Below are positions 1 through 64,000 of a stretch of 64,000 nucleotides of DNA, piece by piece; position 1 is the stretch's first letter; every line of letters begins with the position of its first letter. This DNA comes from Pelotomaculum thermopropionicum SI (GTDB lineage: Bacteria; Bacillota; Desulfotomaculia; Desulfotomaculales; Pelotomaculaceae), in NCBI GenBank assembly GCA_000010565.1, contig AP009389.1:1798001-1862000 (forward strand), given 5' to 3'. The notes under the pieces were generated by a model. That model was not told the origin of the DNA and made no database searches. It saw only the letters and a program-made list of their open reading frames with translations. A program made the position numbers and the translations under genes.

Positions 1-70
1 TTTTTCAGCAGGATATATGGGCGTTATGTAGTAATATATGTATACGAAGATTTGAAGGGGGGGGTTTTAT

Positions 71-283
71 ATGCCGCATATTGGCGCGCCGGAGTTGATA
101 CTGGTTTTGGTTCTTGCTCTGATCATTTTCGGTCCCGGTAAGCTGCCGGAACTGGGCAAGGCCGTCGGCAAGACGATCCGCGAGTTCCGCCGCTCATCGC
201 AAGAGATTATAAATGAAGTTGAAACAAGCGCAAATATTGAAAACACGGATCAAAAGCAATTAGTGAAAGCGGCAAAAAGTTAA
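71..283 (+). CDS. tatA: Sec-independent translocase subunit TatA
   Basis: 70-aa TatA/TatE protein of the twin-arginine translocase, which exports folded proteins. Residues 1-20 form a short N-terminal membrane helix (MPHIGAPELILVLVLALIIF), followed by the FGPGKLPELGKAVGK hinge and amphipathic helix typical of TatA and a charged tail. A run of eight G (57-64) six bases before the ATG acts as the ribosome site. tatC follows after about 130 bp, and the next gene encodes a Tat-signal formate dehydrogenase, so this pair probably serves that enzyme. A second tatA lies at 6537-6767. Confidence 0.95.
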   Translation: MPHIGAPELILVLVLALIIFGPGKLPELGKAVGKTIREFRRSSQEIINEVETSANIENTDQKQLVKAAKS

Positions 284-415
284 TTATTATTTTTTCTTTA
301 TTGGAGCCTGCCGTGCTGTTTTGTTTTCCGGCAGGCTCCTGGCAAGAAAGTGCGGTTTTTAAGATTATTTAACCGGCGGTGCTTTATAACCAACGGTTTT
401 CACGGGGGAAGAAAA

Positions 416-1195
416 TTGGCCAAGAAAACCGAGGAAATGTCCATAATCGAGCACCTGGAAGAGCTGCGCAGGGTCTTAATTATTTCCATTCTCGGCACAT
501 TTGTGCTTGCCGTGGCCGCCTACTTTTACATTGATAAAATTCTGGCCGTGCTGCTGGAGCCTTTAACCTCATCGGGCAATAAAATTATCTTTACCGGCGT
601 CACGGAAGCGTTTTTCGTAAAGATTAAGCTGTCCGTATTCATCGGTTTTCTTGCCGCCCTGCCGGTCATCCTGTGGCAGGTGTGGAGCTTTATTATTCCA
701 GCCTTAAAGAAAAATGAAAGGTTTTATTTTACTCTTTTCGTGGTGCTTTCTTTCATTTGCTTTATCGGCGGAATAGTGTTCAGCTTTTTCGGGGTATACC
801 GCCTGGGTGTCATGTTCATGTTGCGCTTCGCCGGCCCTGAACTGGTACCCATGCTCACCATTGATAAGTATATTTCTTTTACCATCACTTTTCTCCTGCC
901 GTTTGGCCTCGTCTTTGAGCTTCCCCTGATAAGCTTCATCCTGGCCAGGTTAGAGCTGATTAATTACCGCTTTTTAGCCAAAAACCGCCGTTATGCCCTG
1001 TTAATCATCGTGGTGGCGGCAGCAGTGCTGACCCCCACCCCGGACGTAATCACCTGTTTAATAGTAAGCGGTCCCATGTACTTGCTTTACGAAGCAAGCG
1101 CCTGGATCGTGCGCATTGTTGAGCGGGGCACAGCCAGGAGAAAAAGGCGGGAAGAACTGGCCGAACTGGCCGGGGCCCGGGCGGCAGACACTTAA
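416..1195 (+). CDS. tatC: Sec-independent translocase subunit TatC
   Basis: TatC is the multi-spanning receptor for twin-arginine signal peptides. The protein begins with the family N-terminus (EEMSIIEHLEELRRVL) and has about six hydrophobic segments, ending in a basic tail. An in-frame start at 350 would add 22 residues unlike TatC. The TTG at 416 follows GGGGGAAG with a good spacing and gives 259 aa, close to family length, so I prefer it. The gene follows tatA and precedes the formate dehydrogenase operon. Confidence 0.93.
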   Translation: MAKKTEEMSIIEHLEELRRVLIISILGTFVLAVAAYFYIDKILAVLLEPLTSSGNKIIFTGVTEAFFVKIKLSVFIGFLAALPVILWQVWSFIIPALKKNERFYFTLFVVLSFICFIGGIVFSFFGVYRLGVMFMLRFAGPELVPMLTIDKYISFTITFLLPFGLVFELPLISFILARLELINYRFLAKNRRYALLIIVVAAAVLTPTPDVITCLIVSGPMYLLYEASAWIVRIVERGTARRKRREELAELAGARAADT

Positions 1196-1318
1196 AGAGA
1201 CACAATTGCTTTGCAGAGGAGGTGAATTAAGGAAACGAACCGTTTTTATTATTTTATCCACCGCCAAGGAGAGGGCATAATTTTTACGGTTAAAGGTAAA
1301 GGGGGGTAAAGTGTATTA

Positions 1319-4300
1319 ATGCAAAAGCTTAGCCGTCGTAATTTCTTGAAGTTCCTCGGCCTGGGCACTGCAGGAACGGCACTCCTGGAAGGAGTGGGTG
1401 CCGTACCGGCCTTTGCCAGCACGGCAGAGGACAAGCTGCCTTCATTTGATCTAGGTCCTCTCAAAATAAAAAAGGCCAAAGAAACACCCTCAGTCTGCGC
1501 TTTTTGCGGCTGTGGCTGCGGACTCATTGTATATTCTGAAGGTGACAGGGTAATTCATATTGAAGGCGACCCGGATAACCCCAACAACGAAGGCTCCATG
1601 TGCTGCAAGGGCATTGCCCTCGGGGAAGCCAATACCATCGTGGACAAAAAGCGCCGGCGCGTGCTTAACGACCGCCGGTTGACCGAGGTGCTTTACCGCG
1701 CTCCCGGCAGCAATAAATGGGAGAAAAAAGACTGGGACTGGGCATTAACCGAAATAGCCAAAAGAATTAAGAAAACACGTGACGAAACCTTTGAAGAAAA
1801 AGATGAAAAAGGCGTTACGGTAAACCGTACCCAGGCCATTGCCCACCTGGGCAGCGCTTCCCTCGACAACGAGGAAAATTACCTGCTGCACAAGCTTCAC
1901 CGCGCTCTGGGGGTCATCAATATCGACCACCATGCCCGCCTCTGACACTCCTCCACTGTGGCCGGTCTGGCCCAGTCGTTCGGCAGGGGTGTAATGACGA
2001 ATTCGTTTACCGATTATAAAAACTCAGATGTGTTTTTAATCATCGGAGCCAACCCGGCCGAAAACCACCCCCAAGTCATGCGTTTTATTGGAATGGCCAG
2101 GGAAAAAAGAGGGGCCAAAGTAATAGTGGTTGATCCGAGGTTCACCAAAACCGCTTCCAAGGCTGACATTTATGCCCCGATACGGCCTGGCACCGATATT
2201 GCTTTTCTTTACGGCATAATAAATTACGCTCTTGAAAACAATCTCTACTTCCACGATTATGTGGTCAATTACACGAACGCTTCTTATCTGATTAGCCCGG
2301 ATTACAGCTTTAACGACGGGGTCTTTTCAGGGCTGGTGGAGAAAGACGGCGTTTTAAGCTACGACACAAAGAGCTGGCAATACCAGATGGACGGCGACAG
2401 CATCAGAAAAGACCCGACCCTCCAGAATCCAAACTGCGTGTTCCAGATTTTAAAAAGGCATGCGGCCCGCTACGACATTAAAACGGTCTGCAAGATTACG
2501 GGCACCCCTGAAGACGTGTTCAGGAAGGTCTGTGAGCTTTATTGCTCAACCGGCAAGCCCGACAAGGCCGGCAACCTGATTTACGCCATGGGGATTACCC
2601 AGCACAGCTACGGTTCCCAAAACGTCCGGGCAACTGCCATCCTTCAGTTGTTGCTGGGTAACATCGGCATTGCCGGCGGAGGAGTCAACGCCCAGCGGGG
2701 CGAATCGAACGTGCAAGGCTCAACAGACCAGGCCATGCTGTATCATTACCTGCCAGGTTACAACCCCATGTTCAACGCTGCAGCGCACCCAACCTTAAAG
2801 GACTATATAGAAAAGGAAACTCCTAAAACAAGCTACTGGTCCAACAGGCCCAAGTTTATAATCAGCATGCTTAAAGCCTGGTTTGGCGAAAAGGCAACAA
2901 AGGAGAATGACTTCTGCTTTGACTGGGTACCCAAGCATACCGGTAAAGATCATTCCCACATGGCTATTTTCCAGGCTATGGCAGAAGGAAAGATTAAGGG
3001 CTTTTTTGCCTGGGGTCAAAACCCTGCCGTTGGCGGTCCCCTTGCTTCTGCAGAGCGCAAGGCTTTTGAGAATCTGGACTGGATGGTCGTGGTCGATCTC
3101 TTTGAAACGGAAACGGCGGCCTTCTGGAAGCGCCCCGGAGCCAACCCGGCTGACATAAAAACCGAGGTTTTCCTTTTACCCACTGCTTTCTCTTATGAAA
3201 AAGAGGGAACGGTGGCCAACAGCTCGCGCTGGATCCAGTGGCGCTGGAAGGCAGTGGAGCCGCCCGGGCAGGCCAAAAGTGACCTGTGGATTGCCGACCG
3301 CCTGATGAAGGCCATCCGCAAGGAATACCAGGCCGGAGGCAAATTCCCCGAACCCATTTTAAACATGGTCTGGAATTACGACACGCCCGGCCACGATGAA
3401 CCTGATATCACCAAAGTTGCCAGGGAAATGAACGGCTATATGGTGGCGGACGGCACCTTGCTCGATTCATTCGCCAAGCTCAAGGACGACGGCTCCACAG
3501 CCTGCGGCATATGGATTTATGCCGGCTACATGTACGTCGATCCGCAGTTGAAAGTGCCGGCCAGCCAGCGGCGCAGCCGCGAGGACAAGAGCGGCCTGGG
3601 AATTTTCCCCAAATGGGCCTTTGCCTGGCCTGCCAACCGACGCATCGTGTATAACCGGAATTCCTGCGACCCGTCGGGCAGGCCCTGGGATCCGAACCGG
3701 ATGCTGGTATCCTGGGACGGAACGCAGTGGATAACCAACGACGTTCCCGACTTTACATTTAAAGACGCCAACACCGGTGCCTTTATCCCGCCGGAAGTCT
3801 CGGCCGCCAATTCCTTCATCATGAATGTGGAAGGACAGGGACGCCTGTTTGCCCCTACCGGCATGAAGGACGGCCCCCTTCCTGAGCACTACGAGCCGGT
3901 GGAAAGCCCGGTCAAAAATATTCTCAGCAAGCAGCAGAACAACCCCGTTGCGGCCAGGTACAGGGGCGTATTTGCAAAGGTGGCGCAACCAGGCACGGCG
4001 GAATTCCCCTACATTGCCACCACCCACCGTCTGGTGGAGCACTACCAGAGCGGTGCCGTGACCAGGTGCTGCCCGACCTTGACCGAACTGATGCCGGAGA
4101 TGTTTGTCACCATATCGCCCGGTCTGGCTGCAAAGCTGGGCATCCAGCCGGGAGACACAGTAGTGGTGGTTTCTGCGCGCGGTGAGATCAAATGCAAGGC
4201 CAACGTAATGCCCATAGTGAAGCCGCTCAAAGTGAACGGCTCAGAAACGGAAATCGTCTGCCTGCCGTGGCACTGGGGATATCAAGGTCTGGCCCCGGGC

Positions 4301-4393
4301 AGCACGGCCAACGACTTGACACCTGCAGTAGGGGATCCCAACACCATGATTCCCGAATACAAAGCTTTCCTGTGTAATATAAGGAAGGCTTAA
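1319..4393 (+). CDS. fdnG: Selenocysteine-containing formate dehydrogenase, catalytic (alpha) subunit, Tat-exported
   Basis: Molybdopterin formate dehydrogenase, 1024 aa when the in-frame TGA at 1943-1945 is read as selenocysteine. The N-terminus carries a twin-arginine signal (SRRNFLKFLGLG, about residues 5-16) and a cleavable hydrophobic stretch ending AFA. A [4Fe-4S] motif lies at about residues 60-95 (CAFCGCGC then CCKG). The TGA is flanked by ARL-U-HSSTVAGLAQSFGRG, matching the Sec site of FdnG/FdoG. The downstream frame continues unbroken through the molybdopterin-binding domains to 4393, and the length is close to E. coli FdnG. The iron-sulfur and membrane subunits follow directly, so the enzyme probably faces outside and exchanges electrons with the membrane. 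Automatic callers would split it into two ORFs (1319-1945 and 1958-4393). The symbol follows the E. coli homologue. Confidence 0.93.
1943..1975 (+). promoter_or_regulatory. UGA selenocysteine codon with bacterial SECIS-type hairpin
   Basis: The TGA at 1943-1945 is followed by a hairpin: CTG 1956-1958 pairs with CAG 1973-1975, T1959 bulges, GGCC 1960-1963 pairs with GGCC 1969-1972, and the apical loop is GGTCT (1964-1968). From memory the E. coli fdhF SECIS has the same GGUCU loop, also 18 nt after its UGA. Here the loop likewise starts 18 nt after the UGA. The structure is seen in the sequence; SelB recognition is inferred. Confidence 0.85.
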
Positions 4394-4453
4394 AGCCATT
4401 AAGCTGGGCCTGGCTTAAAAGCCTTTAATCAAGCGCAAATCGGAGGTGTGATG

Positions 4454-5278
4454 ATGTCAAAGGGTGTACTGGTGGATATCCCCAGGTGCATCGGTTGCCG
4501 CAGCTGCGTGGTGTCCTGCAAAACCTGGAACGACCTGCCCTCCCAGCCCAGTACTTTCAGCAACAACTGGGACAGCCCGGGAAGAACAAATGCCGACACC
4601 TGGACGGCGGTAACCTACCATATAGTAGAACAGGGCGATCAAATTAAATGGCGCTTCGTGAAAAGGCAGTGCATGCATTGCAACGAGCCTGCCTGCGAAT
4701 CGGCCTGCTTTACCCACTCTTTTGTCAAAACAAAGGAAGGAGCGGTTATCTATAAACCAACCGAAGTAAAGCAGGACTACTGCGTGGGCTGCCGTTACTG
4801 CATGATTGCTTGCCCCTTCGGCGTGCCTTCTTTCCAGTGGGACAAGGCATTTCCCTTTGTTCAGAAGTGCCGTTTCTGTTACGACCGCATGAAAGACGAT
4901 CTGGAGCCGGCTTGCGTAACATCCTGCCCTACCGGTGCCCTGAAGTTCGGCGACAAGCAGGAACTTCTTGCCGAAGCCTGGAGCAGGATCAACAAAAACC
5001 CAGGTTATGTTAAGCAAGTATACGGGGAAAAGGAATACGGAGGCACCTCCTGGATGTATATCTCCGACGTTCCCTTTAATTTGCTGGGCTTCAGAACGGA
5101 GGCTTTCGGCAAGCCCGTCTCCCAAAAGTCCATCCCGTCCTATACCTGGGACGTGCTCAAGTGGACTCCTTACATCTTTTTTGGATGGGGCGCCATCCTG
5201 ACCGCCATGCGCCTGTATACCAAGAGACGCGCCGAGGTGCATGACGAAGCGGAAATGTACGCACCCGTCGAGGAATAG
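4454..5278 (+). CDS. fdnH: Formate dehydrogenase iron-sulfur (beta) subunit
   Basis: Electron-transfer subunit of the FdnGHI/DmsB type, about 274 aa. Several ferredoxin-like cysteine clusters are visible: CIGCRSCVVSC near the N-terminus, CMHCNEPAC, CVGCRYCMIAC and CRFCYDR, ending with CVTSCPTGAL, enough for four [4Fe-4S] clusters. A single hydrophobic segment near the C-terminus (YIFFGWGAILTAM) would anchor it to the membrane as in FdnH. Possible starts are GTG 4448, ATG 4451 and ATG 4454; GGAGGT at 4442-4447 favours 4454. It lies between the catalytic and membrane subunits in one operon. Confidence 0.93.
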   Translation: MSKGVLVDIPRCIGCRSCVVSCKTWNDLPSQPSTFSNNWDSPGRTNADTWTAVTYHIVEQGDQIKWRFVKRQCMHCNEPACESACFTHSFVKTKEGAVIYKPTEVKQDYCVGCRYCMIACPFGVPSFQWDKAFPFVQKCRFCYDRMKDDLEPACVTSCPTGALKFGDKQELLAEAWSRINKNPGYVKQVYGEKEYGGTSWMYISDVPFNLLGFRTEAFGKPVSQKSIPSYTWDVLKWTPYIFFGWGAILTAMRLYTKRRAEVHDEAEMYAPVEE

Positions 5279-5300
5279 TATGGCAACGGAGGTGATTTAA

Positions 5301-6470
5301 ATGTACAGGGAAAGAAAGTGGAAATTTAAAATTACCCCCTTCAGGCTGCTTCTGTTCGCCTTCGTGGCCATTGCCGCTGCAGCTTCCATCTACCGTTTTG
5401 TCTACGGCCTGGGGTCGGTGACCAATCTTAACGACGATTGGCCATGGGGTTTATGGATCGGTTTTGACCTGCTTTGCGGCATCGCCCTGGCAGGCGGCGG
5501 CTTCAGCACGGCTTTAATCGTCCACGTGCTGCACAAGGATAAGTACCTGCCAATTGCCCGGGCAGCCCTTCTGACCTCGCTTATAGGTTATATCATCGCC
5601 ATGGTCAGCCTCTTCCTGGACATCGGTAGATGGTTTAACTTCTGGCGCCCGTTCTTTTACTGGGGCTATCACTCCGTGCTGTTTGAAGTGTTCTGGTGCA
5701 TTTCCCTTTATACCACGGTCCAGGTACTGGAATTCGGCGAAATCTTCTTTGAAAAGGTGCACTGCCCTCCTCTGAAAAAGATATTGCACGCGACCATGCC
5801 CTTCTGGCTCATCATCGGCATTGTGCTGCCAACCCTGCACCAGTCGTCCCTGGGCTCACTGTTCATAGTGGCCGTTGACAGGCTGAACCCGCTGTGGTGG
5901 TCCATGCTCATTCCGTTCTTCTTTGTCTGGTCCGCCTTCTTCCTGGGCCCGGCCATGGTCACCATTGAGGGAACCCTGGCGGCGCGGGCCTACGGCAGGT
6001 CTCCCGAACTACCGGTCTTTGAAAGCCTGACCAAAGTCACCCTGTGGATGATGATCATTTATTTCATAGTAAAAGTAGGAGACCTGGCCTACCGGGGCGT
6101 GCTTTCAATGGCGTTCAACGGGTCGTTTGAGAGCAACATGTTCCTGATTGAAATGATCGTATTCGTCCTGCTGCCAATCATAATGTACGCCGTCCCGTCC
6201 ATCCGCACCAAGCTGTGGGGAGTCGTCACCGCTTCGGTTCTGGTGGTAGCCGGCGTTATCTTTAACCGGATGAACGTGGTCTTCACCGGGTATGCCAACA
6301 GCGTAAGCAGCAGTTACTTCCCGAGCATCTGGGAATGGCTGATCACCATCGGCATGTGGAGCGCCCTGGTGCTGATCTATTGTTTTGTTGTAGAAAACTT
6401 CCCCATCCTGCCCAAGGAAGAGCACGCCCACGGAGCCGGCGCATCATACGGAAGTGGCTTTCATGCCTGA
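5301..6470 (+). CDS. NrfD/HybB-type membrane subunit of the formate dehydrogenase
   Basis: 389-aa polytopic membrane protein of the polysulfide reductase NrfD / HybB family, with about ten hydrophobic segments and conserved pieces such as DDWPWGLWIGFDLLCG and WWSMLIPFFFVWSAFFLGPA. It is not a haem-b FdnI protein: the family is longer and usually lacks haem. NrfD proteins exchange electrons with (mena)quinone, so this subunit would connect the exported formate dehydrogenase to the quinone pool. GGAGGTG precedes the ATG. It is the last gene of the operon and is followed by a strong hairpin terminator. Confidence 0.9.
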   Translation: MYRERKWKFKITPFRLLLFAFVAIAAAASIYRFVYGLGSVTNLNDDWPWGLWIGFDLLCGIALAGGGFSTALIVHVLHKDKYLPIARAALLTSLIGYIIAMVSLFLDIGRWFNFWRPFFYWGYHSVLFEVFWCISLYTTVQVLEFGEIFFEKVHCPPLKKILHATMPFWLIIGIVLPTLHQSSLGSLFIVAVDRLNPLWWSMLIPFFFVWSAFFLGPAMVTIEGTLAARAYGRSPELPVFESLTKVTLWMMIIYFIVKVGDLAYRGVLSMAFNGSFESNMFLIEMIVFVLLPIIMYAVPSIRTKLWGVVTASVLVVAGVIFNRMNVVFTGYANSVSSSYFPSIWEWLITIGMWSALVLIYCFVVENFPILPKEEHAHGAGASYGSGFHA

Positions 6471-6503
6471 AATTTAAACTTATAAAAAGCACCCAGGCAC
6501 AAT

Positions 6504-6539
6504 AAAGGCAAGGGAATACACCTAATCCCTTGCCTTTTA
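6504..6539. terminator. Bidirectional intrinsic terminator between the fdh operon and tatA2
   Basis: A perfect 12-bp inverted repeat (AAAGGCAAGGGA 6504-6515 with TCCCTTGCCTTT 6526-6537) and a 10-nt loop sits between convergent genes. A/T runs flank both sides, so it can stop transcription from either direction. Its right arm overlaps the stop codon of the minus-strand tatA. Confidence 0.85.
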
Positions 6540-6767
6540 TCTTCTTATATCGTCCGGTACAGCCCGGCCAGAATCCTTTTTGCCTTCTTCCCGGCTCTCT
6601 TCAACCGCCCCTCTCAAGCTCTCCATGCCGGACAGGGAAGCCCTGCGAAACTCGCTTAAGGCCTTTCCCATGGACCTCCCTATTTCGGGCAGCTTGCGCG
6701 GCCCGAAAATAACCAGAGCAAATACCATAATCAAGATTAATTCAGGCATGCCTAGATTGGGAAACAT
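6537..6767 (-). CDS. tatA: Second TatA/TatE-type translocase subunit
   Basis: 76-aa TatA paralogue with an N-terminal membrane helix ([17 protein letters not shown]) and the [24 protein letters not shown] hinge/amphipathic region. It ends in a charged tail rich in Glu, Lys and Asp. AGGGAGAGG precedes the ATG. It is the last gene of the lepB-rbgA end of the translation/secretion cluster, with no tatC beside it. It converges on the fdh operon, so the window holds two tatA genes and one tatC. Confidence 0.93.
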
Positions 6768-6808
6768 GAAACCTCTCCCTCCGGGTTTAAACGCAGTATC
6801 CCCTTTGC

Positions 6809-7663
6809 TTATATTGACTGCGGTGGTTTTTCCAGCGTAAACCGCCCCATCTTACCTTCCCGGAATTCCTTCAAAACGGCCCGGGAAGACCTTATCAAGT
6901 CTACAGCCCCTCCTGACATGAAATAGCCCCGTCTGGCCCCAATCGCATTTAGCATTTCTTCAGGCTCTTCCGGCAAATCCTCCAGCCTGTAGCGCTCCCG
7001 GATGGCATCAGGATAGTTTTCCATCAGCCATTTTAAGAGCCTGCCGGCAACTTTCTCCAGGTTGAAAACCTCCTCCTTGACGGCCCCGGTTACCGCCAGG
7101 TGGAAGGCGGTCACCGGATCGTCCAGCCTTGGCCGGAGAATGCCGGGAGTATCCATTAACTCCAGGTTGCCGGTCAAACGGACCCACTGTTTGCCCCTGG
7201 TCACTCCCGGGCTGCTGCCGGTCTTTACAACCCGCCGGCCCACCAGTTTGTTTATTAAAAACGACTTGCCCACATTGGGAATACCCAGCACCATACAGCG
7301 GGCAGCCCTCGGCCGCCTGCCGGCGTTTGCCAGTGATGCAATTTTCGGAGCAGCAAGCTGTTCAACAAGACCGGGAATTTCACGCACCCCCCTGCCGCTC
7401 ACCGAATCAACGTCCGCCGCTTCATAACCGGCCTTCTTAAAGTAATCCATCCAGCGCCCGGTCAGGACCGGATCAGCCAGGTCGGACTTGTTCAGCACAA
7501 TAAGCCGGGGCTTGCTGCCTGCTATTTTACCTATGTCAGGATTACGGCTGCTGGCCGGAATTCTGGCATCCAGAACCTCAATCACCACGTCGGCCAGCCT
7601 GAGATCTTCCTTTACCTGCCGCCTGGCCTTTGCCATATGGCCAGGGTACCAGTGAATATCCAT
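6809..7663 (-). CDS. rbgA: Ribosome biogenesis GTPase RbgA (YlqF)
   Basis: Circularly permuted GTPase needed for late 50S assembly in Firmicutes. G motifs occur in permuted order: NKSD (G4) at residues 58-61, then GIPNVGKS (G1) near 125, then DTPG (G3). The N-terminus [16 protein letters not shown] is the family signature. The ORF is open 36 codons upstream (to 7771), but that extension overlaps lepB and is unlike RbgA. ATG 7663 gives 284 aa, the normal size. It sits downstream of lepB and rplS, as ylqF does in Bacillus. Confidence 0.95.
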
Positions 7664-7712
7664 GAACCACCCTACTTCAGCTTTTTTACCAAAAATCAAA
7701 CCCCTCACAGGT

Positions 7713-8285
7713 TTAATGGACAATGCCAATCCTGTCCAACGGCCAGTAGATGAGCACCGCCTTGCCGACAATCAAATTTTCCGGCAGAAAACCCCACACC
7801 CTGCTGTCGTCGCTGTTGTTCCGGTTATCGCCCAGCATGAAGTAACAGCCCTCTGGCACTTCCCTCGGTCCGTAGTCGCTGAACCTAAGACCCGGCGGCA
7901 GGTAATCCTCCGGCACCGCCTGACCGTTAATATACAGGTGGCCGTCTTTCAAGGCAACGGTCTCTCCGCCAACGGCGATAAGCCTTTTCACAAAGTTCCG
8001 CTTTGGATCCCGGGGAAACTTGAAAACCACAATATCCCCCCGTTTGGGCTCCTGAAAGCGATAGTTTAACTTGCTTACTATGATCCGGTCGTTTTCCTTC
8101 AAAGTAGGCTCCATCGAGCCGGAAGGTATGTAAAAAGGCTCCAGGACAAACAGCCGGATAACCACGGCCAGCACCACAGCAATGGCCACAGACTCAAAAA
8201 TCTCGGCAAAAAGAGGGCGCCTGCCTTTCTTTTTGACTTCCTCTTTCTGCCCTTCGTGTACTTCTTTCAGGCCTTCCCGATCCAC
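7713..8285 (-). CDS. lepB: Signal peptidase I
   Basis: 190-aa type I signal peptidase with a cytoplasmic charged N-terminus and one membrane helix (about residues 30-48). The catalytic Ser is in IPSGSMEPT (Ser57) and the catalytic Lys in FVKRLIAVGG (Lys100). The conserved box E motif GDNRNNSDDSR follows. It removes Sec and Tat signal peptides on the outer face of the membrane. The start is GTG, with GGGGAGG seven bases upstream. It lies between rplS and rbgA. Confidence 0.95.
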   Translation of the reverse strand: MDREGLKEVHEGQKEEVKKKGRRPLFAEIFESVAIAVVLAVVIRLFVLEPFYIPSGSMEPTLKENDRIIVSKLNYRFQEPKRGDIVVFKFPRDPKRNFVKRLIAVGGETVALKDGHLYINGQAVPEDYLPPGLRFSDYGPREVPEGCYFMLGDNRNNSDDSRVWGFLPENLIVGKAVLIYWPLDRIGIVH

Positions 8286-8345
8286 TTAATTGCCTCCCCG
8301 CACGCATGTAAAGTCAACAAGAAACGGCTGTTTTTCTTTGAAGTA

Positions 8346-8382
8346 AAAAGGGGACTGCCTTTAAACCCAGTCCTCCCCTTTT
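8346..8382. terminator. Intrinsic terminator between rplS and lepB
   Basis: The inverted repeat AAAAGGGG..CTG (8346-8357) with CAG..CCCCTTTT (8368-8382), with a 3-nt bulge, lies just past the rplS stop codon. It probably ends or attenuates transcription from the ribosomal-protein gene before lepB. Confidence 0.65.
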
Positions 8383-8385
8383 ACC

Positions 8386-8727
8386 CTACCTCTTATCTTG
8401 AATTCGGGCAGCCTTGCCCCGCAGTCCGCGCAGGTAGTACAACCGTGCCCGGCGAACCTTGCCCTTTCTGACAACCTCTATACGTTCAATCCTGGGGGAA
8501 TGAAGCGGAAATGTCCTTTCAACCCCTACCCCGTAAGAGACCCTGCGAACGGTAAAAGTTTCGCTCAAGCCACCGCCTCTGCGCCTGATTACAACGCCTT
8601 CAAAAACCTGGATTCTTTCCCGGCCGCCCTCAACAACCTTAACATGCACTCGTACGGTATCGCCGGGGCCAAACTTAACAATATTCTTTTTGGCCTGTTC
8701 CTGTTCAAGTGAGTGGATGAGGTTCAC
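8386..8727 (-). CDS. rplS: 50S ribosomal protein L19
   Basis: 113-aa L19, found at the 30S-50S interface. The sequence has the family blocks [34 protein letters not shown] and [15 protein letters not shown], and a basic C-terminus ([14 protein letters not shown]). It follows trmD with an intergenic stretch of about 180 bp, the usual rpsP-rimM-trmD-rplS arrangement. Confidence 0.97.
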
Positions 8728-8910
8728 CTGCTATACCTCCCTCCCTTGGATATGTCTCGTTTACACACTCAACAGTGTTTATTATAACATAAAGAATTAC
8801 GTGCCACAAGAAACTGCCCGGCAAATTGCGGCAAAATAAGGTGAGGGCCCGGAGGCTTTCAGGCAGGCCTGCCGCCGGGTACCCGCCACCTAAGGCAAGC
8901 CTTGAGCGCT

Positions 8911-9666
8911 TCAACTTAAATCCAGTTCATTCAGGCTGGCGAGCAACTCTTTTAATATTTCCCTGTCTTCCCGGGTTAATCCAGCCTGTTTAAGCATTTC
9001 GGGGCGGCGCTCCAACGTGCGCAACAGGGACTGCCTCCGCCGCCATTTTCTGATTTCCTCATGGTGCCCGCTCAGCAATACTTCCGGCACCTTAAGTCCG
9101 CGGAATTCCCTGGGCCTGGTAAAATGGGGGTACTCCAGCAGGCCGTTAGAAAACGATTCTTCCATTACTGAAAGAGCCTCCCCCAGCACTCCCGGAACCA
9201 GCCGTGCCACTGCATCCACCACAACCATTGCAGGAAGTTCTCCGCCGGTAAGAACGTAATCCCCGATGGAAATTTCATCGGTAACCAGCGCCTCCCGCAC
9301 CCTTTCGTCTATACCTTCATAATGACCGCAAACCAGCACAATGGTTTCTTCCCTGGCCAGGTCAGCAGCATAAGCCTGGGTGAAGGGAATACCCTGCGGG
9401 CACATCAGCACCACCCGCCCCGGTTTTGATCCGTACTTGCGGGCAACGTGCTCAACCGCTCCAAAAAGGGCTTCCGGCCCCATCACCATGCCCGCCCCCC
9501 CGCCATAAGGGGCGTCGTCCACAGTATGGTGCTTGTTGGTGGAGAAATCGCGGATATTGATCAGGCCGATCTCAACCAGACCGCGCTCTTGCGCCCTTTT
9601 CAGGATACTGGAGGAAAAAGGCCCTGCGAACATCTCCGGGAAAAGGGTCAATATGTCAATTTTCAC
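8911..9666 (-). CDS. trmD: tRNA (guanine-N1-)-methyltransferase TrmD
   Basis: 251-aa SPOUT-class methyltransferase forming m1G37 in tRNA. Seen motifs: [13 protein letters not shown] start, [14 protein letters not shown], the SAM-binding trefoil-knot region ([30 protein letters not shown]), and the C-terminal [14 protein letters not shown]. The start codon overlaps the rimM stop by four bases (9663-9666), so the two are probably translationally coupled. Confidence 0.97.
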
Positions 9667-10175
9667 AGCTCCTCCAACCCTTCCGGCAGCTCAACTACCA
9701 TCTTGCCTTCAGTCAGGTTAACCGATTTGACTACCTGCTTGAGAGCAGGAATTAGAAGGGGCTTGCCCCCCGTATCCACGACGTATACGTCATTAGCCCC
9801 GGTCTGGAGGACATCGGTCACCCTGCCCAGGTTTCTCCCGCCCGTATCGTACACTTTAAGGCCAATGATATCGAAAATATAAAATCTGTCTTCGGGCAGT
9901 GGAACAAGTTCGTCCCGGCCGACTTCCAGGAACGCCCCTTTTAGTTTTTCAGCGGCGGCCATGCTTTCTATTTCTTTAAATTTAATAATAATAAAGTTTT
10001 TGTGGTGGTAAACTTCTCCAACGGTAAAAAAGGTTCTGAAACCCTTGAGAGAAACCTGGACGCGGCTCATGTTTTTAAAACGCTCCGGGTAGTCGGTAAG
10101 GGGCAATACCCTCACGGCCCCGCGATTGCCCTGAGTTTTAAGGATCTTGCCGATCCTGATATAACTCTCATGCAT
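9663..10175 (-). CDS. rimM: 16S rRNA processing protein RimM
   Basis: 170-aa RimM, a 30S maturation factor that binds S19. The N-terminal domain begins [28 protein letters not shown] and the C-terminal PRC-barrel has [32 protein letters not shown]. It overlaps ylqD by 8 bp upstream and trmD by 4 bp downstream, so the three are tightly coupled. Confidence 0.96.
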
Positions 10176-10605
10176 TTGAGAGCCCCTCTCCAGGATCTGC
10201 CTGCCTGATGGCGGTTATAATACCGTCCTCAAGGACAACTTCAACCCCCAGCACTTTGCGCCAGTCGTCTCCCACCCGGAGTTCCACAGGACCTTCCATC
10301 CTGGCCAGGATTACCTCCGAACCCAGGGCCAACTGTCCCACTTCCTTCAGCCTTTCAATCAGCTTCCGGCGCCTTTCATGCCTGTGCTGACGTTCCTGTT
10401 CCAGGTGCTGCCTGGCAGCAGCTATCCCTTGAGGATTCTTCTTTTCCAGTTCGGCAGCCAGCCTCTTTTCCTGAAAATCCAGGTGCTGCAACTCCAGTTC
10501 GACCCGCCTCAGGGCTTCCTGAAGCTCCGCTGCCACTTCCCGCTTATATGCCTCTGTAACTTTCACCTTGACCAGAACTGGCCGGAACAGGGTCAGCCTT
10601 TCCAT
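10168..10605 (-). CDS. ylqD: YlqD-family protein
   Basis: About 145 aa, matching Bacillus YlqD in position (between the KH-domain gene and rimM) and character. A central charged coiled coil (about residues 30-100, many Glu, Gln, Arg) is followed by a small beta-rich tail ([25 protein letters not shown]). The biochemical role is not established. The ORF is open to 10626, but the ATG at 10605 follows CGGGAGGT at ideal spacing. Confidence 0.85.
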
Positions 10606-10644
10606 CCAGGACCTCCCGAAATTCACATGGAGATTAAAATTCCG

Positions 10645-10872
10645 TCAAATTATTTCAACCACAACCTTTTTCTTCTGCCTGGTTGCGGCAGCCTTAACCA
10701 CAGTTCGTATAGCCCTGGCAATGCGGCCCTGCTTGCCGATTACTTTACCCATATCCTCCGGGGCTACTTTTAGCTCAATGACTATAGACTTGTCTTTTTC
10801 AATCATATCGACAACTACTTTTTCAGGCTGGTCAACAAGGGCTTTGGCCAGGATTTCCACAAGTTGTTTCAT
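10645..10872 (-). CDS. khpA: KH-domain RNA-binding protein KhpA (YlqC)
   Basis: 75-aa single KH domain. The diagnostic GKVIGKQGRIARAIRTVV loop (GxxG-type) lies in the second half, with a basic tail of Lys and Arg. KhpA binds RNA, usually with KhpB, and affects cell division and small-RNA biology in Gram-positives. It lies directly after rpsP and before ylqD, the standard Firmicute order. Confidence 0.95.
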   Translation of the reverse strand: MKQLVEILAKALVDQPEKVVVDMIEKDKSIVIELKVAPEDMGKVIGKQGRIARAIRTVVKAAATRQKKKVVVEII

Positions 10873-10892
10873 TAAAAAGTAGCCTCCCTAAT

Positions 10893-11159
10893 CTATTGAC
10901 CCTCTCCCGCTGTCTTTTTCAAAACCCCGGCTTTGGTGAGCAGGGCTTTGGCCGTATCGGAAAGCTGTGCTCCTTTTTTCAGCCAGTCCAGGGCCCTCTC
11001 CGCATTGACGTTAATTACCGCCGGTTTTTTAAGGGGATCGTAATAGCCTATTTCCTCAATAAACCTGCCGTCCCGCGGAGAACGGGAATCGGCAACCACT
11101 ATGCGGTAAAACGGTGCCTTCTTGGCACCCATTCTCCTCAAGCGAATTTTAACAGCCAC
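10893..11159 (-). CDS. rpsP: 30S ribosomal protein S16
   Basis: 88-aa S16 with the family start [31 protein letters not shown] and the GYYDPL motif. It heads the rpsP-khpA-ylqD-rimM-trmD-rplS run. AGGAGGTGAAGG lies upstream of the ATG. Confidence 0.97.
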
Positions 11160-11220
11160 GCGCCTTCACCTCCTTTTCCTGTCCAGATCTCCATATAATA
11201 ATGACATCATTTACAGCGGT

Positions 11221-12573
11221 TCAATTAAAGAAGGGCAGCTTCGGCATCTTGCCGCTTTTCTTTAATGCCTTTTCCATATCCACAAACTGCTTCATCATCT
11301 TTTTGGTCTGCTCAAACTGCTTCAACAGCCGGTTAACTTCCTGCACCGAGGTGCCGCTCCCTTTTGCTATCCGCCTTTTCCGGCTGCCGTTCAGCACCCG
11401 TTCAGGGTCGCGCCTTTCTTCAGGCGTCATGGATCTTATGATAGCCTCGACATACACAAGCTCTTTCTCATCCACCTGAATGTCTTTTAACTTTTTAATG
11501 CCGCCCAGCCCGGGAATCATGCTCAGAATCTGCTCGAGAGGGCCCAGTTTCTTGACCTGGGTCAACTGTTCCAGAAAGTCTTCCAGGGTAAATTCCATGC
11601 TCCGGATTTTTTTCTGCATCCTGGCCATCTGTTCGGCGTTAAAGTTTTCCTGGGCCTTTTCAATCAAGGTGAGCACATCGCCCATGCCCAGAATCCGTTC
11701 CGCCATCCGGTCGGGGTGAAAAGGCTCCAGGGCATCAAGTTTTTCCCCCAGGCCGGCAAATTTAATCGGTTTCCCCGTAACCGCCCGGACAGACAGGGCG
11801 GCCCCGCCCCGGGTATCGCCATCCAGCTTGGTCAGAATTACTCCGTCCAGGCCCAGCCTGCTGTTGAAAGTTTCGGCCACGCCAACCGCGGCCTGGCCGG
11901 TCATGGCGTCCACCACCAGGAGCACTTCGTGAGGCCTGATGGCCTCTTTCATTGCTTCCAGTTCGGCCATCAGCTCTTCGTTCACTTCCTGGCGGCCGGC
12001 AGTATCGATAATGACAACATCCCGCCCTCCGGTAACGGCACTTTCTGCAGCAGCCAGGCCGATTGAAACGGGCTCCTTTCCGGTACCGTCAGCAAAAACC
12101 GGTATGCCCAGTTGTTCGCCCAGCACCTGCAGTTGCTTTACTGCCGCAGGGCGGTAGACGTCTGCCGCCACCAGGAGAGGCCGCCTGCCCTGCTTGCGCA
12201 GGTAATTGGCCAACTTGGCCGAGGTGGTGGTCTTGCCGGCTCCGTTCAACCCCACCATCATAATTACGGTAGGAGGCTTAGGAGCCATATTGATCTTGCT
12301 GTTCGACCCGCCCATTAAAGCCACCAGTTCACCGTGCACTACCTTAACAACATGCTGGGCGGGATTCAAACTTTCAATCAGTTCCTGTCCTACAGCCTTT
12401 TCTTTAATCCGGGCGATAAAATCCTTAACCACCTTAAAGTTAACATCGGCCTCAAGAAGGGCCATCCGCACTTCCCGCAGCGCTTCATTGACATCAGCTT
12501 CGGTAAGGCGGCCTTTCCCCCTCAGTTTTCTAAAAGTTTCCTGCAGCCTTTCAGACAGACCGGCAAACACCAT
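11221..12573 (-). CDS. ffh: Signal recognition particle GTPase Ffh (SRP54)
   Basis: 450-aa Ffh. It has an N domain (LSERLQETFRKLRGKG), a G domain with P-loop GLNGAGKTTTSAKLA, DTAGRQEV and TKLDGDTRGG, and a methionine-rich M domain that binds 4.5S RNA and signal peptides (MIPGLGG, SGTSVQEVNRLLKQFEQTKKMMKQF). It targets nascent membrane proteins to FtsY, encoded at 23615-24526. ylxM lies just upstream. Confidence 0.97.
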   Translation of the reverse strand: MVFAGLSERLQETFRKLRGKGRLTEADVNEALREVRMALLEADVNFKVVKDFIARIKEKAVGQELIESLNPAQHVVKVVHGELVALMGGSNSKINMAPKPPTVIMMVGLNGAGKTTTSAKLANYLRKQGRRPLLVAADVYRPAAVKQLQVLGEQLGIPVFADGTGKEPVSIGLAAAESAVTGGRDVVIIDTAGRQEVNEELMAELEAMKEAIRPHEVLLVVDAMTGQAAVGVAETFNSRLGLDGVILTKLDGDTRGGAALSVRAVTGKPIKFAGLGEKLDALEPFHPDRMAERILGMGDVLTLIEKAQENFNAEQMARMQKKIRSMEFTLEDFLEQLTQVKKLGPLEQILSMIPGLGGIKKLKDIQVDEKELVYVEAIIRSMTPEERRDPERVLNGSRKRRIAKGSGTSVQEVNRLLKQFEQTKKMMKQFVDMEKALKKSGKMPKLPFFN

Positions 12574-12634
12574 CAGCCCCTCCCTCCAGGCCTTTCTAAT
12601 TTAATCAATACTACCCGAAAAACTAAATACCCGG

Positions 12635-12994
12635 CTACTTCCCTGCCGTTCCAATAACTTCCTGCAAAATCTCCCTTACCTTTCCAATTCTCTCATCCTG
12701 ATACGATCGCTCGCATTCTTCCAGAAGGGTCACCGCAACACCCAGCTTTTCCCTGTCATTATTAAACTTTTCCACCAGGCCGAGCTTTTTCTCGTATTCG
12801 CATAAAAGCTGCTCCGCCCTTTTTAAGGTGTCATGCACCGCCTGGCGGGTCACTGCATATTCATCGGCAATTTCTCCAAGTGACAGGTTCTGGCAGTAGT
12901 AAAGCTCAATAAAGTTTTTCTGGCGTTCGGTTAACAGTTGCCCGTAAAAGTCATAAAGCAGGTTCATCAAGGCTACTTTTTCGATTTCGATCAA
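12635..12994 (-). CDS. ylxM: YlxM-type HTH protein (UPF0122), SRP-associated
   Basis: 119-aa sigma-70-region-4-like helix-turn-helix protein (LTERQKNFIELYYCQNLSLGEIADEYAVTRQAVHDTLKRAEQLL). YlxM precedes ffh throughout Firmicutes and modulates SRP function. Here it is the first gene of the minus-strand run and has a consensus-like promoter immediately upstream. In Bacillus ftsY would precede it; here ftsY is about 10.6 kb away. Confidence 0.92.
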   Translation of the reverse strand: MIEIEKVALMNLLYDFYGQLLTERQKNFIELYYCQNLSLGEIADEYAVTRQAVHDTLKRAEQLLCEYEKKLGLVEKFNNDREKLGVAVTLLEECERSYQDERIGKVREILQEVIGTAGK

Positions 12995-13053
12995 TTTATC
13001 TCCACCGGCCCGTTATCGCTATGGCCTTTCAAGCTATTTAACTTTACAGATAG

Positions 13054-13082
13054 ATTTTACTTAACAGGGGCATAAATGTCAA
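13054..13082 (-). promoter_or_regulatory. Sigma-A-type promoter for ylxM-ffh operon
   Basis: On the minus strand TTGACA (13077-13082) and TAAAAT (13054-13059) are separated by exactly 17 bp, about 60 bp upstream of the ylxM start. This gives the ylxM-ffh-rpsP run its own promoter, consistent with its separation from ftsY. Confidence 0.75.
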
Positions 13083-13147
13083 GAAAATGAATTTTTTTTC
13101 CGGCCTGAAGGTTATTTTAACCATGCAGAGAAAATAATAAAACGGGG

Positions 13148-14611
13148 TTGAGCACAATTCTGAGCACATTCGGGGTGAAAAAATTGAAAGAACAAAAAAA
13201 CTGCCCGGGCCAAAAGGTAAAACCGGAAGGGTTTATTTCTCTTTCCGGCGCTTTGAAACAAAACCGGGAACAGGTGGTGGAAAACCATAAAACCTATTTG
13301 AATGCCGGCCTGGCCATGATGATGGGCCTTCTGAACTTCGACAAACAATTCGTTAGGGCTGAAGGGGTTTACGTTTGGGACAGCGACGGAAACCGGTACC
13401 TGGATTTTCTGGGCTCTTACGGCGCCCTGAACCTGGGCCACAACCACCCCAGGATCCTGGCCGCCTTAGACCGGGTAAAAGAGCTGCCCAATCTCCTGCA
13501 GGCCTCCCTGGGCACCTTACCGGCCGCCCTGGCAAAAAACCTGGCCGTCATAACACCCGGCAACCTCCAGCGCTCCTTTTTCTGCAACAGCGGTGCCGAA
13601 GCGGTAGAGGGTGCAATCAAGCTGGCACGGGCAGCTACCGGCCGCCCGGAAGTAGTATACTGCGACGGCTCCTTTCACGGTAAAACCATGGGAGCCCTGT
13701 CGGCAACCGGGCGGGAAAAGTACCAAAAGCCGTTCCGGCCCCTGCTCCCCGGATTCTCGCCGGTGCCTTTCGGCAATCTGGATGCGCTGGAAGCAAAACT
13801 AAAAGAAAAGACGGCTGCTGCCTTTATTGTCGAACCTATTCAGGGTGAAGGCGGTATTATCATACCGCCCGACGGCTACCTGGCTGGCGTAAGGCAACTC
13901 TGTTCCAGATACGGCACGCTGCTAATTGTGGATGAGGTTCAAACCGGCCTGGGGCGCACCGGCAGGATGTTTGCCTGCCAGTACGAGGAGGTTACGCCGG
14001 ATATAATGTGCCTGGCCAAGTCCCTAGGCGGCGGCATCATGCCCATTGGAACCTACATAACCACTGATGAAACCTGGAAAAAGGCATACGGCGGCATGGA
14101 CAGGGCCCTGCTCCACACATCAACGTTCGGCGGCAATACCTGGGCGGCGGCCGCTGCCATTGCCACCCTGGAGGTGCTTTACGAAGAAAACCTGCCTGAG
14201 AAGGCCCGGGAAAACGGCGAGTATCTGCTGTCGGCACTGCTCGGCTTAAAAGAAAAGTACCCGCTTATTAAGGATGTGCGGGGGCGCGGCCTGATGGCCG
14301 GAATTGAATTCAGCCAGCCGGGCGGCCTGGCGGCAAAGGCCTCCTTCGGCCTGGTCAACAAACTTTCGGAAGAATATCTGGGCAGCATGGTGGCCGGAGA
14401 ACTTTTAAACAAGCACCGCATTATTACTGCATTCACCTTAAACAACCCGAACATAATCAGGCTGGAACCGCCCCTGAACGTAACCAGGGAGCAAATCGAC
14501 ATTCTCCTTGACGCGCTGGAAGACATTTTTTCCTCCCACAAAGGGCTTTTCAGCATGGCCGCGGCAAGCGCCAGAACGGCTCTAAAGTCGCTGGTGGGAA
14601 TAAAGAAATAA
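13148..14611 (+). CDS. Class-III PLP aminotransferase (putrescine/ornithine aminotransferase-like)
   Basis: 487-aa class-III aminotransferase. Seen: NSGAEAVEGAIKLARA (PLP phosphate site), DGSFHGKTMGALSATG, DEVQTGLGRTG (Asp binding the PLP ring nitrogen) and LAKSLGGGIMPIG containing the Schiff-base Lys. The long N-terminal region before FDKQFVRAEGVYVWDSDGNRYLD resembles putrescine aminotransferase (YgjG) more than ArgD. Substrate is uncertain: putrescine, acetylornithine or another omega-amino compound. Start is ambiguous among TTG 13148, GTG 13175 and TTG 13184; the last has GGGGTGA upstream. The gene stands alone, divergent from ylxM, and ends in a hairpin terminator. Confidence 0.85.
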   Translation: MSTILSTFGVKKLKEQKNCPGQKVKPEGFISLSGALKQNREQVVENHKTYLNAGLAMMMGLLNFDKQFVRAEGVYVWDSDGNRYLDFLGSYGALNLGHNHPRILAALDRVKELPNLLQASLGTLPAALAKNLAVITPGNLQRSFFCNSGAEAVEGAIKLARAATGRPEVVYCDGSFHGKTMGALSATGREKYQKPFRPLLPGFSPVPFGNLDALEAKLKEKTAAAFIVEPIQGEGGIIIPPDGYLAGVRQLCSRYGTLLIVDEVQTGLGRTGRMFACQYEEVTPDIMCLAKSLGGGIMPIGTYITTDETWKKAYGGMDRALLHTSTFGGNTWAAAAAIATLEVLYEENLPEKARENGEYLLSALLGLKEKYPLIKDVRGRGLMAGIEFSQPGGLAAKASFGLVNKLSEEYLGSMVAGELLNKHRIITAFTLNNPNIIRLEPPLNVTREQIDILLDALEDIFSSHKGLFSMAAASARTALKSLVGIKK

Positions 14612-14642
14612 AAAGGGGACAGGTTTTTGGCTGTCCCTTTTT
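14612..14642. terminator. Intrinsic terminator between the aminotransferase and GGDEF genes
   Basis: GGGGACAG (14615-14622) pairs with CTGTCCC (14631-14637) across a short T/G-rich loop, flanked by A and T runs. It sits between two convergent genes and can serve both. Confidence 0.8.
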
Positions 14643-14659
14643 GGTCCGATACCGGCCTC

Positions 14660-15718
14660 TTAAACCGTGCCCAGGAACGACGGACTGACCAGGTTGCGGC
14701 CCTGTGCCTTGGCCTTATACATTTCCTCATCGGCCCGGGCTAGCAGGCGGTCAATCAGGGAGTTGTGGTAATGCTCCTCCTTGCCGTTAAAAGTCGTCAC
14801 TCCCAGGCTGATGGTCAGTTTCAGAAAACCGTAGGTGGTTTCAAAAGGCCACCGGCTTACTGTATCCCTGAGCCTTTCGGCAAGCACAAGGGCCTCCTGA
14901 AACCCCGTAAAAGGCGCAATGACAACAAACTCCTCTCCCCCGTAGCGGCCCAGCACATCGGCCGTCCTGATGCACCCGGACAAAACCTTTACCACATCTT
15001 TAAGAACTTCATCGCCAACCTGATGGCCGTGTGTATCGTTAACCTTCTTGAAGTGATCGATGTCGATCATTATTAGCGAAAGGGGCAAGCCATGCCTGGC
15101 GGCGACGGCCAGTTCTTGCTCAAGCTGGCTTATGATGTAGCGCCGGTTATAGGCGCCGGTAAGCGGGTCCGTAATGGACAGCAGTTCCAGGCGGGAATTA
15201 ACCCGCGCCAGTTCTTCTTTTTGCACCGATATCTCCCGCTTCTGCTCCTCCAGCAGGGCAACCTGCCTGAACAGGTTTTCGCGTTCCTCTTTCAGCTTCA
15301 AAGACATTTTGTTGAAGTTCTCGGCCAGCGCTTCAATTTCCAGATTGGACCTGAGATTAAAAGTAATTCCGTAATCGCCCCGGGCAATCCGGTCTGCTCC
15401 TTCAGAAAGCAGTTCCAGCGGATGGGTAAGCTTGCGGGCTATAATTACAGCCAGCGGCAGAGATGCGGCAATCACCAAAACGGCGGCCACAAAACCGGAA
15501 ATGGCAGATGCCCTGGTTATATTTACCGTTTCGTAGTGGCCCCACAAAATTTCAACAGGAAGTCTGGCAAAACCTTGAACGGCAAAGCGATAGCCGACGG
15601 CAACAGCTACCAGCGAGGGAACCATAGCAAGAACCAGGAAGCCGGCCAGGATCAGGTTTCTGATTTTGCCGTACCAGAACCACTCAAACAAGGTTTCCAC
15701 CACCAGAATTAACCACAA
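14660..15718 (-). CDS. Membrane-bound diguanylate cyclase (HAMP-GGDEF)
   Basis: 352-aa protein with an N-terminal membrane helix (about 20-45), a short extracytoplasmic loop of roughly 30 residues and a second helix (about 75-95). A HAMP domain (IARKLTHPLELLSEGADRIARGDYG), a coiled coil and a C-terminal GGDEF domain follow. The active-site signature is GGEEF within RYGGEEFVV, so it should make cyclic di-GMP. I see no clear RxxD inhibitory site immediately upstream of it. The input loop is too short for a normal Cache domain, so the signal is unknown. It is monocistronic, between two terminators. Confidence 0.9.
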   Translation of the reverse strand: MWLILVVETLFEWFWYGKIRNLILAGFLVLAMVPSLVAVAVGYRFAVQGFARLPVEILWGHYETVNITRASAISGFVAAVLVIAASLPLAVIIARKLTHPLELLSEGADRIARGDYGITFNLRSNLEIEALAENFNKMSLKLKEERENLFRQVALLEEQKREISVQKEELARVNSRLELLSITDPLTGAYNRRYIISQLEQELAVAARHGLPLSLIMIDIDHFKKVNDTHGHQVGDEVLKDVVKVLSGCIRTADVLGRYGGEEFVVIAPFTGFQEALVLAERLRDTVSRWPFETTYGFLKLTISLGVTTFNGKEEHYHNSLIDRLLARADEEMYKAKAQGRNLVSPSFLGTV

Positions 15719-15777
15719 CTACAATTATTTCTGTTTAATTTAATATTTTCCTGCTCGCAATTTATGATTTAAAAATT

Positions 15778-15805
15778 TTGCCCTTTCTCAGAAAAGAAAG
15801 GGCAA
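15778..15805. terminator. Intrinsic terminator after mtaD
   Basis: A perfect 11-bp stem, TTGCCCTTTCT (15778-15788) with AGAAAGGGCAA (15795-15805), with a 6-nt loop. On the minus strand it is followed by AAAATTTTTAA, so it ends the mtnP-mtnA-ahcY-mtaD transcript. Confidence 0.8.
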
Positions 15806-15811
15806 TGGGCT

Positions 15812-17113
15812 TCATTCCCTGTTAACCAGGCGCAAAGCACGCTTCTGCGCTTCCGCCATAATTTTTTCCTCATCCAGGTTTAAAACCTGCCTTTTCTCCA
15901 TGACTACTTTCCCGTTGATTATAACAGTGTCCACGTCGGCCGACTGGGCGGCATAAACAAGGTGGGCAATTAGATCGTGTTGCGGGCACAGGTGGGGACG
16001 GCGAAAGTCTACCAGAATAAGGTCGGCTTTCATGCCGGGCTTAAGCAGGCCGACGTCCTTCAGGCCGAGGGCCAGCGCCCCTCCAGCGGTAGCCATCCGC
16101 AGCGCCTCAAAAGACGGCAGGGCCAGCGGGTCGCCGGTGGAAACCTTGTGCAACAGGGATGCACTGCGCATCTCTTCCAGCATATCGAGGTTATTGTTGC
16201 TGGCCGCCCCATCCGTGCCCAGCCCAACTGCCGCTCCGGCCTGAAGCAGTTCGGTTACCGGAGCTATCCCGCTGGCCAGCTTCATATTGCTTTCCGGACA
16301 GTGGGCAATACCTACCCTTTTAGCAGAAAGTATCTCTATGTCGCCTTCATCCAGGTGGACACAGTGGGCAGCCAGTACCGGCAGCTCAAAAACCCCGGCG
16401 GCGTCCAGGTAACGGACCGGTGTGGTGCCGTATCCGGCCCGGATTTGTTCAATTTCATCCCTTGTCTCGGCTACGTGGATGTGAATGCCTGCACCCTCCC
16501 TGGCAGCCAGATCGACCACTTTTTTTAAATATTCAGGAGGGCAGGTGTAGGGAGCGTGCGGTCCGAACATGGCTGTAATCCTTCCGTCGGCCCCGCCGTT
16601 CCATTCCCTGACAAAGCTCAGGCTTTCATCGATGGCTTTCCGGGCACCTGAACCAACGCCAATCATGCCCCGTGAAAGGCAAGCCCGCATCCCGCTTTCT
16701 TCAACAGCCGCCGCCACCCTTTCCATGGAAAAATACATATCGGCAAAGGTGGTTGTTCCAGACTTAATCATCTCCAGGCAGCACAGCATGGTCCCCCAGT
16801 AGATGTCCTCCGGCTGCAGCCTTTCCTCCACCGGCCAGATCTTCTCGGAAAGCCACTTCATCAAGGGCATGTCGTCGGCGTAACTGCGCAGCAGGGTCAT
16901 GGCAGCATGCGTATGGCAGTTGACGAAACCTGGCATGGCCACCATGCCTGTTCCGTCAATTGAACGCCCCGGCCTGAATCCCTCCGGTACAGATCCGCGC
17001 GGGCCGACGGACAGAATGCTGTTTCCGGCAATTGCTATCTCCCCGTCCCTGTAAACACCGTCAGGTCCCTCCATGGTAAGCACTGTGGCTCCCTGGATTA
17101 ATATATTTGCCAT
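15812..17113 (-). CDS. mtaD: 5-methylthioadenosine / S-adenosylhomocysteine deaminase
   Basis: 433-aa amidohydrolase of the MTA/SAH deaminase (TrzA/AtzA-like) family. Metal and catalytic motifs are NCHTHAAMTLLRSYADD (HxH), HIHVAET, LAAHCVHLDEGDIE and GLGTDGAASNNNLDML. It converts MTA and SAH to the inosine forms. The ORF is open to 17191, but that extension overlaps ahcY; ATG 17113 follows GGAGGGG. It is last in the four-gene SAM-byproduct cluster. Deamination beside a phosphorylase (mtnP) and a hydrolase (ahcY) suggests two disposal routes. Confidence 0.9.
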   Translation of the reverse strand: MANILIQGATVLTMEGPDGVYRDGEIAIAGNSILSVGPRGSVPEGFRPGRSIDGTGMVAMPGFVNCHTHAAMTLLRSYADDMPLMKWLSEKIWPVEERLQPEDIYWGTMLCCLEMIKSGTTTFADMYFSMERVAAAVEESGMRACLSRGMIGVGSGARKAIDESLSFVREWNGGADGRITAMFGPHAPYTCPPEYLKKVVDLAAREGAGIHIHVAETRDEIEQIRAGYGTTPVRYLDAAGVFELPVLAAHCVHLDEGDIEILSAKRVGIAHCPESNMKLASGIAPVTELLQAGAAVGLGTDGAASNNNLDMLEEMRSASLLHKVSTGDPLALPSFEALRMATAGGALALGLKDVGLLKPGMKADLILVDFRRPHLCPQHDLIAHLVYAAQSADVDTVIINGKVVMEKRQVLNLDEEKIMAEAQKRALRLVNRE

Positions 17114-17174
17114 ACTCACCCCTCCATTCATTTGCCGGCCCGCTTTTCTTAAGGCCGTTTTGCTTACCGCAACC

Positions 17175-18425
17175 TTACCCCCGCCACTCATTTAAATAAG
17201 ATTCCTGCTCTTCGGTCAGGCTGTCGATCTTGATTCCCATCGACTTAAGCTTTAAATCGGCAACCTTGCGATCAATTTCTTCCGGAACGCGGTACAGCCG
17301 CTTTTCCATTTTTCCGCTGTTTTCAACTATGTATCTGGCCGAAAGGGCCTGAACGGCAAAAGACATATCCATAATTTCAGCCGGGTGGCCGTCGCCGGCA
17401 GCCAGGTTGACCAGCCTGCCTTCGGCCAGAAGGTAAATTTTCCGGCCATCGGGCATGGTAAACTCCTCAATGTTCTGGCGCGCCAGCCGCCGCTCCACGG
17501 CAAGGCCGGCCAGGTCCGGCTTGCTTATCTCCACGTCAAAGTGACCGGCGTTGGCCAGCACGGCCCCGTCTTTCATTCTTTCGAAATGCTGACGGCGCAG
17601 GACGTCCCGGCAGCCCGTCACGGTAATAAAAATATCGCCCTGGCCGGCAGCATCCTCGCTGCCCATTACCTGGTAGCCGTCCATGCATGCCTCAATTGCC
17701 CTTACCGGATCTACCTCGCAAACAATAACCCTTGCTCCCAGCCCCCTGGCGCGCATGGCAACGCCCTTGCCGCACCAGCCGTAACCCAGCACCACCACAG
17801 TTTTTCCTGCCACCACCAAATTGGTGGTGCGCATGATGCCGGACCAGGCTGATTCGCCGGTGCCATAGCGGTTGTCAAAAAGGAATTTACAGAAAGCGTC
17901 GTTTACCGCCAGCATGGGGAAAAGCAGCATGCCCTCTCTTTCCAGGGCCTTTAATCGCCTAATTCCGGTAGTGGTCTCTTCACAGCCGCCAATGATTTCA
18001 GGCGCCTGCTCCTTGCGCTCTGTATGCAAGAGGTAAACCAGGTCACCGCCATCGTCAATTACTACCTGGGGCCGCCTGTCAAGCACGCACAGGAGGTGGG
18101 TCCTGTACTCCGCGTCCGTCGCATTGTACCAGGCGTAGACGTTCATCCCGGAAACGGCCAGGGCTGCTGCCACGTCATCCTGGGTAGACAGCGGGTTCGA
18201 CCCGGTAATGGAAACCTCCGCGCCCCCGGCGCGGATGACCTCGGCCAGATAGGCCGTTTTGGCCTCCAGGTGAATGGAAAGAGCTACCCTTAAGCCTTTA
18301 AAGGGCAGGTCCCTTTCAAACTCCTCCCTGATCGCATTCAGCACGGGCATATGCGCCCTGACCCAGTCTATTTTAAGCCTTCCGGACGGGGCAAGGCTTA
18401 TATCCCTAACAATATAGCCGGGCAT
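17175..18425 (-). CDS. ahcY: Adenosylhomocysteinase (S-adenosylhomocysteine hydrolase)
   Basis: 416-aa NAD-dependent SAH hydrolase, producing homocysteine and adenosine. The NAD Rossmann motif is [24 protein letters not shown]. Substrate-site blocks include [35 protein letters not shown] and NAGHFDVEI. The length fits the short bacterial/archaeal type without the long insertion. GAGGTG lies five bases before the ATG, and mtnA ends only 9 bp upstream. Confidence 0.95.
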
Positions 18426-18434
18426 TTTTTCACC

Positions 18435-19547
18435 TCACAGGTTGCTTTTTCCATCTTCTGCGGTTAGTTCAATGACCAGGTTACGGTTTAATCCTTCCAC
18501 CGTTTTCCTTAGATTCTCATCATAGGGCGGTTTAACAATACCGCGATCGGTTATGATTGCCGTAATCAGCCGGGCAGGTGTAACATCGAAAGCCGGGTTC
18601 CAGACGTTCACGCCTTCAGGAGCAACAGGCCGGCCGGCCAGGTGGGTAACTTCGGAGCTATCTCTCTCTTCAATTGGTATTTCCTCTCCCGAAGCCAGGC
18701 TCAGATCGATGGTGGATACAGGAGCGGCTACATAAAACGGGATTTTGTGCTCTCTGGCCAGCACCGCCAGGCTGTAAGTCCCAATTTTGTTTGCCACGTC
18801 GCCGTTGGCGGCAATACGGTCGGCACCCACCACAACCAGATCAGCTTTTCCTTTGGCTAACAAATATCCGGCCATACTATCGGTAATCAGCGTTACTGGT
18901 ATGCCCTCCTGCAGCATTTCCCAGGCCGTTAACCTGGCCCCCTGGAGGAGCGGCCTGGTTTCGCCGGCGTATACGCTTACCCTCCTGCCTGCCTCGTGCG
19001 CTGCCCGGACCAATCCCAGGGCGGTCCCGTAGCCGGCCGTGGCCAGCGCCCCGGCATTGCAGTGGGTCAAAATGCGCGCCCCCTCGGGGATCAGTTCCAG
19101 TCCGTACCTGGCCATCCTGCGGTTGCCCGTTATATCTTCGCGAAAAATGGCCTGAGCTTCCTCAAGCAGCAGGTCGCAAAGCAGGCCGGCATCCTCCGGT
19201 TCTGCCAGACGCATTTTCCGGAGCATCCGGTTCAAGGCCCAGTGCAGGTTTACCGCCGTGGGACGGGTTGCAGCCAGTTCACGGGCCCTGGCCTCCAGTT
19301 CGGTTAAAAACTCTTTCTTTGTATTTGCCCTGATTTTTCTGGCAGCCAGGACCAGCCCGTACGCGGCGGCAGCACCTATGGCAGGGGCGCCCCTCACCGC
19401 CAGGCGTTTTATGGCCTCTGCCACGTCAGTATATTCAGTGCACTTTATATAACTCTTTTCGAAAGGAAGACGGGTCTGATCAAGCAGTTCGAGCAGACCG
19501 TCCCCCGTCCAGCGCATGGTATCCAGCACCTTATCCCCCGCTTTCAT
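18435..19547 (-). CDS. mtnA: S-methyl-5-thioribose-1-phosphate isomerase MtnA
   Basis: 370-aa member of the eIF2B/MtnA family that isomerises methylthioribose-1-phosphate in methionine salvage. Seen: RGAPAIGAAAAYG, THCNAGALATAGYGTALG, the catalytic-Cys/Asp region ITDSMAGYLL and VVGADRIAANGDVANKIGTY. The ORF is open to 19652, but ATG 19547 with GGTGGAG upstream matches the family start (MKAGDKVLDTMRW). It follows mtnP. No other salvage genes (mtnB, mtnW, mtnK) are in the window. Confidence 0.94.
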   Translation of the reverse strand: MKAGDKVLDTMRWTGDGLLELLDQTRLPFEKSYIKCTEYTDVAEAIKRLAVRGAPAIGAAAAYGLVLAARKIRANTKKEFLTELEARARELAATRPTAVNLHWALNRMLRKMRLAEPEDAGLLCDLLLEEAQAIFREDITGNRRMARYGLELIPEGARILTHCNAGALATAGYGTALGLVRAAHEAGRRVSVYAGETRPLLQGARLTAWEMLQEGIPVTLITDSMAGYLLAKGKADLVVVGADRIAANGDVANKIGTYSLAVLAREHKIPFYVAAPVSTIDLSLASGEEIPIEERDSSEVTHLAGRPVAPEGVNVWNPAFDVTPARLITAIITDRGIVKPPYDENLRKTVEGLNRNLVIELTAEDGKSNL

Positions 19548-19596
19548 TTCTCCACCCAGCAAGCTGAAATGCCAATCAGGCAGAGCGTCCCCTTTT

Positions 19597-20385
19597 TTAC
19601 CCCCCCGTCTGATCCAGCGCCTTCTGACAGGCGCACCCGCGGTCCTGGTCAATCCAGGCTATGGCCTGCATTATGAGTTTTCTTATATTCTCCACATTTT
19701 GCATCATAACGTCCACAACTTCACGATGGGTGAGGCGGGTGGGGGAAATGCCCGCAGCATAGTTTGTGACCATTGCAATAGTGGCGTAACACATCTCCCC
19801 CTCCCTAGCCAGGGATGCTTCCGGCACGCCGGTCATACCCACCAGGTCGCCGCCTAAAAGGCGGAACATCTTAATCTCGGCAGCTGTTTCAAAACGCGGC
19901 CCCTCTGTACAAACATATGTGCCTGAAGGGTGGGCGGTCAGGCCAAGGCTTCGGGCGGCACGGCAGAGAATTTCCCTGAGTTCCGGGCAATATGGATCGG
20001 TTACATCGGTATGGACCACTCCTGCCACCCCTCCGTCAAAGAATGTATTATGGCGATTTTTGGTAAAGTCAAGAAACTGATCGACAAAAACAAAATGCCC
20101 GGGTTGCATAGCAGGGTTAAGCGAACCAACAGCCCCCGTTGCCAGAATGGTTTTGACCCCCAATTTCTTCAGTGCTGCTATATTGGCACGGTAGTTGACA
20201 AGATGCGGAGGCACTGAATGATCGTCGCCGTGACGGTTCATAAAAGCTACGGGTTTGCCGCGGTAATGTCCGATTTTAAGCTGGACCTCGCCATATGGGG
20301 TGTTTACCGTTTCATTCCGGACATTGGTCATAATATCGGGGTTGTAAACCCCGGTGCCGCCGATAACTGCAATTTTCACTTCCAC
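19597..20385 (-). CDS. mtnP: S-methyl-5'-thioadenosine phosphorylase
   Basis: 262-aa PNP/MTAP-family phosphorylase splitting MTA into adenine and methylthioribose-1-phosphate, the substrate of MtnA encoded next. Motifs are IAVIGGTGVYNPD, FMNRHGDDHSVPPHLVNYRANI, EGPRFETAAEIKMFRLLGGDLVGMTGVPEASLARE and CYATIAMVTNYAAG. The TNYAAG end fits MTAP or MTIP. Because mtaD in the same operon can make methylthioinosine, a methylthioinosine phosphorylase role is also possible. First gene of the salvage operon. Confidence 0.88.
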   Translation of the reverse strand: MEVKIAVIGGTGVYNPDIMTNVRNETVNTPYGEVQLKIGHYRGKPVAFMNRHGDDHSVPPHLVNYRANIAALKKLGVKTILATGAVGSLNPAMQPGHFVFVDQFLDFTKNRHNTFFDGGVAGVVHTDVTDPYCPELREILCRAARSLGLTAHPSGTYVCTEGPRFETAAEIKMFRLLGGDLVGMTGVPEASLAREGEMCYATIAMVTNYAAGISPTRLTHREVVDVMMQNVENIRKLIMQAIAWIDQDRGCACQKALDQTGG

Positions 20386-20515
20386 AGGCTTAAATCATCT
20401 CCTTTGACATATTTCTGGGCACGGTACCGGCCTCAACCTAGTATTCGCCCTTTTCACATTCATTCCTCTTTAAAAACAAAATTAGGCGGTTAAATCTGAC
20501 ATGCGCACCTTTTCA

Positions 20516-20752
20516 TTACAGCTTCTTAAAAACCAGCCTGGCATCATAATGACATTCGGGACAGGCAAAAAGGTGGACGCAATGCCTGCCGTTATTGCAG
20601 CCGTAGCCGTCTTCATAAATCCCCTGTTCCAGATAAGCGCTATAGGGATCATAATAGTCTTGAATGACCCCTGCATCCAGCATTTCCCGGCCGCATTCCG
20701 GGCATTTTTTTTCAACCCCGGTCATGCCGTTGCAAACCGGACATACTGCCAT
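20516..20752 (-). CDS. Small zinc-ribbon protein of unknown function
   Basis: 78-aa Cys-rich protein. It has CPVCNG and CPECGRE near the N-terminus, a middle with many Tyr and Asp, CNNGRHCVH, and a final CPECHYD, so two zinc-ribbon-like sites are likely. I do not recognise a named family. It sits between the salvage operon and the divergent arsR-type operon, about 130 bp upstream of mtnP and in the same direction. Confidence 0.7.
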   Translation of the reverse strand: MAVCPVCNGMTGVEKKCPECGREMLDAGVIQDYYDPYSAYLEQGIYEDGYGCNNGRHCVHLFACPECHYDARLVFKKL

Positions 20753-20818
20753 CTTCCCTGCCTCCCGAAAAACAAAATGATCTTAAATTAATTTCTCCCA
20801 AAAAATTCAGATTACCCG

Positions 20819-20848
20819 TTGACATGATAAATCTTAATATCGTAATAT
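20819..20848 (+). promoter_or_regulatory. Promoter and possible operator of the arsR sulfur cluster
   Basis: TTGACA (20819-20824) and TAATAT (20843-20848) with an 18-bp spacer lie about 35 bp before the regulator start. The region contains the direct repeat TAATAT-CG-TAATAT inside an ATCT...AGAT frame, a plausible ArsR/SmtB-type autoregulatory site. The promoter is a sequence match; operator function is inferred. Confidence 0.6.
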
Positions 20849-20881
20849 ACAGATAAAAGAATATAAGAGGGTTTATAGACA

Positions 20882-21166
20882 ATGCAAAACATGAAAAAAT
20901 ACGAGGAAAAGGCCGAACTGCTCAAAGCGCTGGCCCACCCGACCAGGCTTTGCATTGTACACGGCCTGCTGGAAAACGAATGCAATGTAAATAAAATAAA
21001 AGAATGCCTCAATATGCCTCAGTCGACCGTTTCCCAGCAGCTAGGAATCCTCAGGAGCAAAGGAATTATCGAAGGGAGGCGCAGAGGCACCGAAATATGT
21101 TACAGGGTTATAAACAGCCAGGTCAGACAGATTGTTGCCTTATTGATGAAGAATTCAGGGGAGTGA
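20882..21166 (+). CDS. ArsR/SmtB-family transcriptional regulator, probably sulfur-responsive
   Basis: 94-aa winged-helix repressor. It has LLKALAHPTRLCIVHGLLE, the recognition helix MPQSTVSQQLGILRSKGII and the wing EGRRRGTEICYRV. Four Cys are present (24, 34, 42, 73). None forms the classic ELCVCDL metal site of ArsR, although C34 and C42 lie in that region. The downstream genes (CoA-disulfide reductase-rhodanese, TusA, DsrE) suggest it senses persulfide or sulfur stress, as BigR/SqrR/CstR-type regulators do; this is inference. Its stop codon lies in the translation-start region of the next gene. Confidence 0.88.
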   Translation: MQNMKKYEEKAELLKALAHPTRLCIVHGLLENECNVNKIKECLNMPQSTVSQQLGILRSKGIIEGRRRGTEICYRVINSQVRQIVALLMKNSGE

Positions 21167-21171
21167 AAAAA

Positions 21172-22836
21172 TTGAGTTCAGGAACAGTCCTTGTCATCGG
21201 CGGAGTAGCCGCCGGCACCAAGGCGGCGGCAAAAGCCAGGCGGGAAAACCCCGGCCTGAAAATCGTTGTTATCACCAAAGACCGGCACGTCTCTTACGCC
21301 GGGTGCGGCCTGCCTTATTATATTGGCGGTATAGTCCAGGAAGAAAAAGAACTCCTGGTAAGGCAGCCGGAAGATTTCCTGCTGGATCACGACATTGAGA
21401 TCATCACCGGCCAGGAAGCGGTCAGGATCATCCCCGGGGAAAAGGCCGTTATGGTGAAGGACCTGACCACCGGCGAGTTGCAGAAGTTTTTTTACGACAA
21501 ACTGGTTCTTGCCACCGGTGCTTCCCCGTTTATCCCCTCTATCAAGGGCAAAGAACTGGCCAACATTTTCACCGTCCGCGCCATTTCAGACGCCGCTGCC
21601 GTTAAGAGGCTGCTGGCAGGGCGCAATATACAGGATGCGGTGGTGATCGGAGGCGGCATGATCGGGCTGGAAGTGGCGGAAAACCTTTCTCGCCTGGGGG
21701 TAAAAACAACCTTAATCGAGCTTTCACCGCAAATCCTCCCTTCTTACGATTTGGATGTTGCCCTTTACGTGCAGAACTACCTCAGGGAAAAAGGTTTGAG
21801 CATCCTTACAGGCACCGCCGTTACCGGCTTTGAAGATAACGGCCGGGGAGAGGTGGGGGCCGTCCTTACCGGCGCCGGGCCGGTCAAAGCCGATCTGGCC
21901 GTGCTCTCCATCGGCGTGCGCCCCAACGTGGATCTGGCCAGGGAATGCGGCATTCAACTGGGGCCTACCGGTGCCATTGCAGTGAATAAAATGATGGAGA
22001 CAAGCATCAAAGATATTTATGCCGCAGGCGACTGCGCCGAAAATATAAATCTAATTACGGGCAGGCCGGTCTGGTATCCTATGGGCTCAACCGCCAACAA
22101 GACCGGCCGGGTGACCGGCATAAACGTCTCCGCCAAAGAAAATAAAGACTCCCTGGAGGGAGTACTGGGGACCTCCATTATTAAACTGTTTGAACTAAAT
22201 GTGGCCAAAACCGGACTGACTGAAAGAGAAGCCGGCAAGCTCGGTTATGATCCTGAAACCGTGCTGGTGCCCGTCCCCGACCGGGCCCACTACTACCCGG
22301 GCAACCGCCTGATCATTACAAAGCTCGTTGCAGACCGGAAAAGCCGCCGCCTCCTGGGCGGGCAAATTTACGGCGAAGGAGCCGTTGACAAACCTGTAGA
22401 CATCCTGGCAACGGCCATAACTTTGGAAGCCTCGGTCGACCAATTGGCCAAGCTGGACCTTGCCTATGCTCCTCCCTTTTCACCGGCCATGAGCTCCACC
22501 ATAGTGGCGGCAAATGTTATGATCAACAAACTGGCCGGCAAATTCAAGGGGACTTCCCCTCTTTCGCTGAAAGAAAAACTGGCGGCCGGAGCCGTTCTGG
22601 TAGACGTCAGGACGGCAGAGGAGTACTTCGTCCGGGCCATCCCCGGTTCAATTAATATCCCGCTGAGGGAACTGGCCTTACATGCCGGCAGCCTGGACAA
22701 AAATAAAGAAATTATTCTGGCCTGCAAGGTCGGCCTGCGCTCCTACACGGCCTTTTTAAAACTAAAAAGCTTTGGGTTTAATAATCTCAGCATTCTCGAA
22801 GGCGGCATTACCGCCTACCCGTTTGAAACCGAATAA
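21172..22836 (+). CDS. CoA-disulfide reductase / NADH oxidase-like flavoprotein fused to rhodanese
   Basis: About 554 aa. Residues 1-440 are a pyridine-nucleotide-disulfide oxidoreductase with an FAD site (VLVIGGVAAGTKAAAKAR), a single redox Cys in SYAGCGLPYYIGG (Cys45), an NAD(P)H site (VVIGGGMIGLEVAENL) and the second FAD motif (DIYAAGDCAE). Residues about 460-554 are a rhodanese domain with active Cys in ILACKVGLRSYT. CoADR-RHD fusions reduce CoA persulfide or polysulfides. The frame is open back to 21004 across arsR, but TTG 21172 follows GGGGAG and fits the family start. The tusA-like gene begins 16 bp downstream. Confidence 0.9.
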   Translation: MSSGTVLVIGGVAAGTKAAAKARRENPGLKIVVITKDRHVSYAGCGLPYYIGGIVQEEKELLVRQPEDFLLDHDIEIITGQEAVRIIPGEKAVMVKDLTTGELQKFFYDKLVLATGASPFIPSIKGKELANIFTVRAISDAAAVKRLLAGRNIQDAVVIGGGMIGLEVAENLSRLGVKTTLIELSPQILPSYDLDVALYVQNYLREKGLSILTGTAVTGFEDNGRGEVGAVLTGAGPVKADLAVLSIGVRPNVDLARECGIQLGPTGAIAVNKMMETSIKDIYAAGDCAENINLITGRPVWYPMGSTANKTGRVTGINVSAKENKDSLEGVLGTSIIKLFELNVAKTGLTEREAGKLGYDPETVLVPVPDRAHYYPGNRLIITKLVADRKSRRLLGGQIYGEGAVDKPVDILATAITLEASVDQLAKLDLAYAPPFSPAMSSTIVAANVMINKLAGKFKGTSPLSLKEKLAAGAVLVDVRTAEEYFVRAIPGSINIPLRELALHAGSLDKNKEIILACKVGLRSYTAFLKLKSFGFNNLSILEGGITAYPFETE

Positions 22837-22851
22837 AGGAGGAAAAAGGCA

Positions 22852-23076
22852 ATGACAGAAAAATTTATCAATGCCAAAGGGCTCCAATGCCCCGGTCCCA
22901 TCGTTCAACTGTTCAGGGAAACCCAGGCCTGCAGCAAAGGTGATATCCTTTGTATTGAGGTAACGGATCAAGGCTTTAAAAAAGATATTGCTGCCTGGTG
23001 CAAAAAAACCGGTAACGAACTGCTCTCCCTGGAAGAAGGCGGCGGGGTAATCAAGGCCAGAATAAAGAAGAACTGA
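22852..23076 (+). CDS. TusA-like sulfurtransferase
   Basis: 74-aa SirA/TusA-fold protein. The conserved Cys lies in FINAKGLQCPGPIVQLF, where the CPxP motif reads CPGP. TusA proteins carry persulfide sulfur between partners. Between a rhodanese-fusion reductase and a DsrE-type protein, it probably shuttles sulfane sulfur rather than modifying tRNA. AAAGGAGG precedes the ATG. Confidence 0.9.
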   Translation: MTEKFINAKGLQCPGPIVQLFRETQACSKGDILCIEVTDQGFKKDIAAWCKKTGNELLSLEEGGGVIKARIKKN

Positions 23077-23093
23077 CCGGGGAGGGTACTTCT

Positions 23094-23570
23094 TTGAACG
23101 CAAATAAAAAAACCGTTATTGTTTTCAGCGGCGATCTGGACAGGGCCATGGCCGCGTTTATCATTGCCAACGGGGCTGCTGCCATGGGGAACGAAGTTTC
23201 AATGTTTTTCACCTTCTGGGGTCTAAATATCTTAAGAAGGCCGGATAAGGTAAAAACCCAAAAGTCCTTTCTCGAAGCCCTGTTCGGCCGGATGATGCCG
23301 CGGGGAGCGGAAAGACTAGGGCTTTCCAGGATGAACTTTGGCGGGCTAGGCGCCTTAATGATGAAATACATTATGAAGCAAAAAAAAGTCAATACCCTCC
23401 GGGAGCTCATTGAAACGGCCAGAGCCCTGGGGGTTAAAATGATCGCCTGTACCATGTCCATGGACGTAATGGGCCTGAAAAAAGAAGAGTTAATCGACGG
23501 CCTTGAATTCGCCGGCGTAGCCACCTACCTGGGCGAAGCCGACGAATCCAACGTCAACCTTTTTATATAA
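23094..23570 (+). CDS. DsrE2-like sulfur-relay protein
   Basis: 158-aa DsrE/DsrF-like family protein. It has KTVIVFSGDLDRAMAAFIIANGAAAMGNEVSMFFTFWGLNIL at the N-terminus and LGVKMIACTMSMDVMGLKKEELI, whose Cys is the likely persulfide carrier. The size and central LMMKYIMKQKKVNTL segment fit DsrE2-type proteins found with TusA and rhodanese. Start TTG 23094 follows GGGGAGGG. Last gene of the sulfur cluster, followed by a terminator. Confidence 0.87.
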   Translation: MNANKKTVIVFSGDLDRAMAAFIIANGAAAMGNEVSMFFTFWGLNILRRPDKVKTQKSFLEALFGRMMPRGAERLGLSRMNFGGLGALMMKYIMKQKKVNTLRELIETARALGVKMIACTMSMDVMGLKKEELIDGLEFAGVATYLGEADESNVNLFI

Positions 23571-23588
23571 AATTTATGCGTTACCTTG

Positions 23589-23616
23589 CCGGCGCCACCT
23601 TAAAGCCGGTTTTTTT
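23589..23616 (+). terminator. Intrinsic terminator of the sulfur-relay operon
   Basis: CCGGC (23589-23593) pairs with GCCGG (23605-23609), followed by seven T (23610-23616). It overlaps the end of the convergent ftsY gene. Confidence 0.75.
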
Positions 23617-24526
23617 ATACAAACAGGGCATCCACAAACTCCCTTGCATTAAAAGGCCTTAGATCGTCAATGCCCTCCCCGATGCCGATCATTTTTACCG
23701 GAATGTCCAGGGACTGCTTGATTGCTATCACCACCCCGCCCTTGGCACTACCGTCCAGCTTGGTCAGGGCTATCCCGGTTACTCCCACGGCTTCACCAAA
23801 AAGCCTGGTCTGGTTGATGGCGTTCTGGCCGGTAGTGGCATCCAGCACCAGCAGAACCTCGTGCGGGGCGCCGGGCATGGCGCGGTCAAGTACGCGCCCG
23901 ACTTTTTTCAGCTCCTCCATCAGATTGCTCTTCGTGTGCAGCCTGCCGGCCGTGTCTATAATCAAGAGGTCTGCCCGGCGCGCCTTTGCCGCCTGCAGGG
24001 AGTCGAAAGCCACCGCGGCCGGATCGGCCCCTTCCCGGTGCTTGATCAGCTCCACCCCGGCCCGGCCGGCCCAGATTTCCAGTTGGTCGATGGCTGCCGC
24101 GCGAAAGGTGTCGGCAGCGCCCAGCAGCACCTTTTTGCCCTGTGATTTGTAATAATAAGCCAGTTTACCAATGGTGGTAGTTTTCCCCACTCCGTTTACT
24201 CCCACCACCATTATCACGGTAGGCGGAACGCTGCTGAAATTTACCGGCGCGCTGTCCCCTTCCAGCATTTCCATGATATGTTCTTTTAAAATGTTTTTCA
24301 GTTCGCCGGCTTCCTCCACCCGCCTCTCCCTGACGGTCCGGCGCACTCTTTCCACCAGGTCGGCGGCAGTGTTAACCCCTACATCGGCCTGAACCAGCAA
24401 CTCCTCCAGTTCTTCGTAGAGCTCTTCATCAATGGCCCTGCGCCGGTGTACCAGGTTGTCGATTTTTTCAACAAAGCTCTGGCGGGTTTTGGCCAGGCTT
24501 TCCTTTAAACGGTTAAAAAAGCCCAC
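23615..24526 (-). CDS. ftsY: Signal recognition particle receptor FtsY
   Basis: About 303 aa NG-domain SRP receptor. P-loop is GVNGVGKTTTIGKLAYYY; others are DTAGRLHTKSNLMEEL, TKLDGSAKGG and the final GEGIDDLRPFNAREFVDALF. It lacks the long acidic A domain of E. coli FtsY, as usual in Firmicutes. GTG 24526 with GAAGGAGGT upstream is favoured over ATG 24565. rnc lies 95 bp upstream, so smc, which normally sits between rnc and ftsY in Bacillus, is absent here. Confidence 0.96.
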   Translation of the reverse strand: MGFFNRLKESLAKTRQSFVEKIDNLVHRRRAIDEELYEELEELLVQADVGVNTAADLVERVRRTVRERRVEEAGELKNILKEHIMEMLEGDSAPVNFSSVPPTVIMVVGVNGVGKTTTIGKLAYYYKSQGKKVLLGAADTFRAAAIDQLEIWAGRAGVELIKHREGADPAAVAFDSLQAAKARRADLLIIDTAGRLHTKSNLMEELKKVGRVLDRAMPGAPHEVLLVLDATTGQNAINQTRLFGEAVGVTGIALTKLDGSAKGGVVIAIKQSLDIPVKMIGIGEGIDDLRPFNAREFVDALFV

Positions 24527-24620
24527 TGGCTCTGAACCTCCTTCAAACAAAGGGCCCCGGGGCATTTAAAACAATGGATGTGACCCGTTTAAATGCCGGC
24601 CCGGCGGCTCCGCACCAAAC

Positions 24621-25358
24621 TCATTTTTTATGGTTACAAGCACTGCCTAAATCGCTTTTCATCAGAGCCTTCTTGGCCGCCTGCTGCTCCGCCTCCTTTT
24701 TGGAACGCCCGGTACCCTGGCCGACCAGTACTCCCCTGTACAGCACTCCGGCCGTAAACGACTTATGGTGGTCGGGGCCTTCCTCCTTCAAAATCACATA
24801 CTGCACCTGTTCACCGCCGCGCTGCTGGACCAGTTCCTGCAATTCGGTTTTATAGTCCCGCTCCAGGCGGCCCTCCAGAACATCACCGATTAACGGCGCC
24901 AAATATTTTATAGCTAACCCTGCCGCCTTTTCCAAACCCTGATCCAGGTAGACAGCCCCCAGCAGGGCTTCAAAGGCATCAGCCAGTATGGACGGGCGAT
25001 CCCTTCCGCCGGATCGCTCTTCCCCCTTTCCCATATAAAGGCAGGTGCCCAGTTCGAGCTCCCTGGCCACCCTGGCCAGTGACGGTTCGCATACCACTGA
25101 TGCCCGCAGCTTGGTCAGGTCTCCCTCATCCATTTCCGGTTTGCTGCGGTAAAGGTAGTCGCTGACCGCCAGCTCCAGGACGGCATCCCCTAAAAACTCC
25201 AGCCGCTGGTTATTTTCAAGGCCGTTCTGGCGGTTTTCATATGTAAAAGAGCTGTGAGTAAGCGCCCGGGTTAAAAGCCCCTCATCGCGCCATGCAATCC
25301 CCAGCCTGTTTTTAAGAAGGGTCAGTTTATCCTGCGCATCAGGCATAAATACCACCAT
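24621..25358 (-). CDS. rnc: Ribonuclease III
   Basis: 245-aa RNase III. The catalytic domain carries the signature NQRLEFLGDAVLELAVSDYLY and the later DAFEALLGAVYLDQG with the metal-binding Asp and Glu. The C-terminal double-stranded RNA-binding domain starts DYKTELQELVQQRG and ends GTGRSKKEAEQQAAKKAL. It processes rRNA precursors and structured mRNAs. Downstream of fabF, as in many Firmicutes. Confidence 0.96.
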   Translation of the reverse strand: MVVFMPDAQDKLTLLKNRLGIAWRDEGLLTRALTHSSFTYENRQNGLENNQRLEFLGDAVLELAVSDYLYRSKPEMDEGDLTKLRASVVCEPSLARVARELELGTCLYMGKGEERSGGRDRPSILADAFEALLGAVYLDQGLEKAAGLAIKYLAPLIGDVLEGRLERDYKTELQELVQQRGGEQVQYVILKEEGPDHHKSFTAGVLYRGVLVGQGTGRSKKEAEQQAAKKALMKSDLGSACNHKK

Positions 25359-25442
25359 TTCTATATTTTTCGTTGCCTTTGAAATTGCAAAAGAACCCTT
25401 TTATTTTCCTAATATTCTCTCAAAACCTACTGGCATCTATCT

Positions 25443-26684
25443 TTAATTTTCGTACTTCTTAAAAATTAAAGTGGCGTTATGCCCGCCAAAGCCGAAAGAA
25501 TTGGAAAGGGCTGCATTTACCTCGGCCTTTCTGGCGACATTTGGAACAAAATCCAGGTCGCATTCCGGATCAGGCTGCTCGTAGTTAATGGTAGGCGGAA
25601 TTACACCTTTATGGATTGCCATGACGCAAACTATTGCCTCCAGCCCGCCAGCCGCTCCCAGCAGGTGCCCGGTCATGGACTTGGTTGAACTTATTGCCAT
25701 TTCATAGGCATGCTGTTTGAAAACCTTTTTTATGGCCAGGGTCTCTGCTTTGTCTCCCAAAGGAGTCGCAGTGGCATGGGCGTTAATGTAATCTATCGAA
25801 TCCGGTTCAATGCCGGCATCTGCCAGTGCCTCCCGCATTGCCTTGACCGCCCCGCAGCCTTCCGGGTCGGGCGCCGTTATATGATAAGCATCGCAGGTGC
25901 TGCCGTAACCGGCCACCTCCGCATATATCCTGGCCCCCCTGTTTAAAGCGTTTTCCAGGGTTTCCAGCACCAGAATGGCGGCCCCTTCGCCCACCACAAA
26001 GCCGTCCCGTCCCGCATCAAAAGGCCTGCAGGCCTTTTCGGGCTCATCGTTCCTGGTGGACATTGCCTTCATTGAACAGAACCCGGCCATAGCTAAAGGA
26101 GTAATGGGGGCTTCTGTCCCTCCCGTAATTATAACATCGGCGTGGCCCCACTGAAGCATCTTGAAAGCGTCGCCTATGGCGTTTGTGCTTGAGGCACACG
26201 CCGTAACGGTGGTAATATTGGGCCCCTGCAGGCGGTAGCTTATGGCCACCTGCCCGGCTCCCATATTGGCAATCATCATGGGCACGAAAAAAGGACTGAC
26301 CCGCCCCGGCCCCTTTTCACCCAGAACCCTGGCTTGCTCCTCCAGCGTTTCAATTCCGCCAATGCCAGAGCCCAGGATAACGCCAATCCGGTTCCGGTCT
26401 GCTTTTTCCAGGTCAAGCCCTGAATCGCTTAAGGCCATACCGGTGGCAGCAACGGCAAACTGGGTAAAGCGGTCCATGCGCCGGGCCTCTTTTCTGTCCA
26501 TGTAATCAAAGGGATTAAAATCCTTAACTTCACCCGCAATTTTCGTGCTGAAATTAACCGGGTCAAACCTGGTCACCGGTTTGATGCCGGAAATCCCGCC
26601 GGTCAGGGAGGCCCAAAATTTCTCCAGGCCGGTTCCAACCGGCGAGATAATTCCCAAGCCGGTAACTACAACCCGCTTCCGCAA
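25443..26684 (-). CDS. fabF: 3-oxoacyl-ACP synthase II
   Basis: 413-aa KAS II for chain elongation. The catalytic triad is visible: Cys in [15 protein letters not shown], His in [11 protein letters not shown] and His in [18 protein letters not shown] start with AAGGAGGG upstream. An intrinsic terminator lies immediately upstream, after acpP, so fabF may be made mainly by readthrough. Confidence 0.96.
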
Positions 26685-26700
26685 TGATTATGCCCTCCTT

Positions 26701-26732
26701 TCAAAAAAGTCCCGTGGTTTCCCCCGGGACTT
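26701..26732 (-). terminator. Intrinsic terminator/attenuator between acpP and fabF
   Basis: On the minus strand a perfect 8-bp stem (CGGGACTT/AAGTCCCG, plus-strand arms 26707-26714 and 26725-26732), with a 10-nt loop, is followed by a run of T. It lies 18 bp after the acpP stop and 22 bp before fabF. It could give a high acpP to fabF mRNA ratio. Confidence 0.8.
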
Positions 26733-26749
26733 AAAAACCTTTGACGAAT

Positions 26750-26979
26750 CTATTGATGATCCTGAATATACTTCACGGCTTCGCCTACCGTGCGAATTTT
26801 CTCCGCATCTTCATCGGGGATTTCCAGGTCAAACTCCTCTTCCAGGGCCATTACAAGCTCCACAATATCCAAAGAGTCTGCCCCCAGGTCGTCTACAAAT
26901 GATGACTCCATTTTACTTCATCTTCTTCAACCCCTAACTGCTCAACAATAATGGACTTTACCCTGTCAAAAACAGACAT
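26750..26979 (-). pseudogene. acpP: Acyl carrier protein, frameshifted by one missing base
   Basis: The reading from ATG 26979 gives [23 protein letters not shown], then hits stops. Adding one A in the A4 run (plus-strand T4, 26911-26914) restores the rest of [18 protein letters not shown], with the Ser that takes phosphopantetheine, through [21 protein letters not shown] and a TAG at 26750-26752. The 230-bp span is one base short of 77 codons. ACP is essential and both halves are well conserved, so a homopolymer sequencing error is likelier than a dead gene. GGGGGTGA precedes the start. It lies between fabG and fabF, its usual place. Confidence 0.9.
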
Positions 26980-27021
26980 GGTTTGCAATCACCCCCTTCC
27001 GGCATCAAACCGCAATCTTGT

Positions 27022-27767
27022 TTAGCAGCATGTCATTCCACCGTCTACGGCTATAGTTTGCCCGTTTATGTAACCGGCAGCCTCTGTGGCCAAAAAGGCT
27101 ACTACATCAGCCACCTCCTCGGGTGTGCCAAATCTTTTTGCAGGAATCTGGTCAAGCATCCTCTCCCTGATTTTCTCCGGAAGCCCCGCGGTCATTTCGG
27201 TGGTAATAAACCCGGGCGCCACGGCGTTAACAGTTATGTTGCGTGACCCCAGTTCCCTGGCCATGGCCCTGGTCAAACCGATTAGGCCGGCCTTCGCGGC
27301 ACAATAGTTGGCCTGGCCGACATTTCCAATTAAACCCACCACAGAGCTGATATTGATGATTCGCCCATAGCGGCTCTTAACCATCTCTGCGGCAGCCGCC
27401 CTGATGCAGTTAAAAGCGCCCCTGAGGTTGACATCGAGTACAGACTCCCAGTCTTCGTCTTTCATCCGCAATACAAGGCTGTCCCTGGTAACACCGGCAT
27501 TATTCACCAGGATGTCGATCCTGCCAAACTCGGAAACTGCCGCTTTAACAAGGGCAGTGGCCCCGGCCGGCTCGGCCACGTCGGCCCTGTAAACCAGCGC
27601 CCTCCCACCGGAGTTCCTGATAATCTCCGCTACTTCCTCGGCCGCGCTGGAGCTCTTGGCATAATTTACCACCACGCCGGCCCCTTTCCGGGCCAGGGCC
27701 AGGGCAATAGCCCGGCCGATTCCCTGGAAGCGCCGGTAACTACGGCAAATCTACCGTTAAGAACCAT
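27022..27767 (-). pseudogene. fabG: 3-oxoacyl-ACP reductase FabG, frameshifted near the N-terminus
   Basis: ATG 27767 starts MVLNGRFAVVTGASR, then the frame breaks. One G missing from a G-run (plus-strand CCC at 27722-27724) would restore GIGRAIALALARKGAGVVVNYAKSS and the 217-codon frame that continues to 27022. The NADPH-binding TGASRGIG motif is exactly where the break falls. The rest is intact: NNAGVTRDSL, the catalytic Ser-Tyr-Lys (NISSVVG, then NYCAAKAG) and the C-terminus INGQTIAVDGGMTCC. The SDR enzyme reduces 3-ketoacyl-ACP. It sits one base after the fabD stop. A sequencing error is the simpler reading. Confidence 0.9.
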
Positions 27768-27768
27768 T

Positions 27769-28710
27769 TTAGCCAACCTCCCCGGTTAACGCAAGGACTT
27801 TTTCCAAAGAATCTTTATCTTCAATGTTGTAAACAGACACCTCACGGCTGATCTTTTTAATTAAGCCGCTCAGCACTTTGCCCGGCCCCACTTCAACAAA
27901 AGTATTGATCCCGCTTGAGATAAGCCTCAGGATGCTTTCCTCCCAGCGCACCGGACTGTAAACCTGTCTGATTAAAGCCTCTTTTACCTCTTTTCCGGTG
28001 TGCACAAAGTCGGCACTGACATTGGCCACAACAGGAATGGCCGGATCGCCGACAACAACTTCCGCCAGGTCCATGGCCAGCCTCTCCCCGGCGGGCTTCA
28101 TCAGGCTGGAATGAAACGGAGCACTTACCGGAAGGCTTATAAAACGCCTGGCACCCGCTTCTTTCGATAAAAGTTCGGCAGCCTTAAGCCCGGCTATGTC
28201 ACCGGCAACAACCACCTGGCAAGGACAGTTAAGGTTAACCGGTTCAACTATGCCCTCACTTGACGCTTTCCGGCATACTTCGGCCACGGCCTCCGCAGAA
28301 AGTCCGAGAACGGCGGCCATGCCGCCCTTTCCTAAAGGGACCGCCTCCTGCATGTACCGCCCCCTCTTATGTACCAGGCGGACGGCATCTTCAAATGTTA
28401 GCGACCCTGCCGCCACCAATGCAGTATATTCACCCAGGCTATGCCCGGCTACGGCGGCGGGGACGCCCCCCCCTTTTACCTTCAGCACTTCCAGGCAGGC
28501 AACGCTGACCGTCAAAACGGCCGGCTGGGTGTTGACGGTTTTGTTTAACTCATCCTCGGGCCCCTCAAAGCAGAGGCTGGAAATTGGGAAGCCCAGCGCT
28601 TCATCGGCCCTTTTAAAAACCTCTTTAGCCTCCGAAAAGCTGCTGTACAGCTCCCTGCCCATGCCGACGTACTGCGAACCCTGACCTGGAAAAACAAAGG
28701 CTACTTTCAT
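27769..28710 (-). CDS. fabD: Malonyl-CoA:ACP transacylase
   Basis: 313-aa FabD that loads malonyl groups onto ACP. It begins FVFPGQGSQYVGMGREL; the nucleophile Ser is in AGHSLGEYTALVAAG, the catalytic His in SAPFHSSLM, and the C-terminus has FVEVGPGKVLSGL. It overlaps fabK by four bases upstream, and its stop is one base from the fabG start. Confidence 0.97.
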   Translation of the reverse strand: MKVAFVFPGQGSQYVGMGRELYSSFSEAKEVFKRADEALGFPISSLCFEGPEDELNKTVNTQPAVLTVSVACLEVLKVKGGGVPAAVAGHSLGEYTALVAAGSLTFEDAVRLVHKRGRYMQEAVPLGKGGMAAVLGLSAEAVAEVCRKASSEGIVEPVNLNCPCQVVVAGDIAGLKAAELLSKEAGARRFISLPVSAPFHSSLMKPAGERLAMDLAEVVVGDPAIPVVANVSADFVHTGKEVKEALIRQVYSPVRWEESILRLISSGINTFVEVGPGKVLSGLIKKISREVSVYNIEDKDSLEKVLALTGEVG

Positions 28711-29660
28711 TGCTTTTGCACCACCAACTCGTTCAGACGGCCCAATACCTCGCCGGCCCCGCTTATAACCTCCATAATAATTTCTTTGGCCGGTTGAATC
28801 CGGCTTACCATGGCAGAAACCTGGCCGGCCGGAACCGTGCCGTACTCAATATCACCCTCCACCATTGCCATCCTCAGGCTACCCACCCCCAGTTTTTCAA
28901 TCTCTTCCAGAGGAGCGCCGCTCTTTTCCATTTCCTCGTACTTTCTGGTCAGCTTGTTACGCAGGGCCCTTACCGGGTGCCCGGTGGAAGCCCCCGTTAC
29001 AGCAGTATCCCGATCCTTTGCCCTGATAACAAATTCCTTTACTTTAAGCGGGATGGTGCACTCTGCAGCACACATAAAGCGGGTGCCCATCTGTACGCCC
29101 ACCGCTCCCAGAGCCAGGGCGGCCGCCATCCCCCTGCCGTCAAAAATACCTCCGGCGGCAATTACCGGAATGTCTACGGCGTCAACCACCTGAGGCACCA
29201 GAGCCATGGTGGTAAGTTCACCGATATGGCCTCCCGATTCCATCCCCTCGGCAATCAGGGCATCCACCCCGCCCCGGGCCAGCCTTTTGGCCAGGGCAAC
29301 TGAGGAAACTACCGGGATTATCTTTGTACCCGCTTCCCGCAAGGCAGGCACGTACTTGCCCGGGTTTCCGGCCCCGGTGGTGACAACCGCTACCGGTTCC
29401 TTCTGTAAAACGGCCATTATTTCCTCTACAAAGGGAGAATGGAGCATTACATTCACGCCAAATGGTTTTCTGGTCAACTGTCTGGCCTTATGCAGTTGTC
29501 CCCGGAGCCAGTCGGGAGAGGCGTTGCCCGACCCGATGATGCCAAGGCCCCCGGCCTCTGAAACCGCCGCGGCCAGTTCGGCAGTTGAAACCCAGGCCAT
29601 GCCGCCCTGGATAATGGGATAATCTATGCCAAGCAAATCACATAATATGGTACGGATCAA
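28707..29660 (-). CDS. fabK: FMN-dependent enoyl-ACP reductase II
   Basis: About 317 aa, of the nitronate monooxygenase/FabK TIM-barrel family. Motifs are YPIIQGGMAWVSTAELAAAVSEAGGLGIIG, ALIAEGMESGGHIGELTTM, PVIAAGGIFDGRGMAAALALGAVGVQMGTRF. The operon location makes FabK, the last reductive step of elongation, the best call; no FabI is in the window. TTG 29660 (GGAGGCGGG upstream) is preferred to the longer ORF start at 29705. Confidence 0.92.
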   Translation of the reverse strand: MIRTILCDLLGIDYPIIQGGMAWVSTAELAAAVSEAGGLGIIGSGNASPDWLRGQLHKARQLTRKPFGVNVMLHSPFVEEIMAVLQKEPVAVVTTGAGNPGKYVPALREAGTKIIPVVSSVALAKRLARGGVDALIAEGMESGGHIGELTTMALVPQVVDAVDIPVIAAGGIFDGRGMAAALALGAVGVQMGTRFMCAAECTIPLKVKEFVIRAKDRDTAVTGASTGHPVRALRNKLTRKYEEMEKSGAPLEEIEKLGVGSLRMAMVEGDIEYGTVPAGQVSAMVSRIQPAKEIIMEVISGAGEVLGRLNELVVQKQ

Positions 29661-29706
29661 TAATTCCCGCCTCCCGTAACAAGTATTTGTACTTGCTCTT
29701 TTCACC

Positions 29707-30699
29707 TTACCACCTTATCACCATGGCGCCCCAGGTTAAACCGGCGCCAAAACCTACCATTACGATATTGTCTCCCTTTTTAATTCTGCCGCCGCGCCAT
29801 GCCTCCTCCAGGGCCAGAGGTATAGAGGCCGTGGAGGTATTCCCGTACCGGTCCACATTGACTAACACCTTATCCATGGGCAAGCCGAGCCTTTTGGCGG
29901 CCGAGTCGATAATTCTTATGTTGGCCTGGTGAGGAATAAAAAAGTCCACCTCAGACTCCTTTAACCCCGTTGCATCCAGCACTTCTGCCACAGCATCCTC
30001 CATAATCCTGACTGCAAATTTAAAAACCTCTCGCCCGTTCATGTGGATGTAATGAAGCTTCTCCTCCACCGTTTCCCTGGTGGCCGGCCGTCTCGATCCT
30101 CCGGCCGGCATCATCAGCAGCGGCCCTTTTGAGCCGTCGGAATAAAGTTTAAAGGCCAGGATCCCGCTTTCATCCGCCGAAGGCCTTAAAACAACCGCCC
30201 CGGCCCCATCGCCAAAGAGAACGCAGGTATTACGGTCCTCCCAGTTGGTTACTCTGGATAAAGTTTCGGCACCGATCACCAGCACCGTCCTGCTCGCGCC
30301 GGTCGAGATGAACTGGCTGCCAACCGCCATGGCATAGATAAAACCGGTACATCCGGCGGCCAAGTCAAAAGCACCCGCCCTTTTCGCCCCAATCCGGTCC
30401 TGTACCAGGCAGGCGGTAGCGGGAAAAAACATATCCGGCGTATTGGTGGCAACTATAACCATATCTACTTCTTCCGGCCCTATTCCGGCGGCGGCCAGAG
30501 CCCGCCCGGCCGCTATCACGGCCAGGTCTGAAGTCGCCTGATCCGGCGAGGCTATGCGCCTTTCCCTGATCCCGGACCTGGTAATTATCCATTCGTCGCT
30601 GGTCTCTACCATCTCCTCCAGATGGGCATTGGTAAGAACCCTATCGGGCAGGTAGCACCCCACACCTGCAATCCCGGCTCTAATCAATTTCCTGGACAA
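29707..30699 (-). CDS. fabH: 3-oxoacyl-ACP synthase III
   Basis: About 330-aa KAS III starting fatty acid synthesis from acyl-CoA and malonyl-ACP. The catalytic Cys lies in [12 protein letters not shown], His in [11 protein letters not shown] and Asn in [13 protein letters not shown]. The ORF starts at a TTG inside the end of plsX (20-bp overlap). A second in-frame TTG four codons on would give the family-like start [11 protein letters not shown] cannot decide between them. Confidence 0.95.
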
Positions 30700-31708
30700 G
30701 GTTGCCGCCAGCCCCTTTCACCTCGATGCTTTCAATGCTGCTTCTGATATCTTCAAGGAGACGGTTCTCCACCGACTCCCTGGCCACTCTGATGGCATTC
30801 TTGACGGCCTTGGCCGTGGAGCTGCCATGGCAAATAATAGAGATCCCGTTCACGCCCAAAAGCGGCGCCCCCCCGTATTCGGCATAATCGAGGCGGCTTT
30901 TAAAGCCCTTCAGGGCGGGCTCGGCCATTACCGTTCCGATTTTGGCCAGCCAGCTTTTGGATATCTCTTCTTTCATAATCTTAAACAGCGCCCCTGCCAG
31001 GCCCTCGCCGGCCTTCAAGACGACGTTGCCGACAAAGCCGTCACAGACGGCCACGTCAACATTGCCGTTAAAAAGATCCCTGCCCTCGATATTGCCGACA
31101 AAATTGATTCCTGCTTTTTGCAAGAGGTGGTAGGCGGCCAGGGTAACCTCATTCCCTTTGGTTTCTTCCTCCCCGTTGCTTAAAAGACCAACCCGGGGGC
31201 AGGTAATGCCGAATATCTTTTTGGCATAGAGGTAACCCATTACCCCGAACTGGAGCAGGTGATAGGGTTTGCAGTCAACATTTGCGCCCGCGTCAAGGAG
31301 AACCGTCAGGCCTTTTTCGTTGGGAAGCACTCCGGCAATTGCCGGACGGTCAATCCCTTTAATCCTTCCCAGGCCAAACAAAGCAGCAGCCATAGCGGCG
31401 CCGGTGCTGCCGGCCGAAACCAGGGCGCTGGCCTCACCATCCCTGACAAGCTGGGTTGCCTTTACAATTGAAGAATTTTTCTTGCGCCTGACGGCAACAG
31501 CAGGATGCTCCCTCATTTCAATGACCTCGGGAGCATGAACAATATTAACCAGCCCGCCGGCATTGCTTCTGCCCAATTCAGCCCGCAGTTGCTCCTCGTC
31601 CCCCACCAGAATAATATTCAGCCTGTACTGTTCTGCAGCCAGGAGGGCACCTTTGACTATCTCCCGCGGAGCATAGTCCCCGCCCATGGCGTCAATGGCA
31701 ATTTTCAC
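30680..31708 (-). CDS. plsX: Phosphate acyltransferase PlsX
   Basis: 342-aa PlsX, making acyl-phosphate from acyl-ACP for phospholipid synthesis. Family blocks: [73 protein letters not shown] and [16 protein letters not shown]. It overlaps fapR by four bases. In Bacillus, plsX is a FapR target in the same fapR-plsX-fabD-fabG order. Confidence 0.96.
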
Positions 31709-32283
31709 CGCGGTATTACCTCCCCCGGCACTGCAAAAATTAAAAACCTGCCCAAAAACACCACTTCATCCTTTACGTAAGAGGTAACCTTTACCATGTA
31801 TTTATTGCCTTTTTTTATTTTTATAACCGCCTTTGCTAAAACTTTTTCACCCCGGTATACCGGCCGCTTAAAGTTGACCCTGGCAATTCCGGTCAAGGCT
31901 GCCTCGGCATCAATTACCGCCACGGCCAGAGAATTGGCCTGGGCAAACAGATGATGGCCCCTCACAATCCTGGTTTTACTAAGGGTCATTGCAGGCGTAA
32001 CGGTTAAAATGGACATACCTGATTTGCCCACATCCAGGTCTACCAATTCGCCCACCAGCTCTTCCCCTGAAAGCGTTCTCAATTGCAGGCCGGCGCCCCT
32101 TGCCACGTTCTTAAGCCTTTCCTTCAGTTCGGGTATCTTCAGTTCCATTCTGTCCAGCCTTATGGTCTGTACGCTCACCTTAAGGATATGAGCCAGATCT
32201 TCATCGGTTAAGAAGGGATCGCTTTCCAGTAACCTGGTCAGGTTCCGCTGCCTTTTAATTTTGTTAACGCTTTCCCGGGTCAC
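31705..32283 (-). CDS. fapR: Fatty-acid/phospholipid synthesis repressor FapR
   Basis: 192-aa regulator. Residues 1-60 form a DeoR-like helix-turn-helix (LLESDPFLTDEDLAHILKVSVQTIRLDRMELKIPELKER), and about 75-190 is a hot-dog ligand domain that binds malonyl-CoA (GHHLFAQANSLAVAVIDAE, VYRGEKVLAKAVI). It represses the fap regulon until malonyl-CoA accumulates. A perfect FapR operator lies 38 bp upstream, so it is autoregulated together with the fab operon. The start is GTG or nearby. Confidence 0.95.
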   Translation of the reverse strand: MTRESVNKIKRQRNLTRLLESDPFLTDEDLAHILKVSVQTIRLDRMELKIPELKERLKNVARGAGLQLRTLSGEELVGELVDLDVGKSGMSILTVTPAMTLSKTRIVRGHHLFAQANSLAVAVIDAEAALTGIARVNFKRPVYRGEKVLAKAVIKIKKGNKYMVKVTSYVKDEVVFLGRFLIFAVPGEVIPR

Positions 32284-32320
32284 GCCCTCACCCTCAATAA
32301 CAACCTAAGCTCATATAAAA

Positions 32321-32337
32321 TTAGTACCAGGTACTAA
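32321..32337 (-). promoter_or_regulatory. FapR operator
   Basis: The 17-bp perfect palindrome TTAGTACC-A-GGTACTAA matches the known FapR box (TTAGTACCTRGTACTAA type) and lies just downstream of a promoter for fapR-plsX-fab. Bound FapR would cover the transcription start. The sequence match is direct; the function is established for FapR in Bacillus. Confidence 0.9.
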
Positions 32338-32341
32338 AAAT

Positions 32342-32370
32342 AGTATAATGTACCTTTTTTGAATTTGCAA
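32342..32370 (-). promoter_or_regulatory. Sigma-A promoter of the fapR-fab operon
   Basis: Minus-strand TTGCAA (32365-32370), a 17-bp spacer and TATACT (32342-32347). The predicted start falls at about 32335, inside the FapR operator. Confidence 0.75.
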
Positions 32371-32383
32371 GTTAAATAAAAAA

Positions 32384-32418
32384 AAATAAGCTCCGGCTTA
32401 GATACTGGAAGCTTATTT
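32384..32418 (-). terminator. Intrinsic terminator after rpmF
   Basis: AAATAAGCT (32384-32392) and AGCTTATTT (32410-32418) form a 9-bp stem. On the minus strand it is followed by a run of T, separating rpmF from the fapR promoter. Confidence 0.8.
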
Positions 32419-32439
32419 CAAAAATTCACACTTTTTGCT

Positions 32440-32619
32440 TTATTTTACTGCTCCAACTTCCCTTCCCTTGTAATACCCGCATTCCGGACATAAATGGTGA
32501 GGTATGATCAATGCGCGGCACTGCGGACAGTTGACCAGATTCGGCTGTTCCAGTTTTAAGTTGACCGCGCGCCGCTGTCTGCCGCGCTGCTTGGAGGCTT
32601 TCCTCTTTGGTACGCCCAT
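32440..32619 (-). CDS. rpmF: 50S ribosomal protein L32
   Basis: 59-aa L32 with basic N-terminus MGVPKRKASKQRGRQRRA and a zinc ribbon of the four-Cys (C+) type: CPQC then CPEC. Start is ATG 32619 with GGAGGTGGAG upstream; the longer frame from 32661 is not L32-like. Downstream of the DUF177 gene, its constant partner. Confidence 0.96.
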   Translation of the reverse strand: MGVPKRKASKQRGRQRRAVNLKLEQPNLVNCPQCRALIIPHHLCPECGYYKGREVGAVK

Positions 32620-32705
32620 ACTCACTCCACCTCCTTTAAATCCCAAATTTAAATGCCGCAAATTAAAAATCCCGTTAAAGCCTGCCTGTTCTTTCTGCCG
32701 GCACC

Positions 32706-33221
32706 CTACTCCGGCCGCTCCCTGCCCTTTATGAGATTCTTCAGTACGCTCAGGCGGGGATCGACATCCTCACCCTCGCACCGGCACCGGCCCTCGTTAA
32801 GGTTATGTCCGCACCCGGGACAAAGCCCCAGGCAGTCCATGCGGCAAACCGCTTTCATCGGCAGGGACAAGATGATGCTCTTGAGCACCTCGGGAGTAAT
32901 GTCAAGCACATCTCCCGAAAAAGGCACGGTTTCCTCCCCGCCATCTGGTACTGGTGTATAGGTTTCCTGTACCGACACCGTAAAAGGGTAGTCAAAAGGA
33001 TCCAGGCACCGGCTGCAGTTAAGCTTTATCCTGCCTGATGCCTCCCCTTCCACCGTCAGGGCTGAACCGGTGTTGGCGACGTTCAGGACGGCTTTTACAG
33101 GGCCGGAAAATTCCAGGAGTTCCCCTTGCAGTTCCAGCGGAGGCAAGGATTCAGCCAGCAACTCAAACCTGGCAGAATCGCCCGGCGCCCTTTTCAGTCT
33201 GGCTACATCCAGTTTAAGCAA
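32706..33221 (-). CDS. DUF177 / YceD-family protein
   Basis: 171-aa YceD/YlbN protein, encoded next to rpmF in most bacteria and implicated in 23S rRNA and large-subunit metabolism. It has LNCSRCLDPFDYPF and a C-terminal cluster CRMDCLGLCPGCGHNLNEGRCRC that could bind zinc. The start is a TTG after GGGGTGA. Confidence 0.9.
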   Translation of the reverse strand: MLKLDVARLKRAPGDSARFELLAESLPPLELQGELLEFSGPVKAVLNVANTGSALTVEGEASGRIKLNCSRCLDPFDYPFTVSVQETYTPVPDGGEETVPFSGDVLDITPEVLKSIILSLPMKAVCRMDCLGLCPGCGHNLNEGRCRCEGEDVDPRLSVLKNLIKGRERPE

Positions 33222-33418
33222 AATCTTATCACCCCGTGTTCAACATCCAAAATTATATTAAGATGGCCGGGTTTTGTCAAGTTTTTTCAATAGCTGGCGT
33301 CGCCGGCATGCTGCAATCCATAGAACCGAGCAGAGGAACAAGGAGGCAAAAAATCCGGCCGGGGTCTAAAGCGGTTTAGCCAGGCCATATAATTATTTAT
33401 GTAGAAAAGCTCAGGCTG

Positions 33419-34681
33419 GTGAACGCTGTGGCCGGATTGCACCCAAATTATCGAAAAAGCCTTCGTAAAGATGCAGCCCGCCTTTTTTGGACCGCCTGCA
33501 CCCTGGCCCTGGTAGCCGGCATGGTCACCAGCCCGCATATTGCCTTCGAAGGTGCCGTAGCCGGCTTGAAAACCTGGTGGAACATCGTCTTTCCGGCCCT
33601 CCTGCCCTTTTTCATAGCCTCGGAAATGCTGATGAGCCTCGGTGTGGTCCACTTTATGGGGGTGCTGCTCGAACCGGTAATGCGCCCGCTCTTTAACGTC
33701 CCGGGCACCGGGTCTTTTGTTGTGGCTATAGGTTACACCTCGGGCTGCCCAATTGGCTCGGCCGTAACCGCCAGGCTGCGTTCTGAAGGATTATGCACCA
33801 GAATTGAGGCCGAAAGGTTAATGTCGTTTACCAATAATTCAAGCCCGCTTTTTATGCTGGTTGCCGTGGCAGTGGGCATGTTCAACAACCCAGGCCTGGG
33901 AGTTATAATAGCCGGCGCCCATTACCTGTCCAATCTCACCCTGGGGCTGGCACTGCGCTTTTACGCGCCAAACGATCCCGAACGAATCCCTGAATCCCCT
34001 GTAAAAAGCAAGGGTCTGGTCAACCTGGCCTTCCGCCGCCTGCTGGAAGTACAGCGGCAGGAAAACCGGACGCCGGGTAAAATCATCGGGGATGCTGTGC
34101 GCAACGCCGTCACCGCCCTTCTCAACATCGGCGGTTTCATCATTCTTTTTGCCGTACTTATCAGAATGCTGGATGCCGCCGGGATCATCGACGCCCTGGC
34201 CGCCTGCCTTGGCGTGGTTCTCCTGCCGCTGGGGTTTTCCCCGGAAATTCTTCCCGCAATCGGAAGCGGAATTTTCGAAATGACCATCGGGTCAAAGCTT
34301 GCCAGCGAAGCAGCGGTGCCGTTGGACCAGCAGGTTGCGGCGGTGGGCATAATCCTGGCCTGGAGCGGCCTTTCGGTACATGCCCAGGCGGCCAGCATGA
34401 TTGCCGGCACAGATATAAGAATGTACCCGTTTATACTTTCCCGTCTGGCACATGCCTCCCTGGCCGGTCTTTACACATACGCCGCCTGCAGGTGGGCAGG
34501 GCCGCTGGAAGAATTGGGTGCTCCAGCCTTCGCCGCCGCAGCAAAAATCCACCCGGCAAACTTGTTTTGGGCAAACTTAAAAACTTTTGCCTGCTTTGCC
34601 GCAGTGCTGGCCACGATAATCCTGCTGGCGCTGATAATACACCTCGCCTGCGCCCTAATTCCGTTTCCCAGGCGCAGGTAA
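33419..34681 (+). CDS. ylbJ: Sporulation integral membrane protein YlbJ
   Basis: About 420 aa, a polytopic nucleoside-transporter-like gate protein needed for spore cortex formation in Bacillus. The family blocks GYTSGCPIGSAVTARLR, MSFTNNSSPLFMLVAVAVGMF and GSGIFEMTIGSKLAS are present, with about nine hydrophobic stretches. The GTG at 33419 has no good ribosome site and GTG 33428 is an alternative. It stands near coaD and rsmD, its neighbours in Bacillus, and ends in a clear terminator. Confidence 0.9.
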   Translation: MNAVAGLHPNYRKSLRKDAARLFWTACTLALVAGMVTSPHIAFEGAVAGLKTWWNIVFPALLPFFIASEMLMSLGVVHFMGVLLEPVMRPLFNVPGTGSFVVAIGYTSGCPIGSAVTARLRSEGLCTRIEAERLMSFTNNSSPLFMLVAVAVGMFNNPGLGVIIAGAHYLSNLTLGLALRFYAPNDPERIPESPVKSKGLVNLAFRRLLEVQRQENRTPGKIIGDAVRNAVTALLNIGGFIILFAVLIRMLDAAGIIDALAACLGVVLLPLGFSPEILPAIGSGIFEMTIGSKLASEAAVPLDQQVAAVGIILAWSGLSVHAQAASMIAGTDIRMYPFILSRLAHASLAGLYTYAACRWAGPLEELGAPAFAAAAKIHPANLFWANLKTFACFAAVLATIILLALIIHLACALIPFPRRR

Positions 34682-34704
34682 ATGCTTTTTAGCCTTGTTT
34701 TTTC

Positions 34705-34740
34705 AAGCGCTCCGCCATAAAAAAGCGGAGTGCTTTATTT
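34705..34740 (+). terminator. Intrinsic terminator after ylbJ
   Basis: AAGCGCTCCGC (34705-34715) pairs with GCGGAGTGCTT (34725-34735; one G-T pair), loop of A-rich bases, followed by TATTT. Confidence 0.8.
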
Positions 34741-34777
34741 ATGCATTTACCGGGAGCACGGCGGAAAAGATAATATT

Positions 34778-34793
34778 GTTCAATTGTTTGAAC
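34778..34793 (+). promoter_or_regulatory. Inverted repeat upstream of ADP-forming acetate-CoA ligase
   Basis: GTTCAA-TTGT-TTGAAC is a perfect 6-bp inverted repeat with a 4-bp centre, 27 bp before the TTG start of the next gene. It could be an operator or a short mRNA hairpin. No binding protein is identifiable. Confidence 0.35.
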
Positions 34794-34819
34794 GCAAACG
34801 GGACAAGAAGGTGAAATAA

Positions 34820-36922
34820 TTGGCCGACCTGACCAGCTTTTTTAACCCGGGGTCGGTAGCCGTAATTGGAGCATCCAGGTCGCCTGGCAAAATTGGCAAT
34901 GTTATTGTAAAAAATTTAATTAAAAGCGGCTACCGCGGTAAAATCTTCCCTGTCAACCCTAAAGAAGCTGAAATTGAAGGCATTCCCTGTTATCCGTCAA
35001 TTGAAAGAGCACCCGAGCCGGCCGGTTTGGCAATAATTTCCGTACCGGCGGCCAAGGTGCTTGAAGCCGCAGAAGAATGCGGCAAAACCGGCGTTAAGTA
35101 CCTGGTGGTAATTTCTGCCGGATTCAAGGAAACCGGGAAAGAGGGGCTCGAACTGGAACGCAGGCTGGTGGAAACTTGCAAAAAATATAAAATGCGGATG
35201 CTCGGACCCAACTGCGTGGGCTTTATGGATACCCACGTACCCATCAATGCCTCTTTTGCCGCCGGTTTTCCGATGAAAGACGAGATTGCCTTCATCTCCC
35301 AGAGCGGTGCCATGGTTCTGTCAATTCTTGATTGGAGCTTTCAGGCCGGCCTGGGCTTCAGCAAATTTGTCAGCCTGGGAAACAAGGCTGAACTGACCGA
35401 AGCCCATCTTATCGAGGACGCTGCCGAAGATCCTTACACAAAAGTTATTCTCTGCTATATCGAAGACGTTGAAAACGGCCCTCATTTCCTGGAGGTAGCC
35501 AGGCGGGCCAGCAGGAAAAAGCCGGTTATAATATTAAAGTCAGGCACCAGCCAGGCCGGCGCCCAGGCCGCTTCCTCCCATACGGGGGCTCTTGCCGGCA
35601 GCGACCTGGCTTACGAAACGGCCTTCCGTCAGTGCGGGGTAATCCGCGCCAGAAGCATGCCGGAACTTTTCGATCTGGCCGTTGCCTTTGCCTGCCAGCC
35701 GGTGCCAAAAGGGGAAAAGGTGGCCATTATTACCAATTCCGGAGGACCCGGAATAGTAGCTACAGACAACGTAGAGCTGAAAAACCTCAAGATGGCACGC
35801 TTTACCAAAGAAACACTAAACGAATTGCGCAGCTACCTCCCCCCCGAGTCTAACATTTACAACCCGGTTGACGTGCTCGGGGACGCCAAGGCCGACCGTT
35901 ACCGTTTTGCCCTGGAAAAGGTGCTGGCCGACCCGGGAGTTGACAGTGTGGTGGTCCTGGTCTGCCCGGCCGGAGTAACCGAACCCCTGGAAACGGCCAG
36001 GACAATGATTGAGCTGGGGAAGGCCTATCCGGAAAAACCCCTTTTTGCAGCCTTTATGGGCGGCGAAAGACTTCACGGCGGGGTCAGGGCGCTTTCTGAA
36101 GCAAAAATTCCTTGTTTCACCTTTCCAGAACCGGCCATTTCAGCCATCAGCGGCCTGGTCGGCTACGCCAGAACCAGGGAACGGCCGCAGAAGGAAGAGG
36201 TTTTTAATTTTAAAGACCTGGACAAAAAAATAGTCAAGGCCATCTTTTACGATGTAAAAAAAGATAACCGCCTGGTTCTTTTGGGCAGCGAGGCTGCCGA
36301 AGTGGTAGCCGCCTACGGCGTGCCCGTTGCGCCCACCGTTTTATCCTCCAGTCCCGAAGAAGCTGCCGGGCAGGCCGATAAAATAGGCTACCCGGTGGTT
36401 TTAAAAATAGCTTCTCCCAAAATCATGCACAAAACGGATGTAGGAGGAGTTAAAACAGGTCTGGCAACGCACGACCAGGTAAAAGCGGGATTTATAGAGA
36501 TAATGGATAACGTCCATCGTTATCTGCCCCGTGTATCGGTTTACGGAGTAGAAGTGCAGAAAATGATGCCAAAAGGCATTGAACTGATCATAGGTGTAAC
36601 CAGGGATGTTCAGTTCGGCCCGCTAATTGCCTTTGGGCTGGGCGGCATATACGTAAACCTGTTAAAGGACGTTTCCTTTCGCCTGACAGACGGACTTAGC
36701 CCAAGGGAAGTGATAAACATGATCGCCGAAACCAAGGCATACACCTTACTGCGCGGCTACCGCGGTGAAAAACCGGCCGACATTAAGGCCATAATAGAAA
36801 TAATCGGCCGGGTGGCAAAGCTGGTTAATGATTTCCCCGAAATAACCGAAATGGATATCAACCCCGTGTTTGCCTACAACAAGGGAGCCTGCGCCCTTGA
36901 TGTAAAAATAACCATATCGTGA
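34820..36922 (+). CDS. Acetate--CoA ligase (ADP-forming), fused alpha-beta
   Basis: 700-aa NDP-forming acyl-CoA synthetase that interconverts acyl-CoA + ADP + Pi with acid + CoA + ATP. Domains in order: CoA-binding (1-135, SVAVIGASRSPGKIGNVIVKNL), ligase-CoA domains with the phosphorylated His in SSHTGALAGSDLAYE, and a C-terminal ATP-grasp (about 480-700, VVLKIASPKIMHKTDVGGVKTGL). Fused forms are common in archaea and anaerobes. In a fermenter it would make ATP from acetyl- or propionyl-CoA. TTG start after GAAGGTGAAA. Its stop is coupled to the next gene. Confidence 0.92.
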   Translation: MADLTSFFNPGSVAVIGASRSPGKIGNVIVKNLIKSGYRGKIFPVNPKEAEIEGIPCYPSIERAPEPAGLAIISVPAAKVLEAAEECGKTGVKYLVVISAGFKETGKEGLELERRLVETCKKYKMRMLGPNCVGFMDTHVPINASFAAGFPMKDEIAFISQSGAMVLSILDWSFQAGLGFSKFVSLGNKAELTEAHLIEDAAEDPYTKVILCYIEDVENGPHFLEVARRASRKKPVIILKSGTSQAGAQAASSHTGALAGSDLAYETAFRQCGVIRARSMPELFDLAVAFACQPVPKGEKVAIITNSGGPGIVATDNVELKNLKMARFTKETLNELRSYLPPESNIYNPVDVLGDAKADRYRFALEKVLADPGVDSVVVLVCPAGVTEPLETARTMIELGKAYPEKPLFAAFMGGERLHGGVRALSEAKIPCFTFPEPAISAISGLVGYARTRERPQKEEVFNFKDLDKKIVKAIFYDVKKDNRLVLLGSEAAEVVAAYGVPVAPTVLSSSPEEAAGQADKIGYPVVLKIASPKIMHKTDVGGVKTGLATHDQVKAGFIEIMDNVHRYLPRVSVYGVEVQKMMPKGIELIIGVTRDVQFGPLIAFGLGGIYVNLLKDVSFRLTDGLSPREVINMIAETKAYTLLRGYRGEKPADIKAIIEIIGRVAKLVNDFPEITEMDINPVFAYNKGACALDVKITIS

Positions 36923-36933
36923 GGTGTGAAAAG

Positions 36934-37986
36934 GTGAAAAACCTCTATATAATGGGCACTGCAGGGAGCGGCAAAACCAGCGTCGCAGTGGGGCTGGCCT
37001 TAAAATTCCGCCAGGAGGGTTACCGGGTGGCCTACTTCAAGCCGGTCGGCAACCCTACCGTACCTCCTTCGCGAAATGATGAGGATGCCTTATTGATGAA
37101 GCAAATTCTGGACATGGAACACCCTCTGGAAACCATAGTTCCGTACATGGCCGGGCCATCCTACCTGTCCGGTCCCAGGAACTCCTGTGAGTCGCTGAAA
37201 ACCATCCGCCAGGCATACCAGACCATAGCCGCCGATCATGACCTGGTGATTATCGGCGGGGCCGGTTTTCCCCACATTATGGGATGTCTGGGGCTGGATG
37301 CACCCAGCCTGGCGCTGGAACTGAAAGCACTGTCCATTTTTGTAATCAGGATTGAAAATGATTACAGCCTGGACAATGCTATTTTTATCAACAGCTACCT
37401 TAAATGTAAAAGTGTGCCTATACTGGGAAATATTTTTCACAACATTCCCCGCCCCTTACTGGCCAAAACTGAAGGGGTTTACCGCCCTATTCTGGAAGAG
37501 CGCGGCTATCATACCCTGGGGATTATTCCCATGCGCCCGGAGGTAACCTCCCCAACGGTAAAGGAATACTGCGAGGTGCTGGGCGGGGAAATCCTGGCAG
37601 GCGCCGACAGGCTGGACCGGGTGGTTGAAGATGTAATAATAGGAGCCATGACTGCGGAAAGCGCCCTCGGCTATTTGCGCCGGGCGGCCAATAAAGCAGT
37701 AATTACCGGCGGCGACCGCTCGGAAGTGGCCCTGGCCGCTCTGGAAACAAGCACCTCTGCCCTTATCCTTACCGGCGGGTTATACCCCGACGTTAAAGTA
37801 GTGGCCAGGGCAGAGGAAAAAAACATCCCAGTTATCCTCGTTCACTACGACACCTATACGACCATTGAAAAAATATCCGTTGTGACCAGAAGAATCAGGG
37901 CCGGCGACAAAAAAGCAATTAAAACGGTTGTGGAAAACATAGAAAAACACGTTGACTGGCGCAACGTGCTTAAAGCCTTACAGTAA
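36934..37986 (+). CDS. Phosphotransacetylase-N-like P-loop protein with DRTGG domain
   Basis: About 350 aa. Residues 1-200 resemble BioD/CobQ-type P-loop proteins (YIMGTAGSGKTSVAVGLALKF), and about 205-315 is a DRTGG domain (EDVIIGAMTAESALGYLRRA, KAVITGGDRSEVALAAL). This pair forms the N-terminal regulatory half of long Pta proteins, but the acetyltransferase domain is absent. It lies directly after the acetate-CoA ligase, so it probably regulates or assists that enzyme; the actual reaction is unknown. GTG 36934 (GAGGTG upstream) is preferred to the overlapping GTG 36919. Confidence 0.8.
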   Translation: MKNLYIMGTAGSGKTSVAVGLALKFRQEGYRVAYFKPVGNPTVPPSRNDEDALLMKQILDMEHPLETIVPYMAGPSYLSGPRNSCESLKTIRQAYQTIAADHDLVIIGGAGFPHIMGCLGLDAPSLALELKALSIFVIRIENDYSLDNAIFINSYLKCKSVPILGNIFHNIPRPLLAKTEGVYRPILEERGYHTLGIIPMRPEVTSPTVKEYCEVLGGEILAGADRLDRVVEDVIIGAMTAESALGYLRRAANKAVITGGDRSEVALAALETSTSALILTGGLYPDVKVVARAEEKNIPVILVHYDTYTTIEKISVVTRRIRAGDKKAIKTVVENIEKHVDWRNVLKALQ

Positions 37987-38004
37987 CGCGGCCAAAAACC
38001 GCTT

Positions 38005-38451
38005 TTATTTCATGGCTTTCAATTCGGAACGGCCCCGTTCTATCTGGTTTAAAATCTTGCCCAGGCTTTCCTGGAGGCCGGCCAGAATGTCATCAGCATA
38101 ACTTTTAGCCCCTTCCCGCATTTCCCTGGCCACCGTTTCGGCCCTGGCTACAATTTCTTCAGCAACGGCTTTGGCCTGGCGGGCTATCTCGCTGTCCTCC
38201 GCCCGTTTTTCCACCTGCTTTTGGGCGTCCTCCAGAATGCGCATGGCCTCTTTTTGTGAGTCCTTTAAAACTTTTTCGCGCTCTTGAATAATCCACCTGG
38301 CCTGGCGAATTTCTTCAGGCATGGTGGTCCTGATCCGATCCAGCAGATCAAGAATGCGGTCCTCATCGATCATTACCTTTCTGGTTAAAGGAATTTTGCT
38401 GCTGTTTTCGATAAGTTCTTCCAGTTCGTTAAGGGCGCTCAGCAGATCCAC
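38005..38451 (-). CDS. Coiled-coil protein of unknown function downstream of coaD
   Basis: 148 aa, almost wholly helical and charged (about residues 35-145: [59 protein letters not shown]). It resembles the ATP-synthase subunit b/V-type subunit H or DivIVA type of long coiled coil but has no membrane helix. The start is GTG with GGAGGGA upstream and overlaps coaD by 23 bp, so the two are coupled. I do not assign a function. Confidence 0.7.
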
Positions 38452-38962
38452 TTTGCTCGATGTCCCTCCTTACTTTATAGCTGGCATTTTTAAATTTTTC
38501 TTTTAACCTCTCTTCAACCAGGGGGGGCACCAGACTGCGTACCGACCCTCCAAACGAGGCCACTTCTTTTACAGTAGTCGAACTTATGTAGGAAAACTCC
38601 GCCCTGGTCATTAAAAAAACGGTTTCGATATGACAGGCCAGCTTTTTATTTGTAAGCGCCATCCGGAACTCGTTTTCAAAGTCTGAGATTACCCGCAGGC
38701 CCCTGACAATAGCCTTGGCCTTGCGTTCGATGGCGTAATTTACCGTTAAACCTTCAAAAGAATCCACTTCAACATTGTTATACGACTTAAGAACCTCCTT
38801 GAGCATTTCAACCCGTTCTTCAATGGAAAAGATAGGGTTTTTGGTAGGGTTGCGGGAAACTGCAACAATAATCTTGTCAAATAATATGGAGGCCCTGCCA
38901 ATAATGTCCAGGTGGCCATAGGTTACAGGATCAAAACTCCCTGGGCAAATTGCAATCCGCAA
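38429..38962 (-). CDS. coaD: Phosphopantetheine adenylyltransferase (copy 1)
   Basis: About 177 aa. CoaD makes dephospho-CoA from phosphopantetheine and ATP. The nucleotidyltransferase motif is [14 protein letters not shown] (TxGH type) and the second motif is [18 protein letters not shown] 38962, with GAAGGAGA upstream, gives the proper N-terminus. The C-terminus extends about 15 residues past the usual end. It follows rsmD, the standard neighbour. A close paralogue is encoded at 48582-49085. Confidence 0.94.
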
Positions 38963-38984
38963 AGCAATTCTCCTTCCCGGTAAT

Positions 38985-39539
38985 TTATTTGCAGCAGTAA
39001 AAAGAAAGCATCGTATCACCGTACTTTTCCTGGCGGAACATTTTCAAACCTTCTACCTCGGAAGGCAGGCTGTCCTTTTTGCCGCTTTCCACTACGGCCA
39101 CCCCCCCCGGCTTTAGCAAGCCGTACCTGGCAATGCCGGCAAGAGTGCTTATTCTGTGATCTTCTAGATAAGGGGGATCAAGGTAGATAAGATCAAACTT
39201 TGCACCCTCCATCCCCAGCAAAATCAAGGCATCAGCTACATCCTGGTGCAAAACCCGGGCCTTCCCCGCCATACCGGTAACGGTTAAATTTTCCTTAATT
39301 ACGCCAATATTTTCTTTAAATTTCTCTACAAATACCGCACCCGCCGCGCCGCGGCTTAACGCCTCGATCCCGATACTTCCGGTACCTGCAAATAAATCCA
39401 GGAAGGTGCAGCCCGGAACAAGGCCTCCAAGTATATTAAAAAGCGCTTCTTTCACCCGGTCCGCCGTGGGCCTCACCTTCATCCCGCGAGGAACTTTAAG
39501 CTGCCGCTTTTTTGCCGTGCCGGCAATAACCCGTAAAAT
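38985..39539 (-). CDS. rsmD: 16S rRNA (guanine966-N2)-methyltransferase RsmD, probable ATT start
   Basis: SAM-dependent methyltransferase with [28 protein letters not shown] (SAM site) and the catalytic [11 protein letters not shown]. The first ATG (39482) would give 165 aa and omit conserved residues. The same frame continues upstream as [18 protein letters not shown], the family N-terminus. No ATG, GTG, TTG or CTG fits there, but an ATT codon at 39537-39539 sits 6 nt after AAGGAAGGGA, giving about 184 aa with M-L-R-V-I-A-G. An ATT start is rare but known (infC, pcnB). Confidence 0.88.
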
Positions 39540-39696
39540 ATATAATCCCTTCCTTTAATCAAATATTATAGCATAATAAAGCAGGAAAATCGAATTTTTT
39601 CGAAATACAAAGAAATTAAATCGGTTTTTATTTTTTCTGCATAATAATGTCTCCCCAGGATAACATATTAAGGGTTAAAAAAAGGAGGCAGCCTCA

Positions 39697-40680
39697 TTGA
39701 ATCTCGATTTCTATAAAGCATTCGGCATAAACGTCGATCTTGCCGTAGAAGCCCATGATATCGTAAGAGGACAGATGGGCCGGGAAATTCCCGGTGTAGT
39801 GGTGGACAGGGAAAAATATGAAAATGCTTCGGTAACAATAGTTAAAGTGGTGGAAGACTCAGCCGAGCAGTTGATGGGAAAACCTAAAGGAAACTATATC
39901 ACCATTGAAGCGCCTGCCCTGCGCGATAATAATCGTGCGGCTCACCAGCAAGTGGCTGAAATTCTAGCCCAGAAACTCGCCTCACTCCTGGATATTCCCG
40001 AAGATGCTAATATTCTTTTGGTTGGTCTGGGAAACTGGCATGCCACTCCCGACGCGCTGGGTCCGAGGGTAATCGACCACAGCCTGGTAACCCGCCATCT
40101 TTTCAAGTACGCCCCGGAGGAACTAAAGGGAGGAATGCGTCCGGTCAGCGCCATAGCGCCTGGCGTACTTGGCATTACCGGCATTGAAACGGCCGAAATA
40201 ATAAAAGGCGTTGTGGAGAAAATACAGCCGGAATTGATCGTTGTAATAGATTCTCTGGCAGCCGGCAGCGTTGACCGGATTGCCACCACTATTCAAATTG
40301 CAGATACGGGAATAAGTCCCGGTTCCGGTATAGGCAACAAAAGAACCGTCATTAACAAAGACAGTACGGGCGTGCCGGTGATTGCAATTGGCGTTCCCAC
40401 CGTAGTTCACGCTGCGGTTATCGCCCAGGTTACTGTAGAACATTTCCTGGAGCAACTCCAGGCCAACCCGATGCTGTACCAGATTTACAAAAATTTGAGG
40501 CCGGATTTCACCCAGGAAGTTATTAACAATGTGCTCCAGCCCTTTGCCGGAAATCTAATGGTAACACCTAAAGAAATCGATTCCCTTATTTTAAACATTT
40601 CAAAAGTTGTTGCCGGAGGCATATCCATGGCCCTGCATCCGTCCATAAGCGCAGAAGACTATAACATGTACCTGAATTGA
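39697..40680 (+). CDS. gpr: Germination protease GPR
   Basis: 327-aa spore endopeptidase that degrades alpha/beta-type SASPs at germination. Family blocks: GREIPGVVV after a short propeptide-like N-terminus, NILLVGLGNWHATPDALGPRV, SLAAGSVDRIATTIQIADTGISPGSGIGNKR and GVPTVVHAAVI. TTG start after AAAGGAGG. It converges on the SASP gene just downstream, its substrate. A GCATA...CATATTA pair upstream (39639-39670) is promoter-like, but its 20-bp spacing does not fit sigma-F/G. Confidence 0.95.
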   Translation: MNLDFYKAFGINVDLAVEAHDIVRGQMGREIPGVVVDREKYENASVTIVKVVEDSAEQLMGKPKGNYITIEAPALRDNNRAAHQQVAEILAQKLASLLDIPEDANILLVGLGNWHATPDALGPRVIDHSLVTRHLFKYAPEELKGGMRPVSAIAPGVLGITGIETAEIIKGVVEKIQPELIVVIDSLAAGSVDRIATTIQIADTGISPGSGIGNKRTVINKDSTGVPVIAIGVPTVVHAAVIAQVTVEHFLEQLQANPMLYQIYKNLRPDFTQEVINNVLQPFAGNLMVTPKEIDSLILNISKVVAGGISMALHPSISAEDYNMYLN

Positions 40681-40709
40681 AAACATGTACTCTGAATTAA
40701 AAAAAGCAA

Positions 40710-40744
40710 CAAGCGGTAAATATTCCGCTTGCAGCAACTTTTTT
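40710..40744 (+). terminator. Intrinsic terminator after gpr
   Basis: CAAGCGG (40710-40716) pairs with CCGCTTG (40725-40731), loop TAAATATT, followed by a T-rich stretch at 40738-40744. Confidence 0.75.
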
Positions 40745-40841
40745 GGAAAGTGGGTTGATCTTTTTATAAACCCGGGCAGCTTGCTGGCGGCCTGAACTGC
40801 CCGGGTACTTCAGGAACATTTGCTTGATCAGCATAAATTGA

Positions 40842-41084
40842 TTACCGGGTCACTTGAGGAGTCGGAGGAACCGTACCCGCCGCAAGGCTGTTTTCGTAAG
40901 CGGCTATCATTTTCCTGACCATGTTGCCGCCTATTGCTCCGTTCATTCTGGACGGCAGGTCGCCCATGTAGCCGCTTTCAGGAATCTGGATGCCCAGTTC
41001 GCGGGCAGTTTCCCATTTAAAGTCTTCCATGGCCCGGGAAGCTCCCGTAATAAGAATTTTATTCCTTTTTTGTCCCTGTGCCAA
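40842..41084 (-). CDS. Small acid-soluble spore protein, alpha/beta type
   Basis: 80-aa SASP that coats spore DNA. It has the family pattern KWETARELGIQIPESGYMGDLPSRMNGAIGGNMVRKMI, with the GGxMVRxMI DNA-binding end and a GPR-sensitive region near ELGI. TTG 41084 follows AAAGGAGGTG at ideal spacing. A textbook sigma-G promoter lies 25 bp upstream of the start, so expression is expected in the forespore. Confidence 0.93.
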   Translation of the reverse strand: MAQGQKRNKILITGASRAMEDFKWETARELGIQIPESGYMGDLPSRMNGAIGGNMVRKMIAAYENSLAAGTVPPTPQVTR

Positions 41085-41109
41085 TGATTTCACCTCCTTT
41101 GTCTGTTTG

Positions 41110-41139
41110 TAGTATGAACTTCATTAAGGGCCTTTATGC
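41110..41139 (-). promoter_or_regulatory. Sigma-G (forespore) promoter of the SASP gene
   Basis: On the minus strand GCATA (41135-41139), an 18-bp spacer and CATACTA (41110-41116) match the sigma-G consensus GYATR-N18-CATNHTA fully. The rest of the 41140-41340 gap is AT-rich; I see no gene in it. Confidence 0.85.
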
Positions 41140-41349
41140 CTAGAACATATTCCCTCATTAACTATCAAAAACTATGGAAAGCGCTTTAGCCTGCACTTAA
41201 AAACGTTTTTTCAAAACGGTTTCAAGTTGATATTAATTTTGCTGCTGGTTTTCATTAAAAATAATTATCTATATAAAAAATTTTTATACCGGTGAAATAT
41301 TTCTTTGCCGTCCAAAAAAATCAGGTCTTAAAATTTTTTAAACATAACA

Positions 41350-41372
41350 ACACCTTCTTTTTGAGAAGGTGT
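41350..41372. terminator. Hairpin downstream of recG
   Basis: A perfect 9-bp stem, ACACCTTCT (41350-41358) with AGAAGGTGT (41364-41372) and a 5-nt loop, lies 39 bp past the recG stop. The T run after it is weak on both strands, so it may be a processing or partial termination site. Confidence 0.5.
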
Positions 41373-41411
41373 TTGTTTAAGCAGTTTATTTCTATAATAA
41401 CCTTTAGCCTT

Positions 41412-43484
41412 TTAACCTACCCCGATGTAGCTGCCTGTGCCTTCAAACCTCGCCCTTATCTCATCTGCAAGCATCCTGCTTACGGGATTTTTAAGGTGCG
41501 GATCTTCCTCCACCCAGGCAAGAGCTTCCTGCCTTGCCGCCTGAAGTACTTTCCAGTCCCGCAGCAGGTCGGCAATTTTAAACTCGGGCAGGCCGGACTG
41601 GCGAGTTCCGCAGAACTCACCGGGACCGCGCAGGCGCAAGTCTTCCTCGGCTAAAGCAAATCCGTCTGAAATCCTGACCATGGCTTTCAAACGGGCGCGC
41701 CCCTCCTCCGTTTTGGGGTCGGCAACAAGAATACAATAAGACTGGTGGCTGCCGCGCCCCACCCGTCCCCGGAGTTGGTGAAGCTGGGCCAGGCCAAAGC
41801 GGTCGGCATCCAGGATAATCATTACTGTCGCGTTGGGCACATCCACTCCCACCTCAATTACGGTAGTGGTTACAAGTATCTGGATTTCCCCCTGCCGGAA
41901 AGAGGTCATTACCTTATCCTTTTCCTCAGCCTTCATCTGCCCGTGCAAAAGGCCCAGCCGGCAATCTCTGAACTCGCCCGCAGCAAGCTTTTCGGCCAGC
42001 TCAACGGCCGCCTCCAGGTCCACCTTTTCCGATTCCTCAACGAGAGGACACACAATGTATGCCTGCCGGCCCCGGCGCACCTGCTCCCTGACCAGATGAT
42101 ACGCTTTGGGCAAGGCGGCCGGTACAACGGCATAGGTTTTAACCGGTTGCCTGCCCGGCGGGAGACCGTTAATTATCGAAATATCAAGATCACCGTACAG
42201 GGTCATAGCCATAGTGCGGGGAATAGGCGTTGCGGTCATCACCAGGGTATCCGGATAAAGCCCTTTGTTCTGCAAAGTGGCCCGCTGGCGCACGCCAAAA
42301 CGGTGCTGCTCGTCCACCACCACCAGACCCAGGTTTTTGAAATCGACACCTTCCTGGAGTAATGCATGGGTTCCGACCACCAGCTTTAAATCGCCGGAAC
42401 GGATGCGCTCCAGCAATTCCTTTCTTTTTTTCCTGCCGGTGCCGCCGGTTAAAAGTCCGGCTTCAACACCAATGGGGCCGAGATAGTTCCTCATCCCCAG
42501 GTAATGCTGTTCGGCCAGGATTTCCGTGGGCGCCATCAGTGCTCCTTGCAGGCCGCTTTCTACCGCCTTGAGCAGGGCTAAAGTGGAAATTACCGTCTTG
42601 CCCGCCCCAACGTCTCCCTGCAGCAGTCTGTGCATTGGTACCGGGGAGTCCATATCGTTTGAAATTTCCTTCCATACTTTTTCCTGCTCCCCGGTCAGGC
42701 GGTAGGGCAGGCTGCTTTTAAAAGCCTGCGTCAGTTTGCCTTCGGGCAGGTAGGTGTGCAATTTCCGCCTTCCGGATATGTCTTTCCGGCGCATTGCCAG
42801 GGCCAGTTGAAAGAGAAAAAGCTCTTCAAAGATAAAGCGTCTTCTGGCCGCACCAGCTTCTTCCATATTTTGAGGGAAATGAACGGCGGATAAGGCTGTT
42901 CCCAGGCAGGGTAAATTAAACTTTTTCAAGAGACTTTCAGGCAGGAAATCCGCTTCCTTTCCCTTTGCCTCATCCAGGGCCGATTTAACCATCGCCCTCA
43001 GCATGCGTTGGGTCAGGCGGCCGGCAAGGGGGTAAACAGGAACCAGCCGTCCTGTACTGAGCCTGTCCCTGCCGTCATCGGCCTCGTATTCTTCTACCGC
43101 CACCGTAACGGCCCCGTATCCCTTCTCCACCTTGCCTGTTACAAAAACTCTCGTACCCGGAGGAAGGTTTTTCTTAATAAAAGGCTGGTTAAACCATACC
43201 GCATAGAATGTGCCGGAACCGTCATGCAGGGCCAGTTTGGTTATAGTTAAACCGCGCCTGGGTTTTAAATCCTGCGCGGCCAGCACCGTTCCGCCTACTG
43301 TGGCCACCTCCCCCTGGGCGCAGGCCCAGGCAGGGCGCAGCACGGTACGGTCGTCATAACGCCTGGGGAAATGGTAAAGCAAGTCTTTAACCGTAGCAAT
43401 TCCCAGTTTTTGCAGGGCGCTTGCCCGGCGTTGCCCTACCATTTTCAGATATTGAACCGGTTTTGCGAAAAACTCGTTGGGCAT
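41412..43484 (-). CDS. recG: ATP-dependent DNA helicase RecG
   Basis: About 690-aa RecG, which reverses stalled forks and migrates Holliday junctions. The N-terminal wedge/OB domain (YLKMVGQRRASALQKLGI, YDDRTVLRPAW) precedes helicase motifs: LLQGDVGAGKT (I), APTEILAEQHY (Ia), VVDEQHRFGVRQR (II, DEQH), MTATPIPRT (III), TTVIEVGVDVPNAT (V) and QLRGRVGRG (VI). Start ATG 43484. It is divergent from rpmB. Confidence 0.96.
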   Translation of the reverse strand: MPNEFFAKPVQYLKMVGQRRASALQKLGIATVKDLLYHFPRRYDDRTVLRPAWACAQGEVATVGGTVLAAQDLKPRRGLTITKLALHDGSGTFYAVWFNQPFIKKNLPPGTRVFVTGKVEKGYGAVTVAVEEYEADDGRDRLSTGRLVPVYPLAGRLTQRMLRAMVKSALDEAKGKEADFLPESLLKKFNLPCLGTALSAVHFPQNMEEAGAARRRFIFEELFLFQLALAMRRKDISGRRKLHTYLPEGKLTQAFKSSLPYRLTGEQEKVWKEISNDMDSPVPMHRLLQGDVGAGKTVISTLALLKAVESGLQGALMAPTEILAEQHYLGMRNYLGPIGVEAGLLTGGTGRKKRKELLERIRSGDLKLVVGTHALLQEGVDFKNLGLVVVDEQHRFGVRQRATLQNKGLYPDTLVMTATPIPRTMAMTLYGDLDISIINGLPPGRQPVKTYAVVPAALPKAYHLVREQVRRGRQAYIVCPLVEESEKVDLEAAVELAEKLAAGEFRDCRLGLLHGQMKAEEKDKVMTSFRQGEIQILVTTTVIEVGVDVPNATVMIILDADRFGLAQLHQLRGRVGRGSHQSYCILVADPKTEEGRARLKAMVRISDGFALAEEDLRLRGPGEFCGTRQSGLPEFKIADLLRDWKVLQAARQEALAWVEEDPHLKNPVSRMLADEIRARFEGTGSYIGVG

Positions 43485-43594
43485 AAACAGCTCCCGCAAA
43501 AGAAAATAAACTGGTTGTCCGGCAGGTGCGCCCTTGCAGCAAGATATGTTTTCTGGTAAAATGGAGAGGTGGTTTATATAAGGAGGTGTAAATC

Positions 43595-43786
43595 ATGGCC
43601 AGAAAGTGCGTCGTTTGCGGCAAGGGCATAACTGTCGGAATTAAGTTGAGCCACTCTCACATTCGCACGAAGAGGACCTGGGTTCCCAACCTCCAGCGCG
43701 TAAAGGCCCTTATAAACGGCAGCCCGAAAAGGGTGCTGGTCTGTACCCGCTGTCTTAGAAGCGGAAAGGTCCAGCGCGCTATATAA
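43595..43786 (+). CDS. rpmB: 50S ribosomal protein L28
   Basis: 63-aa L28 with two CxxC pairs (CVVC near the start, CTRC near the end), the zinc-binding form, and VSHSHIRTKRTWVPNLQ-type core (LSHSHIRTKR here). AAGGAGGTG precedes the ATG. Monocistronic, with its own terminator at about 43801-43826 (CGGC/GCCG stem followed by a T run). Confidence 0.96.
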   Translation: MARKCVVCGKGITVGIKLSHSHIRTKRTWVPNLQRVKALINGSPKRVLVCTRCLRSGKVQRAI

Positions 43787-43800
43787 CAAAAGTTTTCGAA

Positions 43801-43826
43801 AAAAGCGGCCGCCAAGCCGTTTTTTA
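43801..43826 (+). terminator. Intrinsic terminator after rpmB
   Basis: CGGC (43806-43809) and GCCG (43816-43819) with flanking A and T runs form a stem with one unpaired G, followed by TTTTTT. It overlaps the end of the convergent ribH. Confidence 0.65.
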
Positions 43827-44291
43827 CTTTAGAATTTTCATCAGGTTGGCCATTTCAATGGCCGTTACCGCCGCATCCCAGCCTTTATTGCCTGCTTTAG
43901 CCCCGGCCCGTTCTATTGCCTGCTCAATGCTATCGGCAGTAATAACCCCGAAGATGGTGGGGACACCGCTCTCCAGCCCTATTCTGGCTACCCCTTTGGC
44001 AACCTCGCCGGCGACGTAATCAAAATGAGGGGTGGCTCCGCGAATTACCGCACCAAGGCAGATAACCGCATCGTATTTCATGGCTGAAGCCATTTTCCGG
44101 GCCACCATGGGAATCTCAAATGCTCCGGGCACCCAGGCCACTTCAATGTCCTGGTCGGCTACCCCGTGCCGGTTCAAGGCGTCCAGCGCCCCGCTTAAAA
44201 GCTTGTTTGTAATAAACTCGTTAAACCGGCCGATTACTATCCCGAACCTGAGGCCCTGGCCGATCAGATGTCCTTCGTAAAGCTTAGGCAT
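43824..44291 (-). CDS. ribH: 6,7-dimethyl-8-ribityllumazine synthase
   Basis: 155-aa lumazine synthase. Motifs: [46 protein letters not shown] (catalytic His region) and the C-terminal [16 protein letters not shown]. Last gene of the ribD-ribE-ribBA-ribH operon. Confidence 0.97.
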
Positions 44292-44330
44292 GTCTAATGC
44301 TCCTTTCCTGTTTCTGCACGAATTGCGTTT

Positions 44331-45542
44331 CTACCGCTCGCCGGTGCTGATGTTCAAAATATGGCCGAGTTTTTTCTGCTTGGTGAAAAGGTAAAAGCGG
44401 TTGCATCTGCCCGGCCTGATCTCTATCGGTACCCGCTCCACCACCTGCAGGCCGTACCCCTCCAGCCCGGCAATTTTGCGCGGATTGTTGGTCAAAAGCC
44501 TTATTTTTTTTAGTCCCAGGTCGGCCAGAATTTGAGCTCCAATTCCGTAGTCCCTGAGGTCCGCCGGAAAGCCGAGGGCCAGGTTGGCCTCTACCGTATC
44601 CTTGCCCCTATCCTGCAGGTTGTATGCCCTTATTTTATTTAAAAGGCCTATACCGCGCCCTTCCTGGCGCATATACAGGAGAACCCCGGTACCTTCCTCG
44701 GCAATCATTTCCATGGCCCTTGCCAGTTGGTCGCCGCAGTCGCAGCGCAGCGATCCAAAAACATCTCCGGTCAAGCATTCCGAATGCACCCGTACCAGGG
44801 GCGTCTCCACCTGATCTGCTTTCCCCATAACCAGGGCGATATGTCCCTTGCCGTCCAGCACGCTTTCATAGGCAATGGCCGTAAATTCGCCGTACTTGGT
44901 GGGCAGTTTGGCCGAATCAATCCGCCGGATAAGTTTTTCGGTGCGCCGCCTGTACTGGATCAGGTCGGCTATGGTAATGATCTTAAGGCCGTGAATTCTG
45001 ACGAACTCCATCAACTCGGGCACCCTGGCCATGGTGCCGTCTTCTTTCATTATCTCGCAGATTACTCCGGCCGGGTACAACCCGGCCATCTTGGCCAGAT
45101 CTACGGCGGCTTCGGTATGCCCGGCCCGCCTCAGCACCCCTCCCTCTTTGGCCCGCAGCGGGAAAACATGGCCGGGGCGGCGCAAATCGGAAGGTTTGGT
45201 CTGAGGGTCCAGAACGGCCTTAATGGTCATCGCCCGTTCGTGGGCGGATATACCGGTAGTGCAGTCCTTTGCATCTACGGAAACAGTAAAGGCGGTAGCA
45301 TGGGGATCTGTATTATTGGTAACCATGGCCGGCAGCTCAAGCTCGTCAAGCCGCTTTCCTACTATGGGAAGGCAAATCAGGCCGCGGCCGTGAACGGCCA
45401 TGAAGTTTACCGCCTCAGGAGTAACTTTTTCCGCAGCCATAATCAGATCGCCTTCATTTTCGCGATCTTCATCGTCTACCACAACAATAATCTTGCCCTG
45501 CCTGATGTCCTCAATTGCCTCTTCAACTGTATTGAATTTCAT
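44331..45542 (-). CDS. ribBA: Bifunctional DHBP synthase / GTP cyclohydrolase II
   Basis: 403 aa. The N-terminal 3,4-dihydroxy-2-butanone-4-phosphate synthase (1-200) has [17 protein letters not shown] and the HTEAAVDLA motif. The C-terminal GTP cyclohydrolase II (about 205-400) has the zinc site [21 protein letters not shown] and [12 protein letters not shown]. It supplies both precursors of riboflavin. Third gene of the rib operon. Confidence 0.97.
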
Positions 45543-45574
45543 AACCCTTACCCCCTCTTTCCTGCTGTCTTTTT

Positions 45575-46225
45575 TTATATAAAGCCGTGTTCGGCCAGAA
45601 AAACCATGTCTATTTTCGGCCTTTGGCTTTCTTCCCGGCGCAGTTCCATTAGCCTTTCAATGTATTTTCCAATAATATCCCCTTCTAAATTAACGGTATC
45701 CCCAACCTTTTTAAAACCAAGCGTGGTAACGCGGGCTGTGTGCGGGATCAGCGAGACCTGAAAGCTGTCCGGGCCGAAATCCACTACAGTCAGGCTGATG
45801 CCGTCTATTGCCACCGACCCCTTTTTTATCACGTAACGCATCACTTCATGGGGAGCTTTGATGGTGATTAGAGTGGCAATGTCAAACCTTTCCTGCCTGG
45901 TTATGGTTCCCACCCCGTCAATGTGCCCGCTGACCAGGTGGCCTCCCAGCCTGTCCCCCAGGCGCAGGGCTCTCTCCAGATTAACCCTGTCTCCCGGGCT
46001 TAAGCCGCCCAGGTTGGTTTTGGCCAGCGTTTCTGCCATAACGTCGGCCGTAAATTCACGGGATGTAAAACTTTCTGCGGTAAGGCAGACACCGTTTACC
46101 GCGATGCTGTCCCCCACTCGCAAATCCTCTAAAACCTTTGTCGCTCCGATAACCAGCCGGGCCGAGGCGGTCCCGCTCCGGACGGCCCTGACAACTCCAA
46201 GTTCTTCCACAATGCCGGTAAACAA
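45575..46225 (-). CDS. ribE: Riboflavin synthase, alpha chain
   Basis: About 216 aa with the two internally repeated lumazine-binding domains: [11 protein letters not shown] at the start of the first, and [12 protein letters not shown] leading into the second, [15 protein letters not shown] 46225 follows GAGGGGTG and gives the family start [10 protein letters not shown]; the upstream GTG (46234) is less likely. It lies between ribD and ribBA. Confidence 0.95.
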
Positions 46226-46241
46226 CTCTGGCACCCCTCGT

Positions 46242-47372
46242 TCAGTTTTGCGGCCTTAAAGGCCGCTCCCCTCTATATTCCGGTTTCACATATCCCTCTA
46301 TGCATATGTCCTGATCTAGCCGGCTCACTTTAATCCGCTCCAGCTCCAATGCCCCACCTGGATCGTCAACCCCTTCCCCTCCCACAGGCCCGGGTGCATC
46401 CCGCCCGCCGATAATTTTCGGGGCTATAAACCAGGCTACCTTATCCACAATCCCGGCGGCAAAGGCTGATCCGTGCACCTCAGCCCCGCCTTCAATCAAA
46501 ACCGAGGTGATTTCCTTTTCGGCCAGAATCCTCATCAGTTCCGGCAGGTCTACCCGGGGACCGCTGTTTACCACCACCACCTGAGCCCCTGCCTCCTGTA
46601 ATGCTTTAACCCTTCCGGGGGGGGCACCAGCCGTTACTGCTATGACTGTCGGGGCCTTTGACTTTTGCTTAATGACTCTTGCATTTAAGGGAGTGCGGGC
46701 CAAACTGTCCAGAATCACCCGCACCGGGTCGCGGCCTCCTCCGCCGGGCAGACGGGCCGTAAGGGAAGGATCGTCGGCCAGGATCGTCCCTATGCCCACA
46801 AGAATTGCATCGTACCAGTCCCTCAGTTGGTGAACGTACGCCCGTGCCGCAGGGCCGGTAATCCACTTGGACCTTCCCGTACGTGCAGCAATTTTGCCAT
46901 CCAGGCTCAGGGCAGCCTTAGCCAGTACGAACGGCCTCCTGGTGGTTACATACTTGATAAAGGCCTCATTTAATTCGCGCGCTTCGTCTTCCATAACGCC
47001 AAGCGTAACCTCTAATCCGGCCTCTTTTATTTTTTTAAGCCCTCCTCCGGCTACCAGCGGGTTGGGATCGGCCATGGCGGCCACCACTCTGGCTACACCA
47101 GCCTCAATAACTGCGTCGGCGCACGGCCCGGTCCGCCCGTAATGGCAGCAGGGTTCAAGGTTTACGTACAAGGTGGCACCTCTTGCCTCATTGCCCGCCT
47201 CCTTCAGGGCAATGATCTCGGCGTGGGGCGTGCCCGCCTTCATATGATAGCCCTGCCCAACCACTACCCCGTTTTTTACCAGCACCGCCCCCACCATGGG
47301 GTTGGGGCTGGTGCGGCCTCTTGCCCTGGCCGCAAGCTCCAGGGCCATATTCATATAATACCTGTCATCCAT
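46242..47372 (-). CDS. ribD: Bifunctional riboflavin deaminase/reductase
   Basis: 376 aa. The N-terminal zinc deaminase domain (1-145) has TPHAEIIALKEAG and EPCCHYGRTGPCADAV, where E. coli has CSH and TPPC; the zinc ligands are kept. The C-terminal reductase domain has SLDGKIAARTGRSKWITG and VLIEGGAEVHGSAF. ATG 47372 with GGGTGGAG upstream is preferred to the longer frame. First gene after the FMN riboswitch. Confidence 0.96.
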   Translation of the reverse strand: MDDRYYMNMALELAARARGRTSPNPMVGAVLVKNGVVVGQGYHMKAGTPHAEIIALKEAGNEARGATLYVNLEPCCHYGRTGPCADAVIEAGVARVVAAMADPNPLVAGGGLKKIKEAGLEVTLGVMEDEARELNEAFIKYVTTRRPFVLAKAALSLDGKIAARTGRSKWITGPAARAYVHQLRDWYDAILVGIGTILADDPSLTARLPGGGGRDPVRVILDSLARTPLNARVIKQKSKAPTVIAVTAGAPPGRVKALQEAGAQVVVVNSGPRVDLPELMRILAEKEITSVLIEGGAEVHGSAFAAGIVDKVAWFIAPKIIGGRDAPGPVGGEGVDDPGGALELERIKVSRLDQDICIEGYVKPEYRGERPLRPQN

Positions 47373-47421
47373 TGCTCCACCCGGCAAAAATAATTCTGCT
47401 GTGTATTCAAGTGCGTGCAAT

Positions 47422-47451
47422 AAAAAAACCCCAGGTCAAGAACCTCAGGGT
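47422..47451 (-). terminator. Riboswitch-controlled terminator before ribD
   Basis: On the minus strand a stem formed by 47442-47451 (plus ACCTCAGGGT) and 47428-47436 (plus ACCCCAGGT), with a small bulge, is followed by a run of seven T. It lies between the FMN aptamer and ribD, fitting transcription-termination control. Confidence 0.75.
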
Positions 47452-47512
47452 ATGCCTTTCTGGAAAATGCAAAAAGCACGCCTTTAAAGAATATAAAGGC
47501 TTAAGGCTTTCC

Positions 47513-47629
47513 CTTCTCCCATCCAGACTTTTACTGTCGGCCCCGGCTTTTCACCGGATCAACCCAAAAGGGCTCGCGGGCTCGGCAAACAACCTTACCG
47601 CCGGTACGGAATTTCACCTGTCCCCGAAG
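47513..47629 (-). ncRNA. FMN riboswitch (RFN element)
   Basis: The minus strand contains the RFN conserved blocks in order: CTTCGGGGACAGGTGAAATT, ACCGGCGGT, GAGCCCGCGAGC, GATCCGGTG and GCCGACAGT, then GTCTGGATGGGAGAAG. FMN binding would favour the downstream terminator and switch off ribD-ribE-ribBA-ribH. The family is well established; one position (ACAGGTG where many have ACAGGGTG) is a minor variant. Confidence 0.95.
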
Positions 47630-47657
47630 GTCCTCCATATTAACTTCATTAGGAAAT

Positions 47658-47686
47658 ATTATATTGCCAGATTAAAGTTGTGTCAA
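47658..47686 (-). promoter_or_regulatory. Consensus sigma-A promoter of the rib operon
   Basis: TTGACA (47681-47686), 17-bp spacer and TATAAT (47658-47663) on the minus strand: an exact consensus promoter about 30 bp upstream of the FMN aptamer. Confidence 0.85.
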
Positions 47687-47751
47687 CCGCACCGCGGCTA
47701 ATTTGCCGTCTATCGGTGAAGCCGCCCGGGCAAACATCGTCTTTTTGGCTC

Positions 47752-48579
47752 TTACCTGATTACCAGTTTTTCTGCCAGCTCCAGAATTTTCCTGGAGTCC
47801 TCCTTCAGGCCTCGCGTCGCCTCGCCGATTTCCACGCTGGTGGAAGCCTGCTCTTCAGATGTTGCGGCAATCTGCTGGATGTTCAAGGCAATTTCTTCTA
47901 TGGACTCTAGAATTCCTTTTATTTCACTGTAAATTTGCTTTACCGACTCTTTTGTTTTGTTTGCCAGCTTTCTGATCTCTTCTGCCACCACGTTGAAGCC
48001 TCGGCCTTGCTCACCCGCCCTGGCAGCCTCAATTGCCGCATTTAATCCCAGCAGGTGGGTCTGATCCGATATTTCCTGGATCAGTTCGATAATCGAGTTC
48101 ATTATGTTTAACTTGGACTTGATCCCGTCTGCATTTTGGGCCAAAACATTTACCGTCGCGGCAAACTGTTCCGATGAAGCAGCAACGTTGGAGGTTGACA
48201 ATTCCAGGCTTTCTAATTTCTGGTTAACCTTCACCGATAAATCGTTAATCTCTTCTTGCAGGGAAATGGGGATTCCGCAGCTAATTGTGCCTATAACCCG
48301 GCCCTCTTCATTTTTTAAAGGTATACTCATCCCTATATATGGAACCCCGTAGACTTCCCGCCCAATTTTTCTCACAATGCGGCGGCCTTCATTTATTCCT
48401 GCCTCAGCCGCAGACCCTTTCCTGATTGGATCCCCTACACTGGCCGTTTGAAGTTCTGTACCGTCAAGGTAGGCGATATATTTTTCCGTATCCGTAATTC
48501 CAATCGGGCAGTTGGTGCCTATCAATTCCTGCAGGGATGGCAACCAAGAAACCAGACAAGCCAGACTTCTGTGCTCCAT
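47752..48579 (-). CDS. Soluble methyl-accepting chemotaxis-like receptor
   Basis: 275 aa without membrane helices. The N-terminal half (about 20-115) looks like a small ligand or PAS-like domain ([41 protein letters not shown]). The C-terminal half is a short signalling coiled coil with the MCP hairpin tip: [31 protein letters not shown]. It has fewer heptads than a normal receptor and no obvious methylation helices, so its output may not be classic chemotaxis. The ATG lies 2 bp after the stop of coaD copy 2, implying co-translation. Confidence 0.85.
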
Positions 48580-48581
48580 AA

Positions 48582-49085
48582 TTAACCTCCTTCTGAAACC
48601 CGCTCCAGGCTTTTAAGCTTTTCTCTCACCTTTTTCTCCACCAGCGGCGGTACCAGGCTGGCCAGTGAACCGCCAAAAAAGGCCACCTCTTTTACGACAG
48701 TTGAACTGATAAAAGAATATTCAGCCTTTGTCATCAAAAAGATGGTTTCGACATGGCAGGACAGTTTCTTATTAACCAAGGCCATTTTAAATTCGTTTTC
48801 AAAGTCCGAGATTACCCTCAAACCCCGCACAATTGTCCTGGCCTTTTGCTGCAATGCATAGTTGACTGTCAAACCCTCATATGAATCAACTTCTACATTG
48901 GGGTAGGGTGAAAGAACGCTTTTAAGCATTTCCATTCTTTCTTCAACGCTGAACATGGGGTTTTTACACGGATTCCTGGAGACCGCTGCAATTACCCTGT
49001 CGAAGAGCAAGGAGGCCCTGCTGATTATGTCAAGATGGCCGAAAGTAACGGGGTCAAAACTTCCCGGGCAAATTGCAGTCCGCAA
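48582..49085 (-). CDS. coaD: Phosphopantetheine adenylyltransferase (copy 2)
   Basis: 167-aa CoaD paralogue with the same motifs as copy 1: [39 protein letters not shown] and [15 protein letters not shown]. By eye it is highly similar to copy 1 throughout, so the duplication looks fairly recent. TTG 49085 after GGAGGTGA is the start. It forms a two-gene unit with the soluble chemoreceptor-like gene, an unusual partner. All catalytic motifs look intact. Confidence 0.92.
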
Positions 49086-49173
49086 AGCTGAATCACCTCC
49101 CCGGCAGCGATATCTTACCGGAGCCGCGCTTTTCAAGCGGGCCGGCTTCAATGCTGTGCACTGCATATTAATT

Positions 49174-49332
49174 TTAACTTGCAATTACCGTTCCTTTGAC
49201 TGTTATTTCGGTCCACCAAAACCCGCAATCCCTGTAAACCGTTTCTGGATCCCGCCCAAACTGCTCCCGGTAGCACTTTATAACCTGTTCTATGGAAAGA
49301 TGACCGGGCCAGAAGTACCACTGCCGGACCAT
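49174..49332 (-). CDS. Possible small protein (52 aa)
   Basis: A 52-codon frame, ATG 49332 to TAA 49174-49176, reads MVRQWYFWPGHLSIEQVIKC and continues with two more Cys/Trp-containing pieces (YRDCGFWWTE). GGTGAGG lies just before the ATG, a little close. Amino-acid make-up (aromatic residues, balanced charge) looks coding-like. It lies in the gap between the MFS gene and coaD copy 2. I recognise no family. Confidence 0.4.
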   Translation of the reverse strand: MVRQWYFWPGHLSIEQVIKCYREQFGRDPETVYRDCGFWWTEITVKGTVIAS

Positions 49333-49591
49333 AACCTCACCATCCAACCGCTTTTGCTAAAACTTTCCTGCAATTTAAATTTGGGAAGCAGGGTATGGAG
49401 AAATCTGGCTTAAATGCCCTCTCCATACCCCTCACAGCCGGATAAAGCCGTCCTTCTTACGCTGTTATAAGTATTTTGCGGCGCGTGCAATTTATGTATC
49501 TCCACCCGGTGCTTGCTTCCCAATCTGAAAACAATTACATTTAAATGAGACTTTTTAAGCCGTAACGCAATGCGTTACAGTAACACAGCTT

Positions 49592-50932
49592 CTATCCCTT
49601 TTGCAAGGCCTTTGAATCTTCTGTGAAATACATGGCAATTGCACCAACAACAAGGGCAATTATGCAAAGAATGAAGGCCTTTTGATAAGCCTCAACCGGG
49701 AACTTGCCACCAACTTTGCCGTAGGCGTCCAGCACGCGCCCCATTATGGTCTGGAAAAACGCCCCGCCGACAAAGTACCAGATGTTGACCATACCGTTGG
49801 CCGTGGCAATGAAGCTGTGGGGCTGTCCTTCAGATACATGGGCATAGTTGGGCACGTAACTGCCGCAGAAAAAGCCCATTAAGAAAAGCAAGGGGTAGAA
49901 AAACCATACAGATATTTGCTCAGTAATAAACACTACCGGCAACCATGTTATTATATAGATAATCATGCCGTAGAGGGACGCCTTCCGCCTCGACTTCAGC
50001 ACCCTGTCGGAAGCCAGGCCTATAAAGAAGCAGCCGCAAGCCATCCCAATCGGCCACAGCATTAGCATGTTGGCGGCAGTTTGTTTGGAAAGACCGTAAA
50101 TATCCTGTGCGTAGGGCACAAACCAGAGTCCCTGGAATCCCATAACCGTACCGTAAATGCAGAACGCATAAATTGCTATCAGCCAGTAGTTTTTCATCCT
50201 GAACAGCTTTCCGCAGTTTTGCAGAAAAGTTGCATTGTCTGAAGCGTCGTTCGTCTTGTAATACTCAACTCCGTCAATTTCCGAAACGGTGGGCAATCCC
50301 ATATCTTGCGGCTTGTTCCTGAGCAAAACATAGTTTAAAATCGCAACAATTACCAGACCTGCGCCTACCCAGTAAAACGCTGCGCGCCACCCCATTGCGC
50401 CTACTATTACTGCCAGCGGTGCGGAGGCAATGATGGCGCCGACGTTGCCGAGGGTTAGCATCAGACCCGTCAACGTGGCAAACTCCTTGGGCCGGAACCA
50501 GTTGGCCAATATCCTCATACAGGGTATCCACACTACGGCCACACCGACGCCCATCAGAAAGCGGCCGAAAATTGCAATCCCGAAGGTTTTCGAGAGACCG
50601 AAAATGATTGTGCCGATAGCAGCGATAAGGAAAAATGTACCTACTGAAAACCTCGGTCCCAGGTAATCAGAGAGTATCCCCGACGGGATCTGCATTGCGG
50701 CGTAAGGGTAGAAATACATTGACGACAGAATACCCAGCGCAGTAGCCGTCAAGCCAAACTCCTTCATCAATTCAGGTGCCACGACGGCCGGACAGACACG
50801 GTCAAAATAGACGAAAACGTAGGTAAACAGTAAGATACCGTAGCAAACCCAACGGTAACGCAGCATTTTCTTAGCCAGTTGGCTGGATACCTGCACTTTA
50901 TTAGTACTTGTTTCGGTTGCCGCTTGACTCAT
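49592..50932 (-). CDS. MFS transporter, probably for an organic acid
   Basis: About 446 aa with twelve hydrophobic segments. The MFS signature between helices 2 and 3 is GILSDYLGPRFSVG, and FDRVCPAVVAPELMKEFGLT resembles the anion:cation symporter / glycerol-phosphate type. ATG 50932 follows AAGGAGG. It lies 330 bp downstream of fixX, in the same direction as the CoA-transferase/acyl-CoA dehydrogenase/Fix genes. Import of the carboxylate they metabolise is the natural guess; the substrate is not readable from sequence. Confidence 0.85.
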   Translation of the reverse strand: MSQAATETSTNKVQVSSQLAKKMLRYRWVCYGILLFTYVFVYFDRVCPAVVAPELMKEFGLTATALGILSSMYFYPYAAMQIPSGILSDYLGPRFSVGTFFLIAAIGTIIFGLSKTFGIAIFGRFLMGVGVAVVWIPCMRILANWFRPKEFATLTGLMLTLGNVGAIIASAPLAVIVGAMGWRAAFYWVGAGLVIVAILNYVLLRNKPQDMGLPTVSEIDGVEYYKTNDASDNATFLQNCGKLFRMKNYWLIAIYAFCIYGTVMGFQGLWFVPYAQDIYGLSKQTAANMLMLWPIGMACGCFFIGLASDRVLKSRRKASLYGMIIYIITWLPVVFITEQISVWFFYPLLFLMGFFCGSYVPNYAHVSEGQPHSFIATANGMVNIWYFVGGAFFQTIMGRVLDAYGKVGGKFPVEAYQKAFILCIIALVVGAIAMYFTEDSKALQKG

Positions 50933-51261
50933 TAGCAATCCTCCTTATTTCCTCTTTATTTAATGCACTCTTTTAACTCCATAAGCCCCTGATTAAACAA
51001 AATTAAGCTTCCTTATATTACTTACCCGCCCTTATACCAAGCCCCCTTTAACCTTATAAAATTAACTCGTTTTCATTTTCCTTTAGCAGCCCCCCCCCTT
51101 CCCTAATGTAATATCCTTAACAAGATTATTAAAAACCCAGGTTTACCTTGTTCCAAAAATAACTTGAATAAACATATATATCCTATATACCCTTAACCTT
51201 ACAGCAAAAATATTCCGCGCTTAAGGGCTTAAGAAACCTAAATGGTTATATTGCAAAAACC
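50933..51261. other. AT-rich intergenic region between fixX and the MFS gene
   Basis: About 330 bp without a credible ORF. It is AT-rich and holds a run of nine C (51090-51098). I see no clear sigma-54 or sigma-A promoter for the transporter and no strong terminator for fixX. Confidence 0.6.
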
Positions 51262-51549
51262 CTAGCCGTACCTGAAGCTGACCCCGAAGCCACCCCTTGG
51301 GTAGCCCCAGGCAATGGCCCCCTCCTTCGGGCAGACCGCCCTGCAGGTGCCGCACTCCAGGCAGCCCGCATAGTCGAAGTTGACCTCCCCGTTCTCCTTG
51401 AGGGTGTACAGGCAGGCCGGGCAGGCAAACGTGCACGGCTTTGTCGCGCACGAGGCGCAAATCTCCTTGTTTAAAACGATGTGGGCCTCTTCGTCGTCCA
51501 CCATAAACTTGTTTATCCCCAAAAGCTGCTCTATGGTCAGGCGTTTCAC
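51262..51549 (-). CDS. fixX: FixX-type ferredoxin-like protein
   Basis: 95-aa ferredoxin-like partner of FixC. Cysteines lie in CASCATKPCTFACPAC and in the canonical cluster CLECGTCRAVCP, with the FixX end GAIAWGYPRGGFGVSFRYG. With FixC it forms the ETF:quinone oxidoreductase-like module, the ferredoxin part passing electrons onward. It overlaps fixC by four bases. Confidence 0.93.
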   Translation of the reverse strand: MKRLTIEQLLGINKFMVDDEEAHIVLNKEICASCATKPCTFACPACLYTLKENGEVNFDYAGCLECGTCRAVCPKEGAIAWGYPRGGFGVSFRYG

Positions 51550-52844
51550 AGGATGCGCGCTCCTTTCCAGCCGTCGCCGGCCAGCTGGGCAAGGCCGGCC
51601 TGGCTTTCTTTAACCTGGCTTAATACCTTGTTCAAAAGGTGCGCCGGCGGGCTGCCGTCAACGGTAAACATCCTGCTCATCAACCCGCAGGCCAGTTGCG
51701 GGTAAACTTCGAACATGCGCCGGTTCTCTAAAAAGTGCGGCGCCTTGCGGTAAAACTCGAGGTCTCTTAGCACGAAGCTTTCTTTGAGCAGTTTGGCGTA
51801 CTGGCTTAGGCTCTGGCGGCTGAAGTTGTTGTTCCTGGCGGCCTCTATTACGGTCTGGGCGGCGGCCTGGCCTGAGGCGATGGCAAAGTCCATGCCGCGC
51901 ACTATATAGCCCAGGTTTAAAACGAACCCGGCGGCGTCGCCTGCAACGAGAATGCCGTCGCCGTATAACCGGGGCATCATGTCTAAACCGGCTTCGGGCA
52001 CGAGATGGGCGGAGTATTCTACTACTTCTCCTCCTTCGACGAGGGGCCTGATGTGGGGATTGTGCTTGAATTCTTCGACCAGGTCGGCAATTTTGTGCTG
52101 GGTCTTCTGCAGTTCTGCTGCTTTTATGACCAGGCCCAGGGATATTGTGTCTTTGTTGGTGTAGATGAACCCGCCACCCTGCATGCCTTTGGTGCACTCG
52201 CCGACGAAAAGCTGGGCTGCGCCGTTGTTGCCTTCTAACTGGAAGCGCCGGCTGATCTCTTCGGGGGAAAGCTTGATTACTTGTTTTACGCCGGTGGCCA
52301 CCTGGCCGGGGGAAAACATCCTGGCCAGGCCGGCTTTCTGGGCCATGAGGGAGTTGACGCCGTCTGCTGCGATCACTACGTCGGCCAGCATTTCGTCTTC
52401 GCCGGCTCTTATGCCTACAATGCGGCCGTCTTTAATTAAAAGGTCGTCGACGCGGATGCCGCAGGCCAGCATGGCTCCTGCTTCTTCGGCTTTGGCGGCC
52501 AGCCAGGCGTCGAACTCGGCCCGCAGCAGGGTGAAGGAATGGTAATGGTAGGGCGGCTTGGTCCAGCTTAAGTCCTGAATGCTTATGGACAGGCACTGGT
52601 CTCCGGTCATAAGGGTGATGATTTCTTTTGCTACGGGCCTTTCTACGGGGGCTTCGGCCCAAAAGCCGGGAATGACCTGGTTTAGGGCGTGGCTGTACAT
52701 CCGCCCGCCGAACATGTTTTTGGACCCGGGCGCTGCTCCTTTTTCTATGAGCAGTACTTCAAGGCCTGCTTTGGCCATCAGGTAGGCGGCGGTGCTGCCT
52801 GCGGGCCCGGCACCGACTACGATTGCGGCAAATTTCTCTTCCAT
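51546..52844 (-). CDS. fixC: FixC-type FAD-dependent ETF:quinone oxidoreductase
   Basis: 432-aa flavoprotein. FAD motif at the N-terminus is VVGAGPAGSTAAYLMAKAG, the second FAD site is GDGILVAGDAAGFVLNLGYIVRGMDFAIASGQ. FixC is related to ETF-QO but its Fe-S part is supplied by FixX. It would take electrons from the FixAB/ETF pair and pass them to a quinone or another acceptor. It lies between fixB and fixX. Confidence 0.94.
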   Translation of the reverse strand: MEEKFAAIVVGAGPAGSTAAYLMAKAGLEVLLIEKGAAPGSKNMFGGRMYSHALNQVIPGFWAEAPVERPVAKEIITLMTGDQCLSISIQDLSWTKPPYHYHSFTLLRAEFDAWLAAKAEEAGAMLACGIRVDDLLIKDGRIVGIRAGEDEMLADVVIAADGVNSLMAQKAGLARMFSPGQVATGVKQVIKLSPEEISRRFQLEGNNGAAQLFVGECTKGMQGGGFIYTNKDTISLGLVIKAAELQKTQHKIADLVEEFKHNPHIRPLVEGGEVVEYSAHLVPEAGLDMMPRLYGDGILVAGDAAGFVLNLGYIVRGMDFAIASGQAAAQTVIEAARNNNFSRQSLSQYAKLLKESFVLRDLEFYRKAPHFLENRRMFEVYPQLACGLMSRMFTVDGSPPAHLLNKVLSQVKESQAGLAQLAGDGWKGARIL

Positions 52845-52866
52845 AAGGCTTAAAACCCCGCTTGTG

Positions 52867-53826
52867 TTATTTGTTGAGGGCTATCCTGAGTTCTTTGATC
52901 AGTTTGGGCACGACGTCGTACAGGTCGCCTACTATGCCGTAATCGGCGGCGTCGAATATGGGGGCGTTTTCGTCGCGGTTTACGGCTAAAACGACTTTGC
53001 TGTCGCGCATGCCGGTAACGTGCTGGATCTGCCCGGCTACTCCAAGACCGATGTAAAGGCCGGGCTTGACTTTCTTGCCGGAAATGCCGATGTAGAGGTC
53101 TTCTGGCAGCCAGCGCAGTTCTTCGGCCACGGGCCGGGTACAACCAACGGCGCCGCCGGTCACCTGGGCGAGTTCTTGGGCTAAATTCAGGTCTTCTTTT
53201 TTCTCGAAGCCGCGCCCGGCGCAGACTACTACTTTTGCCTCGGTTATGTCTACTGCTTCGGCGGCTTTGGGAGCCCTGCCGACTACTTTGACGGGTGAGG
53301 GCTGAACGCCGGCCAGTTCGGTGACCTTCCCCTGCCTGCCTTCCTGCGGTGCGGCGGGCTCGAAGGTGCGGGGAGGAATGGTGGCCATCTGGGGCCGGCC
53401 GCTGCATACCACCGTCTGCACGGCGGCACCGCCGTAAAGCATGCGCTCCATGATTAGCTGTTTTTTCTCTTTGTCGAGTTTTAGGGCGGTGCACCCGCTG
53501 CACAGCCCGGTGTCAAGGGCGGCGGCAACGCGGGCGGCTATCTCTCTGCCGCGCTGGGTCGCACTGATTAGAAATATGTCGGGGTCGCCGCCGCGAACGG
53601 CTTCTATTATGGCCGGAACGTATGCTTCTAAGGGCTGGCCGCCGGCCAGGGGGGGCAGCACCAAAACTTCGCCGGCGCCGCAACTGATGTATTCTTCGGC
53701 CAACTGCCTGCTTGTTGCAAAGGTAACTACCGCTGCCCCGTCAAGCTGGCGGGCCAGGCTTGTTCCGGCGCTTATAAGCTCTAAGGTCTGTTCGCGGCTT
53801 TCTGCAAATATCCAGATGCCTGCCAT
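52867..53826 (-). CDS. fixB: Electron transfer flavoprotein alpha subunit (FixB)
   Basis: 319-aa ETF-alpha. The C-terminal FAD domain has the signature VVVCAGRGFEKKEDLNLAQELAQ, YIGISGKKVKPGLYIGLGVAGQIQH and AVNRDENAPIFDAADYGIVGDLYDVVP. Pairs with FixA encoded just upstream. Whether it bifurcates electrons cannot be judged from sequence by eye. Confidence 0.95.
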   Translation of the reverse strand: MAGIWIFAESREQTLELISAGTSLARQLDGAAVVTFATSRQLAEEYISCGAGEVLVLPPLAGGQPLEAYVPAIIEAVRGGDPDIFLISATQRGREIAARVAAALDTGLCSGCTALKLDKEKKQLIMERMLYGGAAVQTVVCSGRPQMATIPPRTFEPAAPQEGRQGKVTELAGVQPSPVKVVGRAPKAAEAVDITEAKVVVCAGRGFEKKEDLNLAQELAQVTGGAVGCTRPVAEELRWLPEDLYIGISGKKVKPGLYIGLGVAGQIQHVTGMRDSKVVLAVNRDENAPIFDAADYGIVGDLYDVVPKLIKELRIALNK

Positions 53827-53843
53827 GTTCTATGACCAACTCC

Positions 53844-54617
53844 TTATGCTATTACTCCTTCTTTCAACAATGCGTCTACCACGGCCTTGATGTCGGCTGC
53901 CTCGGCGCTGTACTTCAAACGGCGCCGCTCCATGGTCGCTCCTAAAATGCTTATGGTCTCAAGGCGCGGCTGAAAGTCCTGCCCTAAGTCGCTCTTCTTG
54001 ATCTCTTCTACGGGCTTCTTGGCGGCTCCTAAAACCTGCTTTAAACTGGGTATCCGGGGTGTGTTGATGTCGGGCAGCACCGTTATGAGCGCGGGCAGTT
54101 GGATGCTTACTGTCTCTATGCCGTCGTCAAGCTTGCGCTCGGCTGTGAGCTTCTTCTCGCCGGGCTCTAAGGTCACTTTGTTAACGTAGGTGGCGCAGGG
54201 TATGCCGAGCCGCTGGGCCAGGGCGGGCCCGACTTGCTGGGCGTACAGGTCGCTGGAACCTTCGCCGCAGATGATCAGGTCGAACTCGCCTTTCGTTTTT
54301 ATGGCTTCTGCCAGTATGGCGGCGGTCTGGGACGGCTCGAGCGCGGCAAAGGATGGATCGCTGATAAACCACGCCCGCTCGGGCCCGCGGGACAGGGCGT
54401 CTTTTAAGCTCTGCCTGGCGCCGGGCGGCCCTACTGTCACGGCCACCACGCTGCCGCCGTGGGCTTCCTGCTGCCGCACGGCTTCTTCAATGGCGTTGCG
54501 GTCGTAGTCGCTGATCTTGTAGCCTACTCGCTCCATTATGAGCTCGCGGCTCTTCTGGTCGACTCTTATGTCTTGTTCGTCTATTACCCACTTGAAACAA
54601 GCGATGATCTTGAGCAT
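53844..54617 (-). CDS. fixA: Electron transfer flavoprotein beta subunit (FixA)
   Basis: 257-aa ETF-beta with the family start MLKIIACFKWVIDEQDIRV, SDYDRNAIEEAVR, DLIICGEGSSDLYAQQVGPALAQRLGIPCATYV and the C-terminal LPALITVLPDINTPRIPSLK. Accepts electrons from the acyl-CoA dehydrogenase encoded upstream. Confidence 0.95.
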   Translation of the reverse strand: MLKIIACFKWVIDEQDIRVDQKSRELIMERVGYKISDYDRNAIEEAVRQQEAHGGSVVAVTVGPPGARQSLKDALSRGPERAWFISDPSFAALEPSQTAAILAEAIKTKGEFDLIICGEGSSDLYAQQVGPALAQRLGIPCATYVNKVTLEPGEKKLTAERKLDDGIETVSIQLPALITVLPDINTPRIPSLKQVLGAAKKPVEEIKKSDLGQDFQPRLETISILGATMERRRLKYSAEAADIKAVVDALLKEGVIA

Positions 54618-54656
54618 GTCTCGCCTCTCCTGTTTTTTAATTGCTCTCTTGTATCC

Positions 54657-54744
54657 CCAGGGAAGGCAGAGAAGGGGGACTTACTCGCCACCTATCTCTC
54701 CGACAGGCTTGACTTTGGTCTATTCTCTGCCTTATTTTCCCTGG
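54657..54744 (-). other. Long imperfect hairpin between acyl-CoA dehydrogenase and fixA
   Basis: CCAGGGAAGGCAGAGA (54657-54672) is complementary to TCTCTGCCT and TCCCTGG within 54724-54744, across a 51-nt loop and with a TATT bulge. It fills most of the 166-bp gap between the two genes of the same operon. It may be an mRNA processing or attenuation structure; it lacks a T run, so it is not a simple terminator. Confidence 0.5.
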
Positions 54745-54783
54745 TGGTCTATGTGAAGCAACAAAGCCGCTATGTTGTCTTGC

Positions 54784-55923
54784 CTACCGCAGCAGGTTGC
54801 CGGCTATGACCATCCTCATCACTTCGTTGGTACCTTCGTAAATCTCGGTGATCTTGGCGTCGCGGTACAGCCGCTCGACTTTGTGCCCTTTGATGTAACC
54901 GATGCCGCCGTGGATCTGCACTGCTCTGTTGGTGTGCCTGGCGGCGCACTCGGAGGCGAACAGCCTGGCCATGGCGGCTTCTTTGCTGTAGGGCCTCCCC
55001 TGGTCGTAACACCAGGCGGCGTAGTAGGTCAAAAACCTCGCGGCTTCAACGTCGGTGGCCATGTTGGCGATCATCCACTGGATGGCCTGGAAGGAACTGA
55101 TCGGTTTGCCAAACTGCACTCTCTCTTTGGAGTATGAAATTGACTCGTCTAAAGCGGCCTGGGCTATCCCCAGCGCCTGGGCGGCTATCCCGATCCGCCC
55201 GCCGTCCAGGGTGGACATGGCAATCTTGAAACCTTCGCCTTCTTTGCCCAACAGGTTCTCTTTGGGTATGCGGCAGTCTTTCATGATTACTTCGGCGGTG
55301 AGGGAACCGCGAATGCCCATCTTGTTCAGGTGCTTGCCGATCTGCAGCCCGGGCGCATCGGCGGGTACGATGAATGCGCTTATGCCTTTGGCTCCCTTGC
55401 TCTTGTCGGTGGATGCGAATATTACCAGCACTCCGGCTACCGGCGCGTTGGATATGAACATCTTGGTGCCGTTTAATACGTACTCGTCACCGACCAGCAC
55501 TGCGGTGCTCTGGCCGGAAGCTGCGTCGGTGCCGGCCCCGGGCTCGGTCAGGGCAAATGACCCTAATATCTCGCCCTTGCACATGGGCACCAGCCACTTC
55601 TTCTTCTGCTCTTCGGTGCCGTACTTGTATATGGGATAACTGGCTAATGAGGTGTGGCATTCCAGGGTAAACCCGGTGGTGGCGCAGGCCCGGGACAGCT
55701 CTTCAAGCACGATGATGTAGGTCAGATAGTCTGACCCGGCACCGCCGTACTCGACGGGATAGGGTATGCCGGTCCACTCTTGCTCGGCCAGCTTCTTTAC
55801 GGTCTCCATCGGAAAGTATGCTTCCTGGTCTACTTTGTCGGCTATGGGCTCTACGTACTTCTGGCAAAATTCTCTTACGCTGGCGCGCACTAATTCTTGT
55901 TCTTCGGTTAGCTTGAAGTTCAT
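54784..55923 (-). CDS. Acyl-CoA dehydrogenase
   Basis: 379-aa flavin enzyme oxidising an acyl-CoA to enoyl-CoA, with electrons passed to ETF. Seen: YPVEYGGAGSDYLTYIIVLEEL, GSFALTEPGAGTDAASG (FAD/substrate), RVQFGKPISSFQAIQWMIANMATDVEAAR and YRDAKITEIYEGTNEVMRMVIAGNLL with the catalytic Glu of the IYEGTNE motif. Closest in type to short-chain (butyryl-CoA or caiA-like) enzymes; exact substrate unknown. Second-to-middle gene of the sigma-54 operon. Confidence 0.93.
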   Translation of the reverse strand: MNFKLTEEQELVRASVREFCQKYVEPIADKVDQEAYFPMETVKKLAEQEWTGIPYPVEYGGAGSDYLTYIIVLEELSRACATTGFTLECHTSLASYPIYKYGTEEQKKKWLVPMCKGEILGSFALTEPGAGTDAASGQSTAVLVGDEYVLNGTKMFISNAPVAGVLVIFASTDKSKGAKGISAFIVPADAPGLQIGKHLNKMGIRGSLTAEVIMKDCRIPKENLLGKEGEGFKIAMSTLDGGRIGIAAQALGIAQAALDESISYSKERVQFGKPISSFQAIQWMIANMATDVEAARFLTYYAAWCYDQGRPYSKEAAMARLFASECAARHTNRAVQIHGGIGYIKGHKVERLYRDAKITEIYEGTNEVMRMVIAGNLLR

Positions 55924-56054
55924 AGTAATCCCCTTTCATACATGAATTTTTTTAAGCAGCCGGGTTTTTTTAAGTTCCCCGGCTGCCTTTGTCACGCGAT
56001 ATTAACACTGCCGGAACATTTTCTTTAACTTTTAGTCAAACTGTTGCCTTTACA

Positions 56055-57521
56055 TTACTTCTTTTTCTTTTCGGGCTCCGGCACTTCCTCAGTAATACCG
56101 GCAACCTTGCGGGCATATTCGGCATACAGGTCTATAGGAGTATTGGCCCTTACAACCAGCTTGGCGCCGTCGGGCGAACCGCCGCCATGCATGCAGCCAG
56201 GAACACCGGCGCCCAGGGTGAGCCATTCAACAAGCCTTGCCGCACGCGCCCTGGTTTCTGCGCTGAACTTGTCGCTGGCCTTAACGGCTCTCTGCACCAG
56301 GTGGCCGTACAGCGGGTCGTTGAAGTCCTTGTAGGACGGGAAGCAACCTGTCTCCACAATGCCGCCTCCGATATCCTGGCAGAGTCGCTTGGTTTCGTAA
56401 GGAAGTGTAGCCACATGAACCTTGTTTGTGTGGGCCATGAGCGAATCTGATACCCAACAGCCCGCCGGGTGCTGTTTGCCGAGGGCCATGGCCCCGATAC
56501 CCACACCGTAGGTAGTTTCGTTGTTTATGGCCATGTCTATTATCTTGTTGATAAAGGTGCTTGCGGCAAGGCCGTTGGTCCTGGCCATCAATGCAGCAGC
56601 ACCGATCATTACATCGCCCTGCCCGGCCACGCAGGCACCGATGCAGGCCCGGTAATTGGCTGTGAAGTACTGGATAATCTTCCCGGTATATTTGTATTCC
56701 TTGCACATAAATACTCTCTCGTTGGGAACAAAGCAGTCTGTAAAGAGCAAGTAGGCCTGGGTTATTCCAGTTTCAGGAATGTCAAAACCTTCTTCGTACT
56801 CTCTGCTGTCGCTGGGACGGCGTGTTTCAACTATCGTCAACCCCTCTATATCGCGGGGCACTACACAGGCCAGGGCATAATCTTGATCATCTTCCCTGTA
56901 ACCGCTGCCCGGCAACAGGAAAATCTCGTTGGATGCCGCCACGCCGCAAATCATTGTCTTAAACCCGCTGATGACAATGCCGTCTTCACGGACTTCCTTA
57001 ATACGCAAATTGCTATCAGGATCGGATTGCTGCGACGGTCTCAGGCTGCGGTCGCCTTTAGCATCGGTCAGGGCGCCAGCCACTACCAGGCCTTTTTCCT
57101 GAGCCTGCAGAATCCATTTCTTAAGACGCTCCTGGTAGTTAGTCCCGTACTCCTTGTCCATTTCATAAGTTACGTTCCACATTACGTTTAAGGCGTTCCA
57201 GCCAACACACAGGCCGCCAGCGCAGGTACCGGTCACGCGGTACATGGCGCGCTTTAACTTGGCGTTGTACATGATCTCTTCAAGGTTAGTCATCATTGAA
57301 GTCCAGCGGTGTATCTTTTCCCCGGTAAAGGACGACACAGTTGTGAAGATGTCGGCATACTCAGAATCATGGGACATGTCAAAGGCACGGGCGTGGCTTT
57401 CCACAGTCCGGCGGGTAGCCGGGTGGGTAGTCACGTCTTTAATAAGTTCCCCGAACTTGTAAACATTCGGCCGCATCGCCTTTAATGATTTTAAATAATC
57501 TTCTCTGGTTTTCAGTGCCAT
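56055..57521 (-). CDS. 4-hydroxybutyryl-CoA dehydratase/HpaB-superfamily flavoprotein, divergent
   Basis: 488 aa, of the superfamily joining 4-hydroxybutyryl-CoA dehydratase (AbfD) with flavin monooxygenases such as HpaB. It keeps FTDCFVPNERVFMC and GQGDVMIGAAALMARTNGL. From memory AbfD binds [4Fe-4S] through C99, C103, H292 and C299, with E257, Y296 and K300 in catalysis. Here the first pair is C100-x4-C105 (one residue longer). My alignment puts Tyr290 at H292, Ile294 at Y296, Cys297 at C299, Val298 at K300 and Gln255 at E257; an extra Cys293 is nearby. So it is probably not a true AbfD, and an oxygen-dependent hydroxylase is unlikely in this context. Reaction unknown, likely on a CoA ester. 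Confidence 0.78.
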   Translation of the reverse strand: MALKTREDYLKSLKAMRPNVYKFGELIKDVTTHPATRRTVESHARAFDMSHDSEYADIFTTVSSFTGEKIHRWTSMMTNLEEIMYNAKLKRAMYRVTGTCAGGLCVGWNALNVMWNVTYEMDKEYGTNYQERLKKWILQAQEKGLVVAGALTDAKGDRSLRPSQQSDPDSNLRIKEVREDGIVISGFKTMICGVAASNEIFLLPGSGYREDDQDYALACVVPRDIEGLTIVETRRPSDSREYEEGFDIPETGITQAYLLFTDCFVPNERVFMCKEYKYTGKIIQYFTANYRACIGACVAGQGDVMIGAAALMARTNGLAASTFINKIIDMAINNETTYGVGIGAMALGKQHPAGCWVSDSLMAHTNKVHVATLPYETKRLCQDIGGGIVETGCFPSYKDFNDPLYGHLVQRAVKASDKFSAETRARAARLVEWLTLGAGVPGCMHGGGSPDGAKLVVRANTPIDLYAEYARKVAGITEEVPEPEKKKK

Positions 57522-57585
57522 TTTCTTTTACCCCCTGCTCAAATTTTTTTAACAGTCTCAAACACTCTTGCTTTTCAAGCTTTAG

Positions 57586-59163
57586 TTAACGCCTGCCCTT
57601 TGCCAGTATCTCTTCCTTGATTCCCATCGGTGCATCCCTGAATATACGGGGATCCATCAGTTTGAGATCGGGAGCTATTAACGGCTTGAACTCCATCTGT
57701 CCCAGAACGTCTCTTTCCAGATCCACTCCGGGCGCAATTTCGGTCAGGGTCACTCCCTCCGGCCGGAGTTCGAACACAGCCCGCTCGGTTACATACTTGA
57801 TCTTCTGACCGCTTGATCGGCCGTAGTCGCCGCTAAATGTGATATGCTCCACTTTCTTGACAAACTTCTTGATCTTGCCTTCATTGACGATTTTCAGCTG
57901 CCCGTCGTTAATCTCAAGCTTCAAACCGCCGGCCGTCATGGTTCCGCAAAACACCACTGTTCCGGTGCTCTGGGTGATGTTTATGAAACCGCCCGCCCCG
58001 GCAATGCGCGGGCCAAACTTGCTTACGTTGACATTTCCGTACTGGTCCATTTCCGCCATTCCCAGCACTGCCAGGTCAAGCCCGCCCCCGTCGTAAAAGT
58101 CGAACATATTGGGGTGGTCGACCATTGCCTCCGGATTGACGGCGGTTCCGAAATACACGCCGCTCAACGGCACCCCGCCAATTACTCCCGGTTCCACTGT
58201 CATTGTCATGTTGCCGCTGATGCTCTCTTCAGCCGCCACTGCCCCGACGCCTTCCGGCATGCCGATGCCCAGATTGACAACAGCATCAGGAATCAGTTCC
58301 ATGGCGCACCTCCGGCAAATGACCTTCCTCTCATTAAGAGGCAGGGGCTTTACGGCGCTTAAAGGCACTTTGACTTCTCCGCTGAGGCTGGGGTTGTAAG
58401 GCTCACCCATCGGAACCTGCCAGTGGTTCTCAGGCTTGGCCACAACCACCGCGTCCACTACAACCTTTGGTACTTTGACCATCATCGGGTGCAGCGACCC
58501 GGCCCTCGCCACCCTCTCCACCTGGACGATCACCTTGCCGCCTGAAGCTTTGGCCGCCAGCGCCAGGGCCAGGAACTCCAAGGCTATGCCCTCTTTTTCG
58601 ATGGATATGTTGCCCAACTCGTCCGCCGTTGTTCCTCTTATGATCGCCACGTTTATAGGAAATGCCTTATAAAACAGGTACTCTTTTCCGTCAATTTCAA
58701 TTAGCCTGACATACTCCTCATGGCTGATGTCGTTCAGCCTGCCGCCCGTCTCCCTGGGGTCAACAAATGTTCTTAATCCCACATGGGTTATTATGCCTGG
58801 CTTTTTGCCGGCAATGGCCCTGAAAAGATGCATCATGACCCCCTGGGGCAGGTTGTAGGCCTCTATTTTGTTTTCCACAGCCATACGGATTAAGTCGGGC
58901 TGAAGTCCCCAGTGTCCGGATACAACCTTTTTCAACAGCCCTTCTTTCGCCCAGCGGTTCAGCCCCCAGTTCGACTTTCCGTCGTTCTGGCTGGCGCCAA
59001 ATGCTAATGTTATGTCTCTTGGCTCGCCGGTTTCCAGAAACCTCTTCTCGACTGCCTTTGAAATCTCTTCCGGGTGGCCCATCCCGACAAACCCGGAGGT
59101 AGCCACCGTATCGCCGTTTTTTATTAACTTTGCAGCTTCTTCGGCAGTCATAAATACAGCCAT
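57586..59163 (-). CDS. Acyl-CoA:acetate CoA-transferase (propionate CoA-transferase type)
   Basis: 525-aa single-chain class I CoA-transferase. Fused alpha and beta halves are visible: GDTVATSGFVGMGHPEEISKAVEKRF at the N-terminus and LGIGMPEGVGAVAAEE in the second half, whose Glu is the covalent CoA-thioester residue. It activates a carboxylate by moving CoA from acetyl-CoA or similar. It is the first gene after the sigma-54 promoter, with a leader of roughly 95 nt, and is followed at 64 bp by the AbfD-like gene. Confidence 0.92.
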   Translation of the reverse strand: MAVFMTAEEAAKLIKNGDTVATSGFVGMGHPEEISKAVEKRFLETGEPRDITLAFGASQNDGKSNWGLNRWAKEGLLKKVVSGHWGLQPDLIRMAVENKIEAYNLPQGVMMHLFRAIAGKKPGIITHVGLRTFVDPRETGGRLNDISHEEYVRLIEIDGKEYLFYKAFPINVAIIRGTTADELGNISIEKEGIALEFLALALAAKASGGKVIVQVERVARAGSLHPMMVKVPKVVVDAVVVAKPENHWQVPMGEPYNPSLSGEVKVPLSAVKPLPLNERKVICRRCAMELIPDAVVNLGIGMPEGVGAVAAEESISGNMTMTVEPGVIGGVPLSGVYFGTAVNPEAMVDHPNMFDFYDGGGLDLAVLGMAEMDQYGNVNVSKFGPRIAGAGGFINITQSTGTVVFCGTMTAGGLKLEINDGQLKIVNEGKIKKFVKKVEHITFSGDYGRSSGQKIKYVTERAVFELRPEGVTLTEIAPGVDLERDVLGQMEFKPLIAPDLKLMDPRIFRDAPMGIKEEILAKGRR

Positions 59164-59266
59164 ATTTGCAAAACACCTCCTGCATTTTTTAAATAAAATC
59201 TTTTCTTCCAGGCATCACCTCGATCACAATTTCACATAATTGCCTTCCCGCTTTCGTTTTTTATAG

Positions 59267-59284
59267 GCGCAAATGTCGTGCCTA
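59267..59284 (-). promoter_or_regulatory. Sigma-54 (-24/-12) promoter of the CoA-transferase operon
   Basis: On the minus strand GGCACG-ACAT-TTGCG places GG at 59282-59281 and GC at 59270-59269, exactly 10 nt between, matching the RpoN consensus (TGGCACG-N4-TTGCW). It lies about 105 bp upstream of the CoA-transferase start and downstream of the sigma-54 activator gene. Confidence 0.85.
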
Positions 59285-59441
59285 AAATTCAGAACCGGAA
59301 ATTAAAGGTTATAAAAACTTTTTAAAAACCTAATAAAAGCTTCAAAAAAGATGTGAAATTGCATCACTTCGTCTGCCAAACTTCTCGCGCGCCTAGATCC
59401 GCCACTGTTTTTGCAAAACTATAATTAGGCGAGTCAAAACA

Positions 59442-59467
59442 GCATCACTGAATAAAAAATGCATCGG
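59442..59467 (-). repeat. Paired-motif repeat 1, candidate activator-binding site
   Basis: Two GCATC motifs spaced 19 bp start-to-start (59442 and 59461), joined by TGAATAAAAA, the whole resembling GCATC-N2-TGAATAAAAA-N2-GCATC. It lies about 160 bp upstream of the -24 element, the usual place for an enhancer bound by a sigma-54 activator. A copy occurs at 59638-59663. Confidence 0.65.
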
Positions 59468-59529
59468 TTAAGCTTGTTATAACGGCAGCAGATGCCGGTC
59501 TCTGACGGGGAAGTTATCCCCGGCACAAA

Positions 59530-59571
59530 GAAAAAAGCCTTGCCCGATGCATTAATTAATCGTTCAAGGCC
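59530..59571 (-). terminator. Intrinsic terminator in the control region
   Basis: On the minus strand GCCTTG pairs with CAAGGC (plus arms 59537-59542 and 59565-59570), an inner CGAT/ATCG stem extends it, and a T run follows. It would insulate the operon from readthrough of the activator gene. Confidence 0.65.
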
Positions 59572-59637
59572 TTGGAGATATACAGATGTAAGACTTAACA
59601 GGTGTTTCAGGGCATACCTTTTTGTTATGGCAAATAA

Positions 59638-59663
59638 GCATCGGTGAATAAAAACCGCATCAC
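59638..59663 (-). repeat. Paired-motif repeat 2, candidate activator-binding site
   Basis: Second copy of GCATC-N2-TGAATAAAAA-N2-GCATC, with GCATC at 59638 and 59657 (again 19 bp apart). The two flanking dinucleotides are swapped relative to repeat 1 (GG then AC here, AC then GG there). Confidence 0.65.
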
Positions 59664-59730
59664 CTTGCCTTCATACGGCAATCGGGTAAATTGCTTCTAA
59701 ACGGCCGGTCCGCTTAAAACAAAATAAGCC

Positions 59731-59773
59731 TGGGGCACTTTTTGCTTACCGGAGCCCGCAGGCTAATGAATCT
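59731..59773 (-). terminator. Hairpin after the sigma-54 activator gene
   Basis: On the minus strand AGCCTG and CAGGCT (plus arms about 59731-59736 and 59768-59773) enclose a long loop and are followed by TATTTTGTTTT. A plausible terminator for the activator gene. Confidence 0.5.
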
Positions 59774-59799
59774 CCGCACTGAAGACAAGCTTTCCGGCA

Positions 59800-61323
59800 T
59801 TAAATCCGCAGTTTTTCGTCATAATAAGAATCAAACACATCCAGTTCCTGACCGGCAGAGAGCTTGTATTTTTTTATCTTGCGCACTATGGTCGACTGAT
59901 TGACCTTTAAAGCCCTGGCTACCTTTCTGGTGCTCCCGTATTTCTTCAGCGCCTGTTCGATCAGATGCTTTTCCACATGCTCAACCGCCTTTTTCAGCGG
60001 CATTATCTCCGAGAACATTATGTCGTTTTGCAGGGAGGAAAGGTTTTTGATGTTGCCGGGCAGGTGGATGGTCCTGATTTCGTCTGATTTTGTCATAACC
60101 ATCACCCGCTCGATCACGTTTTCCAGTTCCCTGATGTTGCCCGGCCACGGATAGGCTGAAAGCCTGTCGATAACGTCAGGGGCAAAGCGCTTGTTAAACC
60201 CGTACTTTTTATTGATTTTCTCCAAAAAGTGCAAGGCCAGCAGCGGTATGTCCTCCCTTCGCTCCCTTAAAGGCGGAATTTCTATCGAAACCACGTTAAG
60301 CCGGTAGTAGAGGTCGTCCCTGAACTTCTCTTTCCTGACCATTTCCATCAGATCTTTATTCGTTGCCGCTACAATCCGGACGTCTACGGGAATGGGCTTC
60401 AGCCCGCCCACCCGGAGCACTTCGTGGTCCTGCAGGACCCTGAGCAGCTTTACCTGAAGATTCAGGGAAAGTTCCCCCACTTCATCCAGAAAAAGGGTTC
60501 CTTTTTCTGCCAGCTCAAACATGCCCGGCTTCCCCTGCTTTCTGGCCCCCGTAAAGGCCCCCGGCTCGTATCCGAACAGTTCGGACTCCAGCAGGTTCTC
60601 CGGAATGGCGCCGCAGTTTATCTTAATTAAAGGCCCTTTGGAACGGTGGCTCAAGCAGTGAATCACATTGGCAACTATTTCCTTGCCGACCCCGGACTCG
60701 CCGGTAATCAAAACGGTTGAGTCAACCTTGGCAACCTGCGCCGCCATATCGAGCACCCGCTTGGTTTTAGGGCTACTGGCAACGATATTGTCGTACTGCA
60801 CATGCTGAATGCGCATCTGCTCCAGTTCGGCAGCGTATTTTTCGTTAAGCTGCTGCGTTTCCTCCAGTTGATCCCTGAGATTTACTATTTCCGTGATGTC
60901 CCTTACGTTAACGACCACTCTTTTGATGTTGCCCTCGTCGTCCATAACCGGTATGCCGGTTGCCATAATCTTTTGCCCTACCTTTTCCCCCTTTGTCATT
61001 TTCAACATTATCGTAACTTCTTTTTTAGCCTTAAGGGCACAGATGGCGGCCGACTCTGACCAGAACCCCTTATCTACCATTTCCTGGGCGTTTTTACCGA
61101 CAACAAAATCCCTTGAAATTCCGCAAATGCGCTCCCAGGCGCTGTTAACCCTCAAAATAACGCCCTGGCCGTCCGTAATAAATATGCCGTCGTGGGAGGC
61201 CTCAAGAACCTGTTCAAGTTCGCTGGCAAAGCGGCGCGCTTCCAGAATTCCCATATTTCTGACAGGTATGAAAAAAGGCTCAGAACTGTCGTTCGAGGCG
61301 GGTATTGCGTTGTCAATAATCAA
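59800..61323 (-). CDS. Sigma-54-dependent PAS-domain transcriptional activator
   Basis: 507 aa. A PAS domain (about 38-150: LEQVLEASHDGIFITDGQGVILRVNSAWERI) is followed by a short coiled coil. The AAA+ domain has Walker A GESGVGKE, the sigma-54 contact loop GAFTGARKQG, Walker B GTLFLDEVGEL and an arginine-finger region. A C-terminal Fis-type helix-turn-helix (STRKVARALKVNQSTIVRKIKKY) ends the protein. No receiver domain, so it senses a ligand or redox state directly through PAS. TTG start after GGGAGGGG. It precedes the sigma-54-promoter operon in the same direction and is its likely regulator. Confidence 0.94.
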   Translation of the reverse strand: MIIDNAIPASNDSSEPFFIPVRNMGILEARRFASELEQVLEASHDGIFITDGQGVILRVNSAWERICGISRDFVVGKNAQEMVDKGFWSESAAICALKAKKEVTIMLKMTKGEKVGQKIMATGIPVMDDEGNIKRVVVNVRDITEIVNLRDQLEETQQLNEKYAAELEQMRIQHVQYDNIVASSPKTKRVLDMAAQVAKVDSTVLITGESGVGKEIVANVIHCLSHRSKGPLIKINCGAIPENLLESELFGYEPGAFTGARKQGKPGMFELAEKGTLFLDEVGELSLNLQVKLLRVLQDHEVLRVGGLKPIPVDVRIVAATNKDLMEMVRKEKFRDDLYYRLNVVSIEIPPLRERREDIPLLALHFLEKINKKYGFNKRFAPDVIDRLSAYPWPGNIRELENVIERVMVMTKSDEIRTIHLPGNIKNLSSLQNDIMFSEIMPLKKAVEHVEKHLIEQALKKYGSTRKVARALKVNQSTIVRKIKKYKLSAGQELDVFDSYYDEKLRI

Positions 61324-61544
61324 GTCGGGCCCCTCCCAAGCAGCAATTTTAAATTAATAATTAGCAAAAAATAAGCCTGCCTACTTACCTTTGCTGCATG
61401 TCTGGTATACATTTCGTCTCACAGGGCAGACTGTTTTATAAAATTTATTTTTTATCCGAATATTTGCAAAACCGGCCGGAATAAAGGAAATGGCCAGAAC
61501 AAATTGAAGTACTAAACTATTAAATTTCAAACTCCGCTTGTTAA

Positions 61545-61886
61545 ATGAAGGTGAAAAAAATGCACTGGAAAAATGCAGCTAAAAAAATCGCGATCATTAC
61601 TGCCGTTATTCTGCTCTCTGCAACAGGTGCTGCAACCGCCGGCATGCCCTCAAACCACGATGATGGCTGCTGCAGTCAGAACTGGCAGAATACGGGCGGT
61701 TTAGGCCCGTGCGAGATAGTAATTCTTTATGGGGGGGAAACCGGATTTGAACTGCCGTTCTTTTATTATTTAAAAGAACTTGCGGTTTTCTTCACCCGGG
61801 CCAATGTTGACTATTACTACTACATCCATGACGGCTTTGACTGGAAGAACTGCGTGCCGGCCATTCCATGCCTGTCCCCGATGTAA
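61545..61886 (+). CDS. Small secreted protein of unknown function
   Basis: 113 aa. Basic N-terminus, hydrophobic core IAIITAVILLSATGAATAG and an AxA-type cleavage region indicate a Sec signal peptide. The mature part of about 80 residues has CC, two further Cys near the C-terminus (NCVPAIPC) and a stretch of four Tyr after VD (VDYYYYIHDGFDW). Disulfides outside the cell are possible. No family recognised. GAAGGTG lies upstream, close to the in-frame ATG 61545. Confidence 0.65.
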   Translation: MKVKKMHWKNAAKKIAIITAVILLSATGAATAGMPSNHDDGCCSQNWQNTGGLGPCEIVILYGGETGFELPFFYYLKELAVFFTRANVDYYYYIHDGFDWKNCVPAIPCLSPM

Positions 61887-62070
61887 TGTTTTTTAAAAAT
61901 TTAAAAAGTTCAATTTTAGTTTATACTGCAAAAGCCGGTCAAGAAAGCTGTAAATCATGGCATAAAAGTAAGCACTTGTAAACAGGCTGCTTTTAACCTT
62001 ACGCTCAACGGTAAGCTTTAAGCCGGTTTATTCGGAGGGCTTCCGTTTTGCCGTTTCCCCCAAATTTTTC

Positions 62071-62484
62071 TCAAATTTTATGCTTCGTTGAAATAAGGCT
62101 CAAAACATATTCCAATAATTCTGCTGTAAGATGCTCGATATCGGAATTCAGCCTGTTCCTTTCCGAAATCAGTTGGTTCAGGCGCTCCTGCATTTCTTTG
62201 ATAACTTTATACTGGCTGGACTCGGCCAGGTAATCGCGGGCCGCGGCAACAGAGTTCACAAACACGCCGGCACCCGGCACCACTTTTACCACTTCAGCCT
62301 CCTGGAGCAGGGAGAGGGCCCGCCGGATGGTTTCCGGAGAAACGTTGTAAAGCCCGGCCAGCGTGGAGCGGCCCGAAATCTTCTGTCCTTCTTTATATTC
62401 ACCCTGGGCTATCCTTTCAGCCAGATCCATTGCAATGGTTATGTAGCGCGCAATATGTATTGAAGAATGGCCGTTGCTCTCCAT
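62071..62484 (-). CDS. GntR-family transcriptional regulator, short type
   Basis: 137 aa. The N-terminal winged helix (about 15-80) has DLAERIAQGEYKEGQKISGRSTLAGLYNVSPETIRRALSLLQEAEVVKVVPGAGVFV. The C-terminal about 55 residues form a coiled coil (VIKEMQERLNQLISERNRLNSDIEHL) rather than a FadR- or UTRA-type ligand domain, as in YtrA/KdgR-like short members. The target is not evident; it lies downstream of the kinase-phosphatase gene in the same direction. Confidence 0.82.
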   Translation of the reverse strand: MESNGHSSIHIARYITIAMDLAERIAQGEYKEGQKISGRSTLAGLYNVSPETIRRALSLLQEAEVVKVVPGAGVFVNSVAAARDYLAESSQYKVIKEMQERLNQLISERNRLNSDIEHLTAELLEYVLSLISTKHKI

Positions 62485-62626
62485 AAACCCGCACCTTTTT
62501 ATAAAAAATTCTTTAGTACATTATAACATTTATTTTTTGGTAAAAAACAGTCAAAATTGCGAGTTCACAAAAAGCGCGAAGGAAAACGCCTGCCTTCATC
62601 AGAACTGGCACCGGCTTTTCCGGGCT

Positions 62627-63898
62627 TCAATACAAATCCATCCGCAATTCCGCCCTGCTACAAGCTGTCAGCGAAGGAACCTGTACAATCTCCCTTTCCG
62701 GGTAGCGCAGCGCCGTAAGGCTTCCTCCTATTGCACAGCCCCGGTCAAGGCTTATGGTATTGTTTATAAACCCTGCCTTTGAAACAGGATTATGGCCGCA
62801 TACAACCAGCGCCTCTCCCCTGTATTCTCCAACCCAGTGCGGAATGGCCGGAAGTCCTTGTTCAGTTGTTTCCCCCCTGGTTTCCCCGAAGAGGCAAAAG
62901 TTTTCTACCTGCTCCGTAACCTTTCCGGTCATGTCCGCCCGGATCCCGGCGTGGGAAACTACCAGCCTCCCCCTGTCCAGAATCAGGTATGGCGGGGCGT
63001 TGCGGATAAGCCGGAGAAATTCCTCCCTGAAATACGACCTTTTGTCTTCAGGCAGTGCTTCCACCTCGTCCAGTATCTTTTCCAGTCCCTGCCTGTTCCC
63101 GCCTTCTTTCCCCGCCAGGTAACGGCAGAGCCTCCGGCAGTAGTCGCCGGGAACGTAGAAGGCGTTTCCCGAGTCTACCATTGCTTTTGCCAGCCAGAAA
63201 CTGTCAATGCTGCGCGGCCCCGGGCCGGCAATGTCACCCAGAAACACAACCTTTCTGCCAGACGGATGGGCATGGTAGTTGAACTGCCTGCGGTAGCCCA
63301 ACCTGGCCAGGAGCAAGACCAGTTCACCGTAACAGCCGTGAACATCCCCGATGATGTCAAACGGCCCCGGCAAGGTTAACACGTGCCTTAAGATTTCTAT
63401 TTTGAAGAAGGGGTCATTCAGGTCTTCATCTGTAACGACATAAACATCATCAAAGCCCTCACTGAAAGCACCATCGATAATGTGCCGGAGCTTTTTACTG
63501 GCCTTGATTATAACCGGCCTGATTACCCGGCGCTCCCGCCCGGTGTTACGCTCAAGGCATACATCCAGGGGGATATTGAAAACCAGGAGGGTAACATTAA
63601 AGCCGTATTTTCTGCCGATGCGGAGCAGTTCGCGGCGGGCCTGTCTGGCAATGGCGGTGGAATCGGCTACCGTAAAGCGGCCAAGGGACAGGCGGCGCTC
63701 GATCGTGTAGTGAAAAAGCCTGAATGCTTCCCTGGAAGCCGCCATATTTTCTTCATAATCGCTCACCAGGGCGCGGCAACGGTCGGAAGAGACTATCATT
63801 GTATCCTTGAAATACCGCAAAGCAAAGGTGGACTTGCCGCATCCCGGCGGGCCGCATAAAACCAGCAGCGTCGTTCCCGGCAAGGAGATTTTTTTCAT
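62627..63898 (-). CDS. Polynucleotide kinase-phosphatase-like fusion, phosphatase site degenerate
   Basis: About 423 aa. Residues 1-175 are a P-loop kinase: GPPGCGKS (16-23), SSDRCR with Asp39, and a lid with RERR. Residues 180-420 are a calcineurin-type phosphatase. This matches the order of the first two domains of bacterial Pnkp (RNA repair), without the C-terminal ligase. The phosphatase keeps GDVHG (Asp185, His187), Asp222 and SHAG, but the usual DRG after GD is GPG, and the GNHE motif reads GDYC (Asp252, Tyr253). The metal Asn and the acid His are lost, so phosphatase activity may be absent or altered. ATG 63898 follows GGAGGT. Hen1 or ligase genes are not in the window. Confidence 0.78.
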   Translation of the reverse strand: MKKISLPGTTLLVLCGPPGCGKSTFALRYFKDTMIVSSDRCRALVSDYEENMAASREAFRLFHYTIERRLSLGRFTVADSTAIARQARRELLRIGRKYGFNVTLLVFNIPLDVCLERNTGRERRVIRPVIIKASKKLRHIIDGAFSEGFDDVYVVTDEDLNDPFFKIEILRHVLTLPGPFDIIGDVHGCYGELVLLLARLGYRRQFNYHAHPSGRKVVFLGDIAGPGPRSIDSFWLAKAMVDSGNAFYVPGDYCRRLCRYLAGKEGGNRQGLEKILDEVEALPEDKRSYFREEFLRLIRNAPPYLILDRGRLVVSHAGIRADMTGKVTEQVENFCLFGETRGETTEQGLPAIPHWVGEYRGEALVVCGHNPVSKAGFINNTISLDRGCAIGGSLTALRYPEREIVQVPSLTACSRAELRMDLY

Positions 63899-64000
63899 AC
63901 ACTTGTTACCTCCGGCAGGTGTAACCGTTATACTTTTTAAGTCTGGCCTGTTCGGCAGCGCCATATCCGCCGTTTGTTAAAAAAGAAATCTTCTGTCGTT

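Follow-up and report, generated by a model that had tools for sequence, protein, structure and literature searches.

An AbfD-like protein of Pelotomaculum thermopropionicum belongs to a conserved clade in which the catalytic residues of 4-hydroxybutyryl-CoA dehydratase are replaced

An acyl-CoA operon of Pelotomaculum thermopropionicum SI contains a gene for a protein resembling AbfD, the 4-hydroxybutyryl-CoA dehydratase (4HBD) of C. aminobutyricum, in which residues required by the dehydratase are replaced, raising the question of whether the product still works as a dehydratase, has decayed, or performs other chemistry on the same scaffold. The gene occupies positions 56055–57521 on the minus strand of the window, that is, the whole stretch of 64,000 nucleotides analyzed here (positions 1,798,001–1,862,000 of the 3,025,375-base single-contig genome), and encodes 488 residues from an ATG start at 57521, with a G-rich, ribosome-site-like stretch on its 5′ side. 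The protein is 37% identical to AbfD (PDB 1u8v), with the AbfD/4HBD fold over its full length; 1u8v (E = 1e-95, residues 3–476) and the 4HBD of N. maritimus (6vjr, E = 2e-92) are the nearest solved structures by sequence, and HpaB follows far behind. An AF2 model calculated from a 79-sequence alignment (pLDDT 93, pTM 0.90) superposes on 1u8v over 473 residues at 1.5 Å (Z 51.8) and on 6vjr at 1.9 Å (Z 52.9), compared with Z 39 for HpaB and Z 24 for acyl-CoA dehydrogenases, and this predicted structure has the fold that defines the 4HBD functional family. The Pfam models HpaB_N (PF11794, 266 bits) and HpaB (PF03241, 138 bits) match the protein; since another 4HBD-family member matches the same HpaB model, these matches are not diagnostic. 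No NCBIfam equivalog is reached, the scores being 108 bits for HpaB-1 (cut-off 480) and 76 bits for HpaB-2 (cut-off 885).

In a preliminary description made from the sequence, the His ligand of the AbfD cluster was stated to be replaced by Tyr290, Tyr296 by Ile294, Lys300 by Val298, and Glu257 by Gln255 (56757–56759, minus strand, as for all features below), with the first Cys pair reading CxxxxC in place of CxxxC. All of these assignments are borne out by residue mapping in the 1u8v numbering, which was itself checked: His292 corresponds to Tyr290, and Cys99 and Cys103 to Cys100 and Cys105 (57207–57224), with one extra residue between them. The accompanying statement that Cys100, Cys105, Cys293, and Cys297 remain is correct for three of the four, Cys297 being the equivalent of Cys299, but Cys293 stands at the position of Ser295 and is thus a gained residue, not a retained AbfD cysteine. 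The run Tyr290-Arg-Ala-Cys293-Ile294-Gly-Ala-Cys297-Val298 (56628–56654), corresponding to H292..S295-Y296..C299-K300 of AbfD, lies in a long helix (residues 276–315). Two further dehydratase residues are replaced, Thr190 by Cys192 (56946–56948; Ala in 12 of 56 relatives described below) and Glu455 by Gly442 in 'GAGVPGCMHGGGSP', where Gly442-Cys443 (56193–56198) takes the place of Glu455-Ser456. A structure-based alignment, proposed as a check, was made with the AF2 model and agrees with the sequence alignment, so that the replacements stand; because no gap occurs between AbfD residues 288 and 306, the missing His, Lys, and Tyr do not reappear at neighboring positions, and a misalignment masking a nearby His, Lys, or Glu is ruled out. 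Compared with the AbfD enzymes of known structure, the full-length fold, the three cluster cysteines, and the acyl-CoA gene setting are therefore shared, whereas the His ligand, the Cys pair spacing, and Y296, K300, E257, E455, and T190 have all changed, and a stretch E390-T-G-C393 (56343–56354), holding a clade-specific two-residue insertion, is new.

The start of the 4HBD reaction by a radical route is regarded as unusual, and the single variants E257Q, E455Q, Y296W, and H292C/E of the C. aminobutyricum enzyme were reportedly found to be inactive in work by Zhang et al. in 2015. The known radical start is thus not expected in the AbfD-like protein, which may work like a 4-hydroxybutyryl-CoA dehydratase but, with the defining residues replaced, should not be classified as one. 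A second, stand-alone 4HBD-family member is encoded in the same genome (1261669–1263114); it retains CxxxC, the His, and the Lys, has Cys at the Tyr296 position, and has lost Glu455, and no 4-hydroxybutyrate genes were seen beside it.

The same replacements recur in a clade of about 56 proteins, 60–84% identical to the query, found by a genome scan (57 loci) and by whole-genome searches that brought further loci. The sources are Bacillota, Desulfobacterota, MAGs labeled Myxococcota, Bacteroidota (many of them rumen MAGs), Chloroflexota, Synergistota, and one Euryarchaeota MAG. In the phylogeny, also proposed as a check, the clade is monophyletic (SH-aLRT 100), sits on a long stem, and adjoins the true 4HBDs. 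Tyr290, Cys297, and Cys393 are each present in 56 of 56 members and Gln255 in 55; Ile294, Val298, and the CxxxxC motif are fixed in essentially all 56, and the clade-specific residues W108, Q301, R314, E390, W433, and D451 are invariant as well. Pairwise dN/dS within the clade, for pairs with unsaturated synonymous sites, is 0.035–0.115. Judged by these sequence measures, the clade retains its replacements under purifying selection, presumably as a working, conserved active site of different design, and the intact reading frame, the clade-wide conservation, and the low dN/dS rule out a pseudogene or decayed copy. The earlier proposal that loss of the dehydratase residues implies other chemistry is thereby well supported by the conserved losses, the clade's own invariant residues, and the dN/dS values. 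Where the clade has Tyr290 and Cys293, a sister protein (locus L105, genome G256; 51% identity) carries Glu and Thr, respectively; it shares the invariant E390 and C393. One member, in PH28_bin88 (L055:10174-11457), lacks an N-terminal stretch and lies close to a thiolase gene and a gene of canonical 4HBD-like type; two more clade copies are present in that genome.

Our leading interpretation, to which we give about an even chance, is that the protein represents a clade of the 4HBD superfamily that spans several phyla and is undescribed, and that it is an active acyl-CoA enzyme of different chemistry, with FAD and a [4Fe–4S] cluster as the cofactors expected by homology to 4HBD. With respect to the cluster, C99, C103, and C299 are unchanged in all 118 aligned family members, and the residue at position 292 goes together with the length of the loop: His is accompanied by CxxxC in 59 of 59 proteins, and Tyr (56), Glu (1, L105), or Gln (2, L020 and L138) by CxxxxC in the other 59. 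Although these changes occurred twice on the tree, two independent origins are not claimed, because the AU test leaves a single origin unrejected and the tree held to one origin scored higher; the association may therefore rest on one event. The two Gln-bearing proteins make up a lineage of their own within the 4HBD family; it retains Lys300 and Glu455, has Glu257 replaced by Ser and Tyr296 by Ser or Thr, and is a possible intermediate.

It was suggested in the preliminary description that Cys100, Cys105, Cys293, and Cys297 could hold an all-Cys cluster; such a cluster, having no open iron, would play a structural or electron-transfer role and leave catalysis to FAD alone. In accordance with this idea, Cys293 is present in 52 of 56 clade members and is predicted to lie one helical turn from Cys297, on the helix that in AbfD carries H292 and C299. 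Cys100, Cys105, and Cys297 are indeed invariant, but Cys293 is replaced by Asn (L043), Tyr (L127), Pro (L130), and Ala (L133) in four clade members and by Thr in the sister protein, with the other three cysteines and the rest of the motif kept, which weakens the idea for the clade as a whole and makes it, in our estimation, rather unlikely. A site formed by the three cysteines with Tyr290, or with an open iron, is simpler and fits the sequences better: Tyr290 never varies within the clade, and its equivalents outside, His, Glu, and Gln, are all possible metal ligands. Tyrosine is a rare ligand of [4Fe–4S] clusters.

More doubtful is the possibility that the protein is a cluster-free flavoprotein like HpaB, the oxygenase component of 4-hydroxyphenylacetate 3-monooxygenase (2yyg), or a non-catalytic partner of the acyl-CoA dehydrogenase and ETF. 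HpaB shares the fold and PF11794/PF03241, by which Pfam names the protein, and a K-x-M-I-(C/A) stretch at about residues 188–192 is nearer to R-M-T-A of HpaB than to H-Q-T of AbfD. However, HpaB is without the three cluster cysteines that are invariant here, the HpaB equivalog cut-off is far from being reached, the predicted structure is nearer to 4HBD (Z 52 versus 39), and the clade gene lies in an acyl-CoA operon of anaerobes with no flavin reductase gene. The many clade-specific invariant polar residues suggest catalysis, contrary to a non-catalytic role.

The operon in the window reads, all on the minus strand, PAS–sigma54-type activator, CoA-transferase, AbfD-like gene, short-chain acyl-CoA dehydrogenase, EtfB, EtfA, FixC, FixX, and MFS transporter. 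The activator (59800–61323) is a candidate regulator, and a sigma54 promoter-like GGCAC-N5-TTGC (59269–59282) lies 106 nt before the start of the CoA-transferase gene; in the 450 nt preceding the activation gene, such a pattern was found at 7 of 12 clade loci scanned (the window and six others) and occurs six times in the entire window on both strands. The CoA-transferase, a type I enzyme of 525 residues resembling FadX/YdiF (57586–59163, 64 bp upstream of the AbfD-like gene), probably serves in substrate activation. Downstream are the dehydrogenase (54784–55923), which has the catalytic Glu in IYEGT and C. difficile Bcd (5ol2) as its best PDB match, EtfB (53844–54617, FixA/YdiQ-like), EtfA (52867–53826, FixB/YdiR-like), a FixC/YdiS-like FAD oxidoreductase (51546–52844) scoring above the PRK10015 cut-off, a 95-residue FixX-like ferredoxin recognized from its translation (51262–51549, overlapping the end of fixC), and the MFS transporter, a candidate acid importer (49592–50938). 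The E. coli ydiF-ydiO-ydiQRST operon likewise combines a YdiF-type CoA-transferase, an acyl-CoA dehydrogenase, a FixAB-type ETF, FixC, and FixX, and to our knowledge is devoid of an AbfD-like gene. The dehydrogenase–EtfB–EtfA–FixC module exists in up to three copies in the genome, at 51261–55924 of the window and within genome positions 12000–30000 (99.2% identical over 4669 bp) and 496000–514000 (98.6% over 1990 bp), the AbfD-like gene being at only one of them; to judge from the sequence identity, a plug-in module has apparently been duplicated, or homogenized by gene conversion, in recent times.

Across the clade loci, an acyl-CoA dehydrogenase of the same group recurs as a neighbor at 34 loci and EtfB/EtfA at about 25, and the CoA-activating neighbor differs, being a YdiF-type transferase, a PaaK-type ligase, or a cat1-type transferase. 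These recurrent genes indicate that the substrate is the acyl-CoA of a small acid, but not which acid. Genes for SSADH-like proteins, aminotransferases, 2-oxoacid:ferredoxin oxidoreductases, MetNIQ with transsulfuration enzymes, and homocysteine methyltransferases (several named by eye) adjoin a few loci each, and with neighbors varying in this way, sulfur amino acid and 2-oxoacid oxidoreductase genes occurring at some loci, one common substrate is not assured. At two loci (L058 and L086), clade members stand in gene runs with cystathionine β-synthase/γ-lyase-like genes, together with a MetNIQ-like transporter at the former and a sulfonate-type ABC transporter at the latter, a setting in which a sulfur-containing substrate is possible. 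Of the candidate substrates considered, namely 4-hydroxybutyrate, 4-aminobutyrate, methylthio- or mercaptopropionate, branched-chain acids, and ectoine derivatives, none was adopted, each being backed by few loci.

The neighboring acyl-CoA dehydrogenases are of two kinds, with or without the catalytic Glu. The Glu is present, within IYEGT, in the window, Moorella, Desulfofundulus, and some Syntrophaceae, and is replaced by Gly or Ala at most other loci (PSGGTS, PSAGTS; ungapped alignment with 5lnx); all 11 proteins of the first kind have Glu at this site, and the second kind has Gly in 26, Ala in 9, Cys in 1, and Ser in 1. The Glu-less dehydrogenases (L040:11539-12681, L059:6911-8044, L047:4381-5520, and others) share a conserved NGRKCFITN motif and apparently form an undescribed subgroup; a search of the literature library used here returned nothing on the clade or on Glu-less acyl-CoA dehydrogenases. 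Defined as relatives of the L040 protein at E ≤ 1e-120, the Glu-less kind is found in 10 of 398 Bacillota genomes, the clade in 11, and both in 7 (some unlinked); thus, 7 of the 11 clade genomes have it, against none of the 56 genomes whose 4HBD-family members all lie outside the clade (hypergeometric P = 1e-10, phylogeny ignored). The pairing, though strong, has exceptions, since three genomes have the Glu-less kind without the clade; among those inspected, one carries it in ectoine-utilization-like surroundings and another within an operon of acetoacetate-like type. P. thermopropionicum has its own Glu-less dehydrogenase elsewhere in the genome, at 2,115,637, where, in L184:6799-12174 (genome about 2,113,300–2,118,700), it and EtfBA adjoin superoxide dismutase-like and multicopper-oxidase-like genes (named by eye); superoxide dismutase-like genes are also near clade members in L059 and L071. 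In a motif scan of L163–L183, five further own-genome dehydrogenases (L167–L171) yielded no motif.

Least likely of the alternatives is that the protein has retained 4-hydroxybutyryl-CoA dehydratase or vinylacetyl-CoA isomerase activity by means of substitute residues. Such a role would suit the common fold, the nearby activation gene and short-chain acyl-CoA dehydrogenase, and the locus L133, where a clade gene is accompanied by a cat1-type CoA-transferase and by a permease whose group also occurs next to a canonical 4HBD-family gene (L135). Against it stand the replacement of H292, Y296, E257, E455, K300, and T190 altogether, the reported inactivity of the single variants, and the finding of no 4-hydroxybutyrate-forming gene beside the AbfD-like gene.

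In the predicted course of the reaction under the favored reading, that of an active acyl-CoA enzyme with different chemistry, a small carboxylic acid would be imported by the MFS transporter and converted to its CoA thioester by the YdiF-type transferase. The thioester would then be bound between FAD and a [4Fe–4S] cluster held by Cys100, Cys105, and Cys297, whose fourth site may be Tyr290 or an open, substrate-binding iron. We speculate that a redox-neutral change, either an elimination or a double-bond shift, follows, with Tyr290, Cys393, Glu390, and Gln255 as candidate residues of the new set, yielding or consuming a short-chain enoyl-CoA that would be handled by the neighboring acyl-CoA dehydrogenase and EtfAB, the electrons passing to FixCX. 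An acyl-CoA formed by CoA transfer undergoes redox-neutral elimination in the reaction of γ-butyrobetainyl-CoA:TMA lyase (BbuA), a member of the acyl-CoA dehydrogenase superfamily about 10% identical to 4HBD (PMC8364193). The bbu gene cluster is a different one, and identity with it is ruled out by its class III CoA-transferases. With some hesitation, we extend this reading to the clade as a whole, which may constitute a new class of FAD/[4Fe–4S] acyl-CoA enzymes with a Tyr-ligated or open cluster site, paired with the Glu-less dehydrogenase and ETF in an undescribed anaerobic acid-degradation route of syntrophs, sulfate reducers, and rumen Bacteroidales.

With its scaffold and three cluster cysteines retained, but every residue known to take part in the radical start exchanged in concert across several phyla, the clade amounts to a natural experiment on what this scaffold can do. 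For syntrophs, sulfate reducers, and rumen bacteria, pathway reconstructions in which its genes are labeled "4HBD" or "4-hydroxyphenylacetate 3-hydroxylase" are probably in error. Altogether, the AbfD-like protein probably takes part in small-acid degradation through a reaction not yet described, and its clade's repeated association with a Glu-less acyl-CoA dehydrogenase points toward an entire unassigned pathway that is open to biochemical testing.
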